Assembly (NCBI GenBank): GCA_913057985.1
Contig: CAJXPL010000010.1
Location: forward strand, 1 to 64,000
DNA: 64,000 nucleotides
Direction: 5' to 3'
Source of the DNA: an uncultured Synechococcus sp.
Lineage (GTDB): Bacteria; Cyanobacteriota; Cyanobacteriia; PCC-6307; Cyanobiaceae
Position 1 is the stretch's first letter. Each line of letters starts with the position of its first letter. Shown in pieces: positions 1 to 64,000 of the stretch. Both the position numbers and the translations under genes were made by a program. The notes beneath the pieces are model-generated. The model made no database searches, had not been told where the DNA came from, and saw only the letters and a program-made list of their open reading frames with translations.

Positions 1-1
1 G

Positions 2-29
2 AAAGCCCCCTCCTCGGAGGGGGCTTTTT
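2..29 (+). terminator. Rho-independent terminator
   Basis: A perfect 11-bp stem (AAAGCCCCCTC paired with GAGGGGGCTTT) around a CTCG loop is followed by a run of T on the plus strand. It ends a plus-strand gene that lies before the window. The symmetric A/T flanks mean it could also work on the minus strand. Confidence 0.85.
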
Positions 30-86
30 GTTGTGCATGCTGTTCCTATCGTTCCGATCTCTCCACCGAAAACCCCTCGATCTGGC

Positions 87-1052
87 ATGGAGAACAACGC
101 CAGACAACGCATCGCCCGGCAGGCTGAGACAGCCATCGCCAATCAACAGTGGAGTCGTCTGCGCTTCATCGGCAATCGTTTTGAACGGGCCGGCTGCCAT
201 CGGGATTGCTGGTTGGCTCTGACGCAGGCATCGGAAGCAACAACGCGTTACCAACTACCGATTTGGCCAGGGCCAGCCGTGAACTGCGGCGGCGTTCTTG
301 TGCTGCCCACCACAAGGGATCTGGGAGACGAGTTGCGGATCCTCAGATTTGTCGGCGATCTCAAGGCACATGTCGATCAGGTCGTCGTCTTGAGCGATCC
401 ACGGCTCCATCCGCTGCTCAAAAGAAGCTTCCCTGGTGTGGTCTGCTGCAATCCATCGGAAACCCCAGGCAATGCCGAGCTCTCTCACATGACAGCCCAG
501 GAGCGTTTGGCCTACTGGTTTGGATCCGATCCACAACAGCTGCAGAGCACCTTCCGCCCACTCACGGCACCGATCACCACAGGGCAGAGCCCCAAAGGAA
601 TCGGCATCAGCTGGTTTTCCAAATCCAGAAACAAAACCTTGCCAGCCGTCGAAGACTGGGCATCAGTGCTCAAGAGCATCCGCCAGCCACTGCAGTCACT
701 GCAATATCTGGAAAAACAAGCACGCATCCGAACATTGCGGGAGTTGAGCGGTCAACGCATTCGCTCCTCACAACCGATCGACCAGATGCTCGATCTGGAT
801 GGGTTTGCCGGACAAGTCGCGGGAGTTCGTGGCGTACTCACCATCAGCAACACCACCGCACATCTGGCGGGGGCCTTAGGCGTTCCCTGCGTTGTCGTAC
901 TCGACAACGGCTCGATTACCAACTGGCCCGATCAGGGCGAAACAACCCCGCTCTATCCCTCAACACGACTGATCCGCCGCGGCAGCGATGACTGGGCCAC
1001 AACCCTGCGTCGAGGCTGGCGCACACTGAGGTCCTTGATCCCACCCCAGTAG
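87..1052 (+). CDS. Glycosyltransferase family 9-like protein
   Basis: A protein of about 321 residues. Its C-terminal half resembles the donor-binding half of GT9/heptosyltransferase-like enzymes and of TPR-linked O-GlcNAc-type transferases. One such segment reads GIGISWFSKSRN followed by a short stretch and SLQY. Near residue 265 a glycine/alanine-rich SNTTAHLAGALG segment matches the family's conserved nucleotide-sugar loop. No signal peptide or membrane segment is visible, so a cytoplasmic or peripheral envelope-glycosylation role is likely. The reading frame extends 18 codons upstream, but that part runs into the terminator region, so the ATG at 87 was chosen. A hydroxylase-like gene follows 44 bases downstream on the same strand. 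Family membership is fairly clear; acceptor and donor are unknown. Confidence 0.65.
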   Translation: MENNARQRIARQAETAIANQQWSRLRFIGNRFERAGCHRDCWLALTQASEATTRYQLPIWPGPAVNCGGVLVLPTTRDLGDELRILRFVGDLKAHVDQVVVLSDPRLHPLLKRSFPGVVCCNPSETPGNAELSHMTAQERLAYWFGSDPQQLQSTFRPLTAPITTGQSPKGIGISWFSKSRNKTLPAVEDWASVLKSIRQPLQSLQYLEKQARIRTLRELSGQRIRSSQPIDQMLDLDGFAGQVAGVRGVLTISNTTAHLAGALGVPCVVVLDNGSITNWPDQGETTPLYPSTRLIRRGSDDWATTLRRGWRTLRSLIPPQ

Positions 1053-1096
1053 AAAATCAGCATGCAAAGCTCCTCGATCAAAAGAGCCAGATCAGC

Positions 1097-1855
1097 GTGA
1101 ACAGCCCAAAGGCGAAGCGCAAACAACGCACCATCATTCAACGCGTGATCCGCTGGGGTCCATGGCATTACCGCTTCTGGCGTGAGATCGCACGCTGGTG
1201 CTACGAGCAATCGCTGCACAACCCTGCAGTCGTTCCAGCGGACGTCGGCTTCCCAGCCCACCGGCAACTACTGGAGTCGTACCAGGAGATCCGCAGGGAA
1301 ACGCTGGAAGTGGCCCTCTCGGGGCGCTTACCCGCCAACCACGAGATCATGCAGCAACAGCGCACGCTGTACGAATTTGACAGCAAGGTCTGGGGAATGC
1401 TGCCCTTGCGGGGATACGGCTACAACTACCCCGCCAATCAGACGCTGATCCCGTCGTTGCGGAGCTTTCTCAAGCATCACCCTGATGTTGTTTCAGCTGC
1501 CGTAAGCCTGTTCCCCCCCGGGAAGGTTCTACGGCCCCACAAAGGCCCCTTCAAAGGGGTGTGGAGGTATCACCTGCCGTTGTATGTGGAGGATTTTGGC
1601 GACGGCCGCAGTTCCTGCGAACTGATGGTTGATGGCCAGAGCTATCACCTGCAGGAAGGTGAAGGCTTTCTCTGGGACGACACCTTCATGCACTCCGCCA
1701 TCAATCGCTCAAGCCAGCCAAGGGTGGTTTTGTTGTTCGACGTCTTTCGCAAAGACCAACCGTTTTGGCTGATCGGCATGAGCTGGATCTTTCTTTGGGT
1801 AGCTCAGATCTGGCAGCACGTGCAGAACATGCGCGGGCGTGCAGGACTGCAATGA
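1097..1855 (+). CDS. Aspartyl/asparaginyl beta-hydroxylase-family oxygenase
   Basis: A 252-residue protein with a GTG start. It carries the cupin-type Asp/Asn beta-hydroxylase domain. A PHKGP motif (His148) lies in a strand followed by WRYHLPLYV, and a second metal-ligand region, DDTFMHSAIN (His199), is followed by RVVLLFDVFR with a 2-oxoglutarate-binding arginine candidate. These are the hallmarks of Fe(II)/2-oxoglutarate dioxygenases that hydroxylate peptides or, in bacteria, lipid A acyl chains (LpxO-like). The C-terminal 25 residues are hydrophobic and aromatic (IGMSWIFLWVAQIW), suggesting membrane association as in LpxO. The stop overlaps the next start (ATGA). A lipid or envelope substrate is an inference from this tail and from the upstream glycosyltransferase-like gene. 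Confidence 0.75.
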   Translation: MNSPKAKRKQRTIIQRVIRWGPWHYRFWREIARWCYEQSLHNPAVVPADVGFPAHRQLLESYQEIRRETLEVALSGRLPANHEIMQQQRTLYEFDSKVWGMLPLRGYGYNYPANQTLIPSLRSFLKHHPDVVSAAVSLFPPGKVLRPHKGPFKGVWRYHLPLYVEDFGDGRSSCELMVDGQSYHLQEGEGFLWDDTFMHSAINRSSQPRVVLLFDVFRKDQPFWLIGMSWIFLWVAQIWQHVQNMRGRAGLQ

Positions 1856-2310
1856 ACCAGACGCAAAGCCTGATCCAGCACCTCGGCTTGATGCCCCATC
1901 CAGAGGGAGGCTGGTACCGAGAGTTGCATCGCAGCCCAGACCAAATCCAACGACAGGACGGTGCCGAGCGATCTGCCTTGACGGCCATTCTATTCTTGCT
2001 GCCCGCCGGTGCCGTCAGTTGCTGGCATCGGGTGATCGGTGGAGACGAAGTCTGGACCCACATTGATGGGGCGACACTGGAGCTCTTTCAGTGCCAGAGC
2101 GATGGCACAGGGCTGCAACGTGATGCTCTGCAGGCATCGAACCCCGTCCAGGTGGTTCCCGCCAACGCCTGGCAGGCGGCGCGGAGTCTGGGTGACTACT
2201 CCCTGGTGAGCTGTTGCGTCGGGCCAGGGTTTGACTTCTGTGATTTCGAGATGGCCCGGGAGCAACCCACGACAGAACGTCCGAAATTGCCCCATCCGGA
2301 GTTGATCTGA
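1852..2310 (+). CDS. Cupin-fold DUF985 family protein
   Basis: A 152-residue protein of the DUF985/cupin_5 family. It opens with the typical LIQHLGLMPHPEGGWYRE segment. This is followed by SALTAILFLLPAG, then a WHRV..GDEVW stretch that forms the cupin core, and a final VGPGFDFCDFEMA strand. The family is structurally known as a small beta-barrel but has no firmly assigned reaction; some members are described as sugar-binding or epimerase-like. The start is the ATG that overlaps the upstream stop (ATGA), implying translational coupling. A longer in-frame extension into the preceding gene was rejected. Cytoplasmic; function unknown. Confidence 0.8.
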   Translation: MNQTQSLIQHLGLMPHPEGGWYRELHRSPDQIQRQDGAERSALTAILFLLPAGAVSCWHRVIGGDEVWTHIDGATLELFQCQSDGTGLQRDALQASNPVQVVPANAWQAARSLGDYSLVSCCVGPGFDFCDFEMAREQPTTERPKLPHPELI

Positions 2311-2343
2311 ACCGATGGCTTCGTAGCCTCACCAGATCGATCA

Positions 2344-3444
2344 ATGGCCATGGGCAGCAGCTTCGGCGACCTCTTCCGGATCAGCACCTTCGGTGAATCT
2401 CACGGAGGAGGGGTGGGTGTGATTGTTGAGGGCTGTCCACCACGGCTCAACCTCAGAATCGAGTCGATTCAGGCTGAACTGGACCGACGCAAACCAGGCC
2501 AAAGCCACATCACCACCCCCCGCAAGGAAGCGGACCAGGTGGAAATTCTCAGTGGCCTGCTGGATGGCGAAACCACGCTTGGCACCCCGATTGCCATGGT
2601 CGTGCGAAACAAGGACCAACGCCCCGGGGATTACAAGGACATGGCGGTCGCCTTTCGACCCTCCCATGCCGATGCCACTTACCAGGCGAAGTATGGAATC
2701 CAAGCCCGCAGCGGTGGAGGACGTGCCTCTGCGCGGGAAACCATCGGCCGCGTCGCTGCAGGTGCAATTGCCAAACAACTGCTGAAACAAGCAGCAGGGA
2801 CTGAAATCCTCGCCTGGGTGAAGCGGATCCACACCATCGAAGCCTCCGGCATCGACCCACGGCAGGTTCAGCTGAGCGATGTGGAGGCCAACATCGTTCG
2901 GTGTCCCGAGCCAGCGATCGCCGAGCGAATGGTCGAACGCATCGAAGCCATTGGCCGCGAGGGTGATTCCTGCGGCGGGGTTATCGAATGCGTGGTGCGC
3001 CATCCCGCCATTGGGCTAGGCATGCCAGTGTTCGACAAACTCGAAGCCGACCTCGCCAAAGCAGTGATGTCGTTGCCGGCCACCAAGGGATTTGAAATTG
3101 GGTCCGGTTTCGATGGAACGCTGTTGAAAGGCAGCGAGCACAACGATGCCTTTGTGCCGAGCGACGATGGTCGGCTGAAGACCGCCACCAACAACTCCGG
3201 CGGCATCCAGGGGGGGATCAGCAATGGTGAGCCAATTGTGATCCGGGTGGCCTTCAAGCCAACGGCCACGATCCGCAAAGAGCAGCAAACCATCGATTCC
3301 AATGGCAAGGCCACCACACTCGCGGGGAAAGGACGGCACGACCCTTGCGTTCTGCCTCGGGCCGTGCCGATGGTGGAGGCGATGGTGGCACTCGTTCTGG
3401 CTGACCACCTGCTGAGACAGCAGGGGCAATGCAGCCTTTGGTGA
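2344..3444 (+). CDS. aroC: Chorismate synthase
   Basis: A full-length 366-residue chorismate synthase. It converts 5-enolpyruvylshikimate-3-phosphate to chorismate with reduced FMN, the last step of the shikimate pathway feeding aromatic amino acids, quinones and folate. Signature segments are all present: [10 protein letters not shown] near the N-terminus, a [18 protein letters not shown] stretch around residue 125, and a [13 protein letters not shown] segment near residue 290. The C-terminus ([20 protein letters not shown]) is also typical. It starts 33 bases after the cupin gene and converges with the minus-strand gene that follows. Nothing unusual was seen. Confidence 0.97.
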
Positions 3445-3463
3445 GCACCACCCTCCAATCAGA

Positions 3464-3925
3464 TCAAACGGAACCCACCGCTGTGCTGGCGTTGGAGCTC
3501 ACCGCCGCTGAGGTCGCTTTCGTCTTTGCCGCGCTGCGGGTGCGGCGAGCGGGCTTTTTGCTGGCTTGAGCCTTGGCTGAGGCCGGTTTCTTGGCAGCCA
3601 TCGTCTTCTTCAACGTCCGGTGTGCACGAGTTGTCGTTCCGCGGCTGCGATGACTCAACACCAGGGCCCACTCCTCATCACTGAGGGTGGATGGCTTGCT
3701 GCCATGGGCATAGGACAGCTTGGCTGCCTTCTCGATGTCCTTGATCAGATTCGTCCAAGACGTGGCAAAACGCTTGTCAGACTGCGATTTCGCTCCGCTC
3801 TCCACCAGGGTCTCCACGACCCCAGCAGCCGAAACCTTCTTGCGCCGGCGATTGAAAATCTCCTTCTGAAGCTGAGCGATCAGGGCATCGGCCTTGTCGC
3901 TGAGCTTGATCGTGAGCTGCGACAT
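3464..3925 (-). CDS. Small protein with histone H1-like basic tail
   Basis: A 153-residue protein of unknown function in two parts. Residues 1-105 form a plausibly folded domain that opens with a short beta strand and two helices (MSQLTIKLSDKADALIAQLQ), loosely like a ribbon-helix-helix or other small DNA-binding fold. Residues 106-153 are a low-complexity tail rich in Lys, Ala, Ser and Thr, with AAKKPA- and KKPARR-type units typical of histone H1-like and HU-tail sequences. No signal peptide is present. A nucleoid or nucleic-acid-binding role is an inference from the tail. It converges on aroC (19-base gap) and lies downstream of the eda/ftsH block with opposite spacing of 62 bases. Confidence 0.7.
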   Translation of the reverse strand: MSQLTIKLSDKADALIAQLQKEIFNRRRKKVSAAGVVETLVESGAKSQSDKRFATSWTNLIKDIEKAAKLSYAHGSKPSTLSDEEWALVLSHRSRGTTTRAHRTLKKTMAAKKPASAKAQASKKPARRTRSAAKTKATSAAVSSNASTAVGSV

Positions 3926-3987
3926 GACGCAGTTGGATAGCTATCTCATCTGTAGCACCTGGGACGCATGTCGCCCAGTGGTTGATA

Positions 3988-4689
3988 TCAACGCTGGCTT
4001 GTCGATTGGTGCAACCAGTCGAGAAGTGCCTGGAAGGCAGTAGGCGATCCCACAACCCTGCGGCCCAGGGCCACGGCGCCATGCCCAGCCTCCAGCCATA
4101 CGGGGAGATCACTCACCTCGAGGCCACCAGCGGCAATCACAAATGGCAATGGCCCGAGGGGTGCCTGCAAGCGGCTCCAGTAGCCCGGCCCCAGATTGGC
4201 AGCGGGAAACAGCTTGACGACACGACAACCGAACCGCATGGCCTGATGAACCTCGGTGGGACTGAAAACCCCAGGCACCAGCAAGACTCCAAGCCCTCTG
4301 GCCTGCTCCACGAGCTTCGGGCACCAGCACGGTGCCATCGCATAGCTGAGATCCAGCCGCGATAGATCGTTGATCGCCTTGGGGACCGTCACCGAAGCCG
4401 CCCCCAGATTCAGTCCAGGGCAATGGTCCTGCACCCGTTGCATGAACCCCATCCAGCCTGGCTGGTCAAGCCATGCGACCTCGAGATGTCGAAGTCCTGC
4501 GGCATGAAGCTGATGCACCTGCTCCAACAAACCAGAGCCCGAATCTGAAGCCACGAGGTCGTCGGGCTCTGGCCGAATCACCAACAAAAGAGGCTGGTGC
4601 TGCAGGGAAGCCACCAAGAGCTCCTGCCGCACCAGCCATCGGTTGGAGGACGAATCGAAATCAGACGTATTCGGCGACCCGGACGTCAC
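3988..4689 (-). CDS. eda: KDPG/KHG aldolase
   Basis: A class I aldolase that cleaves 2-keto-3-deoxy-6-phosphogluconate (Entner-Doudoroff) and/or 4-hydroxy-2-oxoglutarate. It has the family barrel pattern: a HLEVAW strand with the catalytic Glu, LGAASV, then the Schiff-base lysine in CRVVKLFPAANLG, and a PFVIAAGGLEV phosphate-binding strand. The frame opens with a GTG at 4689 that overlaps the upstream ftsH end by 29 bases. A second in-frame GTG at 4632, just after the ftsH stop, gives a protein of about 214 residues closer to the usual family length and may be the true start. It follows ftsH on the same strand, so co-transcription is likely. Confidence 0.85.
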   Translation of the reverse strand: MTSGSPNTSDFDSSSNRWLVRQELLVASLQHQPLLLVIRPEPDDLVASDSGSGLLEQVHQLHAAGLRHLEVAWLDQPGWMGFMQRVQDHCPGLNLGAASVTVPKAINDLSRLDLSYAMAPCWCPKLVEQARGLGVLLVPGVFSPTEVHQAMRFGCRVVKLFPAANLGPGYWSRLQAPLGPLPFVIAAGGLEVSDLPVWLEAGHGAVALGRRVVGSPTAFQALLDWLHQSTSQR

Positions 4690-6511
4690 GTTTGATCAGC
4701 AACTCCTGAAGCTCTTCGGCATCAACAGTCTCCTGCTCAACGAGCATCTCGGCCAACTCATCCAGAACGGTTCGGTTGTCGACGAGCACCTTGGTGGCGC
4801 GCTTGTAGGCCACATCCACCAGATCGGAAACCTCTTTGTCGATCATGGCAGCGGTTTCCTCAGAGAAGTCACGCTCGGCCGCGATGTCGCGGCCAAGGAA
4901 CATGCCACCTTGCGCGCGCCCAAGGGCAACGGGCCCCAGCTCGTCGCTCATGCCGAAGCGGGTGATCATCTGACGCGCCGTGGACGCAACCTGCTGGAGG
5001 TCGTTGGAGGCACCAGTGGTGACCTCATCTTCGCCGTAGACAATTTCTTCAGCCACACGGCCGCCAAGTGCAACGGCCATCTGGTTCTGGAGGTAGGCCC
5101 GGGAGTAGAGGCCTGATTCCATCCGTTCTTCACTGGGGGTGAAGAAGGTCAAACCACCGGCATTACCACGGGGAATGATCGAGATCTTCTGAACCGGGTC
5201 ATAGTCCGGCATCAGAGCACCCACGAGGGCATGACCAGCCTCGTGATAGGCAACCAAGCGGGCGCGACGCTCACTCATCACGCGGTCCTTCTTCTCAGGA
5301 CCGGCCATCACGCGTTCGATGGCATCACTGATCTCGTCGTTGCTCACCTCGGTGAGCTCGCGACGGGCCGCAAGGATGGCGGCTTCGTTGAGAAGGTTGG
5401 CGAGATCGGCACCGGTGTAACCAGGCGTCCGACGGGCAACCTTGTCGAGATCGACATCCTTGGCGAGGGTCTTGCCGCGGGCATGAACGCCGAGGATCTG
5501 TAGGCGTCCGGAATAGTCGGGACGATCAACGGTGACCTGACGATCGAAACGTCCGGGGCGCATCAGAGCGGCATCGAGCACATCCGGGCGGTTGGTGGCC
5601 GCCACGATAATGATGCCGGTGTTGCCCTCAAAACCATCCATCTCCGTGAGGAGCTGGTTCAGCGTTTGCTCACGCTCGTCGTTACCACCGCCGAGGCCTG
5701 CGCCCCGCTGACGACCAACGGCATCGATCTCATCGATGAAAACGATGCAGGGAGCATTTTTCTTGGCTTGCTCGAAAAGGTCGCGAACGCGGCTGGCACC
5801 GACGCCAACGAACATCTCAACGAACTCAGAACCGGAGATCGAGAAGAAGGGAACACCTGCTTCACCAGCCACAGCCTTGGCGAGAAGGGTCTTACCGGTG
5901 CCAGGAGGCCCCACAAGCAGAACACCCTTGGGGATCTTGGCGCCGACAGCCGTGAAGCGATCGGGGTTCTTGAGGAAGTCGACCACCTCGGTCAGCTCAA
6001 GCTTCGCCCCTTCAATGCCGGCCACATCGGTGAAGGTCACCTGGGTGGAGGGCTCCATCTGAACCCGCGCCTTGCTCTTGCCGAACTGCATGGCTGGATT
6101 GCCACCACCACCGCCTTGAGCGCGCCGGAAGAGGAAGAACAGACCACCAAGCAGAAGCAGGGGGAAGATCAGACTTCCAGCAGCCTGCTGCCAGCCAGGG
6201 GTCTGACGGGAGGGCTGCACAGCGATATCAACGCTGTGTTCGGTCAGCAAGCCGAGCAACTCACGATCGGGGGCCAGGTTGACCTGGGCACGACGGCCAT
6301 CGTTTTCAACAACCTGAGCGGTGCCTTGATCCGGAGAAATCAGCACACGGCTGATTTGGTCATCCTTCACCGCCTCAACGAACTCGCTGTAGCGGATGGT
6401 GTTCACCTGGGGCTGGCTGCCACCGCCGCCACCAAAGAACGCTGGTGCAATCACAACGATCGCCAGAACCAGAAGGGCCCCGAGACCGATATTTCGCCAA
6501 CGCTTGTTCAC
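4661..6511 (-). CDS. ftsH: ATP-dependent zinc metalloprotease FtsH
   Basis: A 616-residue membrane-anchored AAA protease with a GTG start. A transmembrane segment spans residues about 8-26, then comes a periplasmic/lumenal domain, then a second membrane segment at about 113-129. The AAA module follows, with Walker A GPPGTGKT (201-208) and Walker B IVFIDE (256-261), and the zinc-protease motif HEAGH lies at 423-427. Cyanobacterial FtsH hexamers degrade damaged D1 protein during photosystem II repair and other membrane proteins. Length and architecture match the FtsH2/FtsH3 group, but which paralogue this is cannot be decided here. sat lies 44 bases upstream on the same strand and eda overlaps its 3' end. 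Confidence 0.97.
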
Positions 6512-6555
6512 AGGTCGCCTCGTAGATGAAGGAATGTTAAACGGGTTCTCAGTCT

Positions 6556-7728
6556 TCAGGCGGCGCGGAGCACCTCAACCACGCTCTTGAAGGCGAACCA
6601 CTCGGGAATCTCCTCACCACCGCGCAGCATCTTGCGGAACTGGGTGCCGCTGAGCTTCTTCACGTGCAGGCCACGGGCTTCGGCATGCTCCGCCGTCACA
6701 TAGCCCTCTTCCTGGGTGTAAACGAGGTTCAGGGAGGGAACCGTTTCCATCGTGAGCTCGGGGGCACACTCCTTGGCGAAGTTCTGCGCGTCGTAAGGGC
6801 CGTAGAAGTCGTCACCGGTGAGAGACGACTTGCAGCCGGCCATATCGCGGCCAATGATGAAGTGGGTGCATCCGTAGTTGCGCCGAATGATCATGTGCTG
6901 CAGCGCTTCACGCGGACCGGCCATATGCATGGCGTAGGGCAGGTAGGCCCAGCGAATGCTGTCGTTGTTCACTTCGGCCGCCAGACGCTCATAGGTCTGG
7001 AAGCGAACAGCACCAGGGATGTCGTCCTGCTGAGTGGGACCGCAGGTGGGATGAACGAGCACCACAGCGTTGTCACTGACGTTCTGTGCATGGAGGGCAC
7101 GGGTGAACAGTTCGTAGTGAGCGCGGTGAATGGGGTTACGGCACTGGAACGCCACCACGTCCTCGCCTTCGGGCAGGCCTGCACGCACCTCAGCCGGGGT
7201 CTTGCAAGGGAAGACCCGCTCGGGCAGAGCAAGGCCCTGGAGGCTTCCACCCAGGTAGAAGCGCTTGCGCTCCATCGTGATCATCCGAACCGCAGGGTGC
7301 TCGATGGAGGTGGTGCCGTAGCAGCCCTTGGCTTCAGCCACTTTGTTGGGTTCCCACTTGTCCTCCACCTCGAGGACGGCCAGCTCCTGGCCCTTGTAAG
7401 TGAGCAGAAGCTTGTCGCCCACCACCACGTCATCGCGGTCGGTGTCCATCACGATCGGCAGACCGAACAGCTGGCCCGCAGCCAGACGATGCCCACTGAC
7501 CACGGCGTCGTAGTCCTCCTGGTGCATGAAGCCACGCAGGGGAGAGAAGCCACCCACACACAGCAGCTCCACATCACAGGCATTGCGATCGGAGCACTCG
7601 ATCGTTTTGGTCGCCGTGGCTTTCACAGCGGCACGATCCGCCTCAGCCACCATCAGGTCCACCAGCGTTCCGCCGTAGGGAGCAATCACACCGGATCGTT
7701 GAGCGGGAGCGGAAGCACTGGCAGTCAT
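6556..7728 (-). CDS. sat: Sulfate adenylyltransferase (ATP sulfurylase)
   Basis: A 390-residue ATP sulfurylase. It makes adenosine 5'-phosphosulfate from sulfate and ATP, the entry step of assimilatory sulfate reduction. The active-site motif FQCRNPIHRAHYELF and the later HFIIGRDMAGCKSS segment are both present, and the length matches the monofunctional (non-APS-kinase) form. The frame is open for 37 codons further upstream, but the ATG at 7728 gives the standard N-terminus (MTASASAP). The upstream stretch instead contains the psbO terminator. It is followed by ftsH on the same strand after 44 bases. Confidence 0.95.
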   Translation of the reverse strand: MTASASAPAQRSGVIAPYGGTLVDLMVAEADRAAVKATATKTIECSDRNACDVELLCVGGFSPLRGFMHQEDYDAVVSGHRLAAGQLFGLPIVMDTDRDDVVVGDKLLLTYKGQELAVLEVEDKWEPNKVAEAKGCYGTTSIEHPAVRMITMERKRFYLGGSLQGLALPERVFPCKTPAEVRAGLPEGEDVVAFQCRNPIHRAHYELFTRALHAQNVSDNAVVLVHPTCGPTQQDDIPGAVRFQTYERLAAEVNNDSIRWAYLPYAMHMAGPREALQHMIIRRNYGCTHFIIGRDMAGCKSSLTGDDFYGPYDAQNFAKECAPELTMETVPSLNLVYTQEEGYVTAEHAEARGLHVKKLSGTQFRKMLRGGEEIPEWFAFKSVVEVLRAA

Positions 7729-7786
7729 TAGGCCTAGAGAAAGATCGGAGGATTCTCCCAGATCGCAGGAGGATTGCAATAGGCGA

Positions 7787-7813
7787 AAAAAGGGGGGACC
7801 TAAGCCCCCCTTG
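7787..7813 (-). terminator. Rho-independent terminator of psbO
   Basis: On the minus strand, an 8-bp stem (AAGGGGGG paired with CCCCCCTT) with a 7-base loop runs directly into six T. It lies 23 bases past the psbO stop and upstream of sat, so it insulates psbO from the sat-ftsH transcript. Confidence 0.85.
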
Positions 7814-7835
7814 CAACCTGTTGTGATGACCTCGA

Positions 7836-8666
7836 TCAAGCCTCTTCAAGACGGCCGTAGAGATCGCCAGTGATCTTGATGTCGACCACTTCACGACCAC
7901 CCATGTCGGAGTCGGAGGGCTGGATGGCGCTGAACACACCAGCGAATTCTCCGGTTTCAGGATCAACCTTGGTGATGGAGAGGCTCATGGTTCCCACACC
8001 ATCGATGTAGCGCTTGTTGTTGTCCTTCTCGAGCTGCTCGTCGTCACCACCAAGGGCCACAAGACCCTGGGCGTACTGAACGCCGGTGGTCAAAGCCCGA
8101 CCCTTGGGGTCGATGAAGTTGCTGGTGCGGTAGCTGGGGGTGCGATAAGTGCCTTCAAAGTCGGTGCTGGTGGTCAGAGCCGAGCCCTCAGCAGTGGCAT
8201 TGAGCGACTTGCTGGAGAACGTGAAGGGGAACTCTTCGCCACCGGGCACCAGAACGGTGATCGGCTGGAAGTCGATGCCACCTTTCTCCTGGAACTGCAG
8301 GCCGGATTCCGTCACCTTCAGATCGCCAAAAACGGAGTCGAGACTGGAGGTGTACCGGGTGAGGATCTTGCCCTCAACAAACTCAGCTTGCTGACGAATG
8401 TTCTTGGGCTCCTCCTTGGCATAGACCTGCACGGGGTGCATGCAGATCTCACGCAGCTCGTAGCTGCCACCGGCCGTCAGAGGAATCGAGCCTCGGGCTG
8501 AATCCCCGATCGTGGGGCAATCGTTGGCTTTGCCGGTGTTGTGGATGTCGTCGTAGGTGACGTTGGATCCACCACGCTGAACTGCATCACTGTCGCCACT
8601 GCAGGCCGTGGTGAAGAACGCGAGGCAGAGCGCCAGCACGACGGCCAGCAGAGGACGAATGCGCAT
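7836..8666 (-). CDS. psbO: Photosystem II manganese-stabilizing protein PsbO
   Basis: A 276-residue lumenal extrinsic subunit that stabilises the Mn4CaO5 cluster of photosystem II. The N-terminus is a cleavable signal sequence (MRIRPLLAVVLALCLAFFTTAC). It ends in a lipobox-like TTAC, as in several cyanobacterial PsbO proteins. The mature part begins with the family segment TYDDIHNTGKANDCP, and the conserved cysteine pair sits in NDCPTI and REICMHP. The C-terminus ends in DIKITGDLYGRLE. It has its own terminator and a probable promoter upstream, which fits a highly expressed monocistronic photosynthesis gene. Confidence 0.97.
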   Translation of the reverse strand: MRIRPLLAVVLALCLAFFTTACSGDSDAVQRGGSNVTYDDIHNTGKANDCPTIGDSARGSIPLTAGGSYELREICMHPVQVYAKEEPKNIRQQAEFVEGKILTRYTSSLDSVFGDLKVTESGLQFQEKGGIDFQPITVLVPGGEEFPFTFSSKSLNATAEGSALTTSTDFEGTYRTPSYRTSNFIDPKGRALTTGVQYAQGLVALGGDDEQLEKDNNKRYIDGVGTMSLSITKVDPETGEFAGVFSAIQPSDSDMGGREVVDIKITGDLYGRLEEA

Positions 8667-8718
8667 GGAAGGAGCCGATCGGCTGAACGCTAATGGGGAC
8701 GGAATGCCGTCAGACCGG

Positions 8719-8745
8719 ATCTTACAGGGCGAAAAATGACGTCAG
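8719..8745 (-). promoter_or_regulatory. Possible psbO promoter
   Basis: Read on the minus strand, a -10-like TAAGAT is preceded by a -35-like CTGACG with 15-base spacing. This lies about 53 bases upstream of the psbO start codon. The match is partial, the spacing is short, and no transcription start data are available. Confidence 0.3.
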
Positions 8746-8785
8746 GGCTAGCCTTTTGCAGCTCTCAACAACTTGTCGAAAGCGC

Positions 8786-9091
8786 GTGACATCCAACGAT
8801 CCCGATTCGACCCAGGCACGGATGGCTCCAGCACTGGCCGCCCTGGGCGAGCTGGCAGAGGAGTTGAGGGGAAATCCCGAAGCACTGCTCACCCTGCTGC
8901 GTGAGCTTGAGGCCCTGCATCGCGACGTTCAGGACGGTCCGTTTCGTCAAAGCCTTCCTGAAAACCGCCAGAAATTGTTCACACTTCTGCAGGGGATGGA
9001 GAAAAACGGAGGCTGGCCCTACATCCCCCGTCTTCAGCTGCGCACCTTCATTGACCTGCTCGGTCAGGACTCCATCGACGCCGCGGCCTAA
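8786..9091 (+). CDS. Conserved small protein of unknown function
   Basis: A small acidic, mostly helical protein of about 101 residues with no signal peptide or membrane segment. The body is leucine/glutamate-rich (ALGELAEELRGNPEALLTLL), with a moderately conserved-looking C-terminus containing NGGWPYIPRLQLRTF. I do not recognise a named family; proteins like this are typical of marine picocyanobacteria. A GTG at 8786 was chosen, and an ATG at 8822 is an alternative. It is divergent from psbO, and its stop overlaps the convergent coaBC stop by 4 bases. Confidence 0.65.
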   Translation: MTSNDPDSTQARMAPALAALGELAEELRGNPEALLTLLRELEALHRDVQDGPFRQSLPENRQKLFTLLQGMEKNGGWPYIPRLQLRTFIDLLGQDSIDAAA

Positions 9092-10401
9092 TCCCGAGCC
9101 TCAAGCAGAGCATCAAGCAATTGATGGGCCAGAGAGAGCTTTGCCGTCACAGGCAGCTCTCGTCTCCAGCCATCTCCAAGCAACCAGCCTCCGTTGGGTT
9201 GGGCCCCGAAACCCTGACCGTCACGGTCAACGGGATTCACCATCATCAGATCGCAGCCCTTCGCCAGCCGCTTGCTTTCAGCCCGCTCCAGCAAATGGGC
9301 ATCGCTGCCTGTGAGCGCGGAGAAACCGAGAACCAACTGTCCTGGACGGCGTTGGCGGGTCAGACTCGACAGGAGATCAGGCACTTCGGCCCAACCGGAG
9401 ACAAGAGCCTGCTGAAGATCCTGCTTGGCCAGTTTGCTTGGGGGAGCGGCATCGCGCCGCAGGTCAGCGACGGCAGCAGCCATGACGAGCACATCGGATC
9501 CGGGCTGAGCCAACTGCAGAGCTGAACCGAGTTCGGCGGCACTCTCCACCGCAGTGCACTCCAGGCCTTCAAGCCAGGCGCCGGGGAGATCCAAGGGGCC
9601 ATGCACCAGATGAACGGTGGCACCCCGGAAGCGTGCCGCCTGCGCCAGCAACACACCCATGCGACCGCTGCTGCGGTTGCTCAGGAAACGGGCCGGATCA
9701 ATCGACTCTTGCGTCGGTCCAGCCGAAACAAGAACAGACATCCCCGAGCAATCAAGGGTCACGTCAGGAGTGCCCGAACCGCGGCTGAACACAGACGCAG
9801 CCGCCAACTCAATCAACAGCGGATCGGCCATGCGCCCATCGCCGACGCGATCACAGGCCAACAGACCGGACGCCGGCACGAGGGGGGTCACCCCAGGGAA
9901 GGATTGAATCTGCTGCCAGTTGCGTTGCACCGCAGGGTGGCGCCACATGGCCGTGTTCATCGCCGGAGCCGCGATGACCGGAGCTTCCATGGCCAGCAGA
10001 ACGCTGGCGAGCAGTCCGTCGGCTGAACCCTGGCTCCAGCGGGCGAGGCTGCTGGCACTCAGGGGCGCAACGATGGCCAACTCCGCCCACTCCGCCAACT
10101 CGATGTGCAACGGCCTGGATGAGGCGGAGTCCCACTGGTCGGCCTCGAGGTAGCAGCGATGGCGACTGAGGCTGGCGAGCGCCACGGGACTCACCAAGGC
10201 AGCACCACTGGTGGTCACAAGACACCGCACCTCAGCGCCGGCCTTAATCAGCGCGCTGACGAGCAAGGGCGTCTTAACAGCAGCAATGCTGCCGCTGACG
10301 GCCACCAGCACACGCCGCCCGCACAGTGGCGACGACAGTGACGACGACAGTGACGACGACAGTGGCGACGACAGTGGCGACGCCTGCTCAGTCTTCATCA
10401 A
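9088..10401 (-). CDS. coaBC: Bifunctional phosphopantothenoylcysteine decarboxylase / phosphopantothenate-cysteine ligase
   Basis: A 437-residue fusion of CoaC and CoaB, which carry out two successive steps of coenzyme A synthesis. The CoaC half has the flavin-binding VAVSGSIAAVK start and the substrate-clamp motif PAMNTAMW near residue 145. The CoaB half begins around residue 220 (VLVSAGPTQESIDP), followed by FLSNRSSGRMG and a nucleotide-binding C-terminal domain. The first 27 residues are an odd Ser/Pro/Leu repeat generated by a 12-base tandem repeat in the DNA, not seen in normal CoaBC. A GTG at the beginning of the flavin strand could be the functional start if this tail is not translated. 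It overlaps the upstream DUF2555 gene by 14 bases. Confidence 0.93.
   Translation of the reverse strand: MMKTEQASPLSSPLSSSLSSSLSSPLCGRRVLVAVSGSIAAVKTPLLVSALIKAGAEVRCLVTTSGAALVSPVALASLSRHRCYLEADQWDSASSRPLHIELAEWAELAIVAPLSASSLARWSQGSADGLLASVLLAMEAPVIAAPAMNTAMWRHPAVQRNWQQIQSFPGVTPLVPASGLLACDRVGDGRMADPLLIELAAASVFSRGSGTPDVTLDCSGMSVLVSAGPTQESIDPARFLSNRSSGRMGVLLAQAARFRGATVHLVHGPLDLPGAWLEGLECTAVESAAELGSALQLAQPGSDVLVMAAAVADLRRDAAPPSKLAKQDLQQALVSGWAEVPDLLSSLTRQRRPGQLVLGFSALTGSDAHLLERAESKRLAKGCDLMMVNPVDRDGQGFGAQPNGGWLLGDGWRRELPVTAKLSLAHQLLDALLEARD
10324..10383. repeat. 12-bp tandem repeat (5 units)
   Basis: Five consecutive copies of CAGTGRCGACGA; the last copy ends in C. They lie inside the 5' end of coaBC and encode a four-residue Ser/Leu/Pro repeat on the minus strand. 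Because the unit is a multiple of three, copy-number changes keep the reading frame. Confidence 0.95.
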
Positions 10402-10609
10402 AAGGCTCTTGGTCCACCAAATGGTGGTACGGAAGGATCAGTTCGGGCCGGTGAATGGCCAGCGCCCGAAGCAGGTGCCAATCCGAAAGGCTGTCGAAAG
10501 GAGAGGGGTAATCGTCCTCTTCAAGCCGGCGGGCGAGTTCGGCCGTCGAGGCCTCGTCAAAAGCTTCGAGCCGTTCCTGCGTAAGCATCGAGCCGTCCTC
10601 AGACGCCAT
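10388..10609 (-). CDS. DUF2555 family protein
   Basis: A 73-residue protein matching the cyanobacteria-specific DUF2555 family. It shows an N-terminal helix (LTQERLEAFDEASTAELARR), then LEEDDYPSPFDSLSDWHLL and a RPELILPYHHLVDQEPFDED tail, a pattern I associate with this family. There is no signal peptide or transmembrane segment. Its function is unknown. The 3' end overlaps coaBC by 14 bases, so the two are probably co-transcribed. Its start lies 45 bases from the divergent tRNA-Ala gene. Confidence 0.8.
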   Translation of the reverse strand: MASEDGSMLTQERLEAFDEASTAELARRLEEDDYPSPFDSLSDWHLLRALAIHRPELILPYHHLVDQEPFDED

Positions 10610-10654
10610 TCATGGCAGTTTGACGCAAGCCGTGCCGGCTAGCGTTGGCTGACC

Positions 10655-10727
10655 GGGGAATTAGCTCAGTTGGTAGAGCGCTGCGATCGCACCGCAGAGG
10701 TCAGGGGTTCGAATCCCCTATTCTCCA
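10655..10727 (+). tRNA. tRNA-Ala (CGC)
   Basis: A 73-base cloverleaf. The acceptor strands GGGGAAT and ATTCTCC contain the G3:U70 wobble pair that marks alanine tRNAs. The D-arm is AGCTCAGTTGGTAGAGC, and the anticodon stem CTGCG/CGCAG holds the loop ATCGCAC with anticodon CGC. The T-arm is AGGGGTTCGAATCCCCT. The discriminator base is A and CCA is not encoded. The anticodon arm contains an exact GCGATCGC octamer (the HIP1 sequence of cyanobacteria). Confidence 0.97.
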
Positions 10728-10915
10728 CTGCGCTTTTGCAGCGTCGTCTGCCACTCATAGGCCTGTTTGCCCTTGTGGTGTTCAGCACCGTGGCACGACC
10801 TTCAGCCCTGCTCACCTTCACACTCATGGCTGCAGCCGGTGCGATAAGTCGCGCCCCATCACGCCGCACCTGACCCCCCATGAGGTAAAAGGGGTGTTGA
10901 ACTCCCCCGTAGCCG

Positions 10916-11116
10916 ATGTCGCAATCGAAGCGCGAGCAGGTCGTGAGCCACCTGCGCTACATCCGCCAAGAGCTGCGCGAGATGCACCAAGGAGTCATGG
11001 AAGACGGCCTTCTTCCCGAAGCGGGCGAAGTTCGGGGTGTGATGGCACAAATGGAAGCTCTGCTGGAGCTTCTCGAAGGCAAAGCGTCCAGAAAAGCGAA
11101 GGCTGAGTCCAAATAA
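10916..11116 (+). CDS. Small helical protein of unknown function
   Basis: A 66-residue protein made almost entirely of charged helices (MSQSKREQVVSHLRYIRQEL, then EVRGVMAQMEALLELLEG), ending in a short lysine-rich tail. No signal or membrane segment is visible. The family is not recognised. It is backed by its own strong terminator downstream, which supports it as a real gene. It sits between tRNA-Ala and ycf20. Confidence 0.65.
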   Translation: MSQSKREQVVSHLRYIRQELREMHQGVMEDGLLPEAGEVRGVMAQMEALLELLEGKASRKAKAESK

Positions 11117-11182
11117 CTTTCAACGCAAGCCGTTGTCAAAGCCCTCAGCTCTGGCTTTGCTGCGCCAATCCCCATCACTTGG

Positions 11183-11205
11183 CCCGGGCTTGCCCCGGGT
11201 TTTTA
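11183..11205 (+). terminator. Rho-independent terminator
   Basis: A CCCGGG stem (11183-11188 with 11194-11199) and a five-base CTTGC loop are followed by TTTTTATT. It lies 66 bases after the small helical protein gene on the same strand. Confidence 0.75.
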
Positions 11206-11290
11206 TTGAAATCTCCTATCCGTAGTGTCTGATGACTGCAGGTTGCCTACGGGTGGTGTAAACAGGGGCTGGCAGGGGCATGGCCGGGTG

Positions 11291-11671
11291 ATGGGGATCA
11301 CTGGTTTCGACCCTGCCTCTTCCCCTGAAACCAGTGCCGTGCGACGGCTTCAATCCACCCGGCTGCAAACCAACGTTGGAGCAGCATTTCAAAGGCTGGA
11401 TCGATGGGCGCGCAATCCTTGGCGGCGGTTTTCCTTGCTGGCCCTTGCCGGACTCATCGGCTTTTTGATCGGTAGCGCCATCACATCAGTGGCAGGCGTT
11501 CTCGGGCAGATGGACCCCGTGGCTGCGCTTGTGGTGGTTCTTGGCACTGAACTCACGATCCGGCGCCGACGCAGCTCCGAACCATCACTGAAGCTGCCCC
11601 AACAGCTCCTGGACCTTGGTCGTATTGGCTTTCTCTACGGCCTCTTTCTCGAAGGGTTCAAGCTGATCTGA
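11291..11671 (+). CDS. ycf20: Ycf20 family protein (DUF565)
   Basis: A small membrane protein of the Ycf20/DUF565 family found in cyanobacteria and plastids. The family core is clear: TRLQTNVGAAFQRLDRWARN, then PWRRFSLLALAGLIGFLIGS (first membrane helix) and AITSVAGVLGQMDP. A second hydrophobic helix follows, AALVVVLGTELTIRR. The C-terminal LLDLGRIGFLYGLFLEGFKLI is also family-like. In algae a Ycf20 homologue has been linked to non-photochemical quenching; no reaction is known. The frame is open back to a GTG at 11225. The ATG at 11291 was preferred because the residues before it look non-coding, but the start is uncertain. Confidence 0.8.
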   Translation: MGITGFDPASSPETSAVRRLQSTRLQTNVGAAFQRLDRWARNPWRRFSLLALAGLIGFLIGSAITSVAGVLGQMDPVAALVVVLGTELTIRRRRSSEPSLKLPQQLLDLGRIGFLYGLFLEGFKLI

Positions 11672-11736
11672 AGCAGACCCGTTGAAAACAGCCAACGAAG
11701 ATTGCGATTCATACCCTTCGGAAAGAATCCGATGGG

Positions 11737-13257
11737 ATGCAAATGGCGAGCAACCATTACTTCCTGGAGCTTGAACCGCCAGCGGAGCGGTTGCGTCATG
11801 CACCGCATGTGGTCATCGTCGGCGGAGGCTTTGCAGGGGTGCACGCCTGCAAGGCCCTGGCCAAGGCCGATGTGCGCATCACCCTGATTGACAAGCGCAA
11901 CTTCAACCTGTTCCAGCCACTGCTTTATCAGGTGGCCACAGGTTTGGTCTCGAGAAGTGATGTGGCCACACCTCTGCGCGAACTGGTAGGCAAGCAAGAC
12001 AACGTGCAGGTGCTGCTGGGGGAGGTCACCACCGTGAACCCCGAAGGCAAACAGATCGTTTTCAACGGCAAGGCCTACAGCTACGACCATCTGATCCTGG
12101 CCACAGGATCAGGCAGCACTTATTTCGGCCACGAAAACTGGCGTACCTTTGCGCCCCCGATGAAAATCCTCGAACACGCCGAGGAAATACGCCGCCGTCT
12201 GCTGATGGCGATGGAGCAGGCGGAGCAGACACCGAACCCCGAGGCACGCCAGTTTCTGCAGACGGTGGTGATCGTTGGTGCCGGCCCCAGCGGCTGCGAG
12301 ATGGCTGGTGCCGTTTCTGAGCTGATGCGTTGGGCCCTGAACAATGCCTTCAAACAGCTGGATCCCCAGAAAACACGGATCGTATTGGTGGACCCCGGCG
12401 ACAGAGTGCTGAGAGCGATGCCGGCAGAGCTCTCCGAAGCGGCCCTCAAGGCCCTCGAGCGGGATGGCATCGAATATCTTCCCCAAGGCCGCGTCCAAAC
12501 CATGCGGCCCGGCGAGGTGGTGATCAGCAGCCCCGATGGTGATGTCCGGGTCCAGGCGGCAACGGTGATCTGGACCGCTGGTGTGAAGCCATCCCATCTG
12601 GGACAGAAGCTCACGGAAGCCACCGGTTGCGACGTCGATCGCGGTGGAAGGGTCATCGTCAACCCCGATTTCTCGATTCCCAGCCATCCCGAGATCCGCA
12701 TCGCTGGTGATCTCTGCAGCTACAGCCACACCGTGAATGGCAGGCCGCTGCCGGGCATGGCGGCTCCCGCCAAACAGGCCGGCACATTCATCGGCAAAGA
12801 CATCGCTGCAATCGTCGCCGGAGGTTCCCGCCCCACCTTCCGCTACGTCGATTTCGGCAGCATGGCTGTGGTGCACGCCAGTGCAGTGGCCGACCTGCAT
12901 GGCTTCAAATTTTCAGGCCGGATCGGCCTGCTGCTGTGGGCCATCGTTCACCTGGCCTTGATCCCGAATCGGGAGAACCGGATCACGTTGAGCATCAAAT
13001 GGCTGTACGCCCTGGCGACCAGACAACGGGCCTCCGTTCTGCTCACAGGCATGCCCAGCCAGCATCTGGCCCTTGATGCTGAGGATGCCCACTTCCCGAT
13101 GGCAAGCGGAACGGGCCCCTCCATCGCCGAACCCGATGCCGCCCTCAAGGCAGCCATGGATTACTACGCCCACCAGCTCAGTGGTCTGCCGCAAACTCAG
13201 GAGCTGCTCGACACCAAGGAGGCCTCCGTAGCGGATTCGGAAGCTGCCATCAAATAA
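11737..13257 (+). CDS. ndbB: Type 2 NADH dehydrogenase (NDH-2) family oxidoreductase
   Basis: A 506-residue two-Rossmann-domain flavoprotein of the single-subunit NADH:quinone oxidoreductase family. The FAD-binding motif [14 protein letters not shown] lies at about residues 25-38, followed by [14 protein letters not shown]. The NAD(P)-binding motif [15 protein letters not shown] lies near residue 175, with an [13 protein letters not shown]-contact segment later. The final part (after about residue 400) carries a hydrophobic [15 protein letters not shown] helix that typically anchors the enzyme to the membrane. It passes electrons from NAD(P)H to plastoquinone without pumping protons. Its 3' end overlaps convergent pyrB by 61 bases. 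The ndbB symbol is by family resemblance. Confidence 0.85.
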
Positions 13258-14246
13258 AGCAAGGCCATCCGGGTGGGCACACCATTCCTGACCTGCTCTT
13301 CCACCAGGCTGACGCGCGGGTCATCCAGGAGTGAACCGCTCAATTCAACGCCGCGGTTCACCGGACCGGGATGCAGCACAGGAACGTTCTCACCACAGAG
13401 TTGCATGCGCTCATGGCTCAGCCCAAAGTCGCGGTGATAGCGCTCCAGGCTGGTGAGCAACTGCTGGCCCATGCGTTCCTTCTGAAGCCGCAGGGTCATC
13501 ACCGCATCGGCGCCCGGCAGCGCATGCTCAAGGCGCCGCACCACGCTGACCTTGCCCCGTTGCGGCACCGGATCCTGAAGCAGACCCGGGGGCGGAGCAT
13601 CCACGAAAGCCGAAAAATCCTCGGGAACCAGGCTGGGGGGACCGCACAACACCACATCCGCTCCGCAGGCCGTCAAGGCCCAGAGATTGGAACGAGCCAC
13701 CCGCGAGTGAAGGATGTCTCCAATAATCACAATCCGGCGACCTTGCAGCGCTTCCGGCATGGGGTGCTGGGGCGAAAAATGCCGGGCAAGGGTGAGCAGA
13801 TCCAGCAGTCCCTGGCTGGGATGACTGTGGAGACCATCACCGCCGTTGAGCACCACGGTGCGCTCACCCATCTGCTGCAGGTCCTGCGCCAGTTGCTGCG
13901 GCACACCGGTGGAACGGTGGCGCACCACCAGCACATCGGCCCCCATGGCCACGTAAGTGCGCGCCGTGTCGAGAACACTTTCGCCTTTGCTGAGCGAGCT
14001 GCTGGAGGGTGAAAAGCTCATCACGTCTGCCGACAGACGCTTGGCCGCCAGCTCAAAGCTGCTGCGCGTGCGGGTGCTGGGTTCAAAGAACAGCGTTGCC
14101 ACCAAACACCCCTGGAGCGCGGGAAGTTTGCGGGCACCGGTGACGGGCAGTGAACGAAACCGCTGAGCTAGTTCGAGCACAGCCGCAAAGTCTTCCCGCG
14201 AAAACGAGGCGAGATCAAGCACGTGTCGATGCGGCCAGCCACTCAT
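13197..14246 (-). CDS. pyrB: Aspartate carbamoyltransferase catalytic subunit
   Basis: A catalytic chain of about 349 residues that condenses carbamoyl phosphate with aspartate in pyrimidine synthesis. The carbamoyl-phosphate loop [19 protein letters not shown] is intact, followed by [11 protein letters not shown] (loop with catalytic Lys) and [11 protein letters not shown]. The C-terminal [12 protein letters not shown] is also as expected. The start is the ATG that overlaps the upstream glycosylase stop (ATGA). The last roughly 20 residues ([13 protein letters not shown]) are low-complexity and lie in the 61-base convergent overlap with the NADH dehydrogenase gene. Confidence 0.96.
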
Positions 14247-14932
14247 GACGGCTGCTCCGGCGATGGGGAGAAGCACTCTGTCTTGGGTGGCATGCGATCA
14301 CCCCGAGCTCGCCGGCTGACACTGCGGCTGCTGCGCAAGTACCAGCGCCATGGGGTTGCAGCGCCCTGGGAAATGCCGATCCGCGTGGTTGTCACAAGAT
14401 CCTGGCTGGCAAACGTGTCTGACCTCGAGGCCATCCACACGTCATGTTCGCCCGTCACCGGACGGCTGTCATCACAGCGATCGATACCAAAACGGCGCGC
14501 CAACAGCCCAGGCCCTGCCGCAACCCGTTCGGGTTCATCCGGGAGCGCCACCGCACGAAGCAACACGCCATTCGCCCAATCCGCCCGATCCGTGACCACG
14601 TTCACGCAGTGGTAGATGCCGTAGCTGACATACACATAGAACCGCCCTGGCTCACCGAACAGGGTTTCGTTTTGCGGTGAACGGCGGCGGTAGCCATGAC
14701 AGGCGGAATCGTCCTGGGAATACGCCTCCGTTTCCACAATCACGCCCCACAGCAAACCTCCATCCGCTTGGCGTTTCACCAACCTGCAGCCCACCAAGTC
14801 AGGTCCGACGACTTCTGCGGGGCGACAAAAGAAGGTCTTGGGTAGAGCTGGGAAATCCTGAGTGATGGGCTGGGTGGCTATGGAAGTGGCTTCTTTTCTC
14901 TCTTCATCTTGCTGACAATTAGCCAACTGCAC
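14243..14932 (-). CDS. 3-methyladenine DNA glycosylase (AAG/MPG family)
   Basis: A 229-residue base-excision-repair enzyme of the alkyladenine glycosylase (MPG) family. Characteristic segments are [29 protein letters not shown] (the catalytic glutamate region) and [32 protein letters not shown] is also present. It removes alkylated or deaminated purines from DNA. The GTG at 14932 is the first possible start, but it sits only 9 bases from the divergent barrel-protein start. The true start may therefore lie a little further inside. Its stop overlaps the pyrB start. Confidence 0.9.
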
Positions 14933-14941
14933 TAAAGCCTG

Positions 14942-16006
14942 TTGGCAGCGATACTTTCGCTGCTAACGCTTCAGTCAGCCCTGGAACCCGCTTTGCAGCA
15001 GTCTCTACGGATATCACTGGCAGCACTCGGCACCGCTGCACTCTCCATCGCCTCGTTGCCTGGTGTCAGCGCCAAAGCTGCTGAGCTCGCACAAGGCTCA
15101 GCAGCAGACCTTGGTGATGTGATGAGCGTCAGCCTCAAGGACGTCGTCAAACCTCAGGTCGGCTTCCAGGGCGCACTGCAAGGTGCTGGTACTCCGAACC
15201 AAGCAGGCGTCGGCGGGTTCCTTCCTCTCTCGGTCGGCGACAACAGTGTTTGGTTTCTTGATGCCCTCGTCAATGCCCACTTCGGCGACCGAGATGGCTA
15301 TAGCAGCATCATCAACACTGATGTTGCGGGTGGCTTCTCCACCTCCACACGCCTGGGTTACCGCTGGCTGAATGGTGATCGCTCTTGGATGTATGGGCTG
15401 AACGCTGGTTATGACAGCCGTTCACTGAAATCAGGCAATGCCGACACTGGTGTCAGCGTCACCAACAAGAAAACCGTTAGCTTCCAGCAGATTGCACTGA
15501 ATGCAGAGGCGGTCTCCAATGGTTGGACCTTCAACGGTTATGGGCTCATCCCTGTTGGTGATGTGGAGCAGAAGCTGAACAGTTTTTATGAAGCTGGTGC
15601 GCTGAACACCTATGGGCTGGATGTTGGCTATTTCATTACGCCATCTCTGCAAGCCTCCGTTGGTTATTACTACCAACACCGTGACCAAGAAGAAGTTGAC
15701 GGTTCTGGCATCCTCGGCCGTCTCGCTTATGCCATCAACAACGACCTCACCCTTGCTGCCAATCTCTCCTACGACGAGGCGTTTGATACTCGCTTCTCCG
15801 CAGACTTCACCTGGCGCTTCAATACCAATGGCGGGCCTGACAAAGAAACACCGAAAACCAATGCCGCCGTCACTGCCCTAACATCAACGCCTAGCAACAG
15901 GGATGTGCGGGTGCACGATGAGTCGGAAATAATGTATAAAGCTGAGCGACTTTATTTATGTGCGCTTAACCCCTATGAATTTTGTGCAACCACTCCAAAA
16001 TTTTAA
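14942..16006 (+). CDS. Outer-membrane beta-barrel protein, inverse-autotransporter-like
   Basis: A 354-residue exported protein. A TTG start leads into a long signal region (core [16 protein letters not shown], likely cleavage after VSAKA). Residues about 90-295 consist of alternating amphipathic strands rich in Gly/Tyr/Phe (for example [20 protein letters not shown]), as in the beta domain of inverse autotransporters (intimin/invasin-type) and related barrels. No passenger domain follows: after WRFNTNGG come about 55 polar residues (including NRDVRVHDE) and then the stop. The gene may therefore be truncated at the 3' end or be a barrel-only protein. The 231 bases after it hold no gene I can support. 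Confidence 0.6.
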
Positions 16007-16237
16007 GCTAATTTAGCTCTAGGTTTTAGTGTTCTAGGCTAGCCACCCGTCACACCAATAAGCCAATAAACCAGCCTCAATACCTGGCACCATCGCCATC
16101 AACGCCAACTGACGACAGACCCAGCAAGGCACTGAGTGCCTCATCGCAAGACCACAAGAAGACACATCAAAGCCTCGCTCAATATGTTTCTCCCTACTTC
16201 TATCCTTATTCCCTCAACGCATTCACCAATCACTTCG

Positions 16238-17074
16238 CTATTTATCGCCATCACGGATGCCATTGGCGCGTCTAAATCTCACCGCCACCTGATGCCACTC
16301 GTCAGGGATTTGGTCGAGCCGCACATCAAACGCAAACGGTAGTTGCTGCCGCCCAGGCGATACACGCTTTTTCTTGCTTCTTTGATGAGCTCTTGTTGTT
16401 TCAACCAATCGCTTCAGCATCCTTGAGCCCCAGCGGCACTTGGCTGCTCCTTTGGCGTGATGGCGGTACCGCTGGCAAAACCGCTCATAACGCTTGGAGC
16501 ATCCCTTCAGTGTTGATGCCAGCTGCAGGAAGCTTGGGCGCCATTCGCTGATGCCATCACCCGCCAACCTGCCGTAGTGACCGTAGTTGGAATAGGGGTC
16601 ATCAAACCCCTTTCGCACTCCCGCTGCTTTGGGGTTGGCGTGGATGTACCGCAAGGTATTCAGCACTCGTCTGTGGTCTTTAGGCGCAATCGCAGTGGCG
16701 TAATACCTGGCTTCCCAAAAGTGCCCGCAACGCCCCGTAAGGCGATTGAGTGCCATTGCTGAAGTCCAGCCAAACCAGTGCATCAGCCTTGGCAGATGGC
16801 GTGCATCATCAGGCTTGATGAGCAGGTGCAGGTGATTGGCCATCAAACAAACGGCATACAACCTATGGGGCACCTTGGCTCGTGCCTTCGCAAGCACTGC
16901 TAACAGCACATCCCGCCTCAATCCCTTGGCAATCAAAAACTGACGACTGTTGGACCTGAGCGTGGAGACTGATTGTTGGTAGGCTTGATCACTGCTAGCC
17001 GCCCACCACCAGCCACAATTGCAGGGGCTTGTGATGTTTTTCAAGACACTCACAAGACAACAAACATGATGCAA
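16238..17074 (-). CDS. Y1-type transposase (REP-associated/IS200-like), probably 5'-degenerate
   Basis: A 278-residue frame with a TTG start, resembling the REP-associated tyrosine transposase (RAYT) branch of HUH enzymes. The HUH motif is present in CLMANHLHLLIKPDD near residue 80. The usual RYIHANPKAAGV segment follows around residue 142, then a DDPYSNYGHY-type region. The ordinary N-terminal strand (a His-Val-x-x-Arg-Gly/Ala pattern) is missing; in its place is a Cys/Trp-rich stretch that does not look like coding sequence. The Arg/Lys-rich C-terminal 80 residues resemble DNA-binding tails of this family. I read it as a possibly inactive, N-terminally decayed copy. It lies between the barrel gene and the NHLM exporter. 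Confidence 0.7.
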   Translation of the reverse strand: MHHVCCLVSVLKNITSPCNCGWWWAASSDQAYQQSVSTLRSNSRQFLIAKGLRRDVLLAVLAKARAKVPHRLYAVCLMANHLHLLIKPDDARHLPRLMHWFGWTSAMALNRLTGRCGHFWEARYYATAIAPKDHRRVLNTLRYIHANPKAAGVRKGFDDPYSNYGHYGRLAGDGISEWRPSFLQLASTLKGCSKRYERFCQRYRHHAKGAAKCRWGSRMLKRLVETTRAHQRSKKKRVSPGRQQLPFAFDVRLDQIPDEWHQVAVRFRRANGIRDGDK

Positions 17075-17203
17075 GAAAGCCTTATTCCGATCTGATTCAG
17101 CTCGAGAGACGCCAGAAGCTCCTCGGGCCTTGCGCGCCGAAGTGAACCCGCTGTTGCATCACTGGGTTGAGATCGAGAACCGTGATCTCTGATTCAAAAG
17201 AAC

Positions 17204-19429
17204 TTAAGCGCTCTCCTGGAGAAGTTGAGAGTAAGGACCATCCGGATCAGCAATCATGCTGTCGTGACGGCCTTGTTGAACAACCTGTCCCTGATCCATC
17301 ACCAGAATCAGGTCGGCATCGCGGATGGTGCTGAGTCGGTGCGCCACGATCACCTGGGTGCACCCGCGATGACTCAGGTTCTCAATCACTTTGCGTTCCG
17401 TTTCGGCATCGAGTGCTGAGGTGGCCTCATCCATCACCAGGATGCTCGGATCTCGTGCAAGAGCGCGAGCCAGTTCAAGCCGCTGACGTTGTCCGCCGGA
17501 GAGGTTGTTGCCACCTTCACTCAAGACGGATTCCATGCCTTCCGGCAGTCCTTGAATCACATCGTGGATCTCGGCATCTCTGCAGGCGCGTTGAAGATCG
17601 GAGGTGCTGATGGATGGGTTCCAGAGGGCGAGGTTCTCGCGGACAGAGCAGCCGTAGATCTGAATGTCCTGCTGAACCATCGCCAGTGAAGTGGTGCTGA
17701 CCGCACGGGGTGTGTCCACCAGAGTGGATCCATCGAACAAAATGGCCCCGTCAGTCGGTTGGTGAAGTCCGGCGATCAGCTTGGCCAAGGTGCTCTTGCC
17801 GCTGCCACTGCCGCCGACCAAGGCGATGCGTTGACCGGGGTGGATGGTGAGACTGAGATTGCTGATCAATGGATCTTTGATGGCGACAAAGCCGAAGCTG
17901 ACGTTCTTCAGGACAATCTCCCCGCTCAAGCGGCTGTAGGAAGTCATCGGAGCGCTGGACTCCTCATTGCCCAGCAGAGGGTCGCGCTCTTGTTCCAGAA
18001 CATCTTCGAGGCGAAGCACCTCCGCTTCAAACGTCGGTTGTTGCTGAACGAAGCTGATCACGCTGTCGACCTGAGTTTTCAGTGACAGGGCGATGGTCTG
18101 AGCGGCAAGCAACATACCGAGGGTGAGTTCACCTTGGATCACCAGGAAGAAGCCCACAATGAAGATGGCGACTTCATTGATCGTGTTAAGGGCATTGGGG
18201 ATGACGCGGATTCGAGCATTCCGTAGTTGCAGTTGTTGGAATGTGTTGAGAAGTCGGCTTTGATACCCCGCAAAACGTCGAAAGACGTCCTGTTCCAGTG
18301 CAGCTGCTTTCACTGTTTCAATGTGGCTGATTGCCGCAACTGTCACCGCCCCTGCTTTTGCTCCGTCTTTCTGAAGGGTGAGATTGGCATCTTTTTGAAT
18401 CCTCAGACTCGTGATGACGACGGCGGCATTGATTCCCGTTGTGAGGATCACCAGCAGTCCCAGCCAGGGGCTGTAGAGCATCGTGAGAATGAGGTAAAAG
18501 ATCAGCAGCACAACGGATGTCGCCATCGGTATCAGGCGACTGCCGATGAATTCAGCGATGCTCGCGTTGGCCGTCATTCGACTGGCGATGTCTGAGGCAT
18601 AGCGCTGGCTGTAAAACCGCTCGGGTAAGGCGAGCATCTGATGTTCAAAGTTCACGGCAAACCGACGGGTGAGCCGGCGTTCCAACGTGCGTGTGCCGAG
18701 CAGTTGCAGAGATTGCAGCAGAGCTTGCAGGCTGATGGTGAGAGCCATCGCCCAGAGCATCGGTTTCAACCAGTTCTCCATGCCATTGCCGATCACCTCA
18801 TCGATGTAGATCTGAGCAAAGATCGGCATCACCAGCTGCGGCAAGATCAGCATCAAGCCGCTCAGCAGAATGAACAGCGCGCCTCCGGGCTCAGTGAACA
18901 GCCGTCGCCAGACGATTGGCCAGACCGACGGCGCCTGTCCTCCCCGGACAAACTCCTCACTTGGCGTCAGCGTCAGAACAATCCCGGTGTAGCTGGTTTC
19001 AAATTCGCTCTGGCTGACTTTTCGAGGGCCCAGTGCTGGATCGTTCAAGGCGATTTTGTCGCCAATGAATCCTTCAAAAACGAGAAAATGGTTGAATTCC
19101 CAAAATAAAATAGCCGGAGGAGTGATCTTCCTCAGGGCCTTGATTCCCTTTTTAAAGCCTCGGCCATTCAGGCCATAACTTTTGGCCGCAAGGATCAGAT
19201 TGGCCGCATCACTCCCATCCCTTGAGACACCACAGCGTTCACGCAATTGGGTGAGTGGAACATATCGCCCATAGTGTTGAAGAATGATTCCCAATGCTGC
19301 AGCGCCACACTCGGTGCTTTCCATCTGCAGCCGAGTGGGTGTCTGCACCCAGCGCCTCTGGATCTTCGCCTGCAATTCGTCGTTCAGCTGTCGCAGCGAT
19401 TGGATCAACATGGTGACGATGGTGCTCAA
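17204..19429 (-). CDS. NHLM-type peptidase-containing ABC transporter (C39 peptidase/permease/ATPase)
   Basis: A 741-residue PCAT transporter that removes the leader at a double-Gly-type site and exports the core peptide. Residues 30-150 are the C39 peptidase domain with Cys41 (MESTECGAAALG), His114 (EFNHFLVFEG) and Asp130 (LNDPA), so the catalytic triad is intact. A six-helix permease follows (about 185-440). The ATPase has Walker A GGSGSGKST near residue 539, signature LSGGQRQR near 641, and VMDEATSALD. It is the last gene of a four-gene operon whose members overlap by 4 bases. The set matches the NHLM bacteriocin/proteusin export systems, but no precursor gene is visible here. Confidence 0.9.
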   Translation of the reverse strand: MSTIVTMLIQSLRQLNDELQAKIQRRWVQTPTRLQMESTECGAAALGIILQHYGRYVPLTQLRERCGVSRDGSDAANLILAAKSYGLNGRGFKKGIKALRKITPPAILFWEFNHFLVFEGFIGDKIALNDPALGPRKVSQSEFETSYTGIVLTLTPSEEFVRGGQAPSVWPIVWRRLFTEPGGALFILLSGLMLILPQLVMPIFAQIYIDEVIGNGMENWLKPMLWAMALTISLQALLQSLQLLGTRTLERRLTRRFAVNFEHQMLALPERFYSQRYASDIASRMTANASIAEFIGSRLIPMATSVVLLIFYLILTMLYSPWLGLLVILTTGINAAVVITSLRIQKDANLTLQKDGAKAGAVTVAAISHIETVKAAALEQDVFRRFAGYQSRLLNTFQQLQLRNARIRVIPNALNTINEVAIFIVGFFLVIQGELTLGMLLAAQTIALSLKTQVDSVISFVQQQPTFEAEVLRLEDVLEQERDPLLGNEESSAPMTSYSRLSGEIVLKNVSFGFVAIKDPLISNLSLTIHPGQRIALVGGSGSGKSTLAKLIAGLHQPTDGAILFDGSTLVDTPRAVSTTSLAMVQQDIQIYGCSVRENLALWNPSISTSDLQRACRDAEIHDVIQGLPEGMESVLSEGGNNLSGGQRQRLELARALARDPSILVMDEATSALDAETERKVIENLSHRGCTQVIVAHRLSTIRDADLILVMDQGQVVQQGRHDSMIADPDGPYSQLLQESA

Positions 19430-20547
19430 TAAATTCCGCTCAGGTCACGCAGGATTGGGATCACATAGCTGATGGGCCGACGCTCCTCCACCAACACCCG
19501 CACCGTCGTCGTGGTTCCTGCTGACAGAGTGATGTTTGGGCCTGCACCGCCGCCCCAGTCATAGCCGCTGTGCGTGCCGGGATCCCGTTGCAGGGTCGTA
19601 CTCACTTCGATCAGTGGGTCGGACTTAGCACCACGCACGGACTCCAGCAGCGACGGCACACCGAGGCGTTTGACGATCGCTTCATCCCGTACAGGCAGCA
19701 ATCGAACCGTGACGATTTCACCTTCGATGCCGCCATGGCGCTGCTGTTTTGTGGTGGTTGGACTGACCCGAACCCGCTGTCCTTGCTCAAGGCGTTTCCC
19801 GTCTTGAGCGGGGAAAAAGACGAGGCTTTCGAGGTCTTCGCCCGTCCCTTCCCGTTGCAGAGTGAACAATGTGGAACCGGGCTGCACCACCTCTCCCTGG
19901 TGCACGCCTCGATCCACGATGCAACCTGTGATCGGTGCACGGATCAGGCTTGTCCGTTCGATTTCTTCCTGTCGGGACAGGATGCGGTTTTGTTGTTCCT
20001 TGATCTGCTGTTCACGCCGACTGTTTTCGGACTCCATGGCGTAGCGCAATTGGCTGAGTTCCCGCTGCCTGCGATTGAGTTCGTCCGTTGACAGCGCTCC
20101 GGTCTGTGCAAGATGGCTGACCCGTTCGATATCGGCTTGCAACTGGCTGAGCCGTTGTTGGGCCAGCAGGTCCTGTGCCTCGTCCTGGCTGCGCATCTGA
20201 GCCAATTGTGTTGTGACCGCGTTCATTTCGATTTCCTGGCTGACGGGATCGATCCGTGCCATCAGGCTGTTGGCGTCAATGCAATCGCCAACATTCACCG
20301 ATAATTCAGTGATCTGTCCGCTGGTTTCGCTTTGAACCACCGTCAGACTGTTGGGTTTGATCAACACCCCCTTTCCGCTGATCCTCACCGGAATCCGACC
20401 GAAGATCGACCAGGCGAGAATGATCAGACTGAACACACTGAGCGATGTCAGCAACACCCATTGGGTGGGGCGCAGAAGCTGAAGCGGCTGATCGAGTTGT
20501 TCCGGGGTGGACAGGGCATCCAGCGCGGCTTTCCGGAAAAGGCTCAT
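19426..20547 (-). CDS. NHLM-type HlyD-family secretion adaptor
   Basis: A 373-residue membrane-fusion protein. One N-terminal transmembrane helix (VLLTSLSVFSLIILAWSIFG, about residues 31-50) is followed by a lipoyl-like half (SETSGQITELSVNVGDCIDA). A helical hairpin of about 100 residues comes next, then a second lipoyl half (IRAPITGCIVDRGVHQGEVV). The last part is a beta-barrel domain ending in TTTVRVLVEERRPISYVIP. It would bridge the two inner-membrane ABC proteins to an outer-membrane channel. Four-base overlaps with both neighbours indicate strict co-translation. Confidence 0.9.
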   Translation of the reverse strand: MSLFRKAALDALSTPEQLDQPLQLLRPTQWVLLTSLSVFSLIILAWSIFGRIPVRISGKGVLIKPNSLTVVQSETSGQITELSVNVGDCIDANSLMARIDPVSQEIEMNAVTTQLAQMRSQDEAQDLLAQQRLSQLQADIERVSHLAQTGALSTDELNRRQRELSQLRYAMESENSRREQQIKEQQNRILSRQEEIERTSLIRAPITGCIVDRGVHQGEVVQPGSTLFTLQREGTGEDLESLVFFPAQDGKRLEQGQRVRVSPTTTKQQRHGGIEGEIVTVRLLPVRDEAIVKRLGVPSLLESVRGAKSDPLIEVSTTLQRDPGTHSGYDWGGGAGPNITLSAGTTTTVRVLVEERRPISYVIPILRDLSGIY

Positions 20548-23246
20548 TGGATTTGGCGTTGCATGAGTCGACGAAACAACCCGTCATTGGCCATGAGGGT
20601 GTCGTAATTTCCCTGCTCTTTCACTTGCCCTTGGTCCATCACGATGATGCGATCGGCATGGCGAATGGTGCTGAGTCGGTGGGCAATCACCACACGGGTG
20701 ATGGACAGTTGATCAAGGCTTCGCGTCACCACGGCTTGACTGTGGTTGTCGAGGGCGCTGGTGGCCTCATCGAAGATCAGCAGGCGGGGTTGTCTCACCA
20801 GGGCTCTGGCAATTGCAACCCTCTGGCGTTGTCCACCGGAGAGTGTTCTGCCTCCATCGGGAATCACCGTTTGCATGCCCATCGGCATGGCACGGATGTC
20901 ATCCGCCAGTCCTGCCAGCTCTGCTGCATGCCAAGCCTGGTCTTCCTGAATCACGGCACCACCGGCAATCGCTTCCAGCATCGACGCGCTTAACAGAGAG
21001 TTGGTCTGTAGAACCGTGCCAATTTGGCGCCGAACACTGTTCAGCTCCATGCCAGCCAGTGGTCGTCCGTCGTAGAAAATGCTTCCGTCCTCCGGTGAGG
21101 CGAATCCCAGTAGAAGACGAACGAGGGTGGATTTGCCGGATCCAGATGGTCCAACAATCGCGACGTACTCTCCCGATTTGGCCTCGAAACTGACGTTGTC
21201 GAGCACGAGTGGCCGGTCATTGTCGTAGCGGTAACTGACGCGGTCCAACTGAAGATTGCCCTGCAATGTGCCGATGTCTTCGTTGTTGTCCTGTGCTTCC
21301 GTTTCGGTATCAAGCAGGGGCCGCGCGCGTTCATAGATCACAGGCAGGTCAAATGCCCCTGCAAACACCCCTGCCAGTCCGGCGATGCCGCCGATGAATG
21401 TGTTGAACGCAGCAAAGAAGCCGAGTTGTTGGCCGATGTTGGGTGCATTCACCATGGTGGATGATGCGGCTTCGGCCAACAGTCTGGTGATCATGATGTA
21501 AATCATCAAAGTCCCCAGATTGGGCATGATGGTTTGCAGCAATGATGCTGAGGCTTCCTTGACGTCCAGTGAGTTTTCAAGGTTGACAACTTGCTGATAG
21601 CGTTCTGCCCACCATCGAGCTGCGGGTGCTTCGGCACCCGCAAGTCTTAATTTGCTGACTGAATTGATCAGCTCAAGATTGCGACTCTGGGCATCAGCCT
21701 CTGCCACTTCCTGATGACGTTGTAATGGGCGAGATTGCAACGCAAGGATTGTGGTTGGCACAACGATCAGAACGGCCACCGCAATCGCCAGAACAGTGAG
21801 CTTCACGCTGATCCGCAGCATGAACAGCACATAGGTGCTGGTGAGGATCAAGCGCACCAACCCGCCCTCCATCAAGGCTTGGATTTCCAGTCTGAGTTCT
21901 TCAAAAGCGCCAAATCGCAACTGCAGGTCGCCAATGCTTCGCAGACGAAAGAATTCCGTGGGCAACTTGAGCAACCGGTGCATGGCTGCAAGTTGTGTTT
22001 TTGCTGCACCGGAGTGCTGGGTGAGGAGTATGTCGCGACTTTGAAGCCACTCCAGCGCCACACGTGTGATTCCGGCTGCGATCAACACCAGGCTGATCTG
22101 GAGAAGAAGGCCGAAATCCCTGTCTGGCAGGGCGCTGTTGGTAATGACCGTATTGAATGCTGGCGTCAGCATCGCCAGCCCGGTGGCAACAGCCATCAAG
22201 GCAATTCCACTACGAAACCCCCCGCTGACTACCCCGAGGCAGGCCCCTAGAAGAGTTCCGGTGGCCCCGAGTGTGAAGATCCATCGTGATGCCCCCACGT
22301 CTCGTCCGATCGACAGCAGGAAGCCGACGGCCAGCCCGATCAGCAGCCCGGAGATGATGGAACGGCTCAGATTGTTGGGCTTGCCAAAGGCGAATTGCAG
22401 CAACCCAACGGTGCTGAGGTCACCCTCGGTCAAGGCTGGACTGACGGCCACCATTCTTGGGCTGAGCTCACTCAACAGGTCCGGGCAGTCCCAGATCGAC
22501 CGCGGTTGTCTCATGCTCAACGGTGCCCAGATCTGATACCCGGATGGTGTGGACTTCAGATAAGCCGGAGCTTTGCTGTCGTCTTCAGCGAAAGCGATCA
22601 GATCGCCGCAATCGTGGTGAAGACTGGCTTCGGTGATGAGAACGTCTCGACCAATCAGATTGTTGTGCTCAAGCAACAGTTGCAGTCGTCGGCGTGGATC
22701 GCTCGCTGCATGCTTGAGATCCACGACCGACCGAACGTTGATCCCTTGGATGGCGGCGATGCAATGCAGCAGCCCCTGATGGGTGTCGCGGTCGTCTTCC
22801 CTGTGTTCGTTGGGTTGATGGATTGGTTCGAGCGACAGAAACAGGTCTCTTGCTGTGGCGGCACTCAAAGGCGTGTGGCTGTCGATCCTGGTTTTGGAGG
22901 TCAGGATCCGTCGTTGGTAAACAGCCTCCAACAGCTCGATCAGGCTGTTGGGTGTGTTGATGTTGTCGGTGCGGAGGGTGTCGGTCTCCTGTCGCTCAAG
23001 CTCCTGTTGCAACCAGAGCATCCCTTGGCTCGTGTCTGCGGTCGGCTGGTGATCAATCCTGTTGTTCTGTGTGGCGAGCAGGGCCAGTCCAAGCCGCTGC
23101 ACGGTTTCGGTTGGTATCCCAGGCAGAGCGAGATCGGCTGGAATGCGGAACAGGGCCACACCATCCATGCTCGCCAGAAGATCCGACTGTTTGGCGCAGA
23201 AGACCTCAGCTGGCCATGCCACGCGCTCCCCTGCTGAAAGTTTCAT
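20544..23246 (-). CDS. NHLM-type ABC transporter ATP-binding/permease protein
   Basis: A 900-residue half-transporter with a long N-terminal domain. Residues 1-290 have no peptidase cysteine and look like the unique N-terminal region of the second NHLM ABC protein. A hydrophobic permease domain spans about 295-600. An ATPase follows, with Walker A GPSGSGKST near residue 698, signature LSGGQRQR near 801 and IFDEATSALD. In NHLM loci this protein accompanies the peptidase-containing transporter, perhaps as its partner. It overlaps the adaptor gene and the cNMP-domain gene by 4 bases each. Confidence 0.88.
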   Translation of the reverse strand: MKLSAGERVAWPAEVFCAKQSDLLASMDGVALFRIPADLALPGIPTETVQRLGLALLATQNNRIDHQPTADTSQGMLWLQQELERQETDTLRTDNINTPNSLIELLEAVYQRRILTSKTRIDSHTPLSAATARDLFLSLEPIHQPNEHREDDRDTHQGLLHCIAAIQGINVRSVVDLKHAASDPRRRLQLLLEHNNLIGRDVLITEASLHHDCGDLIAFAEDDSKAPAYLKSTPSGYQIWAPLSMRQPRSIWDCPDLLSELSPRMVAVSPALTEGDLSTVGLLQFAFGKPNNLSRSIISGLLIGLAVGFLLSIGRDVGASRWIFTLGATGTLLGACLGVVSGGFRSGIALMAVATGLAMLTPAFNTVITNSALPDRDFGLLLQISLVLIAAGITRVALEWLQSRDILLTQHSGAAKTQLAAMHRLLKLPTEFFRLRSIGDLQLRFGAFEELRLEIQALMEGGLVRLILTSTYVLFMLRISVKLTVLAIAVAVLIVVPTTILALQSRPLQRHQEVAEADAQSRNLELINSVSKLRLAGAEAPAARWWAERYQQVVNLENSLDVKEASASLLQTIMPNLGTLMIYIMITRLLAEAASSTMVNAPNIGQQLGFFAAFNTFIGGIAGLAGVFAGAFDLPVIYERARPLLDTETEAQDNNEDIGTLQGNLQLDRVSYRYDNDRPLVLDNVSFEAKSGEYVAIVGPSGSGKSTLVRLLLGFASPEDGSIFYDGRPLAGMELNSVRRQIGTVLQTNSLLSASMLEAIAGGAVIQEDQAWHAAELAGLADDIRAMPMGMQTVIPDGGRTLSGGQRQRVAIARALVRQPRLLIFDEATSALDNHSQAVVTRSLDQLSITRVVIAHRLSTIRHADRIIVMDQGQVKEQGNYDTLMANDGLFRRLMQRQIQ

Positions 23247-24271
23247 GGCTGGAGGCCTTCGCCGCTTTGGAATTTCTGGCAGAGACTGTTGAACCGCTGC
23301 CCAGCACGGTTGATGCCTCCCAGTTGCATCAGGTCAAGCTCATCGCCCTCATCGCTCTCGCGTTCAGCCCCTTGGCTGCGTGAGGCCAGTTGGCGAGCGA
23401 GCAATTGGTCGCGGCTGCGTTGCGACAACATGCAGCTCAGGCTGCGGAAGAAATGTTCGGCGAGAGACGGATCGTCCTGCAGAGCCCGATTCAAAACCGT
23501 TTTGTTCAGTTCCAGAAGTTCCATTCCGCCGGCGCTCTGAACCGTCGCGGTGGCGCCCTGGGCTTCGCTGTTGAGCAGTGTCAGCTCCCCAAGCAGCTCG
23601 CCTCGCCTGGAGCTGCCAACCCGTTTATTCAGACCATCGATTTCGACAAAGATTTCGGCTTCTCCAGCCAGAATTAAAAAGATTGAGGGAACGTCCTGCC
23701 CTTGCTGAAGAAGAATGTCGCCCGGTTGGATGCGTCGTAGCGAGCCGATTCGGGCCAACGTAGCCACATCCTGCTCATTGAGTTCTGCAAAGAGAACGAG
23801 AACTTTCCGTAGTGGTTCAATCTCCTCCCCAGGTCCTTCGTAGCGGTGGATCCAGGCGTTCTGACTTTGAATCTGAGCGGCGAGTTTCTTGGCGACGAGC
23901 CGTTGCCATTCGGCAGCGATGGCCGGCTCGCTCTGGCTGAGTTCATCGAGCACAGCCACATCAAGTTCGAGAACCTTGCACGGTGTGGCGCTGACAACAT
24001 CGGCAACAGCCGGCCGCTTTTCGAGCCAGCTCATTTCTCCAACCATGGCTCCGTCATGGAGAACGGCCAGGCGTTGTTGGTTGCCTTGATGATCAGTGGT
24101 CGTGATGGTGACTTCACCGTCGAGAAGCAGGATCACGCGATCACTCACGCGTCCTTCCTCGATCAAAACGGTGCCTGGATCACAGTGAATGACTGTCCCT
24201 TTGTCGAGGAGGCATGACTGCAATTCAGCGGAGGCAGAGGCTTGAAAATTGAAGGCTTTGGAGCCCGCCAT
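23243..24271 (-). CDS. Double cyclic-nucleotide-binding-domain protein
   Basis: A 342-residue protein with two cNMP-binding (CAP_ED) beta-roll domains. The first spans about residues 15-130 (CDPGTVLIEEG, then DRVILLLDGEVTI and GAMVGEMSWLE). The second spans about 160-275 (IQPGDILLQQGQ, IFLILAGEAEIF and RGELLGELTLLN). No helix-turn-helix DNA-binding domain follows, only a helical Arg/Gln-rich tail. It is therefore not a CRP-type regulator and more likely senses a nucleotide or docks onto the exporter. It is the first gene of the exporter operon and its stop overlaps the next start by 4 bases. The phosphate-cassette Arg positions are degenerate, so ligand binding is uncertain. Confidence 0.82.
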   Translation of the reverse strand: MAGSKAFNFQASASAELQSCLLDKGTVIHCDPGTVLIEEGRVSDRVILLLDGEVTITTTDHQGNQQRLAVLHDGAMVGEMSWLEKRPAVADVVSATPCKVLELDVAVLDELSQSEPAIAAEWQRLVAKKLAAQIQSQNAWIHRYEGPGEEIEPLRKVLVLFAELNEQDVATLARIGSLRRIQPGDILLQQGQDVPSIFLILAGEAEIFVEIDGLNKRVGSSRRGELLGELTLLNSEAQGATATVQSAGGMELLELNKTVLNRALQDDPSLAEHFFRSLSCMLSQRSRDQLLARQLASRSQGAERESDEGDELDLMQLGGINRAGQRFNSLCQKFQSGEGLQP

Positions 24272-24413
24272 GCATCAAAGAGCTTTGCGACCACAAATAG
24301 CGGCTCTGCCGTAGGCCTGCACGTCAGATGGCTCGTCCTGGAAGGAGTCACTGGGTTCAGTTGAGACTCTCGATCAGGGTTGGAGTGATGGGGGTGTTGC
24401 GACTTCCACTGAG

Positions 24414-25529
24414 CTAAAAGCGATCCCAGCGGAAATGGTCCAGGAGTGATTGTTCTGGATTCGATAATGCGGTGGTGTTGGTCACAAGCTTGCTGAGCAA
24501 TTCAGCGGTGATGGCCGCAAGCAGAACGCCGTTACGGTGATGGCCGCAAGCCAGCCACAGGCCGTGGATCGGGCTGGCTCCTAAGAGAGGACTTTCATCA
24601 GGAGTGCAGGGGCGGAATCCCCACCAGCGCTCCATCGGTGGCCAGTTCACGGCCTCGGGCAGCAGCGCGGCGATTCCTTCTTTGAGAGTGGTTTGGCCAT
24701 GAGGGGTCAGCCCTTCGCTGAAGCCGGCCTCGCGTTCCGAGGTGGCCCCCACCACCACCAATCCGTCTTCCCGGGGGACCATGTAAATGCCCGGTCCGAA
24801 GATCACGCGCCGAAGCGCACCCCGAGGGGTCTGTAAAGACAGCATCTGCCCTTTGACGGGAAAGATCGGCAGCTCAGGAAGCAGCTGGGCACTCCAGGCC
24901 CCGCTGCAGAGCACGGCTTTGCTGCAGGGTTGGGTGGTGATCCGGCCTTCGGCATTGCGGGTGCGGACAGCCTTGAGCTGGTCGTTTTCCCGGAGGAGCT
25001 CCTGCACTTCCACCCCTTCCTGGAAGAGCACGCCACGATCCACACAGGCGCTTTCCAGGGCCCGCATCAGCTGGCGGCGATTGTCGATCTGGCCGTCCTG
25101 AGCGAAAAGGAGCCCGGCTCTCCAATCAGGGCCAAGGCCGGGCACTTCCTGCAGTAGTTGATCGCGATTGAGGGGGGCTCCGAACGCGGCTGTGGGGTAG
25201 TGATCGCGTTCTTCAGGGCTCCGAAAGGGCACCACAATGCCGGTGGTGCGTAGTCCACAGGGCAGCCCGCTGTCGGCTTCGATCTGGGCCACCCAGCTCG
25301 GAACGCGTTCCAGGCTGCGTTGTCCCAGTGACAGCAGCGAACCGCTCAGTCCTTCGGCATGGGGTGCGAGCATGCCGGCGGCGACGAATCCCGCGGCTTC
25401 GCTGCGCCGTCGGCTCAGCACGGTCACGGCCAGGCCACGCCGTGCCAGTTGGTGGGCGATGGCCAGGCCCATCAGGCCACCACCGAGAATCAGTACCGGC
25501 TCCTCGGATGCAGGTTGGGTGGCGTTCAT
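24414..25529 (-). CDS. thiO: Glycine oxidase ThiO
   Basis: A D-amino-acid-oxidase-type flavoprotein of about 371 residues. It oxidises glycine to the iminoacetate used to build the thiazole of thiamine. The FAD motif ILGGGLMGLAIAHQLARRG lies at about residues 13-31, RSEAAGFVAAGMLAPHAEG follows, and the substrate/FAD C-terminal part contains WWGFRPCTPDESPLLG and CGHHRNGVLLA. A GTG three bases upstream also opens the frame; the ATG at 25529 was chosen. A 142-base gap without a clear terminator separates it from the NHLM exporter operon downstream on the same strand. Confidence 0.92.
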   Translation of the reverse strand: MNATQPASEEPVLILGGGLMGLAIAHQLARRGLAVTVLSRRRSEAAGFVAAGMLAPHAEGLSGSLLSLGQRSLERVPSWVAQIEADSGLPCGLRTTGIVVPFRSPEERDHYPTAAFGAPLNRDQLLQEVPGLGPDWRAGLLFAQDGQIDNRRQLMRALESACVDRGVLFQEGVEVQELLRENDQLKAVRTRNAEGRITTQPCSKAVLCSGAWSAQLLPELPIFPVKGQMLSLQTPRGALRRVIFGPGIYMVPREDGLVVVGATSEREAGFSEGLTPHGQTTLKEGIAALLPEAVNWPPMERWWGFRPCTPDESPLLGASPIHGLWLACGHHRNGVLLAAITAELLSKLVTNTTALSNPEQSLLDHFRWDRF

Positions 25530-25628
25530 CACTTCATTCTGCTGGGCGAGCCATGGGAATCGGCTCGCGTCAGGGGCCTTCGTTCCGATTCCATAGGATT
25601 GCCGTGGTTCCAGTGACCTACTCAGCGG

Positions 25629-27113
25629 ATGGCGGCATCTTCAGCAACGGAACAAGCCTGGGAGGCCGTGATCGGTCTGGAGACCCACGTGCAGCTGGGA
25701 ACCGACAGCAAAATTTTCACGGCGGCGTCCACCACCTTTGGTGATGACCCCAACACCCACATCGACCCGGTGGTGTGCGGTCTGCCCGGCACCCTGCCGG
25801 TGCTGAACCAGAAGGTGCTCGAGTACGCCGTGAAGGCAGCGATGGCGCTGAACCTCAACATCGCCGAACACAGCAAGTTCGACCGCAAGCAGTACTTCTA
25901 TCCAGATCTGCCGAAGAACTACCAGATCTCCCAGTACGACCAGCCGATCGCCGAGGAGGGTTGGATCGAGGTGGAAGTGGCGGAGAAGGGAAAGGACACC
26001 TATCTCAAGAAAATCGGCATCGAACGACTGCACATGGAGGAGGACGCCGGCAAGTTGGTGCATGCCGGCAGTGACCGCCTGGCGGGTTCCACCCATTCGC
26101 TCGTGGACTACAACCGGGCCGGTGTGGCCCTGGCGGAAATCGTCAGCAAGCCGGACCTGCGCACCGGCCGTGAAGCGGCGGAGTACGCCTCGGAGATCCG
26201 CCGGATCATGCGGTATCTGGGGGTGAGTGACGGCAACATGCAGGAGGGATCCCTGCGTTGCGACGTCAACATCTCCGTGCGTCGTGGGCCGGATGCGCCC
26301 TTCGGCACGAAGGTGGAGATCAAGAACATGAACTCGTTCTCGGCCATCCAAAAGGCCTGCGAGTACGAAATCAAGCGCCAGATCAAGGCCTACGAGACCG
26401 GTGAGCCGATCGTTCAGGAGACCCGCCTCTGGGATGAGGGCAAGCAGCTCACCAAGAGCATGCGCAGCAAGGAGGGCGCCAGTGATTACCGCTATTTCCC
26501 CGATCCCGATCTGGGACCGATTGAGGTGAGTGTCGACCAGCGCGAAGGCTGGCGTTCGGAATTGCCGGAATTGCCGGCGGCCAAACGCCATCGCTACGCC
26601 GAGGCCTTGGGGCTGTCTCAGTACGACGCCAGGGTGCTCACCGATGAACGCCCGATGGCGGATTACTTCGAAGCTGTCGTGGCTGCAGGTGCTGACCCCA
26701 AGCTCGCGTCCAATTGGATCACGGGTGACATTGCTGCCTATGTGAACAGCAACCGGCTGACCTACGGCGAGCTGCCCTTCCGTCCGGAGCAACTGGCCGA
26801 GATGGTGCAGCTGATTGATGGCGGGAAGATCAGCGGCAAGATCGCCAAGGACATTCTTCCGGAATTGCTGGAAAAAGGCGGTTCACCCAAGGCGATCGTG
26901 GATGAGCGTGGCCTCGGCATGATCAGTGACCCTGCGGCGATCACCGCCATCGTTGAGGAGTTGCTGGCGGCTCACCCCGCCGAGGTGGAAGCCTTCCGTG
27001 GTGGCAAGAAAAAGCTCCAGGGCTTCTTTGTCGGTCAGCTCATGAAGAAGACCGGTGGCAAGGCTGATCCCAAGCTCGCCAACCAGATTTTGAGCAAGAA
27101 GCTCAAGGGTTGA
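25629..27113 (+). CDS. gatB: Aspartyl/glutamyl-tRNA(Asn/Gln) amidotransferase subunit B
   Basis: A 494-residue kinase/tRNA-binding subunit of the GatCAB complex. The complex converts Glu-tRNA(Gln) and Asp-tRNA(Asn) to the correct amide forms. The cradle domain begins WEAVIGLETHVQLGTDSKIF. It continues with a conserved LEYAVKAAMALNLNI stretch and the FDRKQYFYPDLPKNYQISQ segment. The helical and YqeY tail domain occupies the last 150 residues (ending QILSKKLKG). All features are standard for the family. The stop overlaps the next start (TGATG). Confidence 0.97.
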   Translation: MAASSATEQAWEAVIGLETHVQLGTDSKIFTAASTTFGDDPNTHIDPVVCGLPGTLPVLNQKVLEYAVKAAMALNLNIAEHSKFDRKQYFYPDLPKNYQISQYDQPIAEEGWIEVEVAEKGKDTYLKKIGIERLHMEEDAGKLVHAGSDRLAGSTHSLVDYNRAGVALAEIVSKPDLRTGREAAEYASEIRRIMRYLGVSDGNMQEGSLRCDVNISVRRGPDAPFGTKVEIKNMNSFSAIQKACEYEIKRQIKAYETGEPIVQETRLWDEGKQLTKSMRSKEGASDYRYFPDPDLGPIEVSVDQREGWRSELPELPAAKRHRYAEALGLSQYDARVLTDERPMADYFEAVVAAGADPKLASNWITGDIAAYVNSNRLTYGELPFRPEQLAEMVQLIDGGKISGKIAKDILPELLEKGGSPKAIVDERGLGMISDPAAITAIVEELLAAHPAEVEAFRGGKKKLQGFFVGQLMKKTGGKADPKLANQILSKKLKG

Positions 27114-27934
27114 TGAGCGGAGTGGCAGCCATTCCCGATGCCTGGAAGGAATGGCTGCTGCAGAACCGGGATCGCGGCTGTGATCCTGAAGGGTTGATGC
27201 AGCGGGCCCTCGACCAGGGGTTTGCGCGAGAGGCGATCGCGGCAGTTCTCGATTCGTCGTCCCTTGGGCTCACTACCACGGACCCACCATCGCCCGATTG
27301 GCTCCCCTGGTTCGAGGCCCCCCCCACCCGGCCAGAGCACCGGCCTCGCGCCTGGCGGCTGGATACGTCGCTGGCCCAGGTCTATGAGCTGCCCGGGCTG
27401 CTCAGCCACGAGGAATGCGAGCAGGTGATCGACGCCATCAACGCGTCACTGCAGCCTTCAACGGTGACCCGCGGCAGCAGCGATTACCGCACCAGTCGCA
27501 CCTGTCATTTGCGCCAAAACCATCCCCAGCTGGCAGCGAGCCTTGATCAGCGCTTTGCAGCTTTGTTTGGTGTGGATCCGCGCCTCTCGGAACCGATTCA
27601 GGGGCAGCGCTACGACCCCGGCGAATACTTCAAGGAACACACGGATTGGTTTACGCCGGGCACGGAGGAATACGCCACCCACACCGACAGTGGCGGGCAA
27701 CGCACCTGGACGGTGATGGTTTATCTCAACCCTGTGGAGCGGGGTGGAGAGACGTTGTTCCGCCGCCTGGGGCGCTCGTTCACGCCTGTGCCTGGAATGG
27801 CGTTGGCCTGGAACAACCTCCAGGCCGATGGCACTCCCAACCCCTTCACGCTGCATGAGGCCTTACCGGTGCAGGCGGGCCACAAATGGGTGATCACCAA
27901 ATGGTTCCGTGCCGACTTCGGCCGGAACGGATGA
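27113..27934 (+). CDS. Prolyl-4-hydroxylase-like 2-oxoglutarate/Fe(II) oxygenase
   Basis: A 273-residue protein whose C-terminal 180 residues form a P4H-type double-stranded beta-helix. The metal ligands are His176 and Asp178 (EHTDWF) and His248 (TLHEA), and Lys258 is the 2-oxoglutarate contact (GHKWVITKWFR). WTVMVYLNPVERGGETLF is the typical strand-turn-strand between them. Residues 1-90 are a helical region of unknown role. Bacterial homologues hydroxylate proline in proteins or peptides; the substrate here is unknown. It starts on the last base of the gatB stop and ends exactly where a convergent gene ends. Confidence 0.88.
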   Translation: MSGVAAIPDAWKEWLLQNRDRGCDPEGLMQRALDQGFAREAIAAVLDSSSLGLTTTDPPSPDWLPWFEAPPTRPEHRPRAWRLDTSLAQVYELPGLLSHEECEQVIDAINASLQPSTVTRGSSDYRTSRTCHLRQNHPQLAASLDQRFAALFGVDPRLSEPIQGQRYDPGEYFKEHTDWFTPGTEEYATHTDSGGQRTWTVMVYLNPVERGGETLFRRLGRSFTPVPGMALAWNNLQADGTPNPFTLHEALPVQAGHKWVITKWFRADFGRNG

Positions 27935-28321
27935 TCAATTGAACAATTCGCCCTCGTTGGATCCAGCCTCGATCGCTTGATGCAGCTCCTGAATCACTGA
28001 CTTTCCATCGGATGAAACCAGCACCATTGATTCGACCGTGGCGGGAAGCCCAAGCACTTCCCAGCCTGGAGGGCCTCCCTGGAATTTGAATTCGAAGCCG
28101 TTGCCATCCTGTTGGGCCAGGCAGGGGTTGTTGGTCGGGTTTTTAAACATGCAGCTGGCGGGGTGATACAAGCGCAGCCCTCCATTCGCTGCGGCGGCAC
28201 TGCTGCGTGCAAGGTTGATGGCGCGTTTGGGCGCCAGCGGGTCCTCTTGCGCCATTGCAGGGGAGGTCAACATCAGGCCCCCAGAGATCAGGGAGAGCCA
28301 GGCCAGTGATGCCAAATGCAT
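27935..28321 (-). CDS. Exported small protein of unknown function
   Basis: A 128-residue protein with a signal peptide (hydrophobic LASLAWLSLISGGLMLTS, probable cleavage after PAMA). The mature part is about 100 residues and includes two cysteines (ASCMFKNPTNNPC) that could form a disulfide. It ends in an acidic EAGSNEGELFN. This pattern fits small periplasmic proteins common in marine Synechococcus; no named family is recognised. Its stop abuts that of the convergent prolyl-hydroxylase-like gene. Confidence 0.7.
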   Translation of the reverse strand: MHLASLAWLSLISGGLMLTSPAMAQEDPLAPKRAINLARSSAAAANGGLRLYHPASCMFKNPTNNPCLAQQDGNGFEFKFQGGPPGWEVLGLPATVESMVLVSSDGKSVIQELHQAIEAGSNEGELFN

Positions 28322-28381
28322 GGGTCGGTGTTGCGCTCAGCTGCATTCTGGACAAGAAGGGGTGATGTCTTGAACCCTGGT

Positions 28382-28999
28382 TTAGTTGTTCTGAGCTTGG
28401 TTCAGCAGACTCAAGGCTTGGGCCTGCCATGCGCCGGGTTGGCCTCGATTGGCAAGAACGTGATCTGCCAAGCCATGTTTCCGGCTCAGGGGCCATTGGG
28501 CGGCAATGCGGGCTTGAGCGGCTGCAGGGCTCAGCCCATCCCGCGCGATCAAGCGCGCCAGTTGCTGGGATTCATCGCAGTCAACCAGCCAGATTTCGCT
28601 GCAAAGCGACTCCAAACCCGCTTCGAACAACAGCGGAATCATCAGCACAACGGCTGGTGCCTTGGCATGGAGGCTGAGTTCTTGGTCGAAGCGCTCCCGC
28701 ACGATCGGGTGAACCAGTTGCTCGAGCCACCGCCGTTCCGCGGGGTCCTGGAACACGATCCGACCCAGGGCAGCGCGGTCGACGGCTGCGCCCCCTTCAG
28801 CCTGGACTCCAGCGCCGTACCGCTGCATCACGCTGGTCGTGGCCGGGCGACCGGGTGCGAGGGCCTCCCGGGCGAATTGATCCGCATCCAACACCGGCAG
28901 ACCTTGCTGCGCCAACCAATGGCCCACGCTGCTCTTGCCGCTTGCGATCCCGCCCGTGAGTCCGATGCGTCGTTGCGAGAACGGCTCGCCAGGCGCCAT
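28382..28999 (-). CDS. coaE: Dephospho-CoA kinase
   Basis: A 205-residue P-loop kinase that phosphorylates dephospho-CoA, the last step of CoA synthesis. The P-loop GLTGGIASGKSSV is followed by VLDADQFAREAL, LEQLVHPIVRE and IPLLFEAGLES, all standard for the family. The frame is open 57 codons further upstream into the argJ region; the ATG at 28999 gives the normal N-terminus. It is divergent from argJ with a 50-base gap, leaving little room for two separate promoters. Confidence 0.94.
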   Translation of the reverse strand: MAPGEPFSQRRIGLTGGIASGKSSVGHWLAQQGLPVLDADQFAREALAPGRPATTSVMQRYGAGVQAEGGAAVDRAALGRIVFQDPAERRWLEQLVHPIVRERFDQELSLHAKAPAVVLMIPLLFEAGLESLCSEIWLVDCDESQQLARLIARDGLSPAAAQARIAAQWPLSRKHGLADHVLANRGQPGAWQAQALSLLNQAQNN

Positions 29000-29049
29000 G
29001 GTGTCGGAGCAGGATGCACCCAGTGTCTCGCGGCGGATCAGCGGTGGCG

Positions 29050-30252
29050 ATGGCTTCTTCTTGGCAACCGATCCAGGGTGGTGTGACGGCACCGCATGGG
29101 TTCCAGGCCGCTGGCATCGTTGCCGGTCTGAAGCCCTCAGGTAAGCCTGATCTGGCGCTGGTGTTGGCACCGGACACGGCCGTTTGTGCGGGCACCTTCA
29201 CCACCTCCGTGGTGCGGGCGGCCTGTGTTGATCTCTGCCGTGATCGCCTCGTCAGTACTGCCGGCCAGGCCCGTGCCGTGTTGATCAACTCCGGTCAGGC
29301 CAATGCCTGCACCGGCGATCGCGGTCTGGTCGACAGTCAGCGCGCCACCCAGGTGCTGGCCGATCAGCTCGGCGTCGATGCGGAGTCGGTGTTGATCTGC
29401 TCCACCGGAGTGATTGGTGTGCCGATTCCGATGCCTACCCTTCTGGCTGGGTTGGCTTCTTTGGTGGAGGCCTTGGATGACGCGGGGGGTGATGCTGCGG
29501 CCAACGCCATCCTCACCACCGATCTGGTGGACAAGCAGGTGGCGCTTGAACTCGAATTGGAGGGGCGCCGTGTGCGCATCGGAGGGATGGCCAAAGGCTC
29601 GGGAATGATTCATCCCGACATGGCCACGATGCTCGGCTTCTTCAGTTGTGATGCCGGCGTCGATGCAGGCGTTTGGCAGGGGATGGTGCGACGTGCGGTG
29701 CAGCGTTCCTTCAACGCCATCACCGTGGATGGAGACACCAGCACCAACGACACCGTGCTGGCCTTCGCGGCAGGCCCAGCGCTGGCCCAACAGCACCATG
29801 CCGTTCTGGAACAGGGCCTTACCCAGGCCATGCAACAGCTGGCCCAGGCCATTGCCCGGGATGGCGAAGGGGCGACCTGTCTGATCGAAGTGAAGGTGGA
29901 GGGTGCGGTTGACGAGGCCGCGGCGTTGCAGGTGGCGCGCACCGTCTGTGGTTCGTCCCTGGTGAAGACCGCAGTCCATGGCCGGGATCCGAACTGGGGG
30001 CGGATCGTGGCGGCCGCGGGTCGCTCTGGTGTGTCCTTCGATCCGGATGCGGTTGCTCTTTGGATTGGTCCCCATCAATTGATGGCGGCCGGTCAACCCG
30101 TGGCCTTTGATCGCGTTGCAGCCAGCAACGTTCTGCGGCAGGAGCATGTTCCGATTCGCCTCGGCCTGGGGCATGGTTCCGGCTCTGGTCAGGCCTGGGG
30201 ATGTGACCTGTCGGATCAGTACGTGCGCATCAACGCCGACTACACCACCTGA
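29050..30252 (+). CDS. argJ: Bifunctional glutamate N-acetyltransferase / ornithine acetyltransferase
   Basis: A 400-residue ArgJ. It transfers the acetyl group from N-acetylornithine to glutamate in the arginine cycle. The self-cleavage site is intact: KGSGMIHPDMATMLGFF, with the nucleophilic Thr after Ala. The catalytic oxyanion region CSTGVIGVPIPM near residue 118 is also present. The ATG at 29050 gives the usual start (MASSWQPIQGGVTAPHGF). A 12-codon upstream extension was rejected. Confidence 0.96.
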   Translation: MASSWQPIQGGVTAPHGFQAAGIVAGLKPSGKPDLALVLAPDTAVCAGTFTTSVVRAACVDLCRDRLVSTAGQARAVLINSGQANACTGDRGLVDSQRATQVLADQLGVDAESVLICSTGVIGVPIPMPTLLAGLASLVEALDDAGGDAAANAILTTDLVDKQVALELELEGRRVRIGGMAKGSGMIHPDMATMLGFFSCDAGVDAGVWQGMVRRAVQRSFNAITVDGDTSTNDTVLAFAAGPALAQQHHAVLEQGLTQAMQQLAQAIARDGEGATCLIEVKVEGAVDEAAALQVARTVCGSSLVKTAVHGRDPNWGRIVAAAGRSGVSFDPDAVALWIGPHQLMAAGQPVAFDRVAASNVLRQEHVPIRLGLGHGSGSGQAWGCDLSDQYVRINADYTT

Positions 30253-30303
30253 AGCCTCTGTTCTGAATCCCTGTCACAATCCGAGTCTCCGTCAGCCCCA
30301 TCC

Positions 30304-30888
30304 GTGGATCATCCCAGCTCCCCTGACGCTCCCGTTGAGGCCAAGGCACGTTTCTGGGTGGGGCCCCTGGTGGCTGGTTGTTGTTTCGCCCTTGGTTACG
30401 GCATCACCGAGCGGGTGCTGACGCTGCAGACCAATGCTGAGGACCCTGTTCCTGAGGCTTTCACACCGCTCGCGTTTCCAGGGGATTCCCTGCAGGAGAT
30501 TCGGGCTCGGTTCAGTGATGACGATTCATCCTTGCAAGTGGATGTCACAGCCCTAGAAGCTGCCGAGGCTGCAAGCCGTCCGCCCCAGCCAGCGGTTAAG
30601 CCAGCGGTTAAGGAGACGCCCAAACCCGCTGTGGCCCTGCAGACGCCCGAACCCCCGGTCTGGACAGCCCCCGCCTGGTCGGACCCCCAAACCATCGTCC
30701 CCGAGCTTGACGAAAGCAATGCCGATTCCCTGGTGCTTCCTGAGGAGTCCATCGAGGTGATGCCTGCTGTGGTTGTTCCAGCCGGTGATTCACCGGTGTT
30801 GGTGGCTGAGCCGGAACCTTTGGTGCTGCCGCCTGGCGCAGAAGCCTTTTTCGAAGCCATTGAGCCCGTGACCCCGCCTCAGCCCTGA
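30304..30888 (+). CDS. Membrane-anchored proline-rich protein of unknown function
   Basis: A 194-residue protein with a GTG start. One hydrophobic segment near the N-terminus (WVGPLVAGCCFALGYGIT, about residues 18-35) is followed by a long acidic, Pro/Ala/Glu-rich low-complexity region. This region includes a direct AVKPAVKETPKPAVA repeat. It is probably a single-pass membrane protein with an extended, disordered exterior tail. It is not a recognised family, and its position between argJ and a small coiled-coil gene gives no function. Confidence 0.65.
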   Translation: MDHPSSPDAPVEAKARFWVGPLVAGCCFALGYGITERVLTLQTNAEDPVPEAFTPLAFPGDSLQEIRARFSDDDSSLQVDVTALEAAEAASRPPQPAVKPAVKETPKPAVALQTPEPPVWTAPAWSDPQTIVPELDESNADSLVLPEESIEVMPAVVVPAGDSPVLVAEPEPLVLPPGAEAFFEAIEPVTPPQP

Positions 30889-30933
30889 TCTCCTGTTGGA
30901 TCTGCCACAGTTGAAGCCGTATGCAATCGGTCC

Positions 30934-31245
30934 ATGGGCTCGTCGGAGGCCTTGATTCGCGCCACGGTGAATCGCATTAGTGCGCGCCTTGGTCACGGCT
31001 TTGCGGACGCTGCAGCGGAGTTGGCGGTGCTGGCGCAAGACGCCCCGCAACGGCTGCGCCAGGAATGGGATCTGTTTCAGGACGAGGTGCGTGCCGAAGC
31101 GGAACGGATTGAACGGGGTGATCAGGTCACGGTGAGCACAGATGGGGCGTCGGCCTCGGAACCGTCGGACAACCCACAGGCGGTGATCGATCGTCTTCGG
31201 GCCAAGGTGGCTGATCTGAGCCAAGCGATCGAGGCACGCCCCTGA
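30934..31245 (+). CDS. Small coiled-coil protein
   Basis: A 103-residue, mostly helical protein. Residues 5-65 form charged helices (ALIRATVNRISARLGHGF, then QRLRQEWDLFQDEVRAEAER). A low-complexity loop follows, and then a final helix (AVIDRLRAKVADLSQAIEA). No signal peptide is present. Its stop overlaps the start of the ABC1 kinase gene by one base (TGATG), so the two are probably translated together. The family is not recognised. Confidence 0.65.
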   Translation: MGSSEALIRATVNRISARLGHGFADAAAELAVLAQDAPQRLRQEWDLFQDEVRAEAERIERGDQVTVSTDGASASEPSDNPQAVIDRLRAKVADLSQAIEARP

Positions 31246-32897
31246 TGCTCGGACTGCTGCGAGCGCTCCGCATCTGGCGCGCTGTCCTGACGCTGCTGCT
31301 GTTGCTTTGGTGGGATGGCCAGTCCTGGACCTACCGCGGTGGTGTCACCGCCGAGCGTCGTGCCCACCGTCAGCAACAGCGAGCCCGTTGGTTGACGGCT
31401 GAGTTGCTGTCTCTGGGCTCCGCCTTCATCAAGCTGGGGCAACTGCTCTCCGCCCGCCCAGACATCCTCCCCGCGGGCTGGGTGGCCGAACTTGCAGCGC
31501 TGCAGGACAGCGTTCCGGCCTTCAGTTTTGATCAGGTGCAGACCGTGCTCGAGCGAGAGCTGGGGCCGCGCTGTGCCGAGGTGATCGATCTCGATCCCGA
31601 GCCCCTGGGTGCAGCCTCGCTTGCCCAGGTGCATCGCGCGAGCCTGCGCAGTGGCCGGCAGGTGGTGCTCAAGGTGCAGCGCCCTGGGCTCGATCGCCTG
31701 TTTCGCCTTGACCTGGAGGTGATGCAGCAGGTGGCAGCTGTGCTGCAACGCAATCCCAGTTGGGGGCGTGGTCGTGATTGGCCGGCGATGGCACGGGAAT
31801 GTCGACGTGTGCTGCTGCGTGAGCTCGATTTCCGCGTTGAGGCGCAGTACGCCGCTCGTTTTCGTCAGCAATTTCTGGATGACGAACGCATCAGGATCCC
31901 CGGTGTGGTCTGGGAGTTGAGCACGCGCCGTGTGCTGTGCCTCGACTACCTGCCCGGTATCAAGGTCAACGACCGTGAGGCGTTGATCGAAGCCGGCGTT
32001 GATCCGGCCGCGGTGGCTGAGGTGGGTGCAGCCAGTTATCTCAAGCAGTTGGTGAGGTTTGGTTTCTTCCATGCCGACCCCCATCCCGGCAACCTCGCCG
32101 TGGCGAGTGATGGAGCGCTCATCTACTACGACTTCGGGATGATGGGGCTGTTGTCAGACGGCCTGCGTCGACGTCTGGGAGCCATGGTTCGCGCTGCTGC
32201 TGCGAGGGATTCAGCGGCATTGGTGGAGGAGATGCAGGCGGCTGGGGTGATCTCTGGTGGCATTGATGTGGGTCCGGTGCGCCGTCTCGTGCGGCTGATG
32301 CTGCAGGAGGCCCTCACCCCACCCTTCACGGCCAACGTGATCGACAAACTCTCCGGCGATCTCTACGACCTGGTGTATGGCCAGCCCTTTCGTCTGCCGG
32401 TTGAGCTGATCTTCGTGATGCGGGCCTTGTCCACGTTTGAGGGTGTTGGCCGCAGCCTTGATCCCGCTTTTAGCTTGGTGGCGATCGCCAAGCCTTATCT
32501 CCTTCCACTCATGACCTCCAGCGGCTCCGGCAGCAACGATCTGTTCAACGAACTCGGCCGTCAGGTCGGGGCCCTCAGCAGCCGCGCCGCGGCCTTCCCG
32601 CGGCGCTTGGACGAAAGTCTGGAACGCCTGGAGCAGGGGGATCTTCAGCTCCAGGTGCGGCTAGGTGAATCGGATCGTCAGTTCCGCCGGATGGCCCTGG
32701 CTCAGCAATCGATCGGCCAATCGGTGTTGCTCGGATGCCTGGCTTTGGCTACCGCGATTGTGGGTGCCAGTGCCCGCCCGCTCTGGTCGCTTCTTCCGGC
32801 TACTGCTGCCTTGCCGGTGGGCATGGGCTGGTTCCGAATGCAGGTCAAGATCCGTCGTGATCAACGGTTGGAGCAGTTGCCCGGTTCCAACCGTTGA
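31245..32897 (+). CDS. ABC1/UbiB-family atypical kinase
   Basis: A 550-residue member of the ABC1/AarF/UbiB family. The KxGQ-type signature appears as AFIKLGQLLSARPDILP near residue 65. It is followed by the Ala-rich nucleotide loop GAASLAQVHRA, the ion-pair lysine in VVLKVQRPGLDR, and the catalytic HADPHPGNLAV and DFGMMGLL motifs. The C-terminus has two hydrophobic segments (SVLLGCLALATAIVGAS, LLPATAALPVG) that anchor it to membranes. Cyanobacterial and plastid ABC1 proteins act in prenylquinone metabolism and lipid organisation. The exact client is not predictable here. Confidence 0.9.
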   Translation: MLGLLRALRIWRAVLTLLLLLWWDGQSWTYRGGVTAERRAHRQQQRARWLTAELLSLGSAFIKLGQLLSARPDILPAGWVAELAALQDSVPAFSFDQVQTVLERELGPRCAEVIDLDPEPLGAASLAQVHRASLRSGRQVVLKVQRPGLDRLFRLDLEVMQQVAAVLQRNPSWGRGRDWPAMARECRRVLLRELDFRVEAQYAARFRQQFLDDERIRIPGVVWELSTRRVLCLDYLPGIKVNDREALIEAGVDPAAVAEVGAASYLKQLVRFGFFHADPHPGNLAVASDGALIYYDFGMMGLLSDGLRRRLGAMVRAAAARDSAALVEEMQAAGVISGGIDVGPVRRLVRLMLQEALTPPFTANVIDKLSGDLYDLVYGQPFRLPVELIFVMRALSTFEGVGRSLDPAFSLVAIAKPYLLPLMTSSGSGSNDLFNELGRQVGALSSRAAAFPRRLDESLERLEQGDLQLQVRLGESDRQFRRMALAQQSIGQSVLLGCLALATAIVGASARPLWSLLPATAALPVGMGWFRMQVKIRRDQRLEQLPGSNR

Positions 32898-32918
32898 ACG
32901 TTCGTCGGGGGCCTGAGA

Positions 32919-34274
<1,356 letters not shown>

Positions 34275-34323
34275 TCATACCTGGCCAGAATGACGGCAGG
34301 TTCACGCTCCTCGACATACACCC

Positions 34324-34722
34324 ATGCGGATGCTTCACACCATGCTCCGGGTTGCTGATCTGGAGCGGTCTCTGGGCTTCTACACCGAGGTCCTGGGCAT
34401 GCAGCTTCTGCGTCGCAAGGACTACCCCAGCGGCCGCTTCACCCTGGCGTTTGTCGGTTACGGGTCGGAGAAGGACCACACGGTCCTGGAACTCACCCAC
34501 AACTGGGACACCGACAGCTACACCCTGGGTGATGCCTATGGCCACATCGCGCTGGGGGTGGAGGACATTCACAGCACCTGTGCCGGCATTGCCGATAAGG
34601 GCGGTCGTGTGGTGCGGGAACCTGGTCCGATGAAGCACGGCACCACAGTCATCGCCTTTGTTGAAGATCCGGATGGCTACAAGGTGGAATTGATCGAGAT
34701 GTCCTCCAAAGCCCACGCCTGA
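34324..34722 (+). CDS. gloA: Lactoylglutathione lyase (glyoxalase I)
   Basis: A 132-residue metal-dependent glyoxalase I that detoxifies methylglyoxal as its glutathione adduct. It has the typical [20 protein letters not shown] start and [20 protein letters not shown]. Metal-ligand candidates occur at His5 (first strand), the Glu in VLELTHNW, the His in [10 protein letters not shown] and the Glu in GYKVELIEM. Length and motifs match the short Ni-type enzymes. It lies 8 bases upstream of clpB2, with likely co-transcription. Confidence 0.93.
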
Positions 34723-34730
34723 AGAACCGG

Positions 34731-37502
<2,772 letters not shown>

Positions 37503-37572
37503 GGGCATCCGGTAGGGTGTCTGTTTGGCGAAGTGCCTACCGGCACCGTTGTCAACTTCCGGTCCCATCCCC

Positions 37573-37815
37573 GTGACCAGCCCCATCTCTGAGGACACCA
37601 CCACTTCCGACGGCTCAAAAGCCGCTGCCGATTCCACCAAATCCGGTGGTTTTCTGGCGGACACGGTTGATGAGCTGAAACTCGTGGTCTGGCCCAGCCG
37701 CCAGCAACTGTTCAGCGAATCCATCGCTGTGATCCTGATGGTCAGCCTTTCGGCCGCCACCATCGCGGCTGTCAGTCGCTTCTTTGGGTGGGCTTCGTCC
37801 CAGGTGTTCCGCTGA
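37573..37815 (+). CDS. secE: Preprotein translocase subunit SecE
   Basis: An 80-residue SecE, the single-helix clamp of the SecYEG channel. A variable N-terminus is followed by FLADTVDELKLVVWPSRQQL (the conserved cytosolic amphipathic helix) and one transmembrane helix (IAVILMVSLSAATIAAVSRF). The GTG at 37573 gives the usual length; an ATG 48 bases upstream is less plausible. It heads the classic secE-nusG-rplK-rplA-rplJ-rplL order. Confidence 0.92.
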   Translation: MTSPISEDTTTSDGSKAAADSTKSGGFLADTVDELKLVVWPSRQQLFSESIAVILMVSLSAATIAAVSRFFGWASSQVFR

Positions 37816-37836
37816 CTCGATATCACCTTTCTCGCC

Positions 37837-38505
37837 GTGCCCGACGACCTGACCACACCGGACGCCCCTGAGGTGCTTGATCTGCCGGCCCCGAATGAGG
37901 GGGACGACGGCACCTTGCCTGCGGCAGCTGTCGCCAATACGGCCATCGCCCGTTGGTACGCCGTTCAGGTGGCCTCCAGCTGCGAGAAGAAGGTCAAGGC
38001 CACCCTGGAGCAGCGGGCCGTCACCCTCGGTGTGAGCAACCGAATTCTCGAAATCGAGATTCCCCAGACCCCTGCCGTCAAACTGAAGAAGGACGGCACC
38101 CGTCAGTCCACCGAGGAGAAGGTGTTCCCCGGTTATGTGCTGGTGCGGATGGTGCTGGATGAGGACACGATGATGGCGGTGCGGAGCACCCCGAACGTGA
38201 TCAATTTCGTCGGTGCTGAAGACCGGCGTGCCACCGGGAAGGCGCGTGGTCACATCAAGCCCCGGCCTCTGAGCCGCTCTGAGGTGGACCGCATCTTCAA
38301 GCGGGCTGCCCAGAAAAAGACCGTTGTCAAGGTGGATCTCACCGAAGGCGATCAGATCCTGGTGACGGCTGGTCCGTTCAAGGACTTCCAGGGCGAAGTG
38401 ATCGAGGTGTCTGGCGAGCGCAACAAGCTCAAGGCCCTGCTCTCCATCTTTGGTCGAGAGACCCCGGTGGAACTGGAGTTTTCCCAGATCAGCAAACAGA
38501 ACTGA
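37837..38505 (+). CDS. nusG: Transcription termination/antitermination factor NusG
   Basis: A 222-residue NusG with a GTG start. It couples RNA polymerase to Rho and ribosomes. The NGN domain begins about residue 40 (ARWYAVQVASSCEKKVKATL) and contains EEKVFPGYVLVRMVLDEDT. The KOW domain is at the C-terminus (LTEGDQILVTAGPFKDFQGE). An acidic N-terminal extension of about 37 residues precedes the NGN domain, as in other cyanobacteria. The 110-base gap to rplK holds an imperfect GC-rich hairpin (about 38517-38545). Confidence 0.96.
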   Translation: MPDDLTTPDAPEVLDLPAPNEGDDGTLPAAAVANTAIARWYAVQVASSCEKKVKATLEQRAVTLGVSNRILEIEIPQTPAVKLKKDGTRQSTEEKVFPGYVLVRMVLDEDTMMAVRSTPNVINFVGAEDRRATGKARGHIKPRPLSRSEVDRIFKRAAQKKTVVKVDLTEGDQILVTAGPFKDFQGEVIEVSGERNKLKALLSIFGRETPVELEFSQISKQN

Positions 38506-38615
38506 CCCTTGCGGCGGCCGTCTCCCTGCGGAGGGCGGCCTTGGGAGTGGGCAACCATTCCGCCGCAGCCGACCCTCGGGTCTGGTGATCCGCAGCTGTC
38601 CAAACCACCCAGCCG

Positions 38616-39041
38616 ATGGCCAAGAAAGTCGTAGCTGTGATCAAGCTGGCCCTAGATGCCGGCAAAGCCAACCCCGCGCCTCCGGTGGGCCCTGCCCTCG
38701 GTCAGCACGGTGTGAACATCATGATGTTCTGCAAGGAGTACAACGCTCGGACGCAGGACAAAGCCGGTTATGTGATTCCGGTGGAGATCTCGGTCTTCGA
38801 AGACCGCAGCTTCACCTTCATCACCAAGACGCCTCCGGCGTCGGTGCTGATCACCAAGGCCGCAAAGATCCAAAAGGGATCCGGTGAGTCCGCCAAGGGC
38901 AGTGTTGGATCGATCACTCGAGCTCAGCTCGAAGAGATCGCCAAGACCAAACTCCCTGACCTCAACTGCACCAGCGTTGAGTCCGCCATGCGGATCATCG
39001 AAGGCACCGCCCGCAATATGGGCGTTTCCATCAGCGACTGA
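38616..39041 (+). CDS. rplK: 50S ribosomal protein L11
   Basis: A 141-residue L11, part of the GTPase-associated centre that contacts 23S rRNA and elongation factors. It has the usual [20 protein letters not shown] and [19 protein letters not shown] segments and the C-terminal RNA-binding domain ([17 protein letters not shown]). Methylation-target lysines near the N-terminus are present. It is followed 71 bases later by rplA. Confidence 0.97.
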
Positions 39042-39112
39042 CGTCGCTGCATCGCTTCTCTAACCCATTCGGGGGAGGCATCCCTGATGTCGTCTGAACC
39101 CCAACCCTGAAC

Positions 39113-39820
39113 ATGCCCAAAATCTCCAAGCGCCTGGCCAGCCTGGCCGGCAAGATCGAGGACCGTGCCTACGCACCCCTCGAGGCGATTGCCCTGGTGA
39201 AGGACAACGCCAACGCGAAATTCGACGAGACGATGGAGGCCCATGTGCGCCTCGGCATCGATCCGAAATACACCGACCAGCAGCTGCGTACCACCGTGGC
39301 TCTGCCTAACGGCACCGGTCAGACCGTGCGCATCGCTGTGGTGACCCGCGGTGAAAAGGTGGCTGAAGCCAAAGCTGCCGGTGCCGAACTCGCCGGTGAA
39401 GAAGACCTGGTGGAAAGCATCAGCAAGGGCGAAATGGATTTCGACCTGTTGATTGCCACCCCCGACATGATGCCCAAGGTGGCCAAGCTGGGTCGGGTTC
39501 TCGGCCCCCGTGGCTTGATGCCCAACCCCAAGGCAGGCACCGTCACCACGGACCTCGAGGCTGCGATCAAGGAATTCAAGGCCGGCAAACTGGAATTCCG
39601 TGCCGACCGCACCGGTATCGTTCACGTCCGCTTCGGCAAGGCCAGCTTCAGTGCCGATGCCCTGCTGCAGAACCTCAAGACCCTGCAGGAAACCATCGAC
39701 CGCAACAAGCCCAGCGGTGCTAAGGGCCGTTACTGGAAGTCCCTGTATGTGACCTCCACCATGGGTCCTTCCGTTGAAGTCGATTTCTCTGCTCTGCAGG
39801 ACATCGAGCAGGGGAGCTGA
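39113..39820 (+). CDS. rplA: 50S ribosomal protein L1
   Basis: A 235-residue L1, the mobile stalk protein of the large subunit. In many bacteria it represses its own operon. Family segments are all present: [48 protein letters not shown] and [15 protein letters not shown]. Nothing unusual in length or composition. Confidence 0.97.
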
Positions 39821-39842
39821 TCCGGCTCTCCTCTACACTTAA

Positions 39843-40058
39843 CGATTGGCGAAAGCCAAATCGGGCACGCGCCCGGCCAGAGACAGCAGGATGTCCCTGG
39901 GCATGACGTCAGTCATTCCCGTTGATGTAATCCCTGCCGAGGCAGACGCGACACGGTTTTGTCCCATTCGGGATTGGATCGGCACGCGGCCTCGTCTTCC
40001 TTTTGAAGACTCGATCGGCCGTGTGCCCAGCTTGTTCCTTTGATCCGATCCAATCCCT
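39843..40058 (+). promoter_or_regulatory. Probable L10 (rplJ) leader region
   Basis: This 216-base gap between rplA and rplJ sits where bacterial L10 leaders lie; in that system L10(L12)4 binds the mRNA to repress rplJL. It opens with a hairpin capped by a GAAA tetraloop (39843-39863, stem CGATTGGC/GCCAAATCG with one bulged A). A stretch rich in short complementary segments follows. A -10-like TACACT lies just upstream at about 39833. The match to the consensus L10 leader was judged by position and general structure only. Confidence 0.45.
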
Positions 40059-40586
40059 ATGGGCCGCACGCTGGAGAACAAGCAGCAGATCGTCGGAGAG
40101 CTCAAAGAGCTCCTCGCCGACGCCGAACTGGCACTTGTCCTTGATTTCAAGGGCCTGTCCATCAAGGAAATGTCTGACCTGCGGGATCGTCTGCGGGCCA
40201 GCGACAGCGTTTGCAAGGTGACCAAAAACACCTTGATGCGCCGTGCCATTGATGGTGACAGCAACTGGGCCAGCCTCGATTCCCTGCTGACCGGAACCAA
40301 CGCCTTCGTCCTGGTGAAGGGCGATATTGGCGCCGGTGTGAAGGCCGTTCAGACCTTCCAGAAGGAACTCAAGAAGTCCGAGACCAAGGGCGGCCTTTTC
40401 GAAGGCAAGCTCCTGTCTCAGGACGAGATCAAAGCCATTGCCGATCTCCCCTCCAAGGAGCAGCTCATGGCTCAGATCGCCGGTGCCATCAACGCTGTGG
40501 CCACGAAGGTCGCTGTGGGCATCAACGAGGTTCCCTCTGGTATGGCCAGGGCACTCAAGCAGCACGCCGAAGGCGGCGAAGGCTGA
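40059..40586 (+). CDS. rplJ: 50S ribosomal protein L10
   Basis: A 175-residue L10, the base of the ribosomal stalk carrying the L7/L12 dimers. It begins [19 protein letters not shown] and contains the rRNA-binding [19 protein letters not shown] and [15 protein letters not shown] stretches. The C-terminal helix that binds L7/L12 is present ([14 protein letters not shown] at the end). It is preceded by the leader described above. Confidence 0.97.
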
Positions 40587-40640
40587 TTCGGCCCTGCCGA
40601 GACCACTGTTCATTGATCTGTTGCTTCCCCTTTCAAAACC

Positions 40641-41030
40641 ATGTCTGCAAAAACCGACGAAATTCTCGAATCGCTGAAATCCCTCTCCCTGCTTGAAGCT
40701 TCCGAGCTCGTCAAGCAGATCGAAGAGGCCTTCGGTGTGTCTGCCGCAGCATCTGCTGGTGTTGTGATGGCTGCCCCCGGCGCTGCTGGTGGCGGTGGCG
40801 AGGCCGCTGAAGAGAAGACCGAATTCGATGTGATCCTCGAAGGCTTCGACGCCTCCGCCAAGATCAAGGTCCTCAAGGCTGTCCGTGAGGTCACCGGTCT
40901 GGGTCTGGGCGACGCCAAGGCTCTGGTCGAGGCTGCTCCCAAGGCCGTCAAGGAAGCTGTCTCCAAGGACGACGCCGAGGCTGCCAAGAAGGCCATCGAA
41001 GAAGCAGGCGGAAAAGTCACCCTCAAGTGA
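40641..41030 (+). CDS. rplL: 50S ribosomal protein L7/L12
   Basis: A 129-residue L7/L12 stalk protein. The N-terminal dimerisation domain ([20 protein letters not shown]) is joined by an Ala/Gly-rich hinge (residues about 37-52) to the factor-binding C-terminal domain. The latter contains [20 protein letters not shown] and [17 protein letters not shown]. It is the last gene of the cluster and is followed by two hairpins. Confidence 0.97.
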
Positions 41031-41038
41031 TCGCCTTG

Positions 41039-41059
41039 GGAGAGGGCTTGTCCCTCTCC
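41039..41059 (+). other. Hairpin after rplL
   Basis: A perfect 8-bp stem (GGAGAGGG paired with CCCTCTCC) with a CTTGT loop lies 8 bases after the rplL stop and has no T run. It could protect the 3' end of the transcript or act with the terminator that follows. Confidence 0.45.
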
Positions 41060-41077
41060 ACCTGTTTCCCATCAGGC

Positions 41078-41105
41078 ACCGGTCCCTTCGAGGACCGGTT
41101 TTTTT
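41078..41105 (+). terminator. Rho-independent terminator of the ribosomal protein cluster
   Basis: A perfect 8-bp stem (ACCGGTCC paired with GGACCGGT) with a CTTCGA loop is followed by seven T. It ends the secE-to-rplL transcription unit. Confidence 0.9.
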
Positions 41106-41125
41106 GTTATTTTTCTATGGTCAAC

Positions 41126-41155
41126 AAAAAAGCCCCGCCGAAGGCGGAGCTTTTG
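41126..41155 (-). terminator. Terminator of the DUF3747 gene (possibly bidirectional)
   Basis: A GC-rich stem (AAAGCCCCGCC with GGCGGAGCTTT, one C-A mismatch) and a GAA loop run into six T when read on the minus strand. It lies about 150 bases past the minus-strand DUF3747 gene. The A/T flanks also give four T on the plus strand. Confidence 0.7.
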
Positions 41156-41302
41156 TCGAGAGGAACGCGTTCAGGAGTCTGTCCTTGTTTCGACCCTTAA
41201 GAGGCGTTCGGCACTCCTCACACAAATTCAAAGTAAGAGCGGGGATTGCATTGTCAGCCCCTGTCTGGTCGCTCTATCAACTGGCACTGTGACGGTTGGT
41301 CC

Positions 41303-42043
41303 TCAAGGGCGGTAGGGGATCACCTGCAGCCGGATCGGAGCATTGCTGGCGAGGCGAGTTGTGCGTCGGTGTGTTGTGCGTCGCGGTGTTGCTCCTTCAG
41401 AGGGCAGAGGCGGTGGTGCGATCGGGGGCATCGGGGCTCCCAGTCGGCTGAAGCCTGAGCGTTGGCCGCTGCTGCTGGCCAGCGCGAGCAGTTGGTTCAC
41501 CGGTGCCTGGTGGGCGAAATACAGGTGGTTCAGCTGGCGGCCTTGGTAGGTGCGCCGTTCCAGCGCCCAGCCAGGCTCCAGCTGCAGGGGCACGAACCCG
41601 TTGGGATCGCGTTCCAGGATGCGTGCTTGACCCACCAGCAGTGGCGCCCGTTGCTGGGGGTCGAGGGCTTCGAGCCTCAACGATCTGCCGGATTGCTTGA
41701 GCCGGAAGCGGAAGCGCGTTCCGAGATCCTGGCCACCGCTGCGCAGCGAGTAGCCATTGCTGTCCAGGTAGCGCTTGCAGATGCCGCTGAAGTCGAAGCG
41801 ATTCAGGCTGGGCTCCACCAGGCCGTCTTGGCGGGGCGTCCAGCAGCGCGGTAGGGCCTTGATCTGTTCCAGTACGAGCAGTTTCCATTGGGCTCCGCCG
41901 ATCGGTTGGGCCAGCACAGCAAAGCGCTCCTGCGGCAGGGCTGTGCTGTCGAACAGGGCTCGCGCTGCGCTCTCCTGCGGCAGGCCAGCGGCCAGGAGCC
42001 CCACGGCAGTCAGACCGGCAGCCCGCAGGTAGGTTCGGCTCAT
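41303..42043 (-). CDS. Exported DUF3747 domain protein
   Basis: A 246-residue protein with a signal peptide (YLRAAGLTAVGLLAAGLP, cleavage near SAARA). Its body matches the cyanobacterial DUF3747 pattern: FDSTALPQERFAVLAQPIGG, LLVLEQIKALPRCW, LNRFDFSGICKRYLDSNGYS and GQDLGTRFRFRLKQ. The C-terminal 50 residues are a Pro/Arg/Thr-rich low-complexity tail (PPIAPPPLPSEG), different from the folded core. The function of the family is unknown; the protein is likely periplasmic or cell-surface. Confidence 0.82.
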   Translation of the reverse strand: MSRTYLRAAGLTAVGLLAAGLPQESAARALFDSTALPQERFAVLAQPIGGAQWKLLVLEQIKALPRCWTPRQDGLVEPSLNRFDFSGICKRYLDSNGYSLRSGGQDLGTRFRFRLKQSGRSLRLEALDPQQRAPLLVGQARILERDPNGFVPLQLEPGWALERRTYQGRQLNHLYFAHQAPVNQLLALASSSGQRSGFSRLGAPMPPIAPPPLPSEGATPRRTTHRRTTRLASNAPIRLQVIPYRP

Positions 42044-42094
42044 CCACGGTGACGCCAGAAACCGTGTTGTACCGAACAGCGTTGGGACTCATCA

Positions 42095-42814
42095 ATGGCG
42101 GAAGGACGGGGACGGGTCGTGGCTGCAGCGACGGATGGTGCCTGCAGCGGCAACCCAGGTCCGGGTGGTTGGGGTGCCCTGTTGCGTTTTGAAGACGGCA
42201 GTGTTGAGGAATTCGGTGGTCATGCTCCCGACACGACCAACAACCGCATGGAACTGCAGGCGGCGTTGGAGGTGTTGCAACGGCTTGAGCAGCTGCCCCG
42301 TCATCCGGATCTCACCCTGCGCACCGACAGCAAATACCTGATTGATGGCCTGGGCTCCTGGATCAAAGGTTGGAAGCGCAAAGGCTGGAAAACGGCTGCC
42401 GGCAAGCCTGTGCTCAATCAGGACCTCTGGAAGGCCCTCGATGCCGCCCGACTGGACGACGTCCCCCTGAGCTATGTCAAAGGTCACAGCGGTGATCCAG
42501 ACAACGAACGGGTGGATCGCATCGCTGTGGCGTTCTCCCATAACGCCCAGCCGAACTTGGTTCTGAAGCAGGGATCCTCCGAGCTGGCCCCCAAGCCTCT
42601 GCTGCAGCTGTTGTCGCGCTTGGAGTTGGCGGATCGCTTGGCACAGGGTGGTTACAGCCTTTCGCTGTTGGAGCTGGCGCAATTGGTGGAAAAGCCTCTC
42701 AAACAGCTGGAAACCAAAAGGGAGAGCTGGATCTGGAGGGATTGGACCGTCGAGCCCCAGGCGGAGGGGCGCTGGACCCTGCAGCGTCGCGAGGCAGGAT
42801 CAGAACAGTCATGA
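42095..42814 (+). CDS. rnhA: Ribonuclease HI with C-terminal extension
   Basis: A 239-residue RNase H1 that cleaves the RNA strand of RNA-DNA hybrids. The catalytic carboxylates are visible: Asp in [18 protein letters not shown], Glu in [13 protein letters not shown], Asp in [13 protein letters not shown], and a later Asp in the [11 protein letters not shown] helix. Residues after about 150 form an extra helical and beta domain ([17 protein letters not shown], then [11 protein letters not shown]) that is common in cyanobacterial homologues but absent in E. coli. The stop overlaps the pyrD start (ATGA). Confidence 0.95.
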
Positions 42815-44004
42815 GCCAGCGCATGTCGCCGTCCTCTTCGACAGGACCGCTCAGCAGCGGTGCCTTCTATCAGCGTTGGCTGGGTCCGGTGCTGGCGCGC
42901 GACGACGGCCTGGATGCTGAACAGCTGTCGCGCACTGCGCTCACGGCCCTGGGTCAGGCCAGCCTGCGGCGCCGCTGGCCCGGGGTGTCCACCGTGCTGG
43001 ATGGTGTTGCGGCGGATCTGCAACGGCGTGATCTGCGCCTGGAGCAGGTGTTGTTTGGCTGCCGCTTCCCCAACCCGGTGGGTTTGGCGGCGGGATTCGA
43101 CAAGAACGGTGTGGCTGCTGGCATCTGGGATCGCTTCGGCTTTGGCTTCGCCGAAGTGGGCACCGTCACCTGGCATGGCCAGCCGGGCAACCCCAAACCA
43201 CGCCTGTTCCGTTTGGCGGAGGAGCAGGCCGCGTTGAATCGAATGGGATTCAACAACGATGGCGCCAAGGCACTGTTGAAAACGCTGGAGCGTCAACGCC
43301 TGGATCCGCCTGGCCGGCGGCCAGCGGTGCTTGGCATCAACGTTGGCAAATCCAAGATCACGGCCCTGGAGCAGGCACCGGACGACTACGCGGCTTCCCT
43401 GGAGTTGTTGTCGCCCTTGGCGGACTATGCGGTGATCAACGTCAGTTCCCCCAACACCCCCGGGCTGCGGGATCTGCAGGACACAGCCCAGTTGCGTCGT
43501 CTGGTGGAGCGCTTGCGGCGGCTGCCGGCTTGCCCGCCTTTGCTGGTGAAGATCGCTCCGGATTTGGATGATGAGGCCATCGATTCCGTCGCTCGTCTGG
43601 CCTTTGAGGAAGGTCTGGCCGGCGTGATTGCAGTGAACACCAGTCTCAATCGCCTCGGCCTGGAGCAGCGGCGGCTGCCGCAGACCGGGCGCACGCTGGC
43701 GGAGGAGGCCGGTGGTCTCAGCGGTGCCCCCCTGCGTCAGCGGGCCCAGGAGGTGATCCGTCGTTTGCGGGCCAGTGCTGGCCCGGCGCTGCCGTTGATC
43801 GGTGTGGGTGGGATTGATTCTGCGCAAGTCGCCTGGGAGCGCATCACCGCAGGGGCTTCTCTGGTGCAGCTCTACACCGGCTGGATCTTTCAGGGGCCGG
43901 ATCTGGTGCCGCGGATTCTGGAGGGACTGCTGTTGCAATTGGATCGCCACGGCCTCCGCAACATTGCGGAGGCCTCCGGCAGCGGTTTGCCCTGGCAGGA
44001 CTGA
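42811..44004 (+). CDS. pyrD: Dihydroorotate dehydrogenase (quinone), class 2
   Basis: A membrane-associated flavoenzyme of about 397 residues that oxidises dihydroorotate to orotate with a quinone acceptor. The N-terminal helices ([18 protein letters not shown]) form the quinone-access region. The barrel has [33 protein letters not shown] (catalytic Ser), [14 protein letters not shown] and IAVNTSLNR. The FMN phosphate site [18 protein letters not shown] and [12 protein letters not shown] follow. The ATG inside the rnhA stop gives tight coupling. Confidence 0.95.
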
Positions 44005-44011
44005 ACTCCGC

Positions 44012-47000
44012 TCAAATCAAGCCAATGTCTGTCGCGTTGAGGTCTGGAGCCCCCTTGAGAACGGCAAACAGGCCTGAATCCTTGGGATCCCCCAGGCCTG
44101 GCTCGCGTCCGTTCCGATCGAAATAGAGTTCCCCGAGGGGTTGGAAATAGATGATTGAACTCGATTGTTCCAACTGTCGATTAAAGCTTCGCAGGCTGTT
44201 GACGACCTTGAAGCGTTTCCGTTTGAAGCCAGGGAAGACTTCGGCGTTGAGTTGAATCGTGTCTCCCTCTTGAGCGGAAAAACCAATGATCTGATCGGCT
44301 TTCTTGGCGCCGAATTGCTTCTCACGCGAGAAGATGAATTCATCGGTGGTGTTGCGTTTGCCGCGCAAACGTCCTTTGCCGGCGGCGTCGTAGACGAGTC
44401 GTGTTAGCTCAACCTCTTGGCCTCGGGTTGTGTTTTTCCCACCATTCTTGGCTTGGCTTGTTTCTGGCTGGCCCAGCTTCCACAATTCACGTCCATATCG
44501 GTCGGTTTTGGCTGAGAAATAAATGGCACCATCAACTTCCGTGATCGCTCGCGGGGAGGAATCCTTCGGGCCTGGGTTGATGTCACTGAGCAAGAAGGTT
44601 CCTGCTTCTGTGCCGTCACTCACCCACAGCTCTTCTCCGGATTGACCATCATCAGCACTGAAGTAGGTTTTGGCGCCCACGCTGGTGAAGCCCTGGGGAT
44701 TGGAGCTGCCTTCCCCGGGATGAATGTCTTTCAGGAGTGTGTTGCCGTTCACCCGTCCATCGGAGATCCAGAGCTCACGGCCAAGGCTGTTGTTGTCGGT
44801 CTCTGCAATGGGCGAAAGATTGCTGTCACCCGCTGATGTGGTTGTGCTGCGTCTGGCTGCAGTGGAGGGGATGCCGTCTGGGATCCGAATGGGAAGGGAA
44901 GTAGAAAGTGATTGGTCGGAGAGTGGTTGATAATATCGATTCCAATCTTCGGCGAGTGAAGCGTCATTGTTATCGACAACGCTAGAGGTTGCTAGTCTAT
45001 TTGCCGAGTATCTTGCAAGATTAAGCCACTCAGGATCATCGTATTCTCTGTAGTCATCTATTCTCCTGTTGTAAGTTTCGATGGATTCAAGTGCTTCTTC
45101 TTCAATTCCATCGGCAGCAATCATGAAGCCACCGGGATCCGATCCGGAATTGGATCCTGCTCCCGTGGAGGGTGACGACGTCGCTTCTTCTTGGGTTGGA
45201 TCCAGGGTTGTTTCAGCGCTGAAGAACAATTGATCCCGTGATGCATAGAGATCGCTGGGTTCCGTTGCAGTCGCTTCACCAGAGCTCCCAATCATTTCAG
45301 TGACGTTTAAGCCGCTGCCATCCAGTTTGAGAATCTGACGCCCGTTGAAGTATGTGTTTGCTGTGAAATAAAGATTGCCATCGAGCAGGCTTAAGTCTGC
45401 TGGGTTGGAATCCAGGCCTCCTGGATTGATATCCAGCAGCAAATTGGTACCATTTTTTGTACCATCACTGCGCCATAGTTCCCGACCGTAGACATTGCCT
45501 TCAGCAGCAAAGACAATCTGTCCATTCACGGGGGTCAATTCACTTGGATTGGACCCCACGCGTGAACCTGTGCGGATGTCTCGAACCAGGTGGTGTTTTC
45601 CTGATTTGATGTTGTAAGACCAGAGCTCGCGTCCATGAATGCCGTCATCGGCACTTAGGTAAAGTGTGTTTCCTTGCGTGAGCAAATCCGATGGTGATGA
45701 TCCCTCCTCCCCGCGATGTATATCTGCGGCGAGCTTGGTTCCCTTCTTGCCCCCATTGGAGATCCAGAGTTCAGATCCTTTACGCCCATCATCAGCAGCA
45801 AAGAACAGTGTCTTTTTATGACTTATGAATGATGATGGTGAGGAGCTTCCGCTGCCGTTGTTGATGTCTTTGAACAAGTTTGTGGATTTTGCCGTTCCAC
45901 GGCTGACCCAAGGTTCGAACCCTGTTCTCCCATTGGTGGCGCTGAAAAATAACTCCCCGCGATGATTGTGTAGTTCAGATGGATCTGAGCTTTGTGACTT
46001 CTGTCTGATGTTTTTAACCAGACTGCTTTTTCTTGTGTTGGATTGATTCGTATCGCAGCTGCCGGGTTTGCCTGGATCGCATGCTTCAGGGTCTGTCTCT
46101 GTCTCGGAAGAACTTGGTTGGTATGCATCCACCGTCCACAGTTCTCGGCCAGAGCTGCCGTCATTTGCTGTAAAGAAGAGGGTGTTATTTGCATTGATCA
46201 GATTGCGGGGGTCACTGCTTGGTACTCCGCTGTAAATGTCTGCATAGCGTGTTGCTTTGCTGCCTTTTTTGCTGAGATTTTGGCTCCACAGCTCGATCCC
46301 GCGCTCGCCTCCGTTGGCAGAAAAATAAAGGATCTTTTTGCTTCCACCCTTCTTCGTATTTTCGCGAATGAGTTGGAATTGTTGCGGATTTGAAGAGCGA
46401 ATGCCAGGATTGATGTCTTGGATCTGTTGTGGTTTGTTTTTGGAGTTGATGAAACAAGGCTCGCGGCCCTCCTTGCTGGAACTCGCTGAGTAAAAGAGTT
46501 TGCCGTCGATTTCAGTGAGGTGTCGCGGATCTTTGCCACTATTTTTTACCTTTTTTGCCTTATTCTTTTTATTGACGACCCAAAGTTGCCTGCCACTGCC
46601 GTCGTCGGCTGTGAAATAAAGTCGACCGCCGGCAACCGTCAGTTCTTTGGGACTGGAGCTGTTATCTGGATGAATGTCTTTGACAAGCTTTTGACCAATA
46701 CCTGTGTTTTTGATGCTCCATAATTCGAATCCGCTGACGCCATTGTTGGCTGTAAAGTAAAGTTTGTTCTTGAATTTTGTTAAATGATTCGGGAATGAGC
46801 TGCCTGTGGCTGTGTAGTATTCATTGAAAATTGATGGAGGTTGGAACGATCCACTTGTTGGATTATAAATATTATAAGTTTCGTTGTTAATTGGGATCGC
46901 ATATGTTCCATTCTCTGTTCCATCGCTGAACCAGAGTTCGATGCCGCCAAGTTGCAACCCGTCCGCAAAGCTACTTGTGCTTGCTTTGACGGTTTGGGTC

Positions 47001-47731
47001 GAGTAAGCCGTGAAGAAGAAGTTTCCCCCTCCGGCGCTTGTAAAGTTTCCAGGGAAAGAATCTGTGGAAAATTCAGGGGTGCTGGCGTTGAACTCAGCTG
47101 TGTTAATTGTTAGTGTTAGCTCCCCTGTTTCATCGTCTGGTTCGAGTTTCTGCTCTGTGATGTACCTGTCGGGGAATAAATTTTTGAACAGCTTGGTTCC
47201 AACGTCATCTCCCTCCCAGCGCCATAATTCATAGCCATTGCCTTGTCCTCCGGATCCACTCTCTCCGGATGCGCCCCCTTGCGAGCCGCTTGCGCTGAAA
47301 AATAACGTGTCGTTGACGGTAAATAAGTTGTAAGCGGAAAAATTATCTGAACCTGGAAATAATGCGTCGACTCGCCGGGTTCCAGCCTCGGTTCCATCGC
47401 TGCTCCATAGCTCAAAATTTTGTTCTGTCTGGGCGATGAAGTAAAGAAGCCCATTCGCCTCGACGAGGTTGCTGACCCCCTCAAAAGAGCGCAGCAGTCG
47501 TGTGCCTCCCTCGCTTCCGTCGCTTTTCCAGAGGCCAATGGCTTTGGTCGTATCAGAATTTTGATCGTCAATAGTTGTATCCTCTTCTTCGTTATCAGTT
47601 TCTACGTTGCTGTTATCGCTGGCGATTGTTCCTGTCTCTGCGGCAAAGTAAAGAATGCCCTCAATGTCAATTAGCTCGTTAGGTGAAGAGCTGCCATTGA
47701 GGTTGATATCTTTGACGAGGCGTCCTGTCAT
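44012..47731 (-). CDS. Large ELWxxDGT repeat protein, probably secreted
   Basis: A protein of about 1,239 residues built of 14 to 16 repeats, each with a variant of ELWxxDGTxxGT followed by KLxxDIxPG-like and LYFxAxD segments. This is the ELWxxDGT repeat pattern, probably a set of beta-propeller blades. No N-terminal signal peptide is seen. The last 125 residues (from about FIFSREKQFGAKKADQIIGF to NATDIGLI) resemble the C-terminal domains of RTX-type proteins exported by type I secretion. The ATG at 47731 was chosen; a TTG 12 bases upstream also opens the frame. The central part is A/T-richer than its neighbours, suggesting acquired or fast-evolving DNA. It is likely a surface or extracellular protein. 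Confidence 0.88.
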   Translation of the reverse strand: MTGRLVKDINLNGSSSPNELIDIEGILYFAAETGTIASDNSNVETDNEEEDTTIDDQNSDTTKAIGLWKSDGSEGGTRLLRSFEGVSNLVEANGLLYFIAQTEQNFELWSSDGTEAGTRRVDALFPGSDNFSAYNLFTVNDTLFFSASGSQGGASGESGSGGQGNGYELWRWEGDDVGTKLFKNLFPDRYITEQKLEPDDETGELTLTINTAEFNASTPEFSTDSFPGNFTSAGGGNFFFTAYSTQTVKASTSSFADGLQLGGIELWFSDGTENGTYAIPINNETYNIYNPTSGSFQPPSIFNEYYTATGSSFPNHLTKFKNKLYFTANNGVSGFELWSIKNTGIGQKLVKDIHPDNSSSPKELTVAGGRLYFTADDGSGRQLWVVNKKNKAKKVKNSGKDPRHLTEIDGKLFYSASSSKEGREPCFINSKNKPQQIQDINPGIRSSNPQQFQLIRENTKKGGSKKILYFSANGGERGIELWSQNLSKKGSKATRYADIYSGVPSSDPRNLINANNTLFFTANDGSSGRELWTVDAYQPSSSETETDPEACDPGKPGSCDTNQSNTRKSSLVKNIRQKSQSSDPSELHNHRGELFFSATNGRTGFEPWVSRGTAKSTNLFKDINNGSGSSSPSSFISHKKTLFFAADDGRKGSELWISNGGKKGTKLAADIHRGEEGSSPSDLLTQGNTLYLSADDGIHGRELWSYNIKSGKHHLVRDIRTGSRVGSNPSELTPVNGQIVFAAEGNVYGRELWRSDGTKNGTNLLLDINPGGLDSNPADLSLLDGNLYFTANTYFNGRQILKLDGSGLNVTEMIGSSGEATATEPSDLYASRDQLFFSAETTLDPTQEEATSSPSTGAGSNSGSDPGGFMIAADGIEEEALESIETYNRRIDDYREYDDPEWLNLARYSANRLATSSVVDNNDASLAEDWNRYYQPLSDQSLSTSLPIRIPDGIPSTAARRSTTTSAGDSNLSPIAETDNNSLGRELWISDGRVNGNTLLKDIHPGEGSSNPQGFTSVGAKTYFSADDGQSGEELWVSDGTEAGTFLLSDINPGPKDSSPRAITEVDGAIYFSAKTDRYGRELWKLGQPETSQAKNGGKNTTRGQEVELTRLVYDAAGKGRLRGKRNTTDEFIFSREKQFGAKKADQIIGFSAQEGDTIQLNAEVFPGFKRKRFKVVNSLRSFNRQLEQSSSIIYFQPLGELYFDRNGREPGLGDPKDSGLFAVLKGAPDLNATDIGLI

Positions 47732-47897
47732 GGCCAACAACAATCCATAATCACTTTAGTGTTTTGTGGCGTGAATGCCATTTTCATTGCTGATTCTCAG
47801 CTGTGTCTCACTCGGTTTTCATCGGTTGATCGTTACTTCCATTTTTGCTGAGCTTTGATAGCTTTTGGTTACTGGTCTGACTCCAGTGACGCCACTG

Positions 47898-48830
47898 ATG
47901 TTGCCTGAGTTACCGCAGTGGCAAAGCTTCCGTCTTGCTTGGTCACGTCTGATTCATCCGCGCCCTGTGCTGGTGGTCGTCTCCGACGACCGTTTGCAGT
48001 TTTGCTGGGGCTCCGGTCAACATTGGAGGTTTCGTTCCGCTCTCTTGCCTGATGGCGCCTGCCGTGATGGTGTGCCTTTGCAACGGGAAGCGCTTGGTGA
48101 CTTCATCGCCGATCTGATCTTCGACTGCGATCTCCCCGGGGCAGAACTGGTGCTTTGCCTACCCCTGCGGGCTGCTGCGTGGTGCGTTGTCGACGGCTAC
48201 GGATCGGATCGCGGGCCAGGTTTGTTGCCCCCGTCCTTGCAGACTCTCAATCTGCCTTTTGATTTGGCGGAGAGCTACATCACCTCCTCGCCGGTGCAGG
48301 ACGCTTTGTCGGTGGTGGGTGTGCCGCGACAGTTAATCCAGGGCTGGACCGAGGTGGCGGAATTCGCTGATCTGCCGCTAAGGCGCGTCGATTGGTCGCT
48401 GACGGCAGCTCAAAGGGCCTTGCATCAGTTCACGCAGGCATGGCCTGGCGACCTGGCCTGGCTTGTGGTGGAGCAAAAGAGCATTCGTTTGCTGTTGATT
48501 CGTCAGCAGGTTCCTGAGGTAGATCATGCCCTCGTGGAAGAGAATCCTGTCAGCTGTCGCAGCGAGATTCGGACCTGTGTTGCCGCTTGGCAGGCCCGTT
48601 TGGCTTCGCCATCAGTCCTCGGATGGTGGTTGTCGGTGCCGACCGAACAGCTCGATGATTGGTTGCCCCTTGTTGATGCTGCCGCAGGGGAAAGCTGCTT
48701 GAACCAGCCCTTGCCCGATTGGTTTGAATCATCGGATCACATCGATGGTGCTGACCAAGACGAGCCTGCTGATGTGCTGTCACCCCTTCAGCACCTGGCG
48801 CTGTTGGCTTTGCAGGAGGAGGAGCGATGA
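47898..48830 (+). CDS. pilM: PilM-like type IV pilus assembly protein (divergent)
   Basis: A protein of about 310 residues, placed by operon position as the cytoplasmic actin-like PilM that anchors PilN. Its sequence is divergent: an N-terminal VLVVVSDDRLQFCWGSGQHW fits the first strand pair of the actin fold. The middle part (LAESYITSSPVQDALSVVGV, then LPLRRVDWSLTAAQRALHQF) is compatible with the PilM fold, but classic phosphate-loop motifs are weak. A TTG at 47865 could extend it by 11 codons. Its stop overlaps the pilN start by 4 bases. Confidence 0.65.
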   Translation: MLPELPQWQSFRLAWSRLIHPRPVLVVVSDDRLQFCWGSGQHWRFRSALLPDGACRDGVPLQREALGDFIADLIFDCDLPGAELVLCLPLRAAAWCVVDGYGSDRGPGLLPPSLQTLNLPFDLAESYITSSPVQDALSVVGVPRQLIQGWTEVAEFADLPLRRVDWSLTAAQRALHQFTQAWPGDLAWLVVEQKSIRLLLIRQQVPEVDHALVEENPVSCRSEIRTCVAAWQARLASPSVLGWWLSVPTEQLDDWLPLVDAAAGESCLNQPLPDWFESSDHIDGADQDEPADVLSPLQHLALLALQEEER

Positions 48831-49507
48831 CGGCACGTCGGGATTGGCCCAAGCCGGATTTATTGCAGCAACGCCGGGTTGAGCTCGGCCTCCCGCCTGA
48901 GCCTGTTGTTATCGAACCACTCCCCCGACTGTTGCTGAAAGGTGCAGTACTGGGGGTTGTTTTGCTCTTGGCTCCCTTGGCTTTGTTGTTTGCCTTGGAG
49001 AATCAGCAGCGCCGTCTTGAGGCAGAGGTTGTCGAACTTGCTCCATTGGAGGGGCGTGTTGGGGATGCTCAGACTCGGCTGAAGACCATGGCGAAAGAGC
49101 GCAAGGCTCTGCATCAACAAACCAAGCGCATCGCTGTTCAACTGGTGGCTTTGCGCTCCGGATCAGCGCTGTTGGAGCAGATGCGACAGGTCACCCCTCA
49201 GGGTGTCCGCCTGCTCTCGCTTGACGTCCTTCCTTCTCAGCTCCTGATCAAAGGTGAAGCGGAAGGGGATGACGCTTTTGAGCGGATCAATGCTTTGGCG
49301 CTCAACCTCGAATCCCTTGATGATGTCCTCCTCGATGGAACATCTGTTCAGAAGGCCACGTCGAACGACGACGGACTGATTGAATTCAGCCTCGAAGCAG
49401 CACTGGATCCGTCGGTTCAGACCACTCCAGAACGTCTTCGTGAACTGGGAGCGAATGGTTTGGCGCGTCGTTATGAGTTTCTTCAAGAGAAGGGAATTGC
49501 CCTGTGA
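48827..49507 (+). CDS. pilN: PilN-like type IV pilus inner-membrane protein
   Basis: A 226-residue single-pass protein. A short cytoplasmic N-terminus (LLQQRRVELGLPPEPVVIEP) carries the PilM-binding type motif. A transmembrane helix (LKGAVLGVVLLLAPLALLFA, about 37-56) follows, then a periplasmic coiled coil and a small ferredoxin-like domain (TPQGVRLLSLDVLPSQLLIK). This is the PilN layout. It overlaps both neighbours by 4 bases. Confidence 0.78.
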   Translation: MTARRDWPKPDLLQQRRVELGLPPEPVVIEPLPRLLLKGAVLGVVLLLAPLALLFALENQQRRLEAEVVELAPLEGRVGDAQTRLKTMAKERKALHQQTKRIAVQLVALRSGSALLEQMRQVTPQGVRLLSLDVLPSQLLIKGEAEGDDAFERINALALNLESLDDVLLDGTSVQKATSNDDGLIEFSLEAALDPSVQTTPERLRELGANGLARRYEFLQEKGIAL

Positions 49508-50226
49508 CCAATCTCATTCCCTCCAAGCGTCGCCAATGGATCATCCGTGGTCGGGTGTTGGTGGGTCTGCCCATTGTCTTTGGTCTCCTTTTCAGCATGC
49601 CCTTGCTTCTTGTGTTCTTGCCGCCTGTTTGGCAGGACACGCATGAGCTGGAGCGACGCCGCGATTCCTTGCTTCAGTTGCAGCGCAATCTGCCGGCTTT
49701 GGTGAAGCAGCTTGAGAAGGCGAGCGTTGCCCTTGAACAGGCTGAACAGGAGCAGGCGCTGTTAATTGGTTTGTTGGCCGGGCGTGACAAGGTGCAGACC
49801 TTTCTGGCGCTTCTGAATCAACAAGCCTTGATGTCTGGCGTGACGATTCAGCGCTATGCACCCATCAATGTGTCGACGTCATCCTCAGAATCCCAACAAG
49901 CATCGTCGACATCGCGATCAGGAGATGACAAGCCTGATTCGGCAGACCCTCTCTTGGCCCTGGGTTATCAGAAGTCATCGGTTGCCTTAGAGGTTCGCGG
50001 CTCCTACGCCGGTCTGCAGGAGTTTCTTCAAAAGATGGAGTCGCTGGAACTCTTGGTGGAAAGCAGTGACCTTGAGATCAAGGCAGCTGCGACGAGCAAC
50101 GACGATCAGGCTGCATCAGCTCCTGTTGCATTGAGAACTGAGTTGACCCTTCAACTGAGCTTCTATGACCCACAGAAGGAGATCGATGTCGATTCAGGCA
50201 ATTCCCAGGAAACGCCGCCCAGTTAA
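49504..50226 (+). CDS. pilO: PilO-like type IV pilus inner-membrane protein
   Basis: A 240-residue single-pass protein. The transmembrane helix lies at about 20-40 (LVGLPIVFGLLFSMPLLLVF), followed by a coiled coil (DTHELERRRDSLLQLQRNLP). A periplasmic domain contains KVQTFLALLNQQALMSGVTI and VALEVRGSYAGLQEFLQKME, typical of PilO. A Ser-rich linker (residues about 120-145) is variable. It follows pilN with a 4-base overlap and precedes pilQ by 64 bases. Confidence 0.82.
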   Translation: MTNLIPSKRRQWIIRGRVLVGLPIVFGLLFSMPLLLVFLPPVWQDTHELERRRDSLLQLQRNLPALVKQLEKASVALEQAEQEQALLIGLLAGRDKVQTFLALLNQQALMSGVTIQRYAPINVSTSSSESQQASSTSRSGDDKPDSADPLLALGYQKSSVALEVRGSYAGLQEFLQKMESLELLVESSDLEIKAAATSNDDQAASAPVALRTELTLQLSFYDPQKEIDVDSGNSQETPPS

Positions 50227-50290
50227 GTCTGGTGATCGTCGGTTCTGATCGATACCATCGGCCTGATGTCTTCTGAGAGCGACAACGGAA

Positions 50291-52660
50291 GTGGGGAGCT
50301 CATTGTTTCGACGTTCGCTTTCCCTTGCCCTGCTGATCGGTTTCAGTTGTTCGACTGCAGAGATGGCTGCCGTGCTGGCGCCTGCACCCGCCGTGGCTGG
50401 AACGACGGTCGCCTTGAAGCTGCGTCGTTTCGGGGATCGCGTCGATCTTGTCGTTTCGGGTCTTGGCAGTAATCCGCGCTTGATCAGCCAGCGCCGTTCT
50501 TCATCGCGCTGGTCTGGCCGTTTGCGTGGCACCTCGTCGTCTGCATTGGTCGTTCCTCAGGATGTCGCGATGCCATCCGTTGGCTTGGCAGAGGTCAGGC
50601 TCAAGGCTGGAGCGGATTCGGACTTCGAACTGTCAGTCAGAGCCATGGAGGGAATGGCTTTGCCTGAGCCCATGATCAATGCGGATGGTTCCAATTTGAT
50701 CGTGTCATTTCGTCAGTTGCCGATTCGTACAACAGCGCTGCAGAGCGGGCGCCTGGATCTGAGCCGGCCGGGACGGGTTCAGCAACCTGTAGTTGTTCCT
50801 CCGATGCGAGCCCGTGCTTCAGCACCCCCCTTGGGGGATATCGCTGTCGGGTCCATGCTGCTCAGCAACCGCAGTTACGTGCTGGCCCAGGGTCCTTCAG
50901 TCTCCCTGACCTTGAACAATGCGCCAGCGAAGGATGCCTTGATGTCATTAGCTCGTTTGGGTGGGTATGGCTTCGTCTATGTGGGCGAATCCGATCAGGA
51001 TGCCGACCAGGCGAATCCTGTGGGCGTGACGATGGCGTTCCGGGACGAGCGATTCGACCGGGCCTTGAACAGTGTGCTGTTGGCGTCGGGTCTTCAGGCC
51101 AGGTTGGATGGTCAAACCCTGATGGTGGGCACCTCTGTTTCATCGAAGACATTTGGCCCGCAGATGTCCAAGGTGTTTCGACTGAATCAAGTGAAAGTTG
51201 ACAAGGCTGCAGATTATTTGGCCAGTCTTGGCGCATCGATGAATGTGATCAATACGATCACCACGACAACCGGTGAACCCTCATCCGTCGGGACAAGTCA
51301 GCTGAGTAATCAGGCCAGTCGGTCCACGCAGAAAACGACCAAAGTTGAAACCTATGGCGCTTCTGTTGGCCCCTTGATTGGTTTGACGGGGACCACAGAT
51401 ACGCGTCTTGGGACAGTCACTCTGGTTGGAGATCCTCAGCTAATCGCCTCGGCTGAGAATTATCTTAAGCAGCTTGATTTGCGCCGTCGCCAAGTGGCAG
51501 TGAAGGTACAGATTTTGAACGTGAACCTCAATAATGATGAGCTTCTTGATTCCAGTTTCTCTGCCCGTATGGGGGACACTTTTATTGTCAGCGACAGCGG
51601 CACGGGGCATCTCAACTTTGGCCAGGCCAAGCCGGGTGGCACGGCCGGCTCAGGGCTTTATGGCCAGGGTTTTTCAGGTGTTCCTGGCACGTACCCAAAC
51701 CGAGGGCAGGTTCCACAGCAGCGCGTCATTGACCCGGTGGTTGCATCTCAGGCGGTGGTGAATCCAGTGGTCCAGGAGCAGGCGGTTTTTCCACCGCAAA
51801 CTCCAGGAGGCGATCCGGTGCTGGTGCCGAAGCTGGACTCGATGGGGCGTCCGATTTATGTGCCCAGCTCGGACCCGGCTGCGCCACAGACTTTGAAGCC
51901 TGTTTATGACGCCAATGGCCAGCCTATTTATGTGCCTTCGAAAGATCCAGCTGCGGATCAGATCCTGAAGCCTGTTTACGACAAGAAAGGCCGCCCTGTT
52001 TATGTGTCAGATTCGAATCAGTACCGGCAGCCAGACAATTCTTTCTATGCCTACCTTGAAGCCCAGGTTGTAGCGCGAAATGCAAAAATACTCGCTCAGC
52101 CGACATTGTTGGTACAGGAAGGGCAGAAGGCGATTGTCGAAACTGGTCAGGATTACGTTGTGAATGTTTATCGGGATGAAAATGGTGACACGGGTACAAC
52201 TTCATACACCTATGAAAAGGAAAATGCTGGGCTTACGTTCGAGGTGAATGTTGACAAGATTGATGACAATGGGTTTATCACCATGAACTTGTATCCCTCG
52301 ATTTCTATTCCTATTCCTGCGGCTCAATCTTCTTTATCAGATACGGGTGGTGTGCAGATCTACAATTTTAATAGACGTGAATTGGAGTCTGGATCTATTC
52401 GTCTGAGGGATGGTCAGACATTGATCCTTACCGGTGTGGTGTCTGAATCGCAGCTCGAGGTAGTTCGCAAGTGGCCTTTTTTGGGTGATCTCCCTTTGCT
52501 TGGCAGCTTGTTCCGCAGGAGGCAATCAACAAGATCTAAGGACGAACTGGTGATTCTTGTGACCCCTCGCGTTCTCGATGATGACCAGGGAGGTGTGTTC
52601 GGTTACGGCTACCGACCGGCCACGCAGCAAGCCACCCAGTTGATGCAGAAGGGGTTTTAA
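50291..52660 (+). CDS. pilQ: Type IV pilus secretin PilQ
   Basis: A 789-residue outer-membrane secretin with a GTG start and an N-terminal signal sequence (FRRSLSLALLIGFSCSTAEM). An AMIN-like beta region is followed by N0/N1-type domains (KDALMSLARLGGYGFVYVGE, then KVDKAADYLASLGASMNVIN). The secretin pore ends with VVRKWPFLGDLPLLGSLF and ELVILVTPRVL, the family signature. Between them, around residues 455-580, is a Gly/Pro/Val-rich insertion that contains a tandem repeat. It would form the exit pore for pili. Confidence 0.92.
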   Translation: MGSSLFRRSLSLALLIGFSCSTAEMAAVLAPAPAVAGTTVALKLRRFGDRVDLVVSGLGSNPRLISQRRSSSRWSGRLRGTSSSALVVPQDVAMPSVGLAEVRLKAGADSDFELSVRAMEGMALPEPMINADGSNLIVSFRQLPIRTTALQSGRLDLSRPGRVQQPVVVPPMRARASAPPLGDIAVGSMLLSNRSYVLAQGPSVSLTLNNAPAKDALMSLARLGGYGFVYVGESDQDADQANPVGVTMAFRDERFDRALNSVLLASGLQARLDGQTLMVGTSVSSKTFGPQMSKVFRLNQVKVDKAADYLASLGASMNVINTITTTTGEPSSVGTSQLSNQASRSTQKTTKVETYGASVGPLIGLTGTTDTRLGTVTLVGDPQLIASAENYLKQLDLRRRQVAVKVQILNVNLNNDELLDSSFSARMGDTFIVSDSGTGHLNFGQAKPGGTAGSGLYGQGFSGVPGTYPNRGQVPQQRVIDPVVASQAVVNPVVQEQAVFPPQTPGGDPVLVPKLDSMGRPIYVPSSDPAAPQTLKPVYDANGQPIYVPSKDPAADQILKPVYDKKGRPVYVSDSNQYRQPDNSFYAYLEAQVVARNAKILAQPTLLVQEGQKAIVETGQDYVVNVYRDENGDTGTTSYTYEKENAGLTFEVNVDKIDDNGFITMNLYPSISIPIPAAQSSLSDTGGVQIYNFNRRELESGSIRLRDGQTLILTGVVSESQLEVVRKWPFLGDLPLLGSLFRRRQSTRSKDELVILVTPRVLDDDQGGVFGYGYRPATQQATQLMQKGF
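51818..52015 (+). repeat. Imperfect tandem repeat inside pilQ
   Basis: Three copies of a roughly 23-residue unit. The unit contains a Pro-Val-Tyr-Asp or Lys-Leu-Asp start, a Gly, then PIYVPS and DPAA. They lie in the secretin insertion, and the nucleotide copies have diverged only modestly. Confidence 0.8.
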
Positions 52661-52661
52661 C

Positions 52662-53447
52662 TCAGGGCAGAATCGGCGACAAAGCCCTCAACGCGATGGG
52701 TGCCAATGCCTGAGCGGTGGAAAGTGCACCACTGAGTAGCTGCGACCCAATGCCATTGCCACCGTTGGTTGTGTGATTGGCGATGCGTGCCGTGGCTTTT
52801 TGGCTCGCCTCCAGAAGTTGCTTGGCTTTCTCTTGGTCGCCTTGTTCGCCGAACAGTTCACCGGCATAGGCCAGATCCCTGGATGCGCCCTTGGTGTTCC
52901 CCAGTTCGCCGCGGGACAACCCCCGCGCCACCCAGCTCAATGCTTCGCTTGGTTCTGAGGCGATTGCAGCGCTGAACAAGGTTTCAGCCCGTTTCCATTG
53001 GCCGTTTTCTGCTGCCGTCACCCCAGCATTGTGCAGTGATGCATGGCTTCGGACGCCAGCGCTAATGCCCTGGGCCCCCTGCCAGTACGCCTGTTCGAGC
53101 GCCCCGTTATCGAGCTGAGCTCCACTGAGGTCGGCCTGGCGTAGATCGGTGCCATAGAGCTTGCTGCCGCGCAGATCGGCTCCCCGTAGGGACGCCCCGC
53201 GCAGGTTGGTGAACTGCAGGTTGCTCTTCCGCAGATCTGCGCCATCGAGACGCGCCTGCCCGAGGTTGGCGCGTTGCAGTTGGGCTCGCTGAAGATCAGC
53301 GTCCCGCAGGTCGGCGTGGACAAGATCCACATCCGCCAGACGACAGTCCGGGCACTTCCGTTGCTGCAGCAACACGATCAGATCATCTGCTCGTACCGCC
53401 AGGGGCGCGGTAAGTATCAGAGTGAACAGCAGCGCTCGAGTTGGCAT
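52662..53447 (-). CDS. Exported pentapeptide-repeat protein
   Basis: A 261-residue protein. A signal peptide (MPTRALLFTLILTAPLAVRA) is followed by RKCPDCRLADVDLVHADLRD and about 15 pentapeptide A(D/N)Lxx repeats through residue about 115, forming a right-handed beta-helix. The second half is helical and TPR-like (AETLFSAAIASEPSEALSWV, then ASRDLAYAGELFGEQGDQEK). It likely acts in the periplasm as a scaffold; no partner is known. Its stop lies one base from the convergent pilQ stop. The ATG at 53447 was chosen because the upstream extension lacks signal-like character. Confidence 0.85.
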   Translation of the reverse strand: MPTRALLFTLILTAPLAVRADDLIVLLQQRKCPDCRLADVDLVHADLRDADLQRAQLQRANLGQARLDGADLRKSNLQFTNLRGASLRGADLRGSKLYGTDLRQADLSGAQLDNGALEQAYWQGAQGISAGVRSHASLHNAGVTAAENGQWKRAETLFSAAIASEPSEALSWVARGLSRGELGNTKGASRDLAYAGELFGEQGDQEKAKQLLEASQKATARIANHTTNGGNGIGSQLLSGALSTAQALAPIALRALSPILP

Positions 53448-53496
53448 CGGCAGTGGGCCACGCTGGTGATGTCTCTGCGTTCTATCGGGAGTCGGG

Positions 53497-54568
53497 ATGG
53501 GCGTCGACCTGCGCCATGGCGGCAACCGCGAAGCAGCCGCGGCAAGGTTGAACTGCAATCCATCGCAGCTGCTTGATGCCAGTGCTTCTCTGGCCCCCTG
53601 GAGTCCGCGCTGCTCCCGCATCCCCCTGACCGCCATCCGCGACTACCCCGATCGAGGGCAGGCGTCCCTGCGCCAGGCGATGGCCGACCTGCACGGCCTG
53701 GATCCTGATGCTGTGCTGCCTGGTAATGGTGCGGCCGAGTTGTTCACCTGGGCGGCGCGCCGCTGATGCTGCTGGCGTCAGTGGGCTTCTCGCTCCTGGG
53801 TTTGCCGACTACCGGCGGGCTCTGCAGTGCTGGAAAGCCCCATGGATCGACGTTCCCCTCGTGTTGAGCTGGGAAAAAGCCGGACCGCTGTCGCATCCTC
53901 ATTTGCAGGCGCCGGTGGCCTGGATCTGCAATCCCCACAACCCCACGGGGCAGCTCTGGAGCCGTGCGTCGTTGGAGCCCCTGCTCGCAACCCATGGGCT
54001 GGTGATCTGCGATGAGGCTTTTTTGCCTTTGGTGCCCACCGGCGAGCAGCAATCGATGATTCCGCTGGTGGAGCACCATCCCAACCTGGTGGTGATTCGC
54101 AGCCTTACCAAGTTGTTTGGAGTGGCGGGCTTGCGCGTTGGCTATGCCATTGCCCAGCCGGAACGGCTGAAGCGCTGGTCGGGTTGGCGCGACCCCTGGC
54201 CGGTGAACGGCATCGCTGCTGCGATGACCGAGCAGTTGTTGGTCCCCCGTGGGCGCTACCAGGCCTGGTGCCGCCGGGTGCAGCACTGGACGGCCACTGA
54301 GGGGGCCTGGATGCAAAGGCAATTGACCGCTGTGCCGGGCCTGTGCCCCATGCCCTCCAGCGTCAATTATCTGCTGGTCGCTGGTGCGGGATCGCTGGTG
54401 CCGTTGCGGGAAGCGATGGAGCAAAGGCATCGCATTCTTTTGCGTGATTGCCGCTCTTTTGAGGGCTTGGGAGAGAGCTGGCTGCGGATCGGATTGCAAT
54501 CGCGCCGCAACAACCGCCGCATCATCAGGGCGTTGCGTGAGGAGCTGCAGCGCAGCCCTCTGGCTTGA
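53497..54568 (+). pseudogene. cobD: Threonine-phosphate decarboxylase-like aminotransferase, frameshifted
   Basis: A PLP-dependent fold-type I enzyme of the CobD/HisC type (the cobalamin side-arm step that makes aminopropanol phosphate), interrupted by a frameshift. The N-terminal part (MGVDLRHGGNREAAAARLNC, then LPGNGAAELFTWAARR) is in one frame and stops at 53766. The rest (GLLAPGFADYRRALQCW, NPHNPTGQLW, and the PLP lysine in VIRSLTKLFGVAGLRVGYA) is in the +1 frame. One extra base near 53750-53760, in a GGCGGCGCGCCGCTG run, explains the break. The repaired protein of about 355 residues fits the family. Either the gene is broken, or a sequencing error or programmed shift is involved. Confidence 0.72.
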
Positions 54569-54569
54569 C

Positions 54570-55646
54570 TCAGGCCGCCAGTGTTTGAAGCAAGGCCGCC
54601 AGTTGGCTTTCGGCATCCCGTTCCGCAAGAGCATCCATCCCTTCACGCATCTGCGTGAGGGGGTCGGATCCTGCATCGGATTTCCCCAGCCTTATGGCTA
54701 AGAGCCGTTGCACGGTGTTCAGCAATGCGGGCTGATCCGGCTCATGCTGATGCACGATCACAGCCGCTCCAAACGATGCGGCACAGGCGGCGTTTGCATC
54801 TTGATGGCGGTCTGCCGCCTGGGGGAAGGGCACCAGCACGCTTGGTGTTACGCAGACGGCGAGTTCACTCAGGCTTCCGGCACCGGCTCGGCTGATGGCC
54901 AGGTCGGCATGTTGCAGCAGCCCGGGAATCTCATCACTGAAGCGCCGTTCCACCAGGTTTGGGTGTTGCAGTTGCCCGATGTCGGGATCGTTGTCGCCGG
55001 TGAGGTGCACCACACGGCAGCCCTGCTGCAACAGGGCCGGCACCGTTGCACGCACCATCCGGTTGAGGCCGACGGCGCCTTGACTGCCGCCCATCACCAC
55101 CAGCAACGGCCCCTCGCCGGAGGGGACCCAGCTCGGCAGGGGTTGTGGGACCAGAAAGCTGGAACGCACCGGCGTGCCCGTCAGCACCGGCTGGCTGCCA
55201 GGGATGCGCTTGGCGGCAGCGGGGAGGCCGATGGCCACCGTGCTGCAGAAGCGACCCAGCAAGCGGGTAACCCGTCCCGGGATCGCATTTGATTCATGCA
55301 GCACCACGGGAACGCCGCACCAGCGCGCCGCCAGGATCGCGGGGGCTGCGATGTAGCCGCCGGTGGTGAACACCACATCAATCGCGTTCCGGCGGATCAC
55401 CCGCCGCACGCTGATGCTGGCCAGCAACAGTCGCAGCAGCTGCAGCAGCTTGGTGATCCCGCGGCCCTGCAGTCCGCCGGCGTTCACGCACACCAAACCA
55501 AAACGTTCCGGCACCAGCCGTGTTTCGAGCCGATCGGGCACCCCCACCCAGCGCACGGGCCACTGCTCTTCAACGGCTTCCGCAACAGCCAGTGCGGGAA
55601 AGAGATGGCCGCCGGTGCCGCTGGCGGCGATCAGAAGCCGGGTCAT
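54570..55646 (-). CDS. murG: UDP-N-acetylglucosamine:lipid I transferase MurG
   Basis: A glycosyltransferase of about 358 residues (GT28) that adds GlcNAc to lipid I to make lipid II for peptidoglycan. The N-terminal acceptor domain has [19 protein letters not shown] and [17 protein letters not shown]. The donor domain has [26 protein letters not shown] and [15 protein letters not shown] with [19 protein letters not shown] at 55661 could extend it by five codons. It converges with cobD one base apart. Confidence 0.95.
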
Positions 55647-55692
55647 CGCGTCGGCCGTCACCGCACACCAGGCCTAACTTAATTGGGTTGTT

Positions 55693-56442
55693 GTGGTCTC
55701 GCCCGTGCGTCGTTTCCTGGGAGTCGCGCTCGTCTCGGCCATGGCAATGGTGATGTCACCGGTCCATGCCCTTGAGCAGCCCGGACGCGGGGGCAGTGCC
55801 GTGGAACGTTTCAGCGATCGACTGCAAACAGCCTTGAACAGCGGCAGTGCGTCATCGCTCGACACGCTGGCCAGCGCTGAGCTGCAGCCGGTGCTGGCCC
55901 AGCGCCTTGCGCGATTCCAGCAGGATTTCCCCGAGGTCACCTGGCAAGTGAAACCCGCAGCGCCTACCCCGGATGGGCGTCCGACCCTGAGCCTGCGGGT
56001 GTTGGGTGTCGCTGAATCCGAGGGGCTGACCTATGCCCTGGAGGCCAGCGAAGAGATCGCGATTCGGTTGGACAATGGTCAGCTGGTGGAACAGGAACTG
56101 CTGGGCCAGCAGTCGTTGCTGCGCAGCGGTGAACGCCCCTTGGCCGTCAAGGTCGCCATCCCCGACGTGGTGCTCACTGGCAGTCGCTACGACGTCGACT
56201 TGATTGTTGAAGAGCCGCTGGGCCAGGCCTTGGTGGCGGGCGGCTTGATCAACCTCACCGATGAGCAGCTGTTGGCTCAGATGCGCCCCAATCTGCCGCT
56301 GGCGCCCCAGGGTGGTGGTGGGTTGTTCAAGAGCGTTCAGGCACCGCAGCAACCCGGTTCGCAGTCCTGGGCTGTGATGTTGGTGCATCCCGATGGGGTG
56401 GTGACGGCCACGAAGCGGGTGCGGGTGGTCAGCAGCAACTAG
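55693..56442 (+). CDS. Exported protein of unknown function
   Basis: A 249-residue protein with a GTG start and a signal peptide (FLGVALVSAMAMVMSPVHA, cleavage after VHA). The mature part looks like an all-beta repeat (LRVLGVAESEGLTYALEA, then RSGERPLAVKVAIPDVVLTG) preceded by one helix. No family is recognised. It overlaps the convergent dehydrogenase stop by 4 bases. It is probably periplasmic or a lumenal envelope protein. Confidence 0.7.
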   Translation: MVSPVRRFLGVALVSAMAMVMSPVHALEQPGRGGSAVERFSDRLQTALNSGSASSLDTLASAELQPVLAQRLARFQQDFPEVTWQVKPAAPTPDGRPTLSLRVLGVAESEGLTYALEASEEIAIRLDNGQLVEQELLGQQSLLRSGERPLAVKVAIPDVVLTGSRYDVDLIVEEPLGQALVAGGLINLTDEQLLAQMRPNLPLAPQGGGGLFKSVQAPQQPGSQSWAVMLVHPDGVVTATKRVRVVSSN

Positions 56443-57326
56443 CTCTCCTGCCTCGTTTGGTTCCAGCGGTGCAGGGCTGACACGTCCTCGTTACCACGGC
56501 CGTTGTTGATCAGATCGAGTTCCATCTGTTCCACCAGCGTTGTGACGGGCAGATCCAGTTGGACGGCCTTGGCTGCATCAAGGGCAATGCCGAGATCCTT
56601 GCGATGCAGGCTGAGCCGGAAGCCAAGGGGGTAGCTGCCGTTCAGCATGGCGGTGCTGCGATGTTCGAGGGCCCAGGATCCGGCGGCCCCGGTTTTGAGG
56701 GCATCGATCACCTGTGGCATCGGCAGATCGAGCTGCTGGCCCAGGGCTACCGCCTCAGCCACGGCGGCATAACTGCCGGCCACCAACACCTGGTTCACCG
56801 CCTTCACCTGCTGCCCCCGCCCCACGCTTCCGAAGTGGTGAATGGATCCTCCAATCACCTCGAGGATGGGGCGAATCCGCTCCAGAGGCTCACTTGCTCC
56901 TCCCACCAGCACCGTGAGGCTGCCGCGTTTGGCACCTTCCGTGCCACCGGTGACGGGAGCATCAAGGTAGTGGACGTTCTGGCGCCCCAGGCGCTCCGCA
57001 CAGTGTTGGGCTGTGGCGGGAGCAATGGTGGAGCAATCCACCACCACGCTGCCGGCGCTCAGTTGTGATGCGGCTCCCTTGGGGCCGAACAGCACGTTCT
57101 CGACGGCTGCATCGTCACTGACGCAAAGCAGCAGAACATCAACGCCGGTGCTGGCATCGGCTGGGCTGGAACATTGCGTTGCACCCTCGAGCTCCGGGCT
57201 CGTTTCGGCTGTGCGGCTGCGGGTGTGCACCCGCAGTGGAAACCCGGCGCTGTGCAGGTTGATCGCGATGGGCAAGCCGAGCGCCCCCAGCCCCACGAAG
57301 CCCAGGCTTAAGTCACATCTGGTCAT
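56439..57326 (-). CDS. 3-hydroxyisobutyrate dehydrogenase-family oxidoreductase
   Basis: A 295-residue beta-hydroxyacid dehydrogenase. A Rossmann motif (LGFVGLGALGLPIAINLHSA, about 8-27) starts it. The substrate loop DAPVTGGTEGAKRGSLTVLV lies near 140. The catalytic lysine is in GRGQQVKAVNQVLVAG near 190, and a helical C-terminal domain follows. Members reduce glyoxylate, succinate or tartronate semialdehyde or oxidise 3-hydroxyisobutyrate. The substrate-discriminating residues are not decisive here, so no specific name is given. Confidence 0.85.
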   Translation of the reverse strand: MTRCDLSLGFVGLGALGLPIAINLHSAGFPLRVHTRSRTAETSPELEGATQCSSPADASTGVDVLLLCVSDDAAVENVLFGPKGAASQLSAGSVVVDCSTIAPATAQHCAERLGRQNVHYLDAPVTGGTEGAKRGSLTVLVGGASEPLERIRPILEVIGGSIHHFGSVGRGQQVKAVNQVLVAGSYAAVAEAVALGQQLDLPMPQVIDALKTGAAGSWALEHRSTAMLNGSYPLGFRLSLHRKDLGIALDAAKAVQLDLPVTTLVEQMELDLINNGRGNEDVSALHRWNQTRQES

Positions 57327-57398
57327 GACTCATGGCGAAGCATTCAGATCCTGATCGACGGATGGCGTCACAGTGAGTGCACCGTGAAGGCCTGATCC

Positions 57399-57767
57399 AT
57401 GCGCATCTCCACTGCTTCCTTGGCCCTGGCTGCTGTGTTGGCGGCACCTGTGATCACGGCGGCTTCATCGGCAGCAGCGGGGCGGAATCTGTCCCCTGAG
57501 CAGAGCCAGGTGTTGTTTCAGGCCCGCAAGACCTGGTCGAAAGACAACTACCAGCGTCGGCTGGAGCTGCTGCAGAGCCAGCAGCGCTGCATCGATGCCG
57601 CAGCATCCGCAGATGCGCTGAAGATGTGCCGTCAGGACATGAAAAAAGCCCGGAAGTCCCTCAAGCAGGACTACCGGGCGTACATGAACAAAGTTCGGAA
57701 TCAACTGGGGCTTCCGGCCAGCACCGGCAACAAGCGCGATGCCAAGGGCCGGAAGCTCCAGGCCTGA
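57399..57767 (+). CDS. Small exported basic protein
   Basis: A 122-residue protein with a signal peptide (STASLALAAVLAAPVITAAS, cleavage near SSAAA). The mature part is highly basic and helical: QARKTWSKDNYQRRLELLQS is followed by a Cys pair (QRCIDAAASADALKMCRQ) and a Lys/Arg-rich tail. No family is recognised. It lies 72 bases from the divergent dehydrogenase start and 8 bases from convergent pgk. Confidence 0.7.
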   Translation: MRISTASLALAAVLAAPVITAASSAAAGRNLSPEQSQVLFQARKTWSKDNYQRRLELLQSQQRCIDAAASADALKMCRQDMKKARKSLKQDYRAYMNKVRNQLGLPASTGNKRDAKGRKLQA

Positions 57768-57775
57768 ACCGCTGA

Positions 57776-58981
57776 TCAGGCGGCGTCGAGGGCTGCCACA
57801 CCAGGCAGCACCTTGCCTTCCAGCAGCTCGAGGCTGGCGCCACCGCCGGTGGAGATGTGCGACATCTTCTCGGCCAGGCCAGCTTTCTCAACGGCGGCTA
57901 CGGAGTCGCCGCCACCGATGATCGTGCAGCAGCCCTTACCGCTCAGGTCCGCCAGAGTGGTGGCGATGGCGTTGGTGCCGGCAGCGAACTTGTCGAACTC
58001 GAACACGCCCATGGGGCCGTTCCAGATCACGGTTTGACAGTCGGCCAGGGCGTCTTGGAACACCTTGATCGAGTCGGGGCCGATGTCCAGGCCCATCCAT
58101 CCGTCGGGGATGGCGTTGATGTCAGCGGTCTGGCTGTTGGCATCGGGGGCGAAGTTGTCAGCCAGCACCACGTCGGTGGGCAACAGCAGCTGCACGCCCT
58201 TGGCCTTGGCCTTGGCTTCCAGCTCCTTGGCCAGTTCCAGCTTGTCCTCTTCCACCAGGCTCTTGCCCACCGAGAGGCCACGGGCCTTGTAGAAGGTGAA
58301 GATCATGCCGCCGCCGATCAGCACCTTGTCGCACTTGTCGATCAGGGTGTCGAGAACGCCGATCTTGGAGCTCACCTTGGAGCCGCCGACGATGGCGGCC
58401 AGGGGACGCTTGGGCTCATCCACAGCACCCTGCAGGTACTGAAGCTCCTTCTCCATCAGGAAGCCGGCGACGGAGGGCTTGAGGAACTTGGTCACGCCTT
58501 CGGTGGAGGCGTGGGCGCGGTGGGCGGCGCCGAAGGCGTCGTTCACGTACACCTCAGCCAGGCCTGCGAGCTTCTCAGCAAAACCGGCTTCGTTCTTCTC
58601 CTCTTCAGCGAAGAAACGCACGTTCTCCAGCAGCACCACATCGCCGTTGGCCATGGCGCCCACCTTGGCTTCGGCGTCGGGGCCGATGCAGCTGTCGGTT
58701 TTGGCCACGGGCTTGCCCAGCAGTTCGCTCAGGCGAGCGGCCACGGGGGTGAGGCGCATGGCGTCATTCACCTGGCCCTTGGGACGGCCGAAGTGGGCGG
58801 ACAGGATCACCTTGGCGCCCTTGCCGATCAGGTCGTTGATCGTGGGCAGGGCTGCACGGATGCGGGTGTCGTCGGTGATTGCACCGGCGTCGTTCAGGGG
58901 CACGTTGAAGTCAACCCGCACGAGAACGCGTTTGCCGCTCAGGTCGCCGGCGTTGAGGCTGGCCAGGGAACGCTTCGCCAT
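57776..58981 (-). CDS. pgk: Phosphoglycerate kinase
   Basis: A 401-residue PGK of glycolysis and the Calvin cycle. Segments match the family: [54 protein letters not shown], and [36 protein letters not shown] and [15 protein letters not shown] are at the C-terminus, where ATP binds. It is divergent from the GTPase gene across a 118-base gap that presumably holds its promoter. Confidence 0.97.
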
Positions 58982-59099
58982 AGGGTTGTGTCGTGCGGTA
59001 AGAAAACGGGGTGAGATTAACCCGTGTGAATGGCGATAGCGCCAGCGAGGTCAATGTGAATTTGTTCCGGCTGGCCGTCTGTTCTGTGCGTTTGCGTTC

Positions 59100-59969
59100 G
59101 TGAGCACCCCAACGATCCAGTGGTACCCCGGCCACATCGCCAAGGCGGAGCAGCAGCTCAAGCGCCATCTCGACAAGGTGGATCTGGTGATTGAGGTGCG
59201 TGATGCCCGCATTCCGCTTGCTACAGGCCATCCCCACCTCAACCGCTGGTTGAAGGGCAAACAGCATCTGTTGGTGATCAACCGGCGCGACATGGTCACC
59301 GCGGCCGCCAAGGAGGCCTGGGAGGCCTGGTTCAAGGCCCAGGGCCAGCGCACAGTCTGGTGTGATGCCAAGGCTGGGACCGGCGTGAAGCAGGTGCAGC
59401 AGGCCGCGATCCGTGCCGGCGACCAGCTCAACGAACGCCGCCGCAACCGGGGCATGCGGCCCAGGCCTGTGCGGGCCCTCACCCTGGGCTTTCCCAACGT
59501 GGGTAAGTCGGCCCTGATCAATCTCCTGGTGCGGCAGAAGGTGGTGGCCAGTGCCCGCCGGGCCGGGGTGACGCGCACCCTGCGCTGGGTGCGTCTGGGG
59601 CAAGACCTCGACCTGCTTGATGCTCCTGGTGTGCTGCCGCCCCGGCTCGATGACCAGCAGGCGGCCCTGCGGTTGGCGCTTTGCGACGACATCGGCCAGG
59701 CCGCCTACGACGGCGAGTTGGTGGCCCAGGCCTTCCTGCGGATGTTGTCTGCCATGGAGCAGCGACCTGAATCCGGTGTGGTCTTGGCCCGCGTTGCGTC
59801 GCGCTACGGCATTTCCCTTAGCGGTGAGACTGCCGATCCAGCGTTGTGGATGCAGGCGGCAGCCGAAAAGCACACCTCCGCGAATACGGCGCGTATGGCC
59901 CAGCGCCTGATGGATGATTTCCGGAAGTCAGCATTAGGGCCAATCGCTTTGGAACTCGCTGAAGGCTGA
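59100..59969 (+). CDS. rbgA: Ribosome biogenesis GTPase YlqF/RbgA
   Basis: A 289-residue circularly permuted GTPase with a GTG start. The motif order is G4 (LVINRRDMV), G5 (CDAKAGTGV), G1 (LGFPNVGKSALINLL), the G2 Thr in GVTRTLRW, and G3 (LLDAPGVLP). That order identifies the YlqF family, which helps assemble the 50S subunit. The C-terminal helical RNA-binding domain is present. It is the last normal-composition gene before the A/T-richer P450 operon 113 bases downstream on the same strand. Confidence 0.94.
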   Translation: MSTPTIQWYPGHIAKAEQQLKRHLDKVDLVIEVRDARIPLATGHPHLNRWLKGKQHLLVINRRDMVTAAAKEAWEAWFKAQGQRTVWCDAKAGTGVKQVQQAAIRAGDQLNERRRNRGMRPRPVRALTLGFPNVGKSALINLLVRQKVVASARRAGVTRTLRWVRLGQDLDLLDAPGVLPPRLDDQQAALRLALCDDIGQAAYDGELVAQAFLRMLSAMEQRPESGVVLARVASRYGISLSGETADPALWMQAAAEKHTSANTARMAQRLMDDFRKSALGPIALELAEG

Positions 59970-60082
59970 TGACAAACGACTGGCTGTGCTTGAGGCCGCA
60001 AGGCAGTCATTGTTTCGTTGTATTGCCCATGGAGCTCGTGTGGACGTTTCTCGCTTGAGTGTCCAAAGGTGAATGATCTGGA

Positions 60083-61300
60083 TTGGATCTTCAGCAGCAA
60101 ATTGAATGCTTTAAGCAGGATCCCTGCCTCCCGGGTTGGGATGATCCTTATCCCGTGTATGCAGCGCTTAGGAAGGAGTCGGCGATTCATTGGTGTGAAG
60201 GGCCGAAATTATGGGTAATTGTTTCTTATAAAGAGGCTGTTGATCATATGAAAGATGCTCGATTTAGTCGTCAGAGCCATCTTGATGAGCTCATTGATCG
60301 CTTTGGAGATGGGCATATTTTTGAGCGTCAGAAACAGGATCTTCCCTATATGGATGGTCGTGAGCATTCCCGTTTAAGGCATCATATAGCGCAGGCTTAT
60401 CGAGGTATCGATTTCCAGTCTTTGGCCGATTACACGGTGAAATTTCTGGACAAGCGCTGTCAGGCAATAGCAGATCAGTCTGTTGTTGATCTTGTGCATG
60501 AGATTGCCAATCCTTTGCCGGTCATGGTGGTGAGTGAGTTGATGGGAGTTCCCGCAGAGCACCAGGAGATGGTTTGTCAGAAGGTTGGTGCCTTTGTGCG
60601 TGCTCGGGGATTGACTCAGACGCAGTCGACTGTGGATGAGGCAGACGATTCCATGGCGTTTTATAGCGAGTATTTTTTGCCGTTGATTCATGAAAAGCGA
60701 CGACATCTTTCTGATGATTTGCTTAGTCGCTTGATTTCAGATCACGAGGAGGATGTGCACCTCACTGATGAGCAATTGCTTCTTGTGATAAGCAGTAATT
60801 TTTATTCGGCAAGTATCTATACCCTTCGGCTCCTGGTTGGAACGCTGGCATGGTCCTTATCAATGCATCCAGAGGTGTATTCGCGCATTCGAGCTGACCG
60901 TGAATTGTTGGCGCCAGCACTTGAGGAGGTGTTGCGTTGGGAGCCGCCTGCTCAGGCGATTAATGCCAGCACTGCTTTGGAAAATCTGGAGGTTGATGGG
61001 AAGGTGGTTCATGCAGGTGAATCGGTCTCGGTATTGGTTGGTGCTGCAAATCGTGATCCTCGGATTTTTAAAAATCCAGACCAATTTTTGATCGACAGAA
61101 ACCCCAATCCACATCTAAGTTTTGCTCCCGGATTGCATCAGTGTTTGGGCTTGAATCTTGCAAGAATGGAAGGAAAGTGCGTCCTCAATGCGCTTTGCGA
61201 TCACTATGAGTCGCTGCGTGTTGTTGAGGCTCGACGTTTGATTGGGGATCGTTTTAGGGGTTTTGATCGACTCCTCCTGGAGACCTCATCTGTTGAATAA
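60083..61300 (+). CDS. Cytochrome P450
   Basis: A 405-residue soluble bacterial-type P450 with a TTG start; an in-frame stop at 60074 rules out any start upstream. The haem-ligand loop FAPGLHQCLG puts the proximal cysteine at 354, and the K-helix EVLR pair is Glu282/Arg285. In the I helix the usual acid-Thr pair (AGxE/DT) reads ASIYT (243-247). The threonine (Thr247) is kept, but the acid before it is Tyr246, so proton delivery may be unusual. No membrane anchor is present. It opens an A/T-richer operon: the next gene starts 2 bases later. No ferredoxin partner gene is visible here. The substrate is unknown. Confidence 0.92.
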   Translation: MDLQQQIECFKQDPCLPGWDDPYPVYAALRKESAIHWCEGPKLWVIVSYKEAVDHMKDARFSRQSHLDELIDRFGDGHIFERQKQDLPYMDGREHSRLRHHIAQAYRGIDFQSLADYTVKFLDKRCQAIADQSVVDLVHEIANPLPVMVVSELMGVPAEHQEMVCQKVGAFVRARGLTQTQSTVDEADDSMAFYSEYFLPLIHEKRRHLSDDLLSRLISDHEEDVHLTDEQLLLVISSNFYSASIYTLRLLVGTLAWSLSMHPEVYSRIRADRELLAPALEEVLRWEPPAQAINASTALENLEVDGKVVHAGESVSVLVGAANRDPRIFKNPDQFLIDRNPNPHLSFAPGLHQCLGLNLARMEGKCVLNALCDHYESLRVVEARRLIGDRFRGFDRLLLETSSVE

Positions 61301-61302
61301 TT

Positions 61303-62211
61303 ATGTACCCGTCTGCTCATTCTTTTGACTACATCGAATGTCTGTTTATTTCTTCTTCTCAGGCTGTCAGAGACTCACCTCTTGAAGGTAATTCCATTCA
61401 TAGTGTTGAATCAGCTTTAAGCCATGTAGAAGATCGTCTTTCACAGGGCTTGAGTCGTTGGTTGGTCGTTGCTGTTAATGATCATCCTGGTTTGGATCAG
61501 GTTGATGCCTCAGGATTCTGTGTTGCTCGTTTTCTTCACAAGGCGAGTTCTCTATGGTCAAGAAATCAGGCAATGTTCATTGCTGACGTTGGCTTATCTC
61601 CCTATCTCAGCTCTGGTCAAAGTGTCATTTTGGAGAACGGCATTATTGATTGTGAGGCCTCGTACCAAGCTGTGATTCGTCTTGCCCTGCGCTTTGCAGA
61701 GGCAGGGGCTCATTACGTTGCGCCTTGTCTTTCTTTGCCAGAGCAGACGATCAGATTGAGAGATGCTTTGAGATTGCATCAACTGTCGTGTGGATTGATG
61801 CCCTACAGCACTAAATTTTCTTCTTCCCTTTACGGTCCTTACCGTTCAACAGTAGGTTCTTCTCTTGGTTTCTCACGTAAAAGTTATCAGTTTGATTTCT
61901 CTGATTCGAGGCAAGCTCTCCATCAAATGTCGGAGGATTTTTTGCAAGGCGCTCGAATGTCCATTGTCAAGCCAGCCTTGCCTTATCTCGATGTTTTGCA
62001 GGACGCTTGCCGACAGTTCTCGCACCCTATCGCTGCATATCACGTGAGTGGAGAATATGCGATGGCAATCCATGCAGCTCGGGAAGGATTGCTGGATCCA
62101 GTGGATTATTTCGCAGAAATCCATGCAGCAATGGCGCGATGTGGGGCTCGCTATGTGATTGGTTATGCGGCTGATTACTTTCTTCAGTCTTCAGCCCAGA
62201 AGACCTCTTAA
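61303..62211 (+). CDS. Divergent porphobilinogen synthase (HemB/ALAD) paralogue
   Basis: A 302-residue TIM-barrel protein with clear HemB landmarks. The A-site lysine is Lys171 in MPYSTKFSSSLYGPYR and the P-site lysine is Lys223 in SIVKPALPYLD, exactly 52 residues apart as in E. coli HemB (K195/K247). VSGEYAM, which lines the second substrate site, is intact. The zinc-cysteine loop (CxCxxxxxxxC) is replaced by IADVGLSPYLSSGQS, and the DMMDGR segment reads CLSLPEQ. The protein is shorter than housekeeping HemB because its N-terminal arm is reduced. It is translationally linked to a P450 and an FAD monooxygenase, not to haem genes. I infer a Schiff-base condensation of an amino-ketone or similar substrate; the product is unknown. 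Confidence 0.85.
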   Translation: MYPSAHSFDYIECLFISSSQAVRDSPLEGNSIHSVESALSHVEDRLSQGLSRWLVVAVNDHPGLDQVDASGFCVARFLHKASSLWSRNQAMFIADVGLSPYLSSGQSVILENGIIDCEASYQAVIRLALRFAEAGAHYVAPCLSLPEQTIRLRDALRLHQLSCGLMPYSTKFSSSLYGPYRSTVGSSLGFSRKSYQFDFSDSRQALHQMSEDFLQGARMSIVKPALPYLDVLQDACRQFSHPIAAYHVSGEYAMAIHAAREGLLDPVDYFAEIHAAMARCGARYVIGYAADYFLQSSAQKTS

Positions 62212-63374
62212 TGCGAATCCTTGTTGTTGGGGCTGGGCCTGTTGGGCTCATGTTTTGTTCCAGGCTTTCCCAGGGTGGTCACGACTGTGTGTTGATTGAG
62301 CAAAATCGCTTTGATCAGACATTTTCCAGGGCCTCAACTCTTCAGCCAGCCACGCTGGAGCTGCTGTCTGAATTGAATTGTTTATCGGATCTGGAGCCCT
62401 ATGGTGAGATCGTGTCGGAGGTGATGGCCTGGAATCTGGACGATGGAACGATTCGGGAGTCAAGTTATCGCATCCTCTCGGCTTGTACGAATTTTCCGTA
62501 TCGCTTCCATTTGCATCAGTCGATCCTGCGCGAGCGCCTGATTGCTGAACTTCGAAGGCGATCACGTTGCCATCTGGTCGAACAATCTAAGGCCGTCGCT
62601 GTTCATTTCGATCGTCACGACCAGGCAGTTTCGCTAGAGGTGAAACTGCACGGTGTGAGTTGTTTGACTCAGACTTTTTGCGGTGATTATTTGATTTTAT
62701 GTGATGGAGCTCATAGTGCGTTACGCCAACAGTTGGGTCTTCGTTTTGAGGGCTATGACCTGCCTATGCCTGTTGTTCGTCTCTCCACTCCAGTGCTTCC
62801 TGCTTGCCTTGAAGAGCAACTTGCTGGGGTCTCCTATCTTCAGGCAGCGAAGCGCTCTTTGAGCTGTCTCAAGATGTCTGATGGTTGGCGTTTTGTGCTC
62901 CGTCCATCGCTATCAGAAGTGTATGAGGCCACAGCAGATACCTTCTGGGCCCGCCAGTGTTTGGCAGATTCTTTCGCGGATTTGGTTCCCCCGCGTTGGT
63001 GGTTTTCACATCCAGCAAAGCGTGATTCCTACAATGTTGCACAGAGATATGTGTCCAACCGTAGGGTCAAGCGTGTTTTTGTTTTGGGTGATGCGGCTCA
63101 TGTCACGAATACTCGGGGGGGAATAAATATGAATTTTGGCCTTTTGGAGGCTTATTCATTGGCATCATGTTTTTTGAATGATGCCGGTCAAGATGCACTG
63201 GATCGTTGGAATGTCTTTTGGTTGGGGTTGACAGAGTCTGTATTGATGGAGCGAACGACGCAGTTGCATTCTGGTCGCACACCTCATTTTTTGAATCCCA
63301 AGAATGATGAGCTTGACTCATTGATGCGCTCGTGTCTTCTTGACCTGCTTCCCTACACTCATTCGTCGTTCTGA
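62211..63374 (+). CDS. FAD-dependent aromatic-type monooxygenase
   Basis: A 387-residue class A flavoprotein monooxygenase (UbiH/PHBH-like). The FAD dinucleotide motif is ILVVGAGPVGLMFCSRLSQG (residues 3-22). The NAD(P)H-binding DG motif is LILCDGAHSALRQQLGLRF near residue 165, and the GD motif is FVLGDAAHVTNTRGGINMNF near residue 295. The reading MNFGLLEAYSLA replaces the more usual NLGIQDAxNL. The start overlaps the HemB-like stop by one base (TAATG) and the stop overlaps the next start (TGATG). It would hydroxylate an electron-rich ring, perhaps the product of the preceding enzymes. The substrate is unknown. Confidence 0.9.
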   Translation: MRILVVGAGPVGLMFCSRLSQGGHDCVLIEQNRFDQTFSRASTLQPATLELLSELNCLSDLEPYGEIVSEVMAWNLDDGTIRESSYRILSACTNFPYRFHLHQSILRERLIAELRRRSRCHLVEQSKAVAVHFDRHDQAVSLEVKLHGVSCLTQTFCGDYLILCDGAHSALRQQLGLRFEGYDLPMPVVRLSTPVLPACLEEQLAGVSYLQAAKRSLSCLKMSDGWRFVLRPSLSEVYEATADTFWARQCLADSFADLVPPRWWFSHPAKRDSYNVAQRYVSNRRVKRVFVLGDAAHVTNTRGGINMNFGLLEAYSLASCFLNDAGQDALDRWNVFWLGLTESVLMERTTQLHSGRTPHFLNPKNDELDSLMRSCLLDLLPYTHSSF

Positions 63375-64000
63375 TGACTCTTCAGCCGTTGAATTCCGTT
63401 GGAATTGTTGTTCCGCCATCAAATCCAACCTTGGAGATTGAGATTAAGCGGCTGTTAGGTGATTGCCCTTATCTTTACACCTCGCGGCTGCCTATTTTTC
63501 CTCAATGTGATCTTCAAGAGCGTAATCAACGCTATCTCGACCAATATCTTGATGCTTGCCTCCGATTTGGTTCTTTGCCTCTTTCGGGCATTGTAGTTGG
63601 ACTTACCGGTTCTAATTATGCATTGGGCCCAGATGGAGATCGGCGATTTTGTGAGGATATCTCTGCCAAATTGAGTATTCCTTTTGTAACTACAAGCTTG
63701 GCAATCCTTGAGCTTCTTCGCACTCTCGGATTCGAGCGCCTCCACCTTGAACTTCCTTATCCGCAATGGTTGATTGATCAGGCCAGTCTGTATTGGAAGC
63801 AGGCAGGGATAGAAGTTGTCGCTGCCAACTCAATTCTTGAATCTCTGAATGTTCAAGATGCTTATGCAATTGATGATCTTGATTTGGAGGACTATCTCAA
63901 GTCGCTGAAGCCCCATGATCGAGCACCAATCTTGCTTTCTGGTACTGGGATGCGCACTGTGGGTGCCCTCGAGGACTTGGTCGATCGTTATCCTGTTCCG
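63374..64000 (+). CDS. Asp/Glu racemase/maleate isomerase-superfamily protein (partial, 3' end beyond window)
   Basis: The first 209 codons of a protein cut by the window edge. It begins with the superfamily strand VGIVVPPSNPTLE. The two cysteines that catalyse isomerisation or decarboxylation in maleate isomerase and arylmalonate decarboxylase-like enzymes are both replaced: at the first site the strand reads VGLTGSNY (Leu77), and at the second LSGTGMRT (Gly190). The flanking Thr, Ser and Arg of those motifs are kept. So the fold is probable but the usual chemistry is not. It starts on the last base of the monooxygenase stop, making it part of the operon, which continues beyond the window. 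Confidence 0.78.
   Translation, partial: MTLQPLNSVGIVVPPSNPTLEIEIKRLLGDCPYLYTSRLPIFPQCDLQERNQRYLDQYLDACLRFGSLPLSGIVVGLTGSNYALGPDGDRRFCEDISAKLSIPFVTTSLAILELLRTLGFERLHLELPYPQWLIDQASLYWKQAGIEVVAANSILESLNVQDAYAIDDLDLEDYLKSLKPHDRAPILLSGTGMRTVGALEDLVDRYPVP

Follow-up and report, generated by a model that had tools for sequence, protein, structure and literature searches.

A six-gene picocyanobacterial cassette with a divergent HemB-fold protein as a candidate pathway to a specialised metabolite

A conserved cluster of six genes in an uncultured Synechococcus sp. and its relatives may form a cassette for the biosynthesis and export of a specialised metabolite, in which a HemB-fold enzyme would condense two 4-oxo-acid substrates into a product other than porphobilinogen (PBG). 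We put the probability of this reading at about one half. The cluster occupies positions 60083-66751 of the contig, between rbgA and rluD, in a genome of 2.43 Mb that is 99.6% complete. The contig ends at 79,530 bp; its first 64,000 nucleotides, referred to as the window, are the whole stretch of DNA covered by the initial annotation.

The first four genes are located on the forward strand and encode a cytochrome P450 (60083..61300, 405 aa, TTG start), a HemB-like protein designated CLS-HemB after its clade (61303..62211, 302 aa), a class A FAD monooxygenase (FMO; 62211..63374, 387 aa), and a maleate-isomerase/AMDase-fold protein (63374..64165, 263 aa in full, with the window edge at 64000). 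The corresponding Pfam matches were all over the curated cut-offs: P450 (60 bits, with the heme Cys loop and ExxR), ALAD (PF00490, 199 bits), FAD_binding_3 (PF01494, 113 bits, with GxGxxG and GD motifs), and Amdase (PF17645, 44 bits for the full-length protein). These genes are followed by a PrpD-family gene on the reverse strand (64162-65574), with N- and C-terminal MmgE/PrpD Pfam domains, and by a forward gene for a putative exporter of the MFS family (65558-66751, assigned by Pfam), after which rluD begins. All six proteins were clearly assigned. The left flank of the insertion site, outside the cluster, is an rbgA/ylqF-type GTPase gene (59100..59969, forward strand). The ORF coordinates agree with the initial annotation of four head-to-tail genes separated by 2, -1, and -1 bases, and the operon is indeed cut by the window edge, since the AMDase-fold gene runs to 64165 and the PrpD and MFS genes also belong to the set. 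Reading the DNA to the right, as had been recommended, completed the gene set before rluD. Among the additional genes anticipated there, the transporter was found just past the window as the MFS gene, whereas no ligase, PKS, or NRPS gene follows. The AMDase-fold and PrpD genes are convergent and overlap at their 3' ends, and the PrpD and MFS genes are divergent and overlap at their 5' ends, making the unit very compact. The six genes include no core NRPS or PKS synthase gene and no resistance or regulator gene, and housekeeping genes flank both sides. With no NRPS, PKS, or similar core gene, the cassette would probably escape detection methods that rely on such genes. A role in anti-phage defence was rejected, as a PADLOC search returned a single weak and irrelevant match.

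Other features of the contig were recorded. A 1243-aa protein encoded on the reverse strand (44012-47743) has repeats around ELW..DGT..GT and looks like a secreted or surface protein; its gene lies in a stretch of 46-54% GC within a region of 60-65% GC. Four consecutive forward genes (47865-52660) resemble, by eye, those encoding PilM, PilN, PilO, and PilQ of type IV pili. Past the cluster, a 365-aa protein without Pfam match is encoded on the reverse strand (76541-77638 of contig C10, 16541-17638 of locus L004) in an island of 41-43% GC adjoining an arginyl-tRNA-synthetase-like gene.

Co-conservation, which the initial annotation had suggested checking by a neighbourhood search, was explored. 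The HemB-like protein was detected above the E 1e-40 threshold in 11 of 399 genomes of the order, the ten relatives being 57-76% identical, and further carriers, both marine and freshwater, emerged when 84,980 species genomes were scanned. Removal of duplicates left 13 distinct picocyanobacterial carrier genomes. Comparison of these loci revealed the six genes in identical order and orientation in nine of them (L004, L015, L016, L026, L027, L029, L030, L032, and L033); the remaining carriers were cut by contig ends (L025, L028, and L037) or rearranged (L031). The P450, MFS, and PrpD genes of GC-rich relatives, in which antisense ORFs are longer, were located by tblastn. The PrpD-family and MFS genes that follow the first four are thus conserved with the set. 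Gene order was unchanged among copies 38-82% identical to those of the window, and the FMO, with identity to the window copy as low as 38%, excludes recent copying. Pairwise dN/dS ratios (Nei-Gojobori) of 0.06-0.34 for all six genes revealed purifying selection, the ratios being rough for the deeper pairs, which are near synonymous saturation. These results indicate that the six genes almost certainly constitute one functional unit. As initially supposed, this co-conserved gene set appears undescribed, a search of open-licence PMC papers having returned no account of it.

The distribution of the genes is patchy, covering a scattering of picocyanobacteria. No carriers beyond the query genome were found among 386 cyanobacteria sampled from the phylum, 299 genomes of the order of genome G728, or 380 genomes of the phylum of genome G727, and none were found in two further families (8 and 53 genomes sampled). 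IMG/VR scans provided nothing in favor of carriage of the HemB clade by phages. Carriage by plasmids was rejected since tblastn matches were all below 60% identity and the best ones were annotated as ordinary hemB.

The initial annotation had described the genes as A/T-richer than the neighbouring chromosome, and GC content does drop from ca. 64% to 45-52% exactly across the window genes (49.6% for the whole cluster versus 63% in the flanks). Low GC is not intrinsic to the cluster because the freshwater copies match their own flanks (cluster/flank values of 0.69/0.684 and 0.614/0.618); it is marked only in the copies related to that of the window (L004, L015, L016, and L026). The marine copies and that of Synechococcus sp. 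CS-1328 occupy the same rbgA-rluD interval as the window cluster, and neither gene was present within the DNA read around the other freshwater copies. Of 25 congeners in which the site could be read, 22 have it empty, with rbgA next to rluD and 15-54 bases between the aligned ends. Low GC and patchy distribution could be taken to mean that the six are unrelated accessory genes of a genomic island whose proximity is accidental. This explanation is extremely improbable, as order and orientation persist among strongly diverged copies and in more than one chromosomal location, the genes overlap translationally, and they are under purifying selection; co-conservation by itself refutes a chance grouping.

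Decay of the cluster was also observed. Congener G066 (L136, G066:C1:702000-716000, 2623-5560) harbors a decayed remnant of a once complete cluster, with intact P450 and MFS genes; of the HemB-like and PrpD genes only ca. 43 and 71 codons, respectively, are left, and the FMO and AMDase-fold genes are gone. The cluster is breaking up in other strains. Cyanobium sp. Morenito 9A2 (L031) contains an inverted P450 fragment (2-136) and a transposase-like gene (5634-6773) at the place expected for the MFS gene, and the MFS gene of JR-MC-G (L030, 14469-15613) is split across two frames.

To our knowledge, HemB is known for a single reaction, in tetrapyrrole synthesis. The genome encodes a housekeeping HemB separately (contig C28), which is 31% identical to CLS-HemB. 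Phylogenetic analysis of 83 HemB proteins (PMSF) separated the 17 CLS-type sequences from all others by a branch with 100/100 support and a length of 2.29; the bootstrap had yet to settle completely and the CLS stem is a meeting point of long branches, so that the depth of the split is uncertain and the separation clear. The second HemB and the 100/100 split uphold the proposal of the initial annotation that the protein is a paralogue distinct from housekeeping HemB, and on sequence comparison CLS-HemB is a rare, separate clade. Its signature combines ADxGLSPYxxxGHS/GQS and APCLSL, whereas other HemBs contain DPY/CEY...GHD/GHC and mostly SDMMDGR or SGMMDGQ. No HemB-like enzymes in biosynthetic clusters were found in the literature searched (open-licence PMC papers).

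Inspection of the active site revealed both retention and loss of key residues. The Schiff-base lysines, K171 and K223, are invariant (11-row clade alignment, all clade copies scanned). Also invariant in the clade alignment are R181, K193, Q196, S249, and Y288, equivalent to R215, K229, Q233, S286, and Y324 of the Pseudomonas aeruginosa PBG synthase (PBGS), which are the carboxylate-binding positions in established PBGS structures. The active-site metal ligands, three Asp or three Cys in PBGS, are replaced, S99, S107, and L143 occupying the positions of P. aeruginosa D131, D139, and D176. These sites were mapped via P. aeruginosa PBGS numbering together with the assignment of D224, D232, and D269 as active-site metal ligands of the Arabidopsis enzyme (PMC6262466); the latter residues align to S99, S107, and L143, and the ligands are kept in 0 of the 17 clade members. 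The S175 equivalent is replaced by Cys, and the allosteric Asp by a non-ligand residue in the clade (P146 in the window copy). The AlphaFold model (pLDDT 89.7) matched PBGS structures at Z 37.9, with an rmsd of 1.9 Å over 296 residues. The N-terminal arm is absent, as the first residue of the model pairs with residue 27 of the P. aeruginosa enzyme, in which the multimerisation arm comprises the residues below 32.

CLS-HemB might alternatively be a metal-free PBG synthase producing a private pool of PBG, which the remainder of the cluster would tailor by oxygenation, decarboxylation, and export. The conserved lysines, the two intact carboxylate clamps, and the close fold match (Z 37.9) are in agreement with this possibility. 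Furthermore, the PBGS of Rhodobacter capsulatus works metal-independently (PMC535902), so loss of the metal ligands does not by itself prove that CLS-HemB catalyzes another reaction, and is compatible with PBG synthesis. However, the losses extend beyond the metal site to the equivalents of D176 (Leu), S175 (Cys), and the allosteric Asp (Pro) and to the arm. In addition, CLS-HemB scores 192 bits with the NCBIfam PBGS model NF006762, under its cut-off of 297 bits, HemC was undetected in two carriers, and cyanobacteria already make PBG. We therefore consider a private PBG pool unlikely.

The clade extends outside cyanobacteria. Two actinobacterial metagenome-assembled genomes (MAGs) carry it. 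In L035, the HemB-like, FMO (29% identical), and AMDase-fold (40% identical) genes are adjacent, with no P450 gene nearby, and these three genes therefore look like the core of the system; in L038, the clade copy is at a contig end. Directly after the three genes of L035, on the opposite strand (ca. 9990-10800), lies a gene for another protein resembling racemases, which by eye seems to be of the hydantoin/Asp-Glu racemase type. The clade protein is also encoded, behind a methyltransferase-like gene, in L034 and L036, genomes of only 0.8 and 1.1 Mb that may belong to Patescibacteria to judge from their size and gene content. Searches for HemC, HemA, and another HemB detected none in L034 and L036, with the caveat of MAG incompleteness, and identical searches succeeded in the other three genomes. 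Failure to detect these proteins speaks against a role of the clade in tetrapyrrole synthesis in L034 and L036. The methyltransferase-like protein, so named by eye and paired with CLS-HemB in both genomes (L034 4078-5868; L036 8046-9822), is 53% identical between them and obtained no Pfam (above cut-off), NCBIfam, or PDB assignment.

The occurrence of the clade in genomes without detected HemC or HemA also argues against the idea that CLS-HemB is a resistant target copy protecting the producer of a HemB inhibitor made by the other five genes. Resistant target copies are a known pattern in clusters, and a complex of HemB with an ALA-like analogue of the natural product alaremycin exists (PDB 2woq). 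This role would nonetheless require CLS-HemB to be a working PBGS, and its divergence (31% identity to the HemB of the same genome, stem length of 2.29) is far past that of a resistant isozyme. Self-protection is accordingly a very doubtful function.

The P450 heme loop FAPGLHQCLG and the ExxR motif (EEVLR) are present in all 13 copies with one-residue variants, and SSNFYSAS replaces the canonical I-helix acid-alcohol motif (A/G)Gx(D/E)T(T/S) in each of the 13. On account of this replacement, the P450 likely performs an unusual oxidation. Its best solved relative is BioI (3ejb). The FMO harbors VVGAGPVG (GxGxxG) and LGDAAH (GD). In the AMDase-fold protein, the second catalytic-Cys position, which corresponds to AMDase Cys188 by an assignment resting partly on family knowledge, is occupied by Gly-Thr (LLSGTGM or LLTGTGL) in each of the nine copies aligned. 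At the first catalytic-Cys position, freshwater copies have Cys, the window clade has Leu, and L035 has a residue other than Cys. Since every copy has lost the second Cys, a Cys-Cys racemase or isomerase mechanism appears unlikely. The assignment in the initial annotation (Asp/Glu racemase/maleate isomerase superfamily) can be refined, maleate isomerase and arylmalonate decarboxylase being closest by both sequence and fold, and the Cys-Cys mechanism is probably not retained. The PrpD-family protein scored 79.7 and 93.2 bits with its Pfam models (cut-offs of 32.1), and the MFS protein weakly resembles efflux families.

The nearest solved structures of the FMO and AMDase-fold proteins are HspB (6-hydroxy-3-succinoylpyridine 3-monooxygenase) and maleate isomerase, respectively. 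Both are enzymes of nicotine degradation in Pseudomonas putida S16. This relatedness to N-heterocycle catabolism weighs against a biosynthetic function and raises the alternative of a catabolic or detoxification cassette, importing and degrading or modifying a pyrrole, pyridine, or tetrapyrrole fragment, with CLS-HemB catalyzing a retro-condensation or related aldolase-type step. The PrpD family is frequent in catabolism, and the MFS protein is compatible with either direction of transport. Against this, identity to the nicotine enzymes is only ca. 20-25% in very large families, the cluster contains no amidase, dioxygenase, or regulator gene, and a C-N condensing enzyme in photoautotrophs is more simply explained by synthesis. 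Degradation is thus an improbable function, even more so than a private PBG pool, and the cassette is probably biosynthetic, although it lacks the resistance, regulator, and NRPS/PKS genes of a classical biosynthetic cluster.

For this biosynthetic cassette, we infer the following reactions, step order, and product from the conserved residues and family assignments. CLS-HemB would bind two 4-oxo acids as Schiff bases on K171 and K223. Its substrates are rather likely to be of the ALA type, most plausibly ALA itself, possibly with an ALA-like partner. Metal-free condensation would yield a pyrrole, a pyridine, a pyrazine, or an open-chain isomer, and we are similarly inclined to think that this product is not PBG. 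The FMO would oxidise the condensation product, the AMDase-fold and PrpD-family proteins would reshape carboxylates (by decarboxylation, isomerisation, dehydration, or epimerisation), the unusual P450 would add a further oxidation, and the MFS protein would export the final compound. The likeness to HspB and maleate isomerase hints at a pyridine- or pyrrole-type ring, as leads only, at 20-25% identity in large families. The pyrrole- or pyridine-like compound and the ring-opening step suggested in the initial annotation are likewise putative.

The CLS-HemB clade has kept the covalent machinery of HemB, has lost the metal site, is accompanied by two oxygenases and a putative exporter, and is found even where no heme pathway was detected. 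At slightly less than even odds, we propose that it is a new enzyme family, a metal-free double-Schiff-base synthase that assembles ALA-type 4-oxo acids into a nitrogen scaffold other than PBG. It would then found a class of natural-product pathways that has so far gone unrecognised, spread over picocyanobacteria, actinobacteria, and heme-less bacteria with small genomes. If so, secondary metabolism has taken over the HemB fold to form scaffolds. Some carriers are complete genomes and named isolates, making the proposal directly testable.

Comparison with known systems places the cassette at a distance from each of them. CLS-HemB shares with PBGS (HemB/ALAD, PF00490) the TIM-barrel fold, both Schiff-base lysines, and the residues binding both ALA carboxylates, but differs by the absence of the three metal ligands, of the S175 and D176 equivalents, and of the N-terminal arm, by its separate clade, and by its location outside a heme operon. 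The R. capsulatus PBGS is also a HemB-family protein devoid of metal-binding determinants; however, it is a genuine and highly active PBGS, hexameric and close to the P. aeruginosa enzyme (PMC535902), whereas CLS-HemB is ca. 29% identical to P. aeruginosa PBGS and clusters with oxygenases. The AMDase-fold protein resembles maleate cis-trans isomerase (4fq5, 2xed) and arylmalonate decarboxylase (3ixl, 2vlb) in its fold (Z 25.7, to 4fq5, and 24.1) and Pfam Amdase domain, but has Gly-Thr at the position of AMDase Cys188 and maleate isomerase C194/C200 in the nine aligned copies. HspB (7da9) is the solved FAD monooxygenase closest to the FMO, with a weak match (64.6 bits) in a very large family. 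The PrpD-family protein has cis-aconitate decarboxylase as its nearest PDB match and exceeds the cut-off for both MmgE-PrpD Pfam domains, but scores 26 bits with the PrpD equivalog model, far under its cut-off of 458. Finally, classical NRPS/PKS clusters are organized around a core synthase gene, in contrast to the six-gene cassette, which would build its scaffold with a HemB-fold enzyme.
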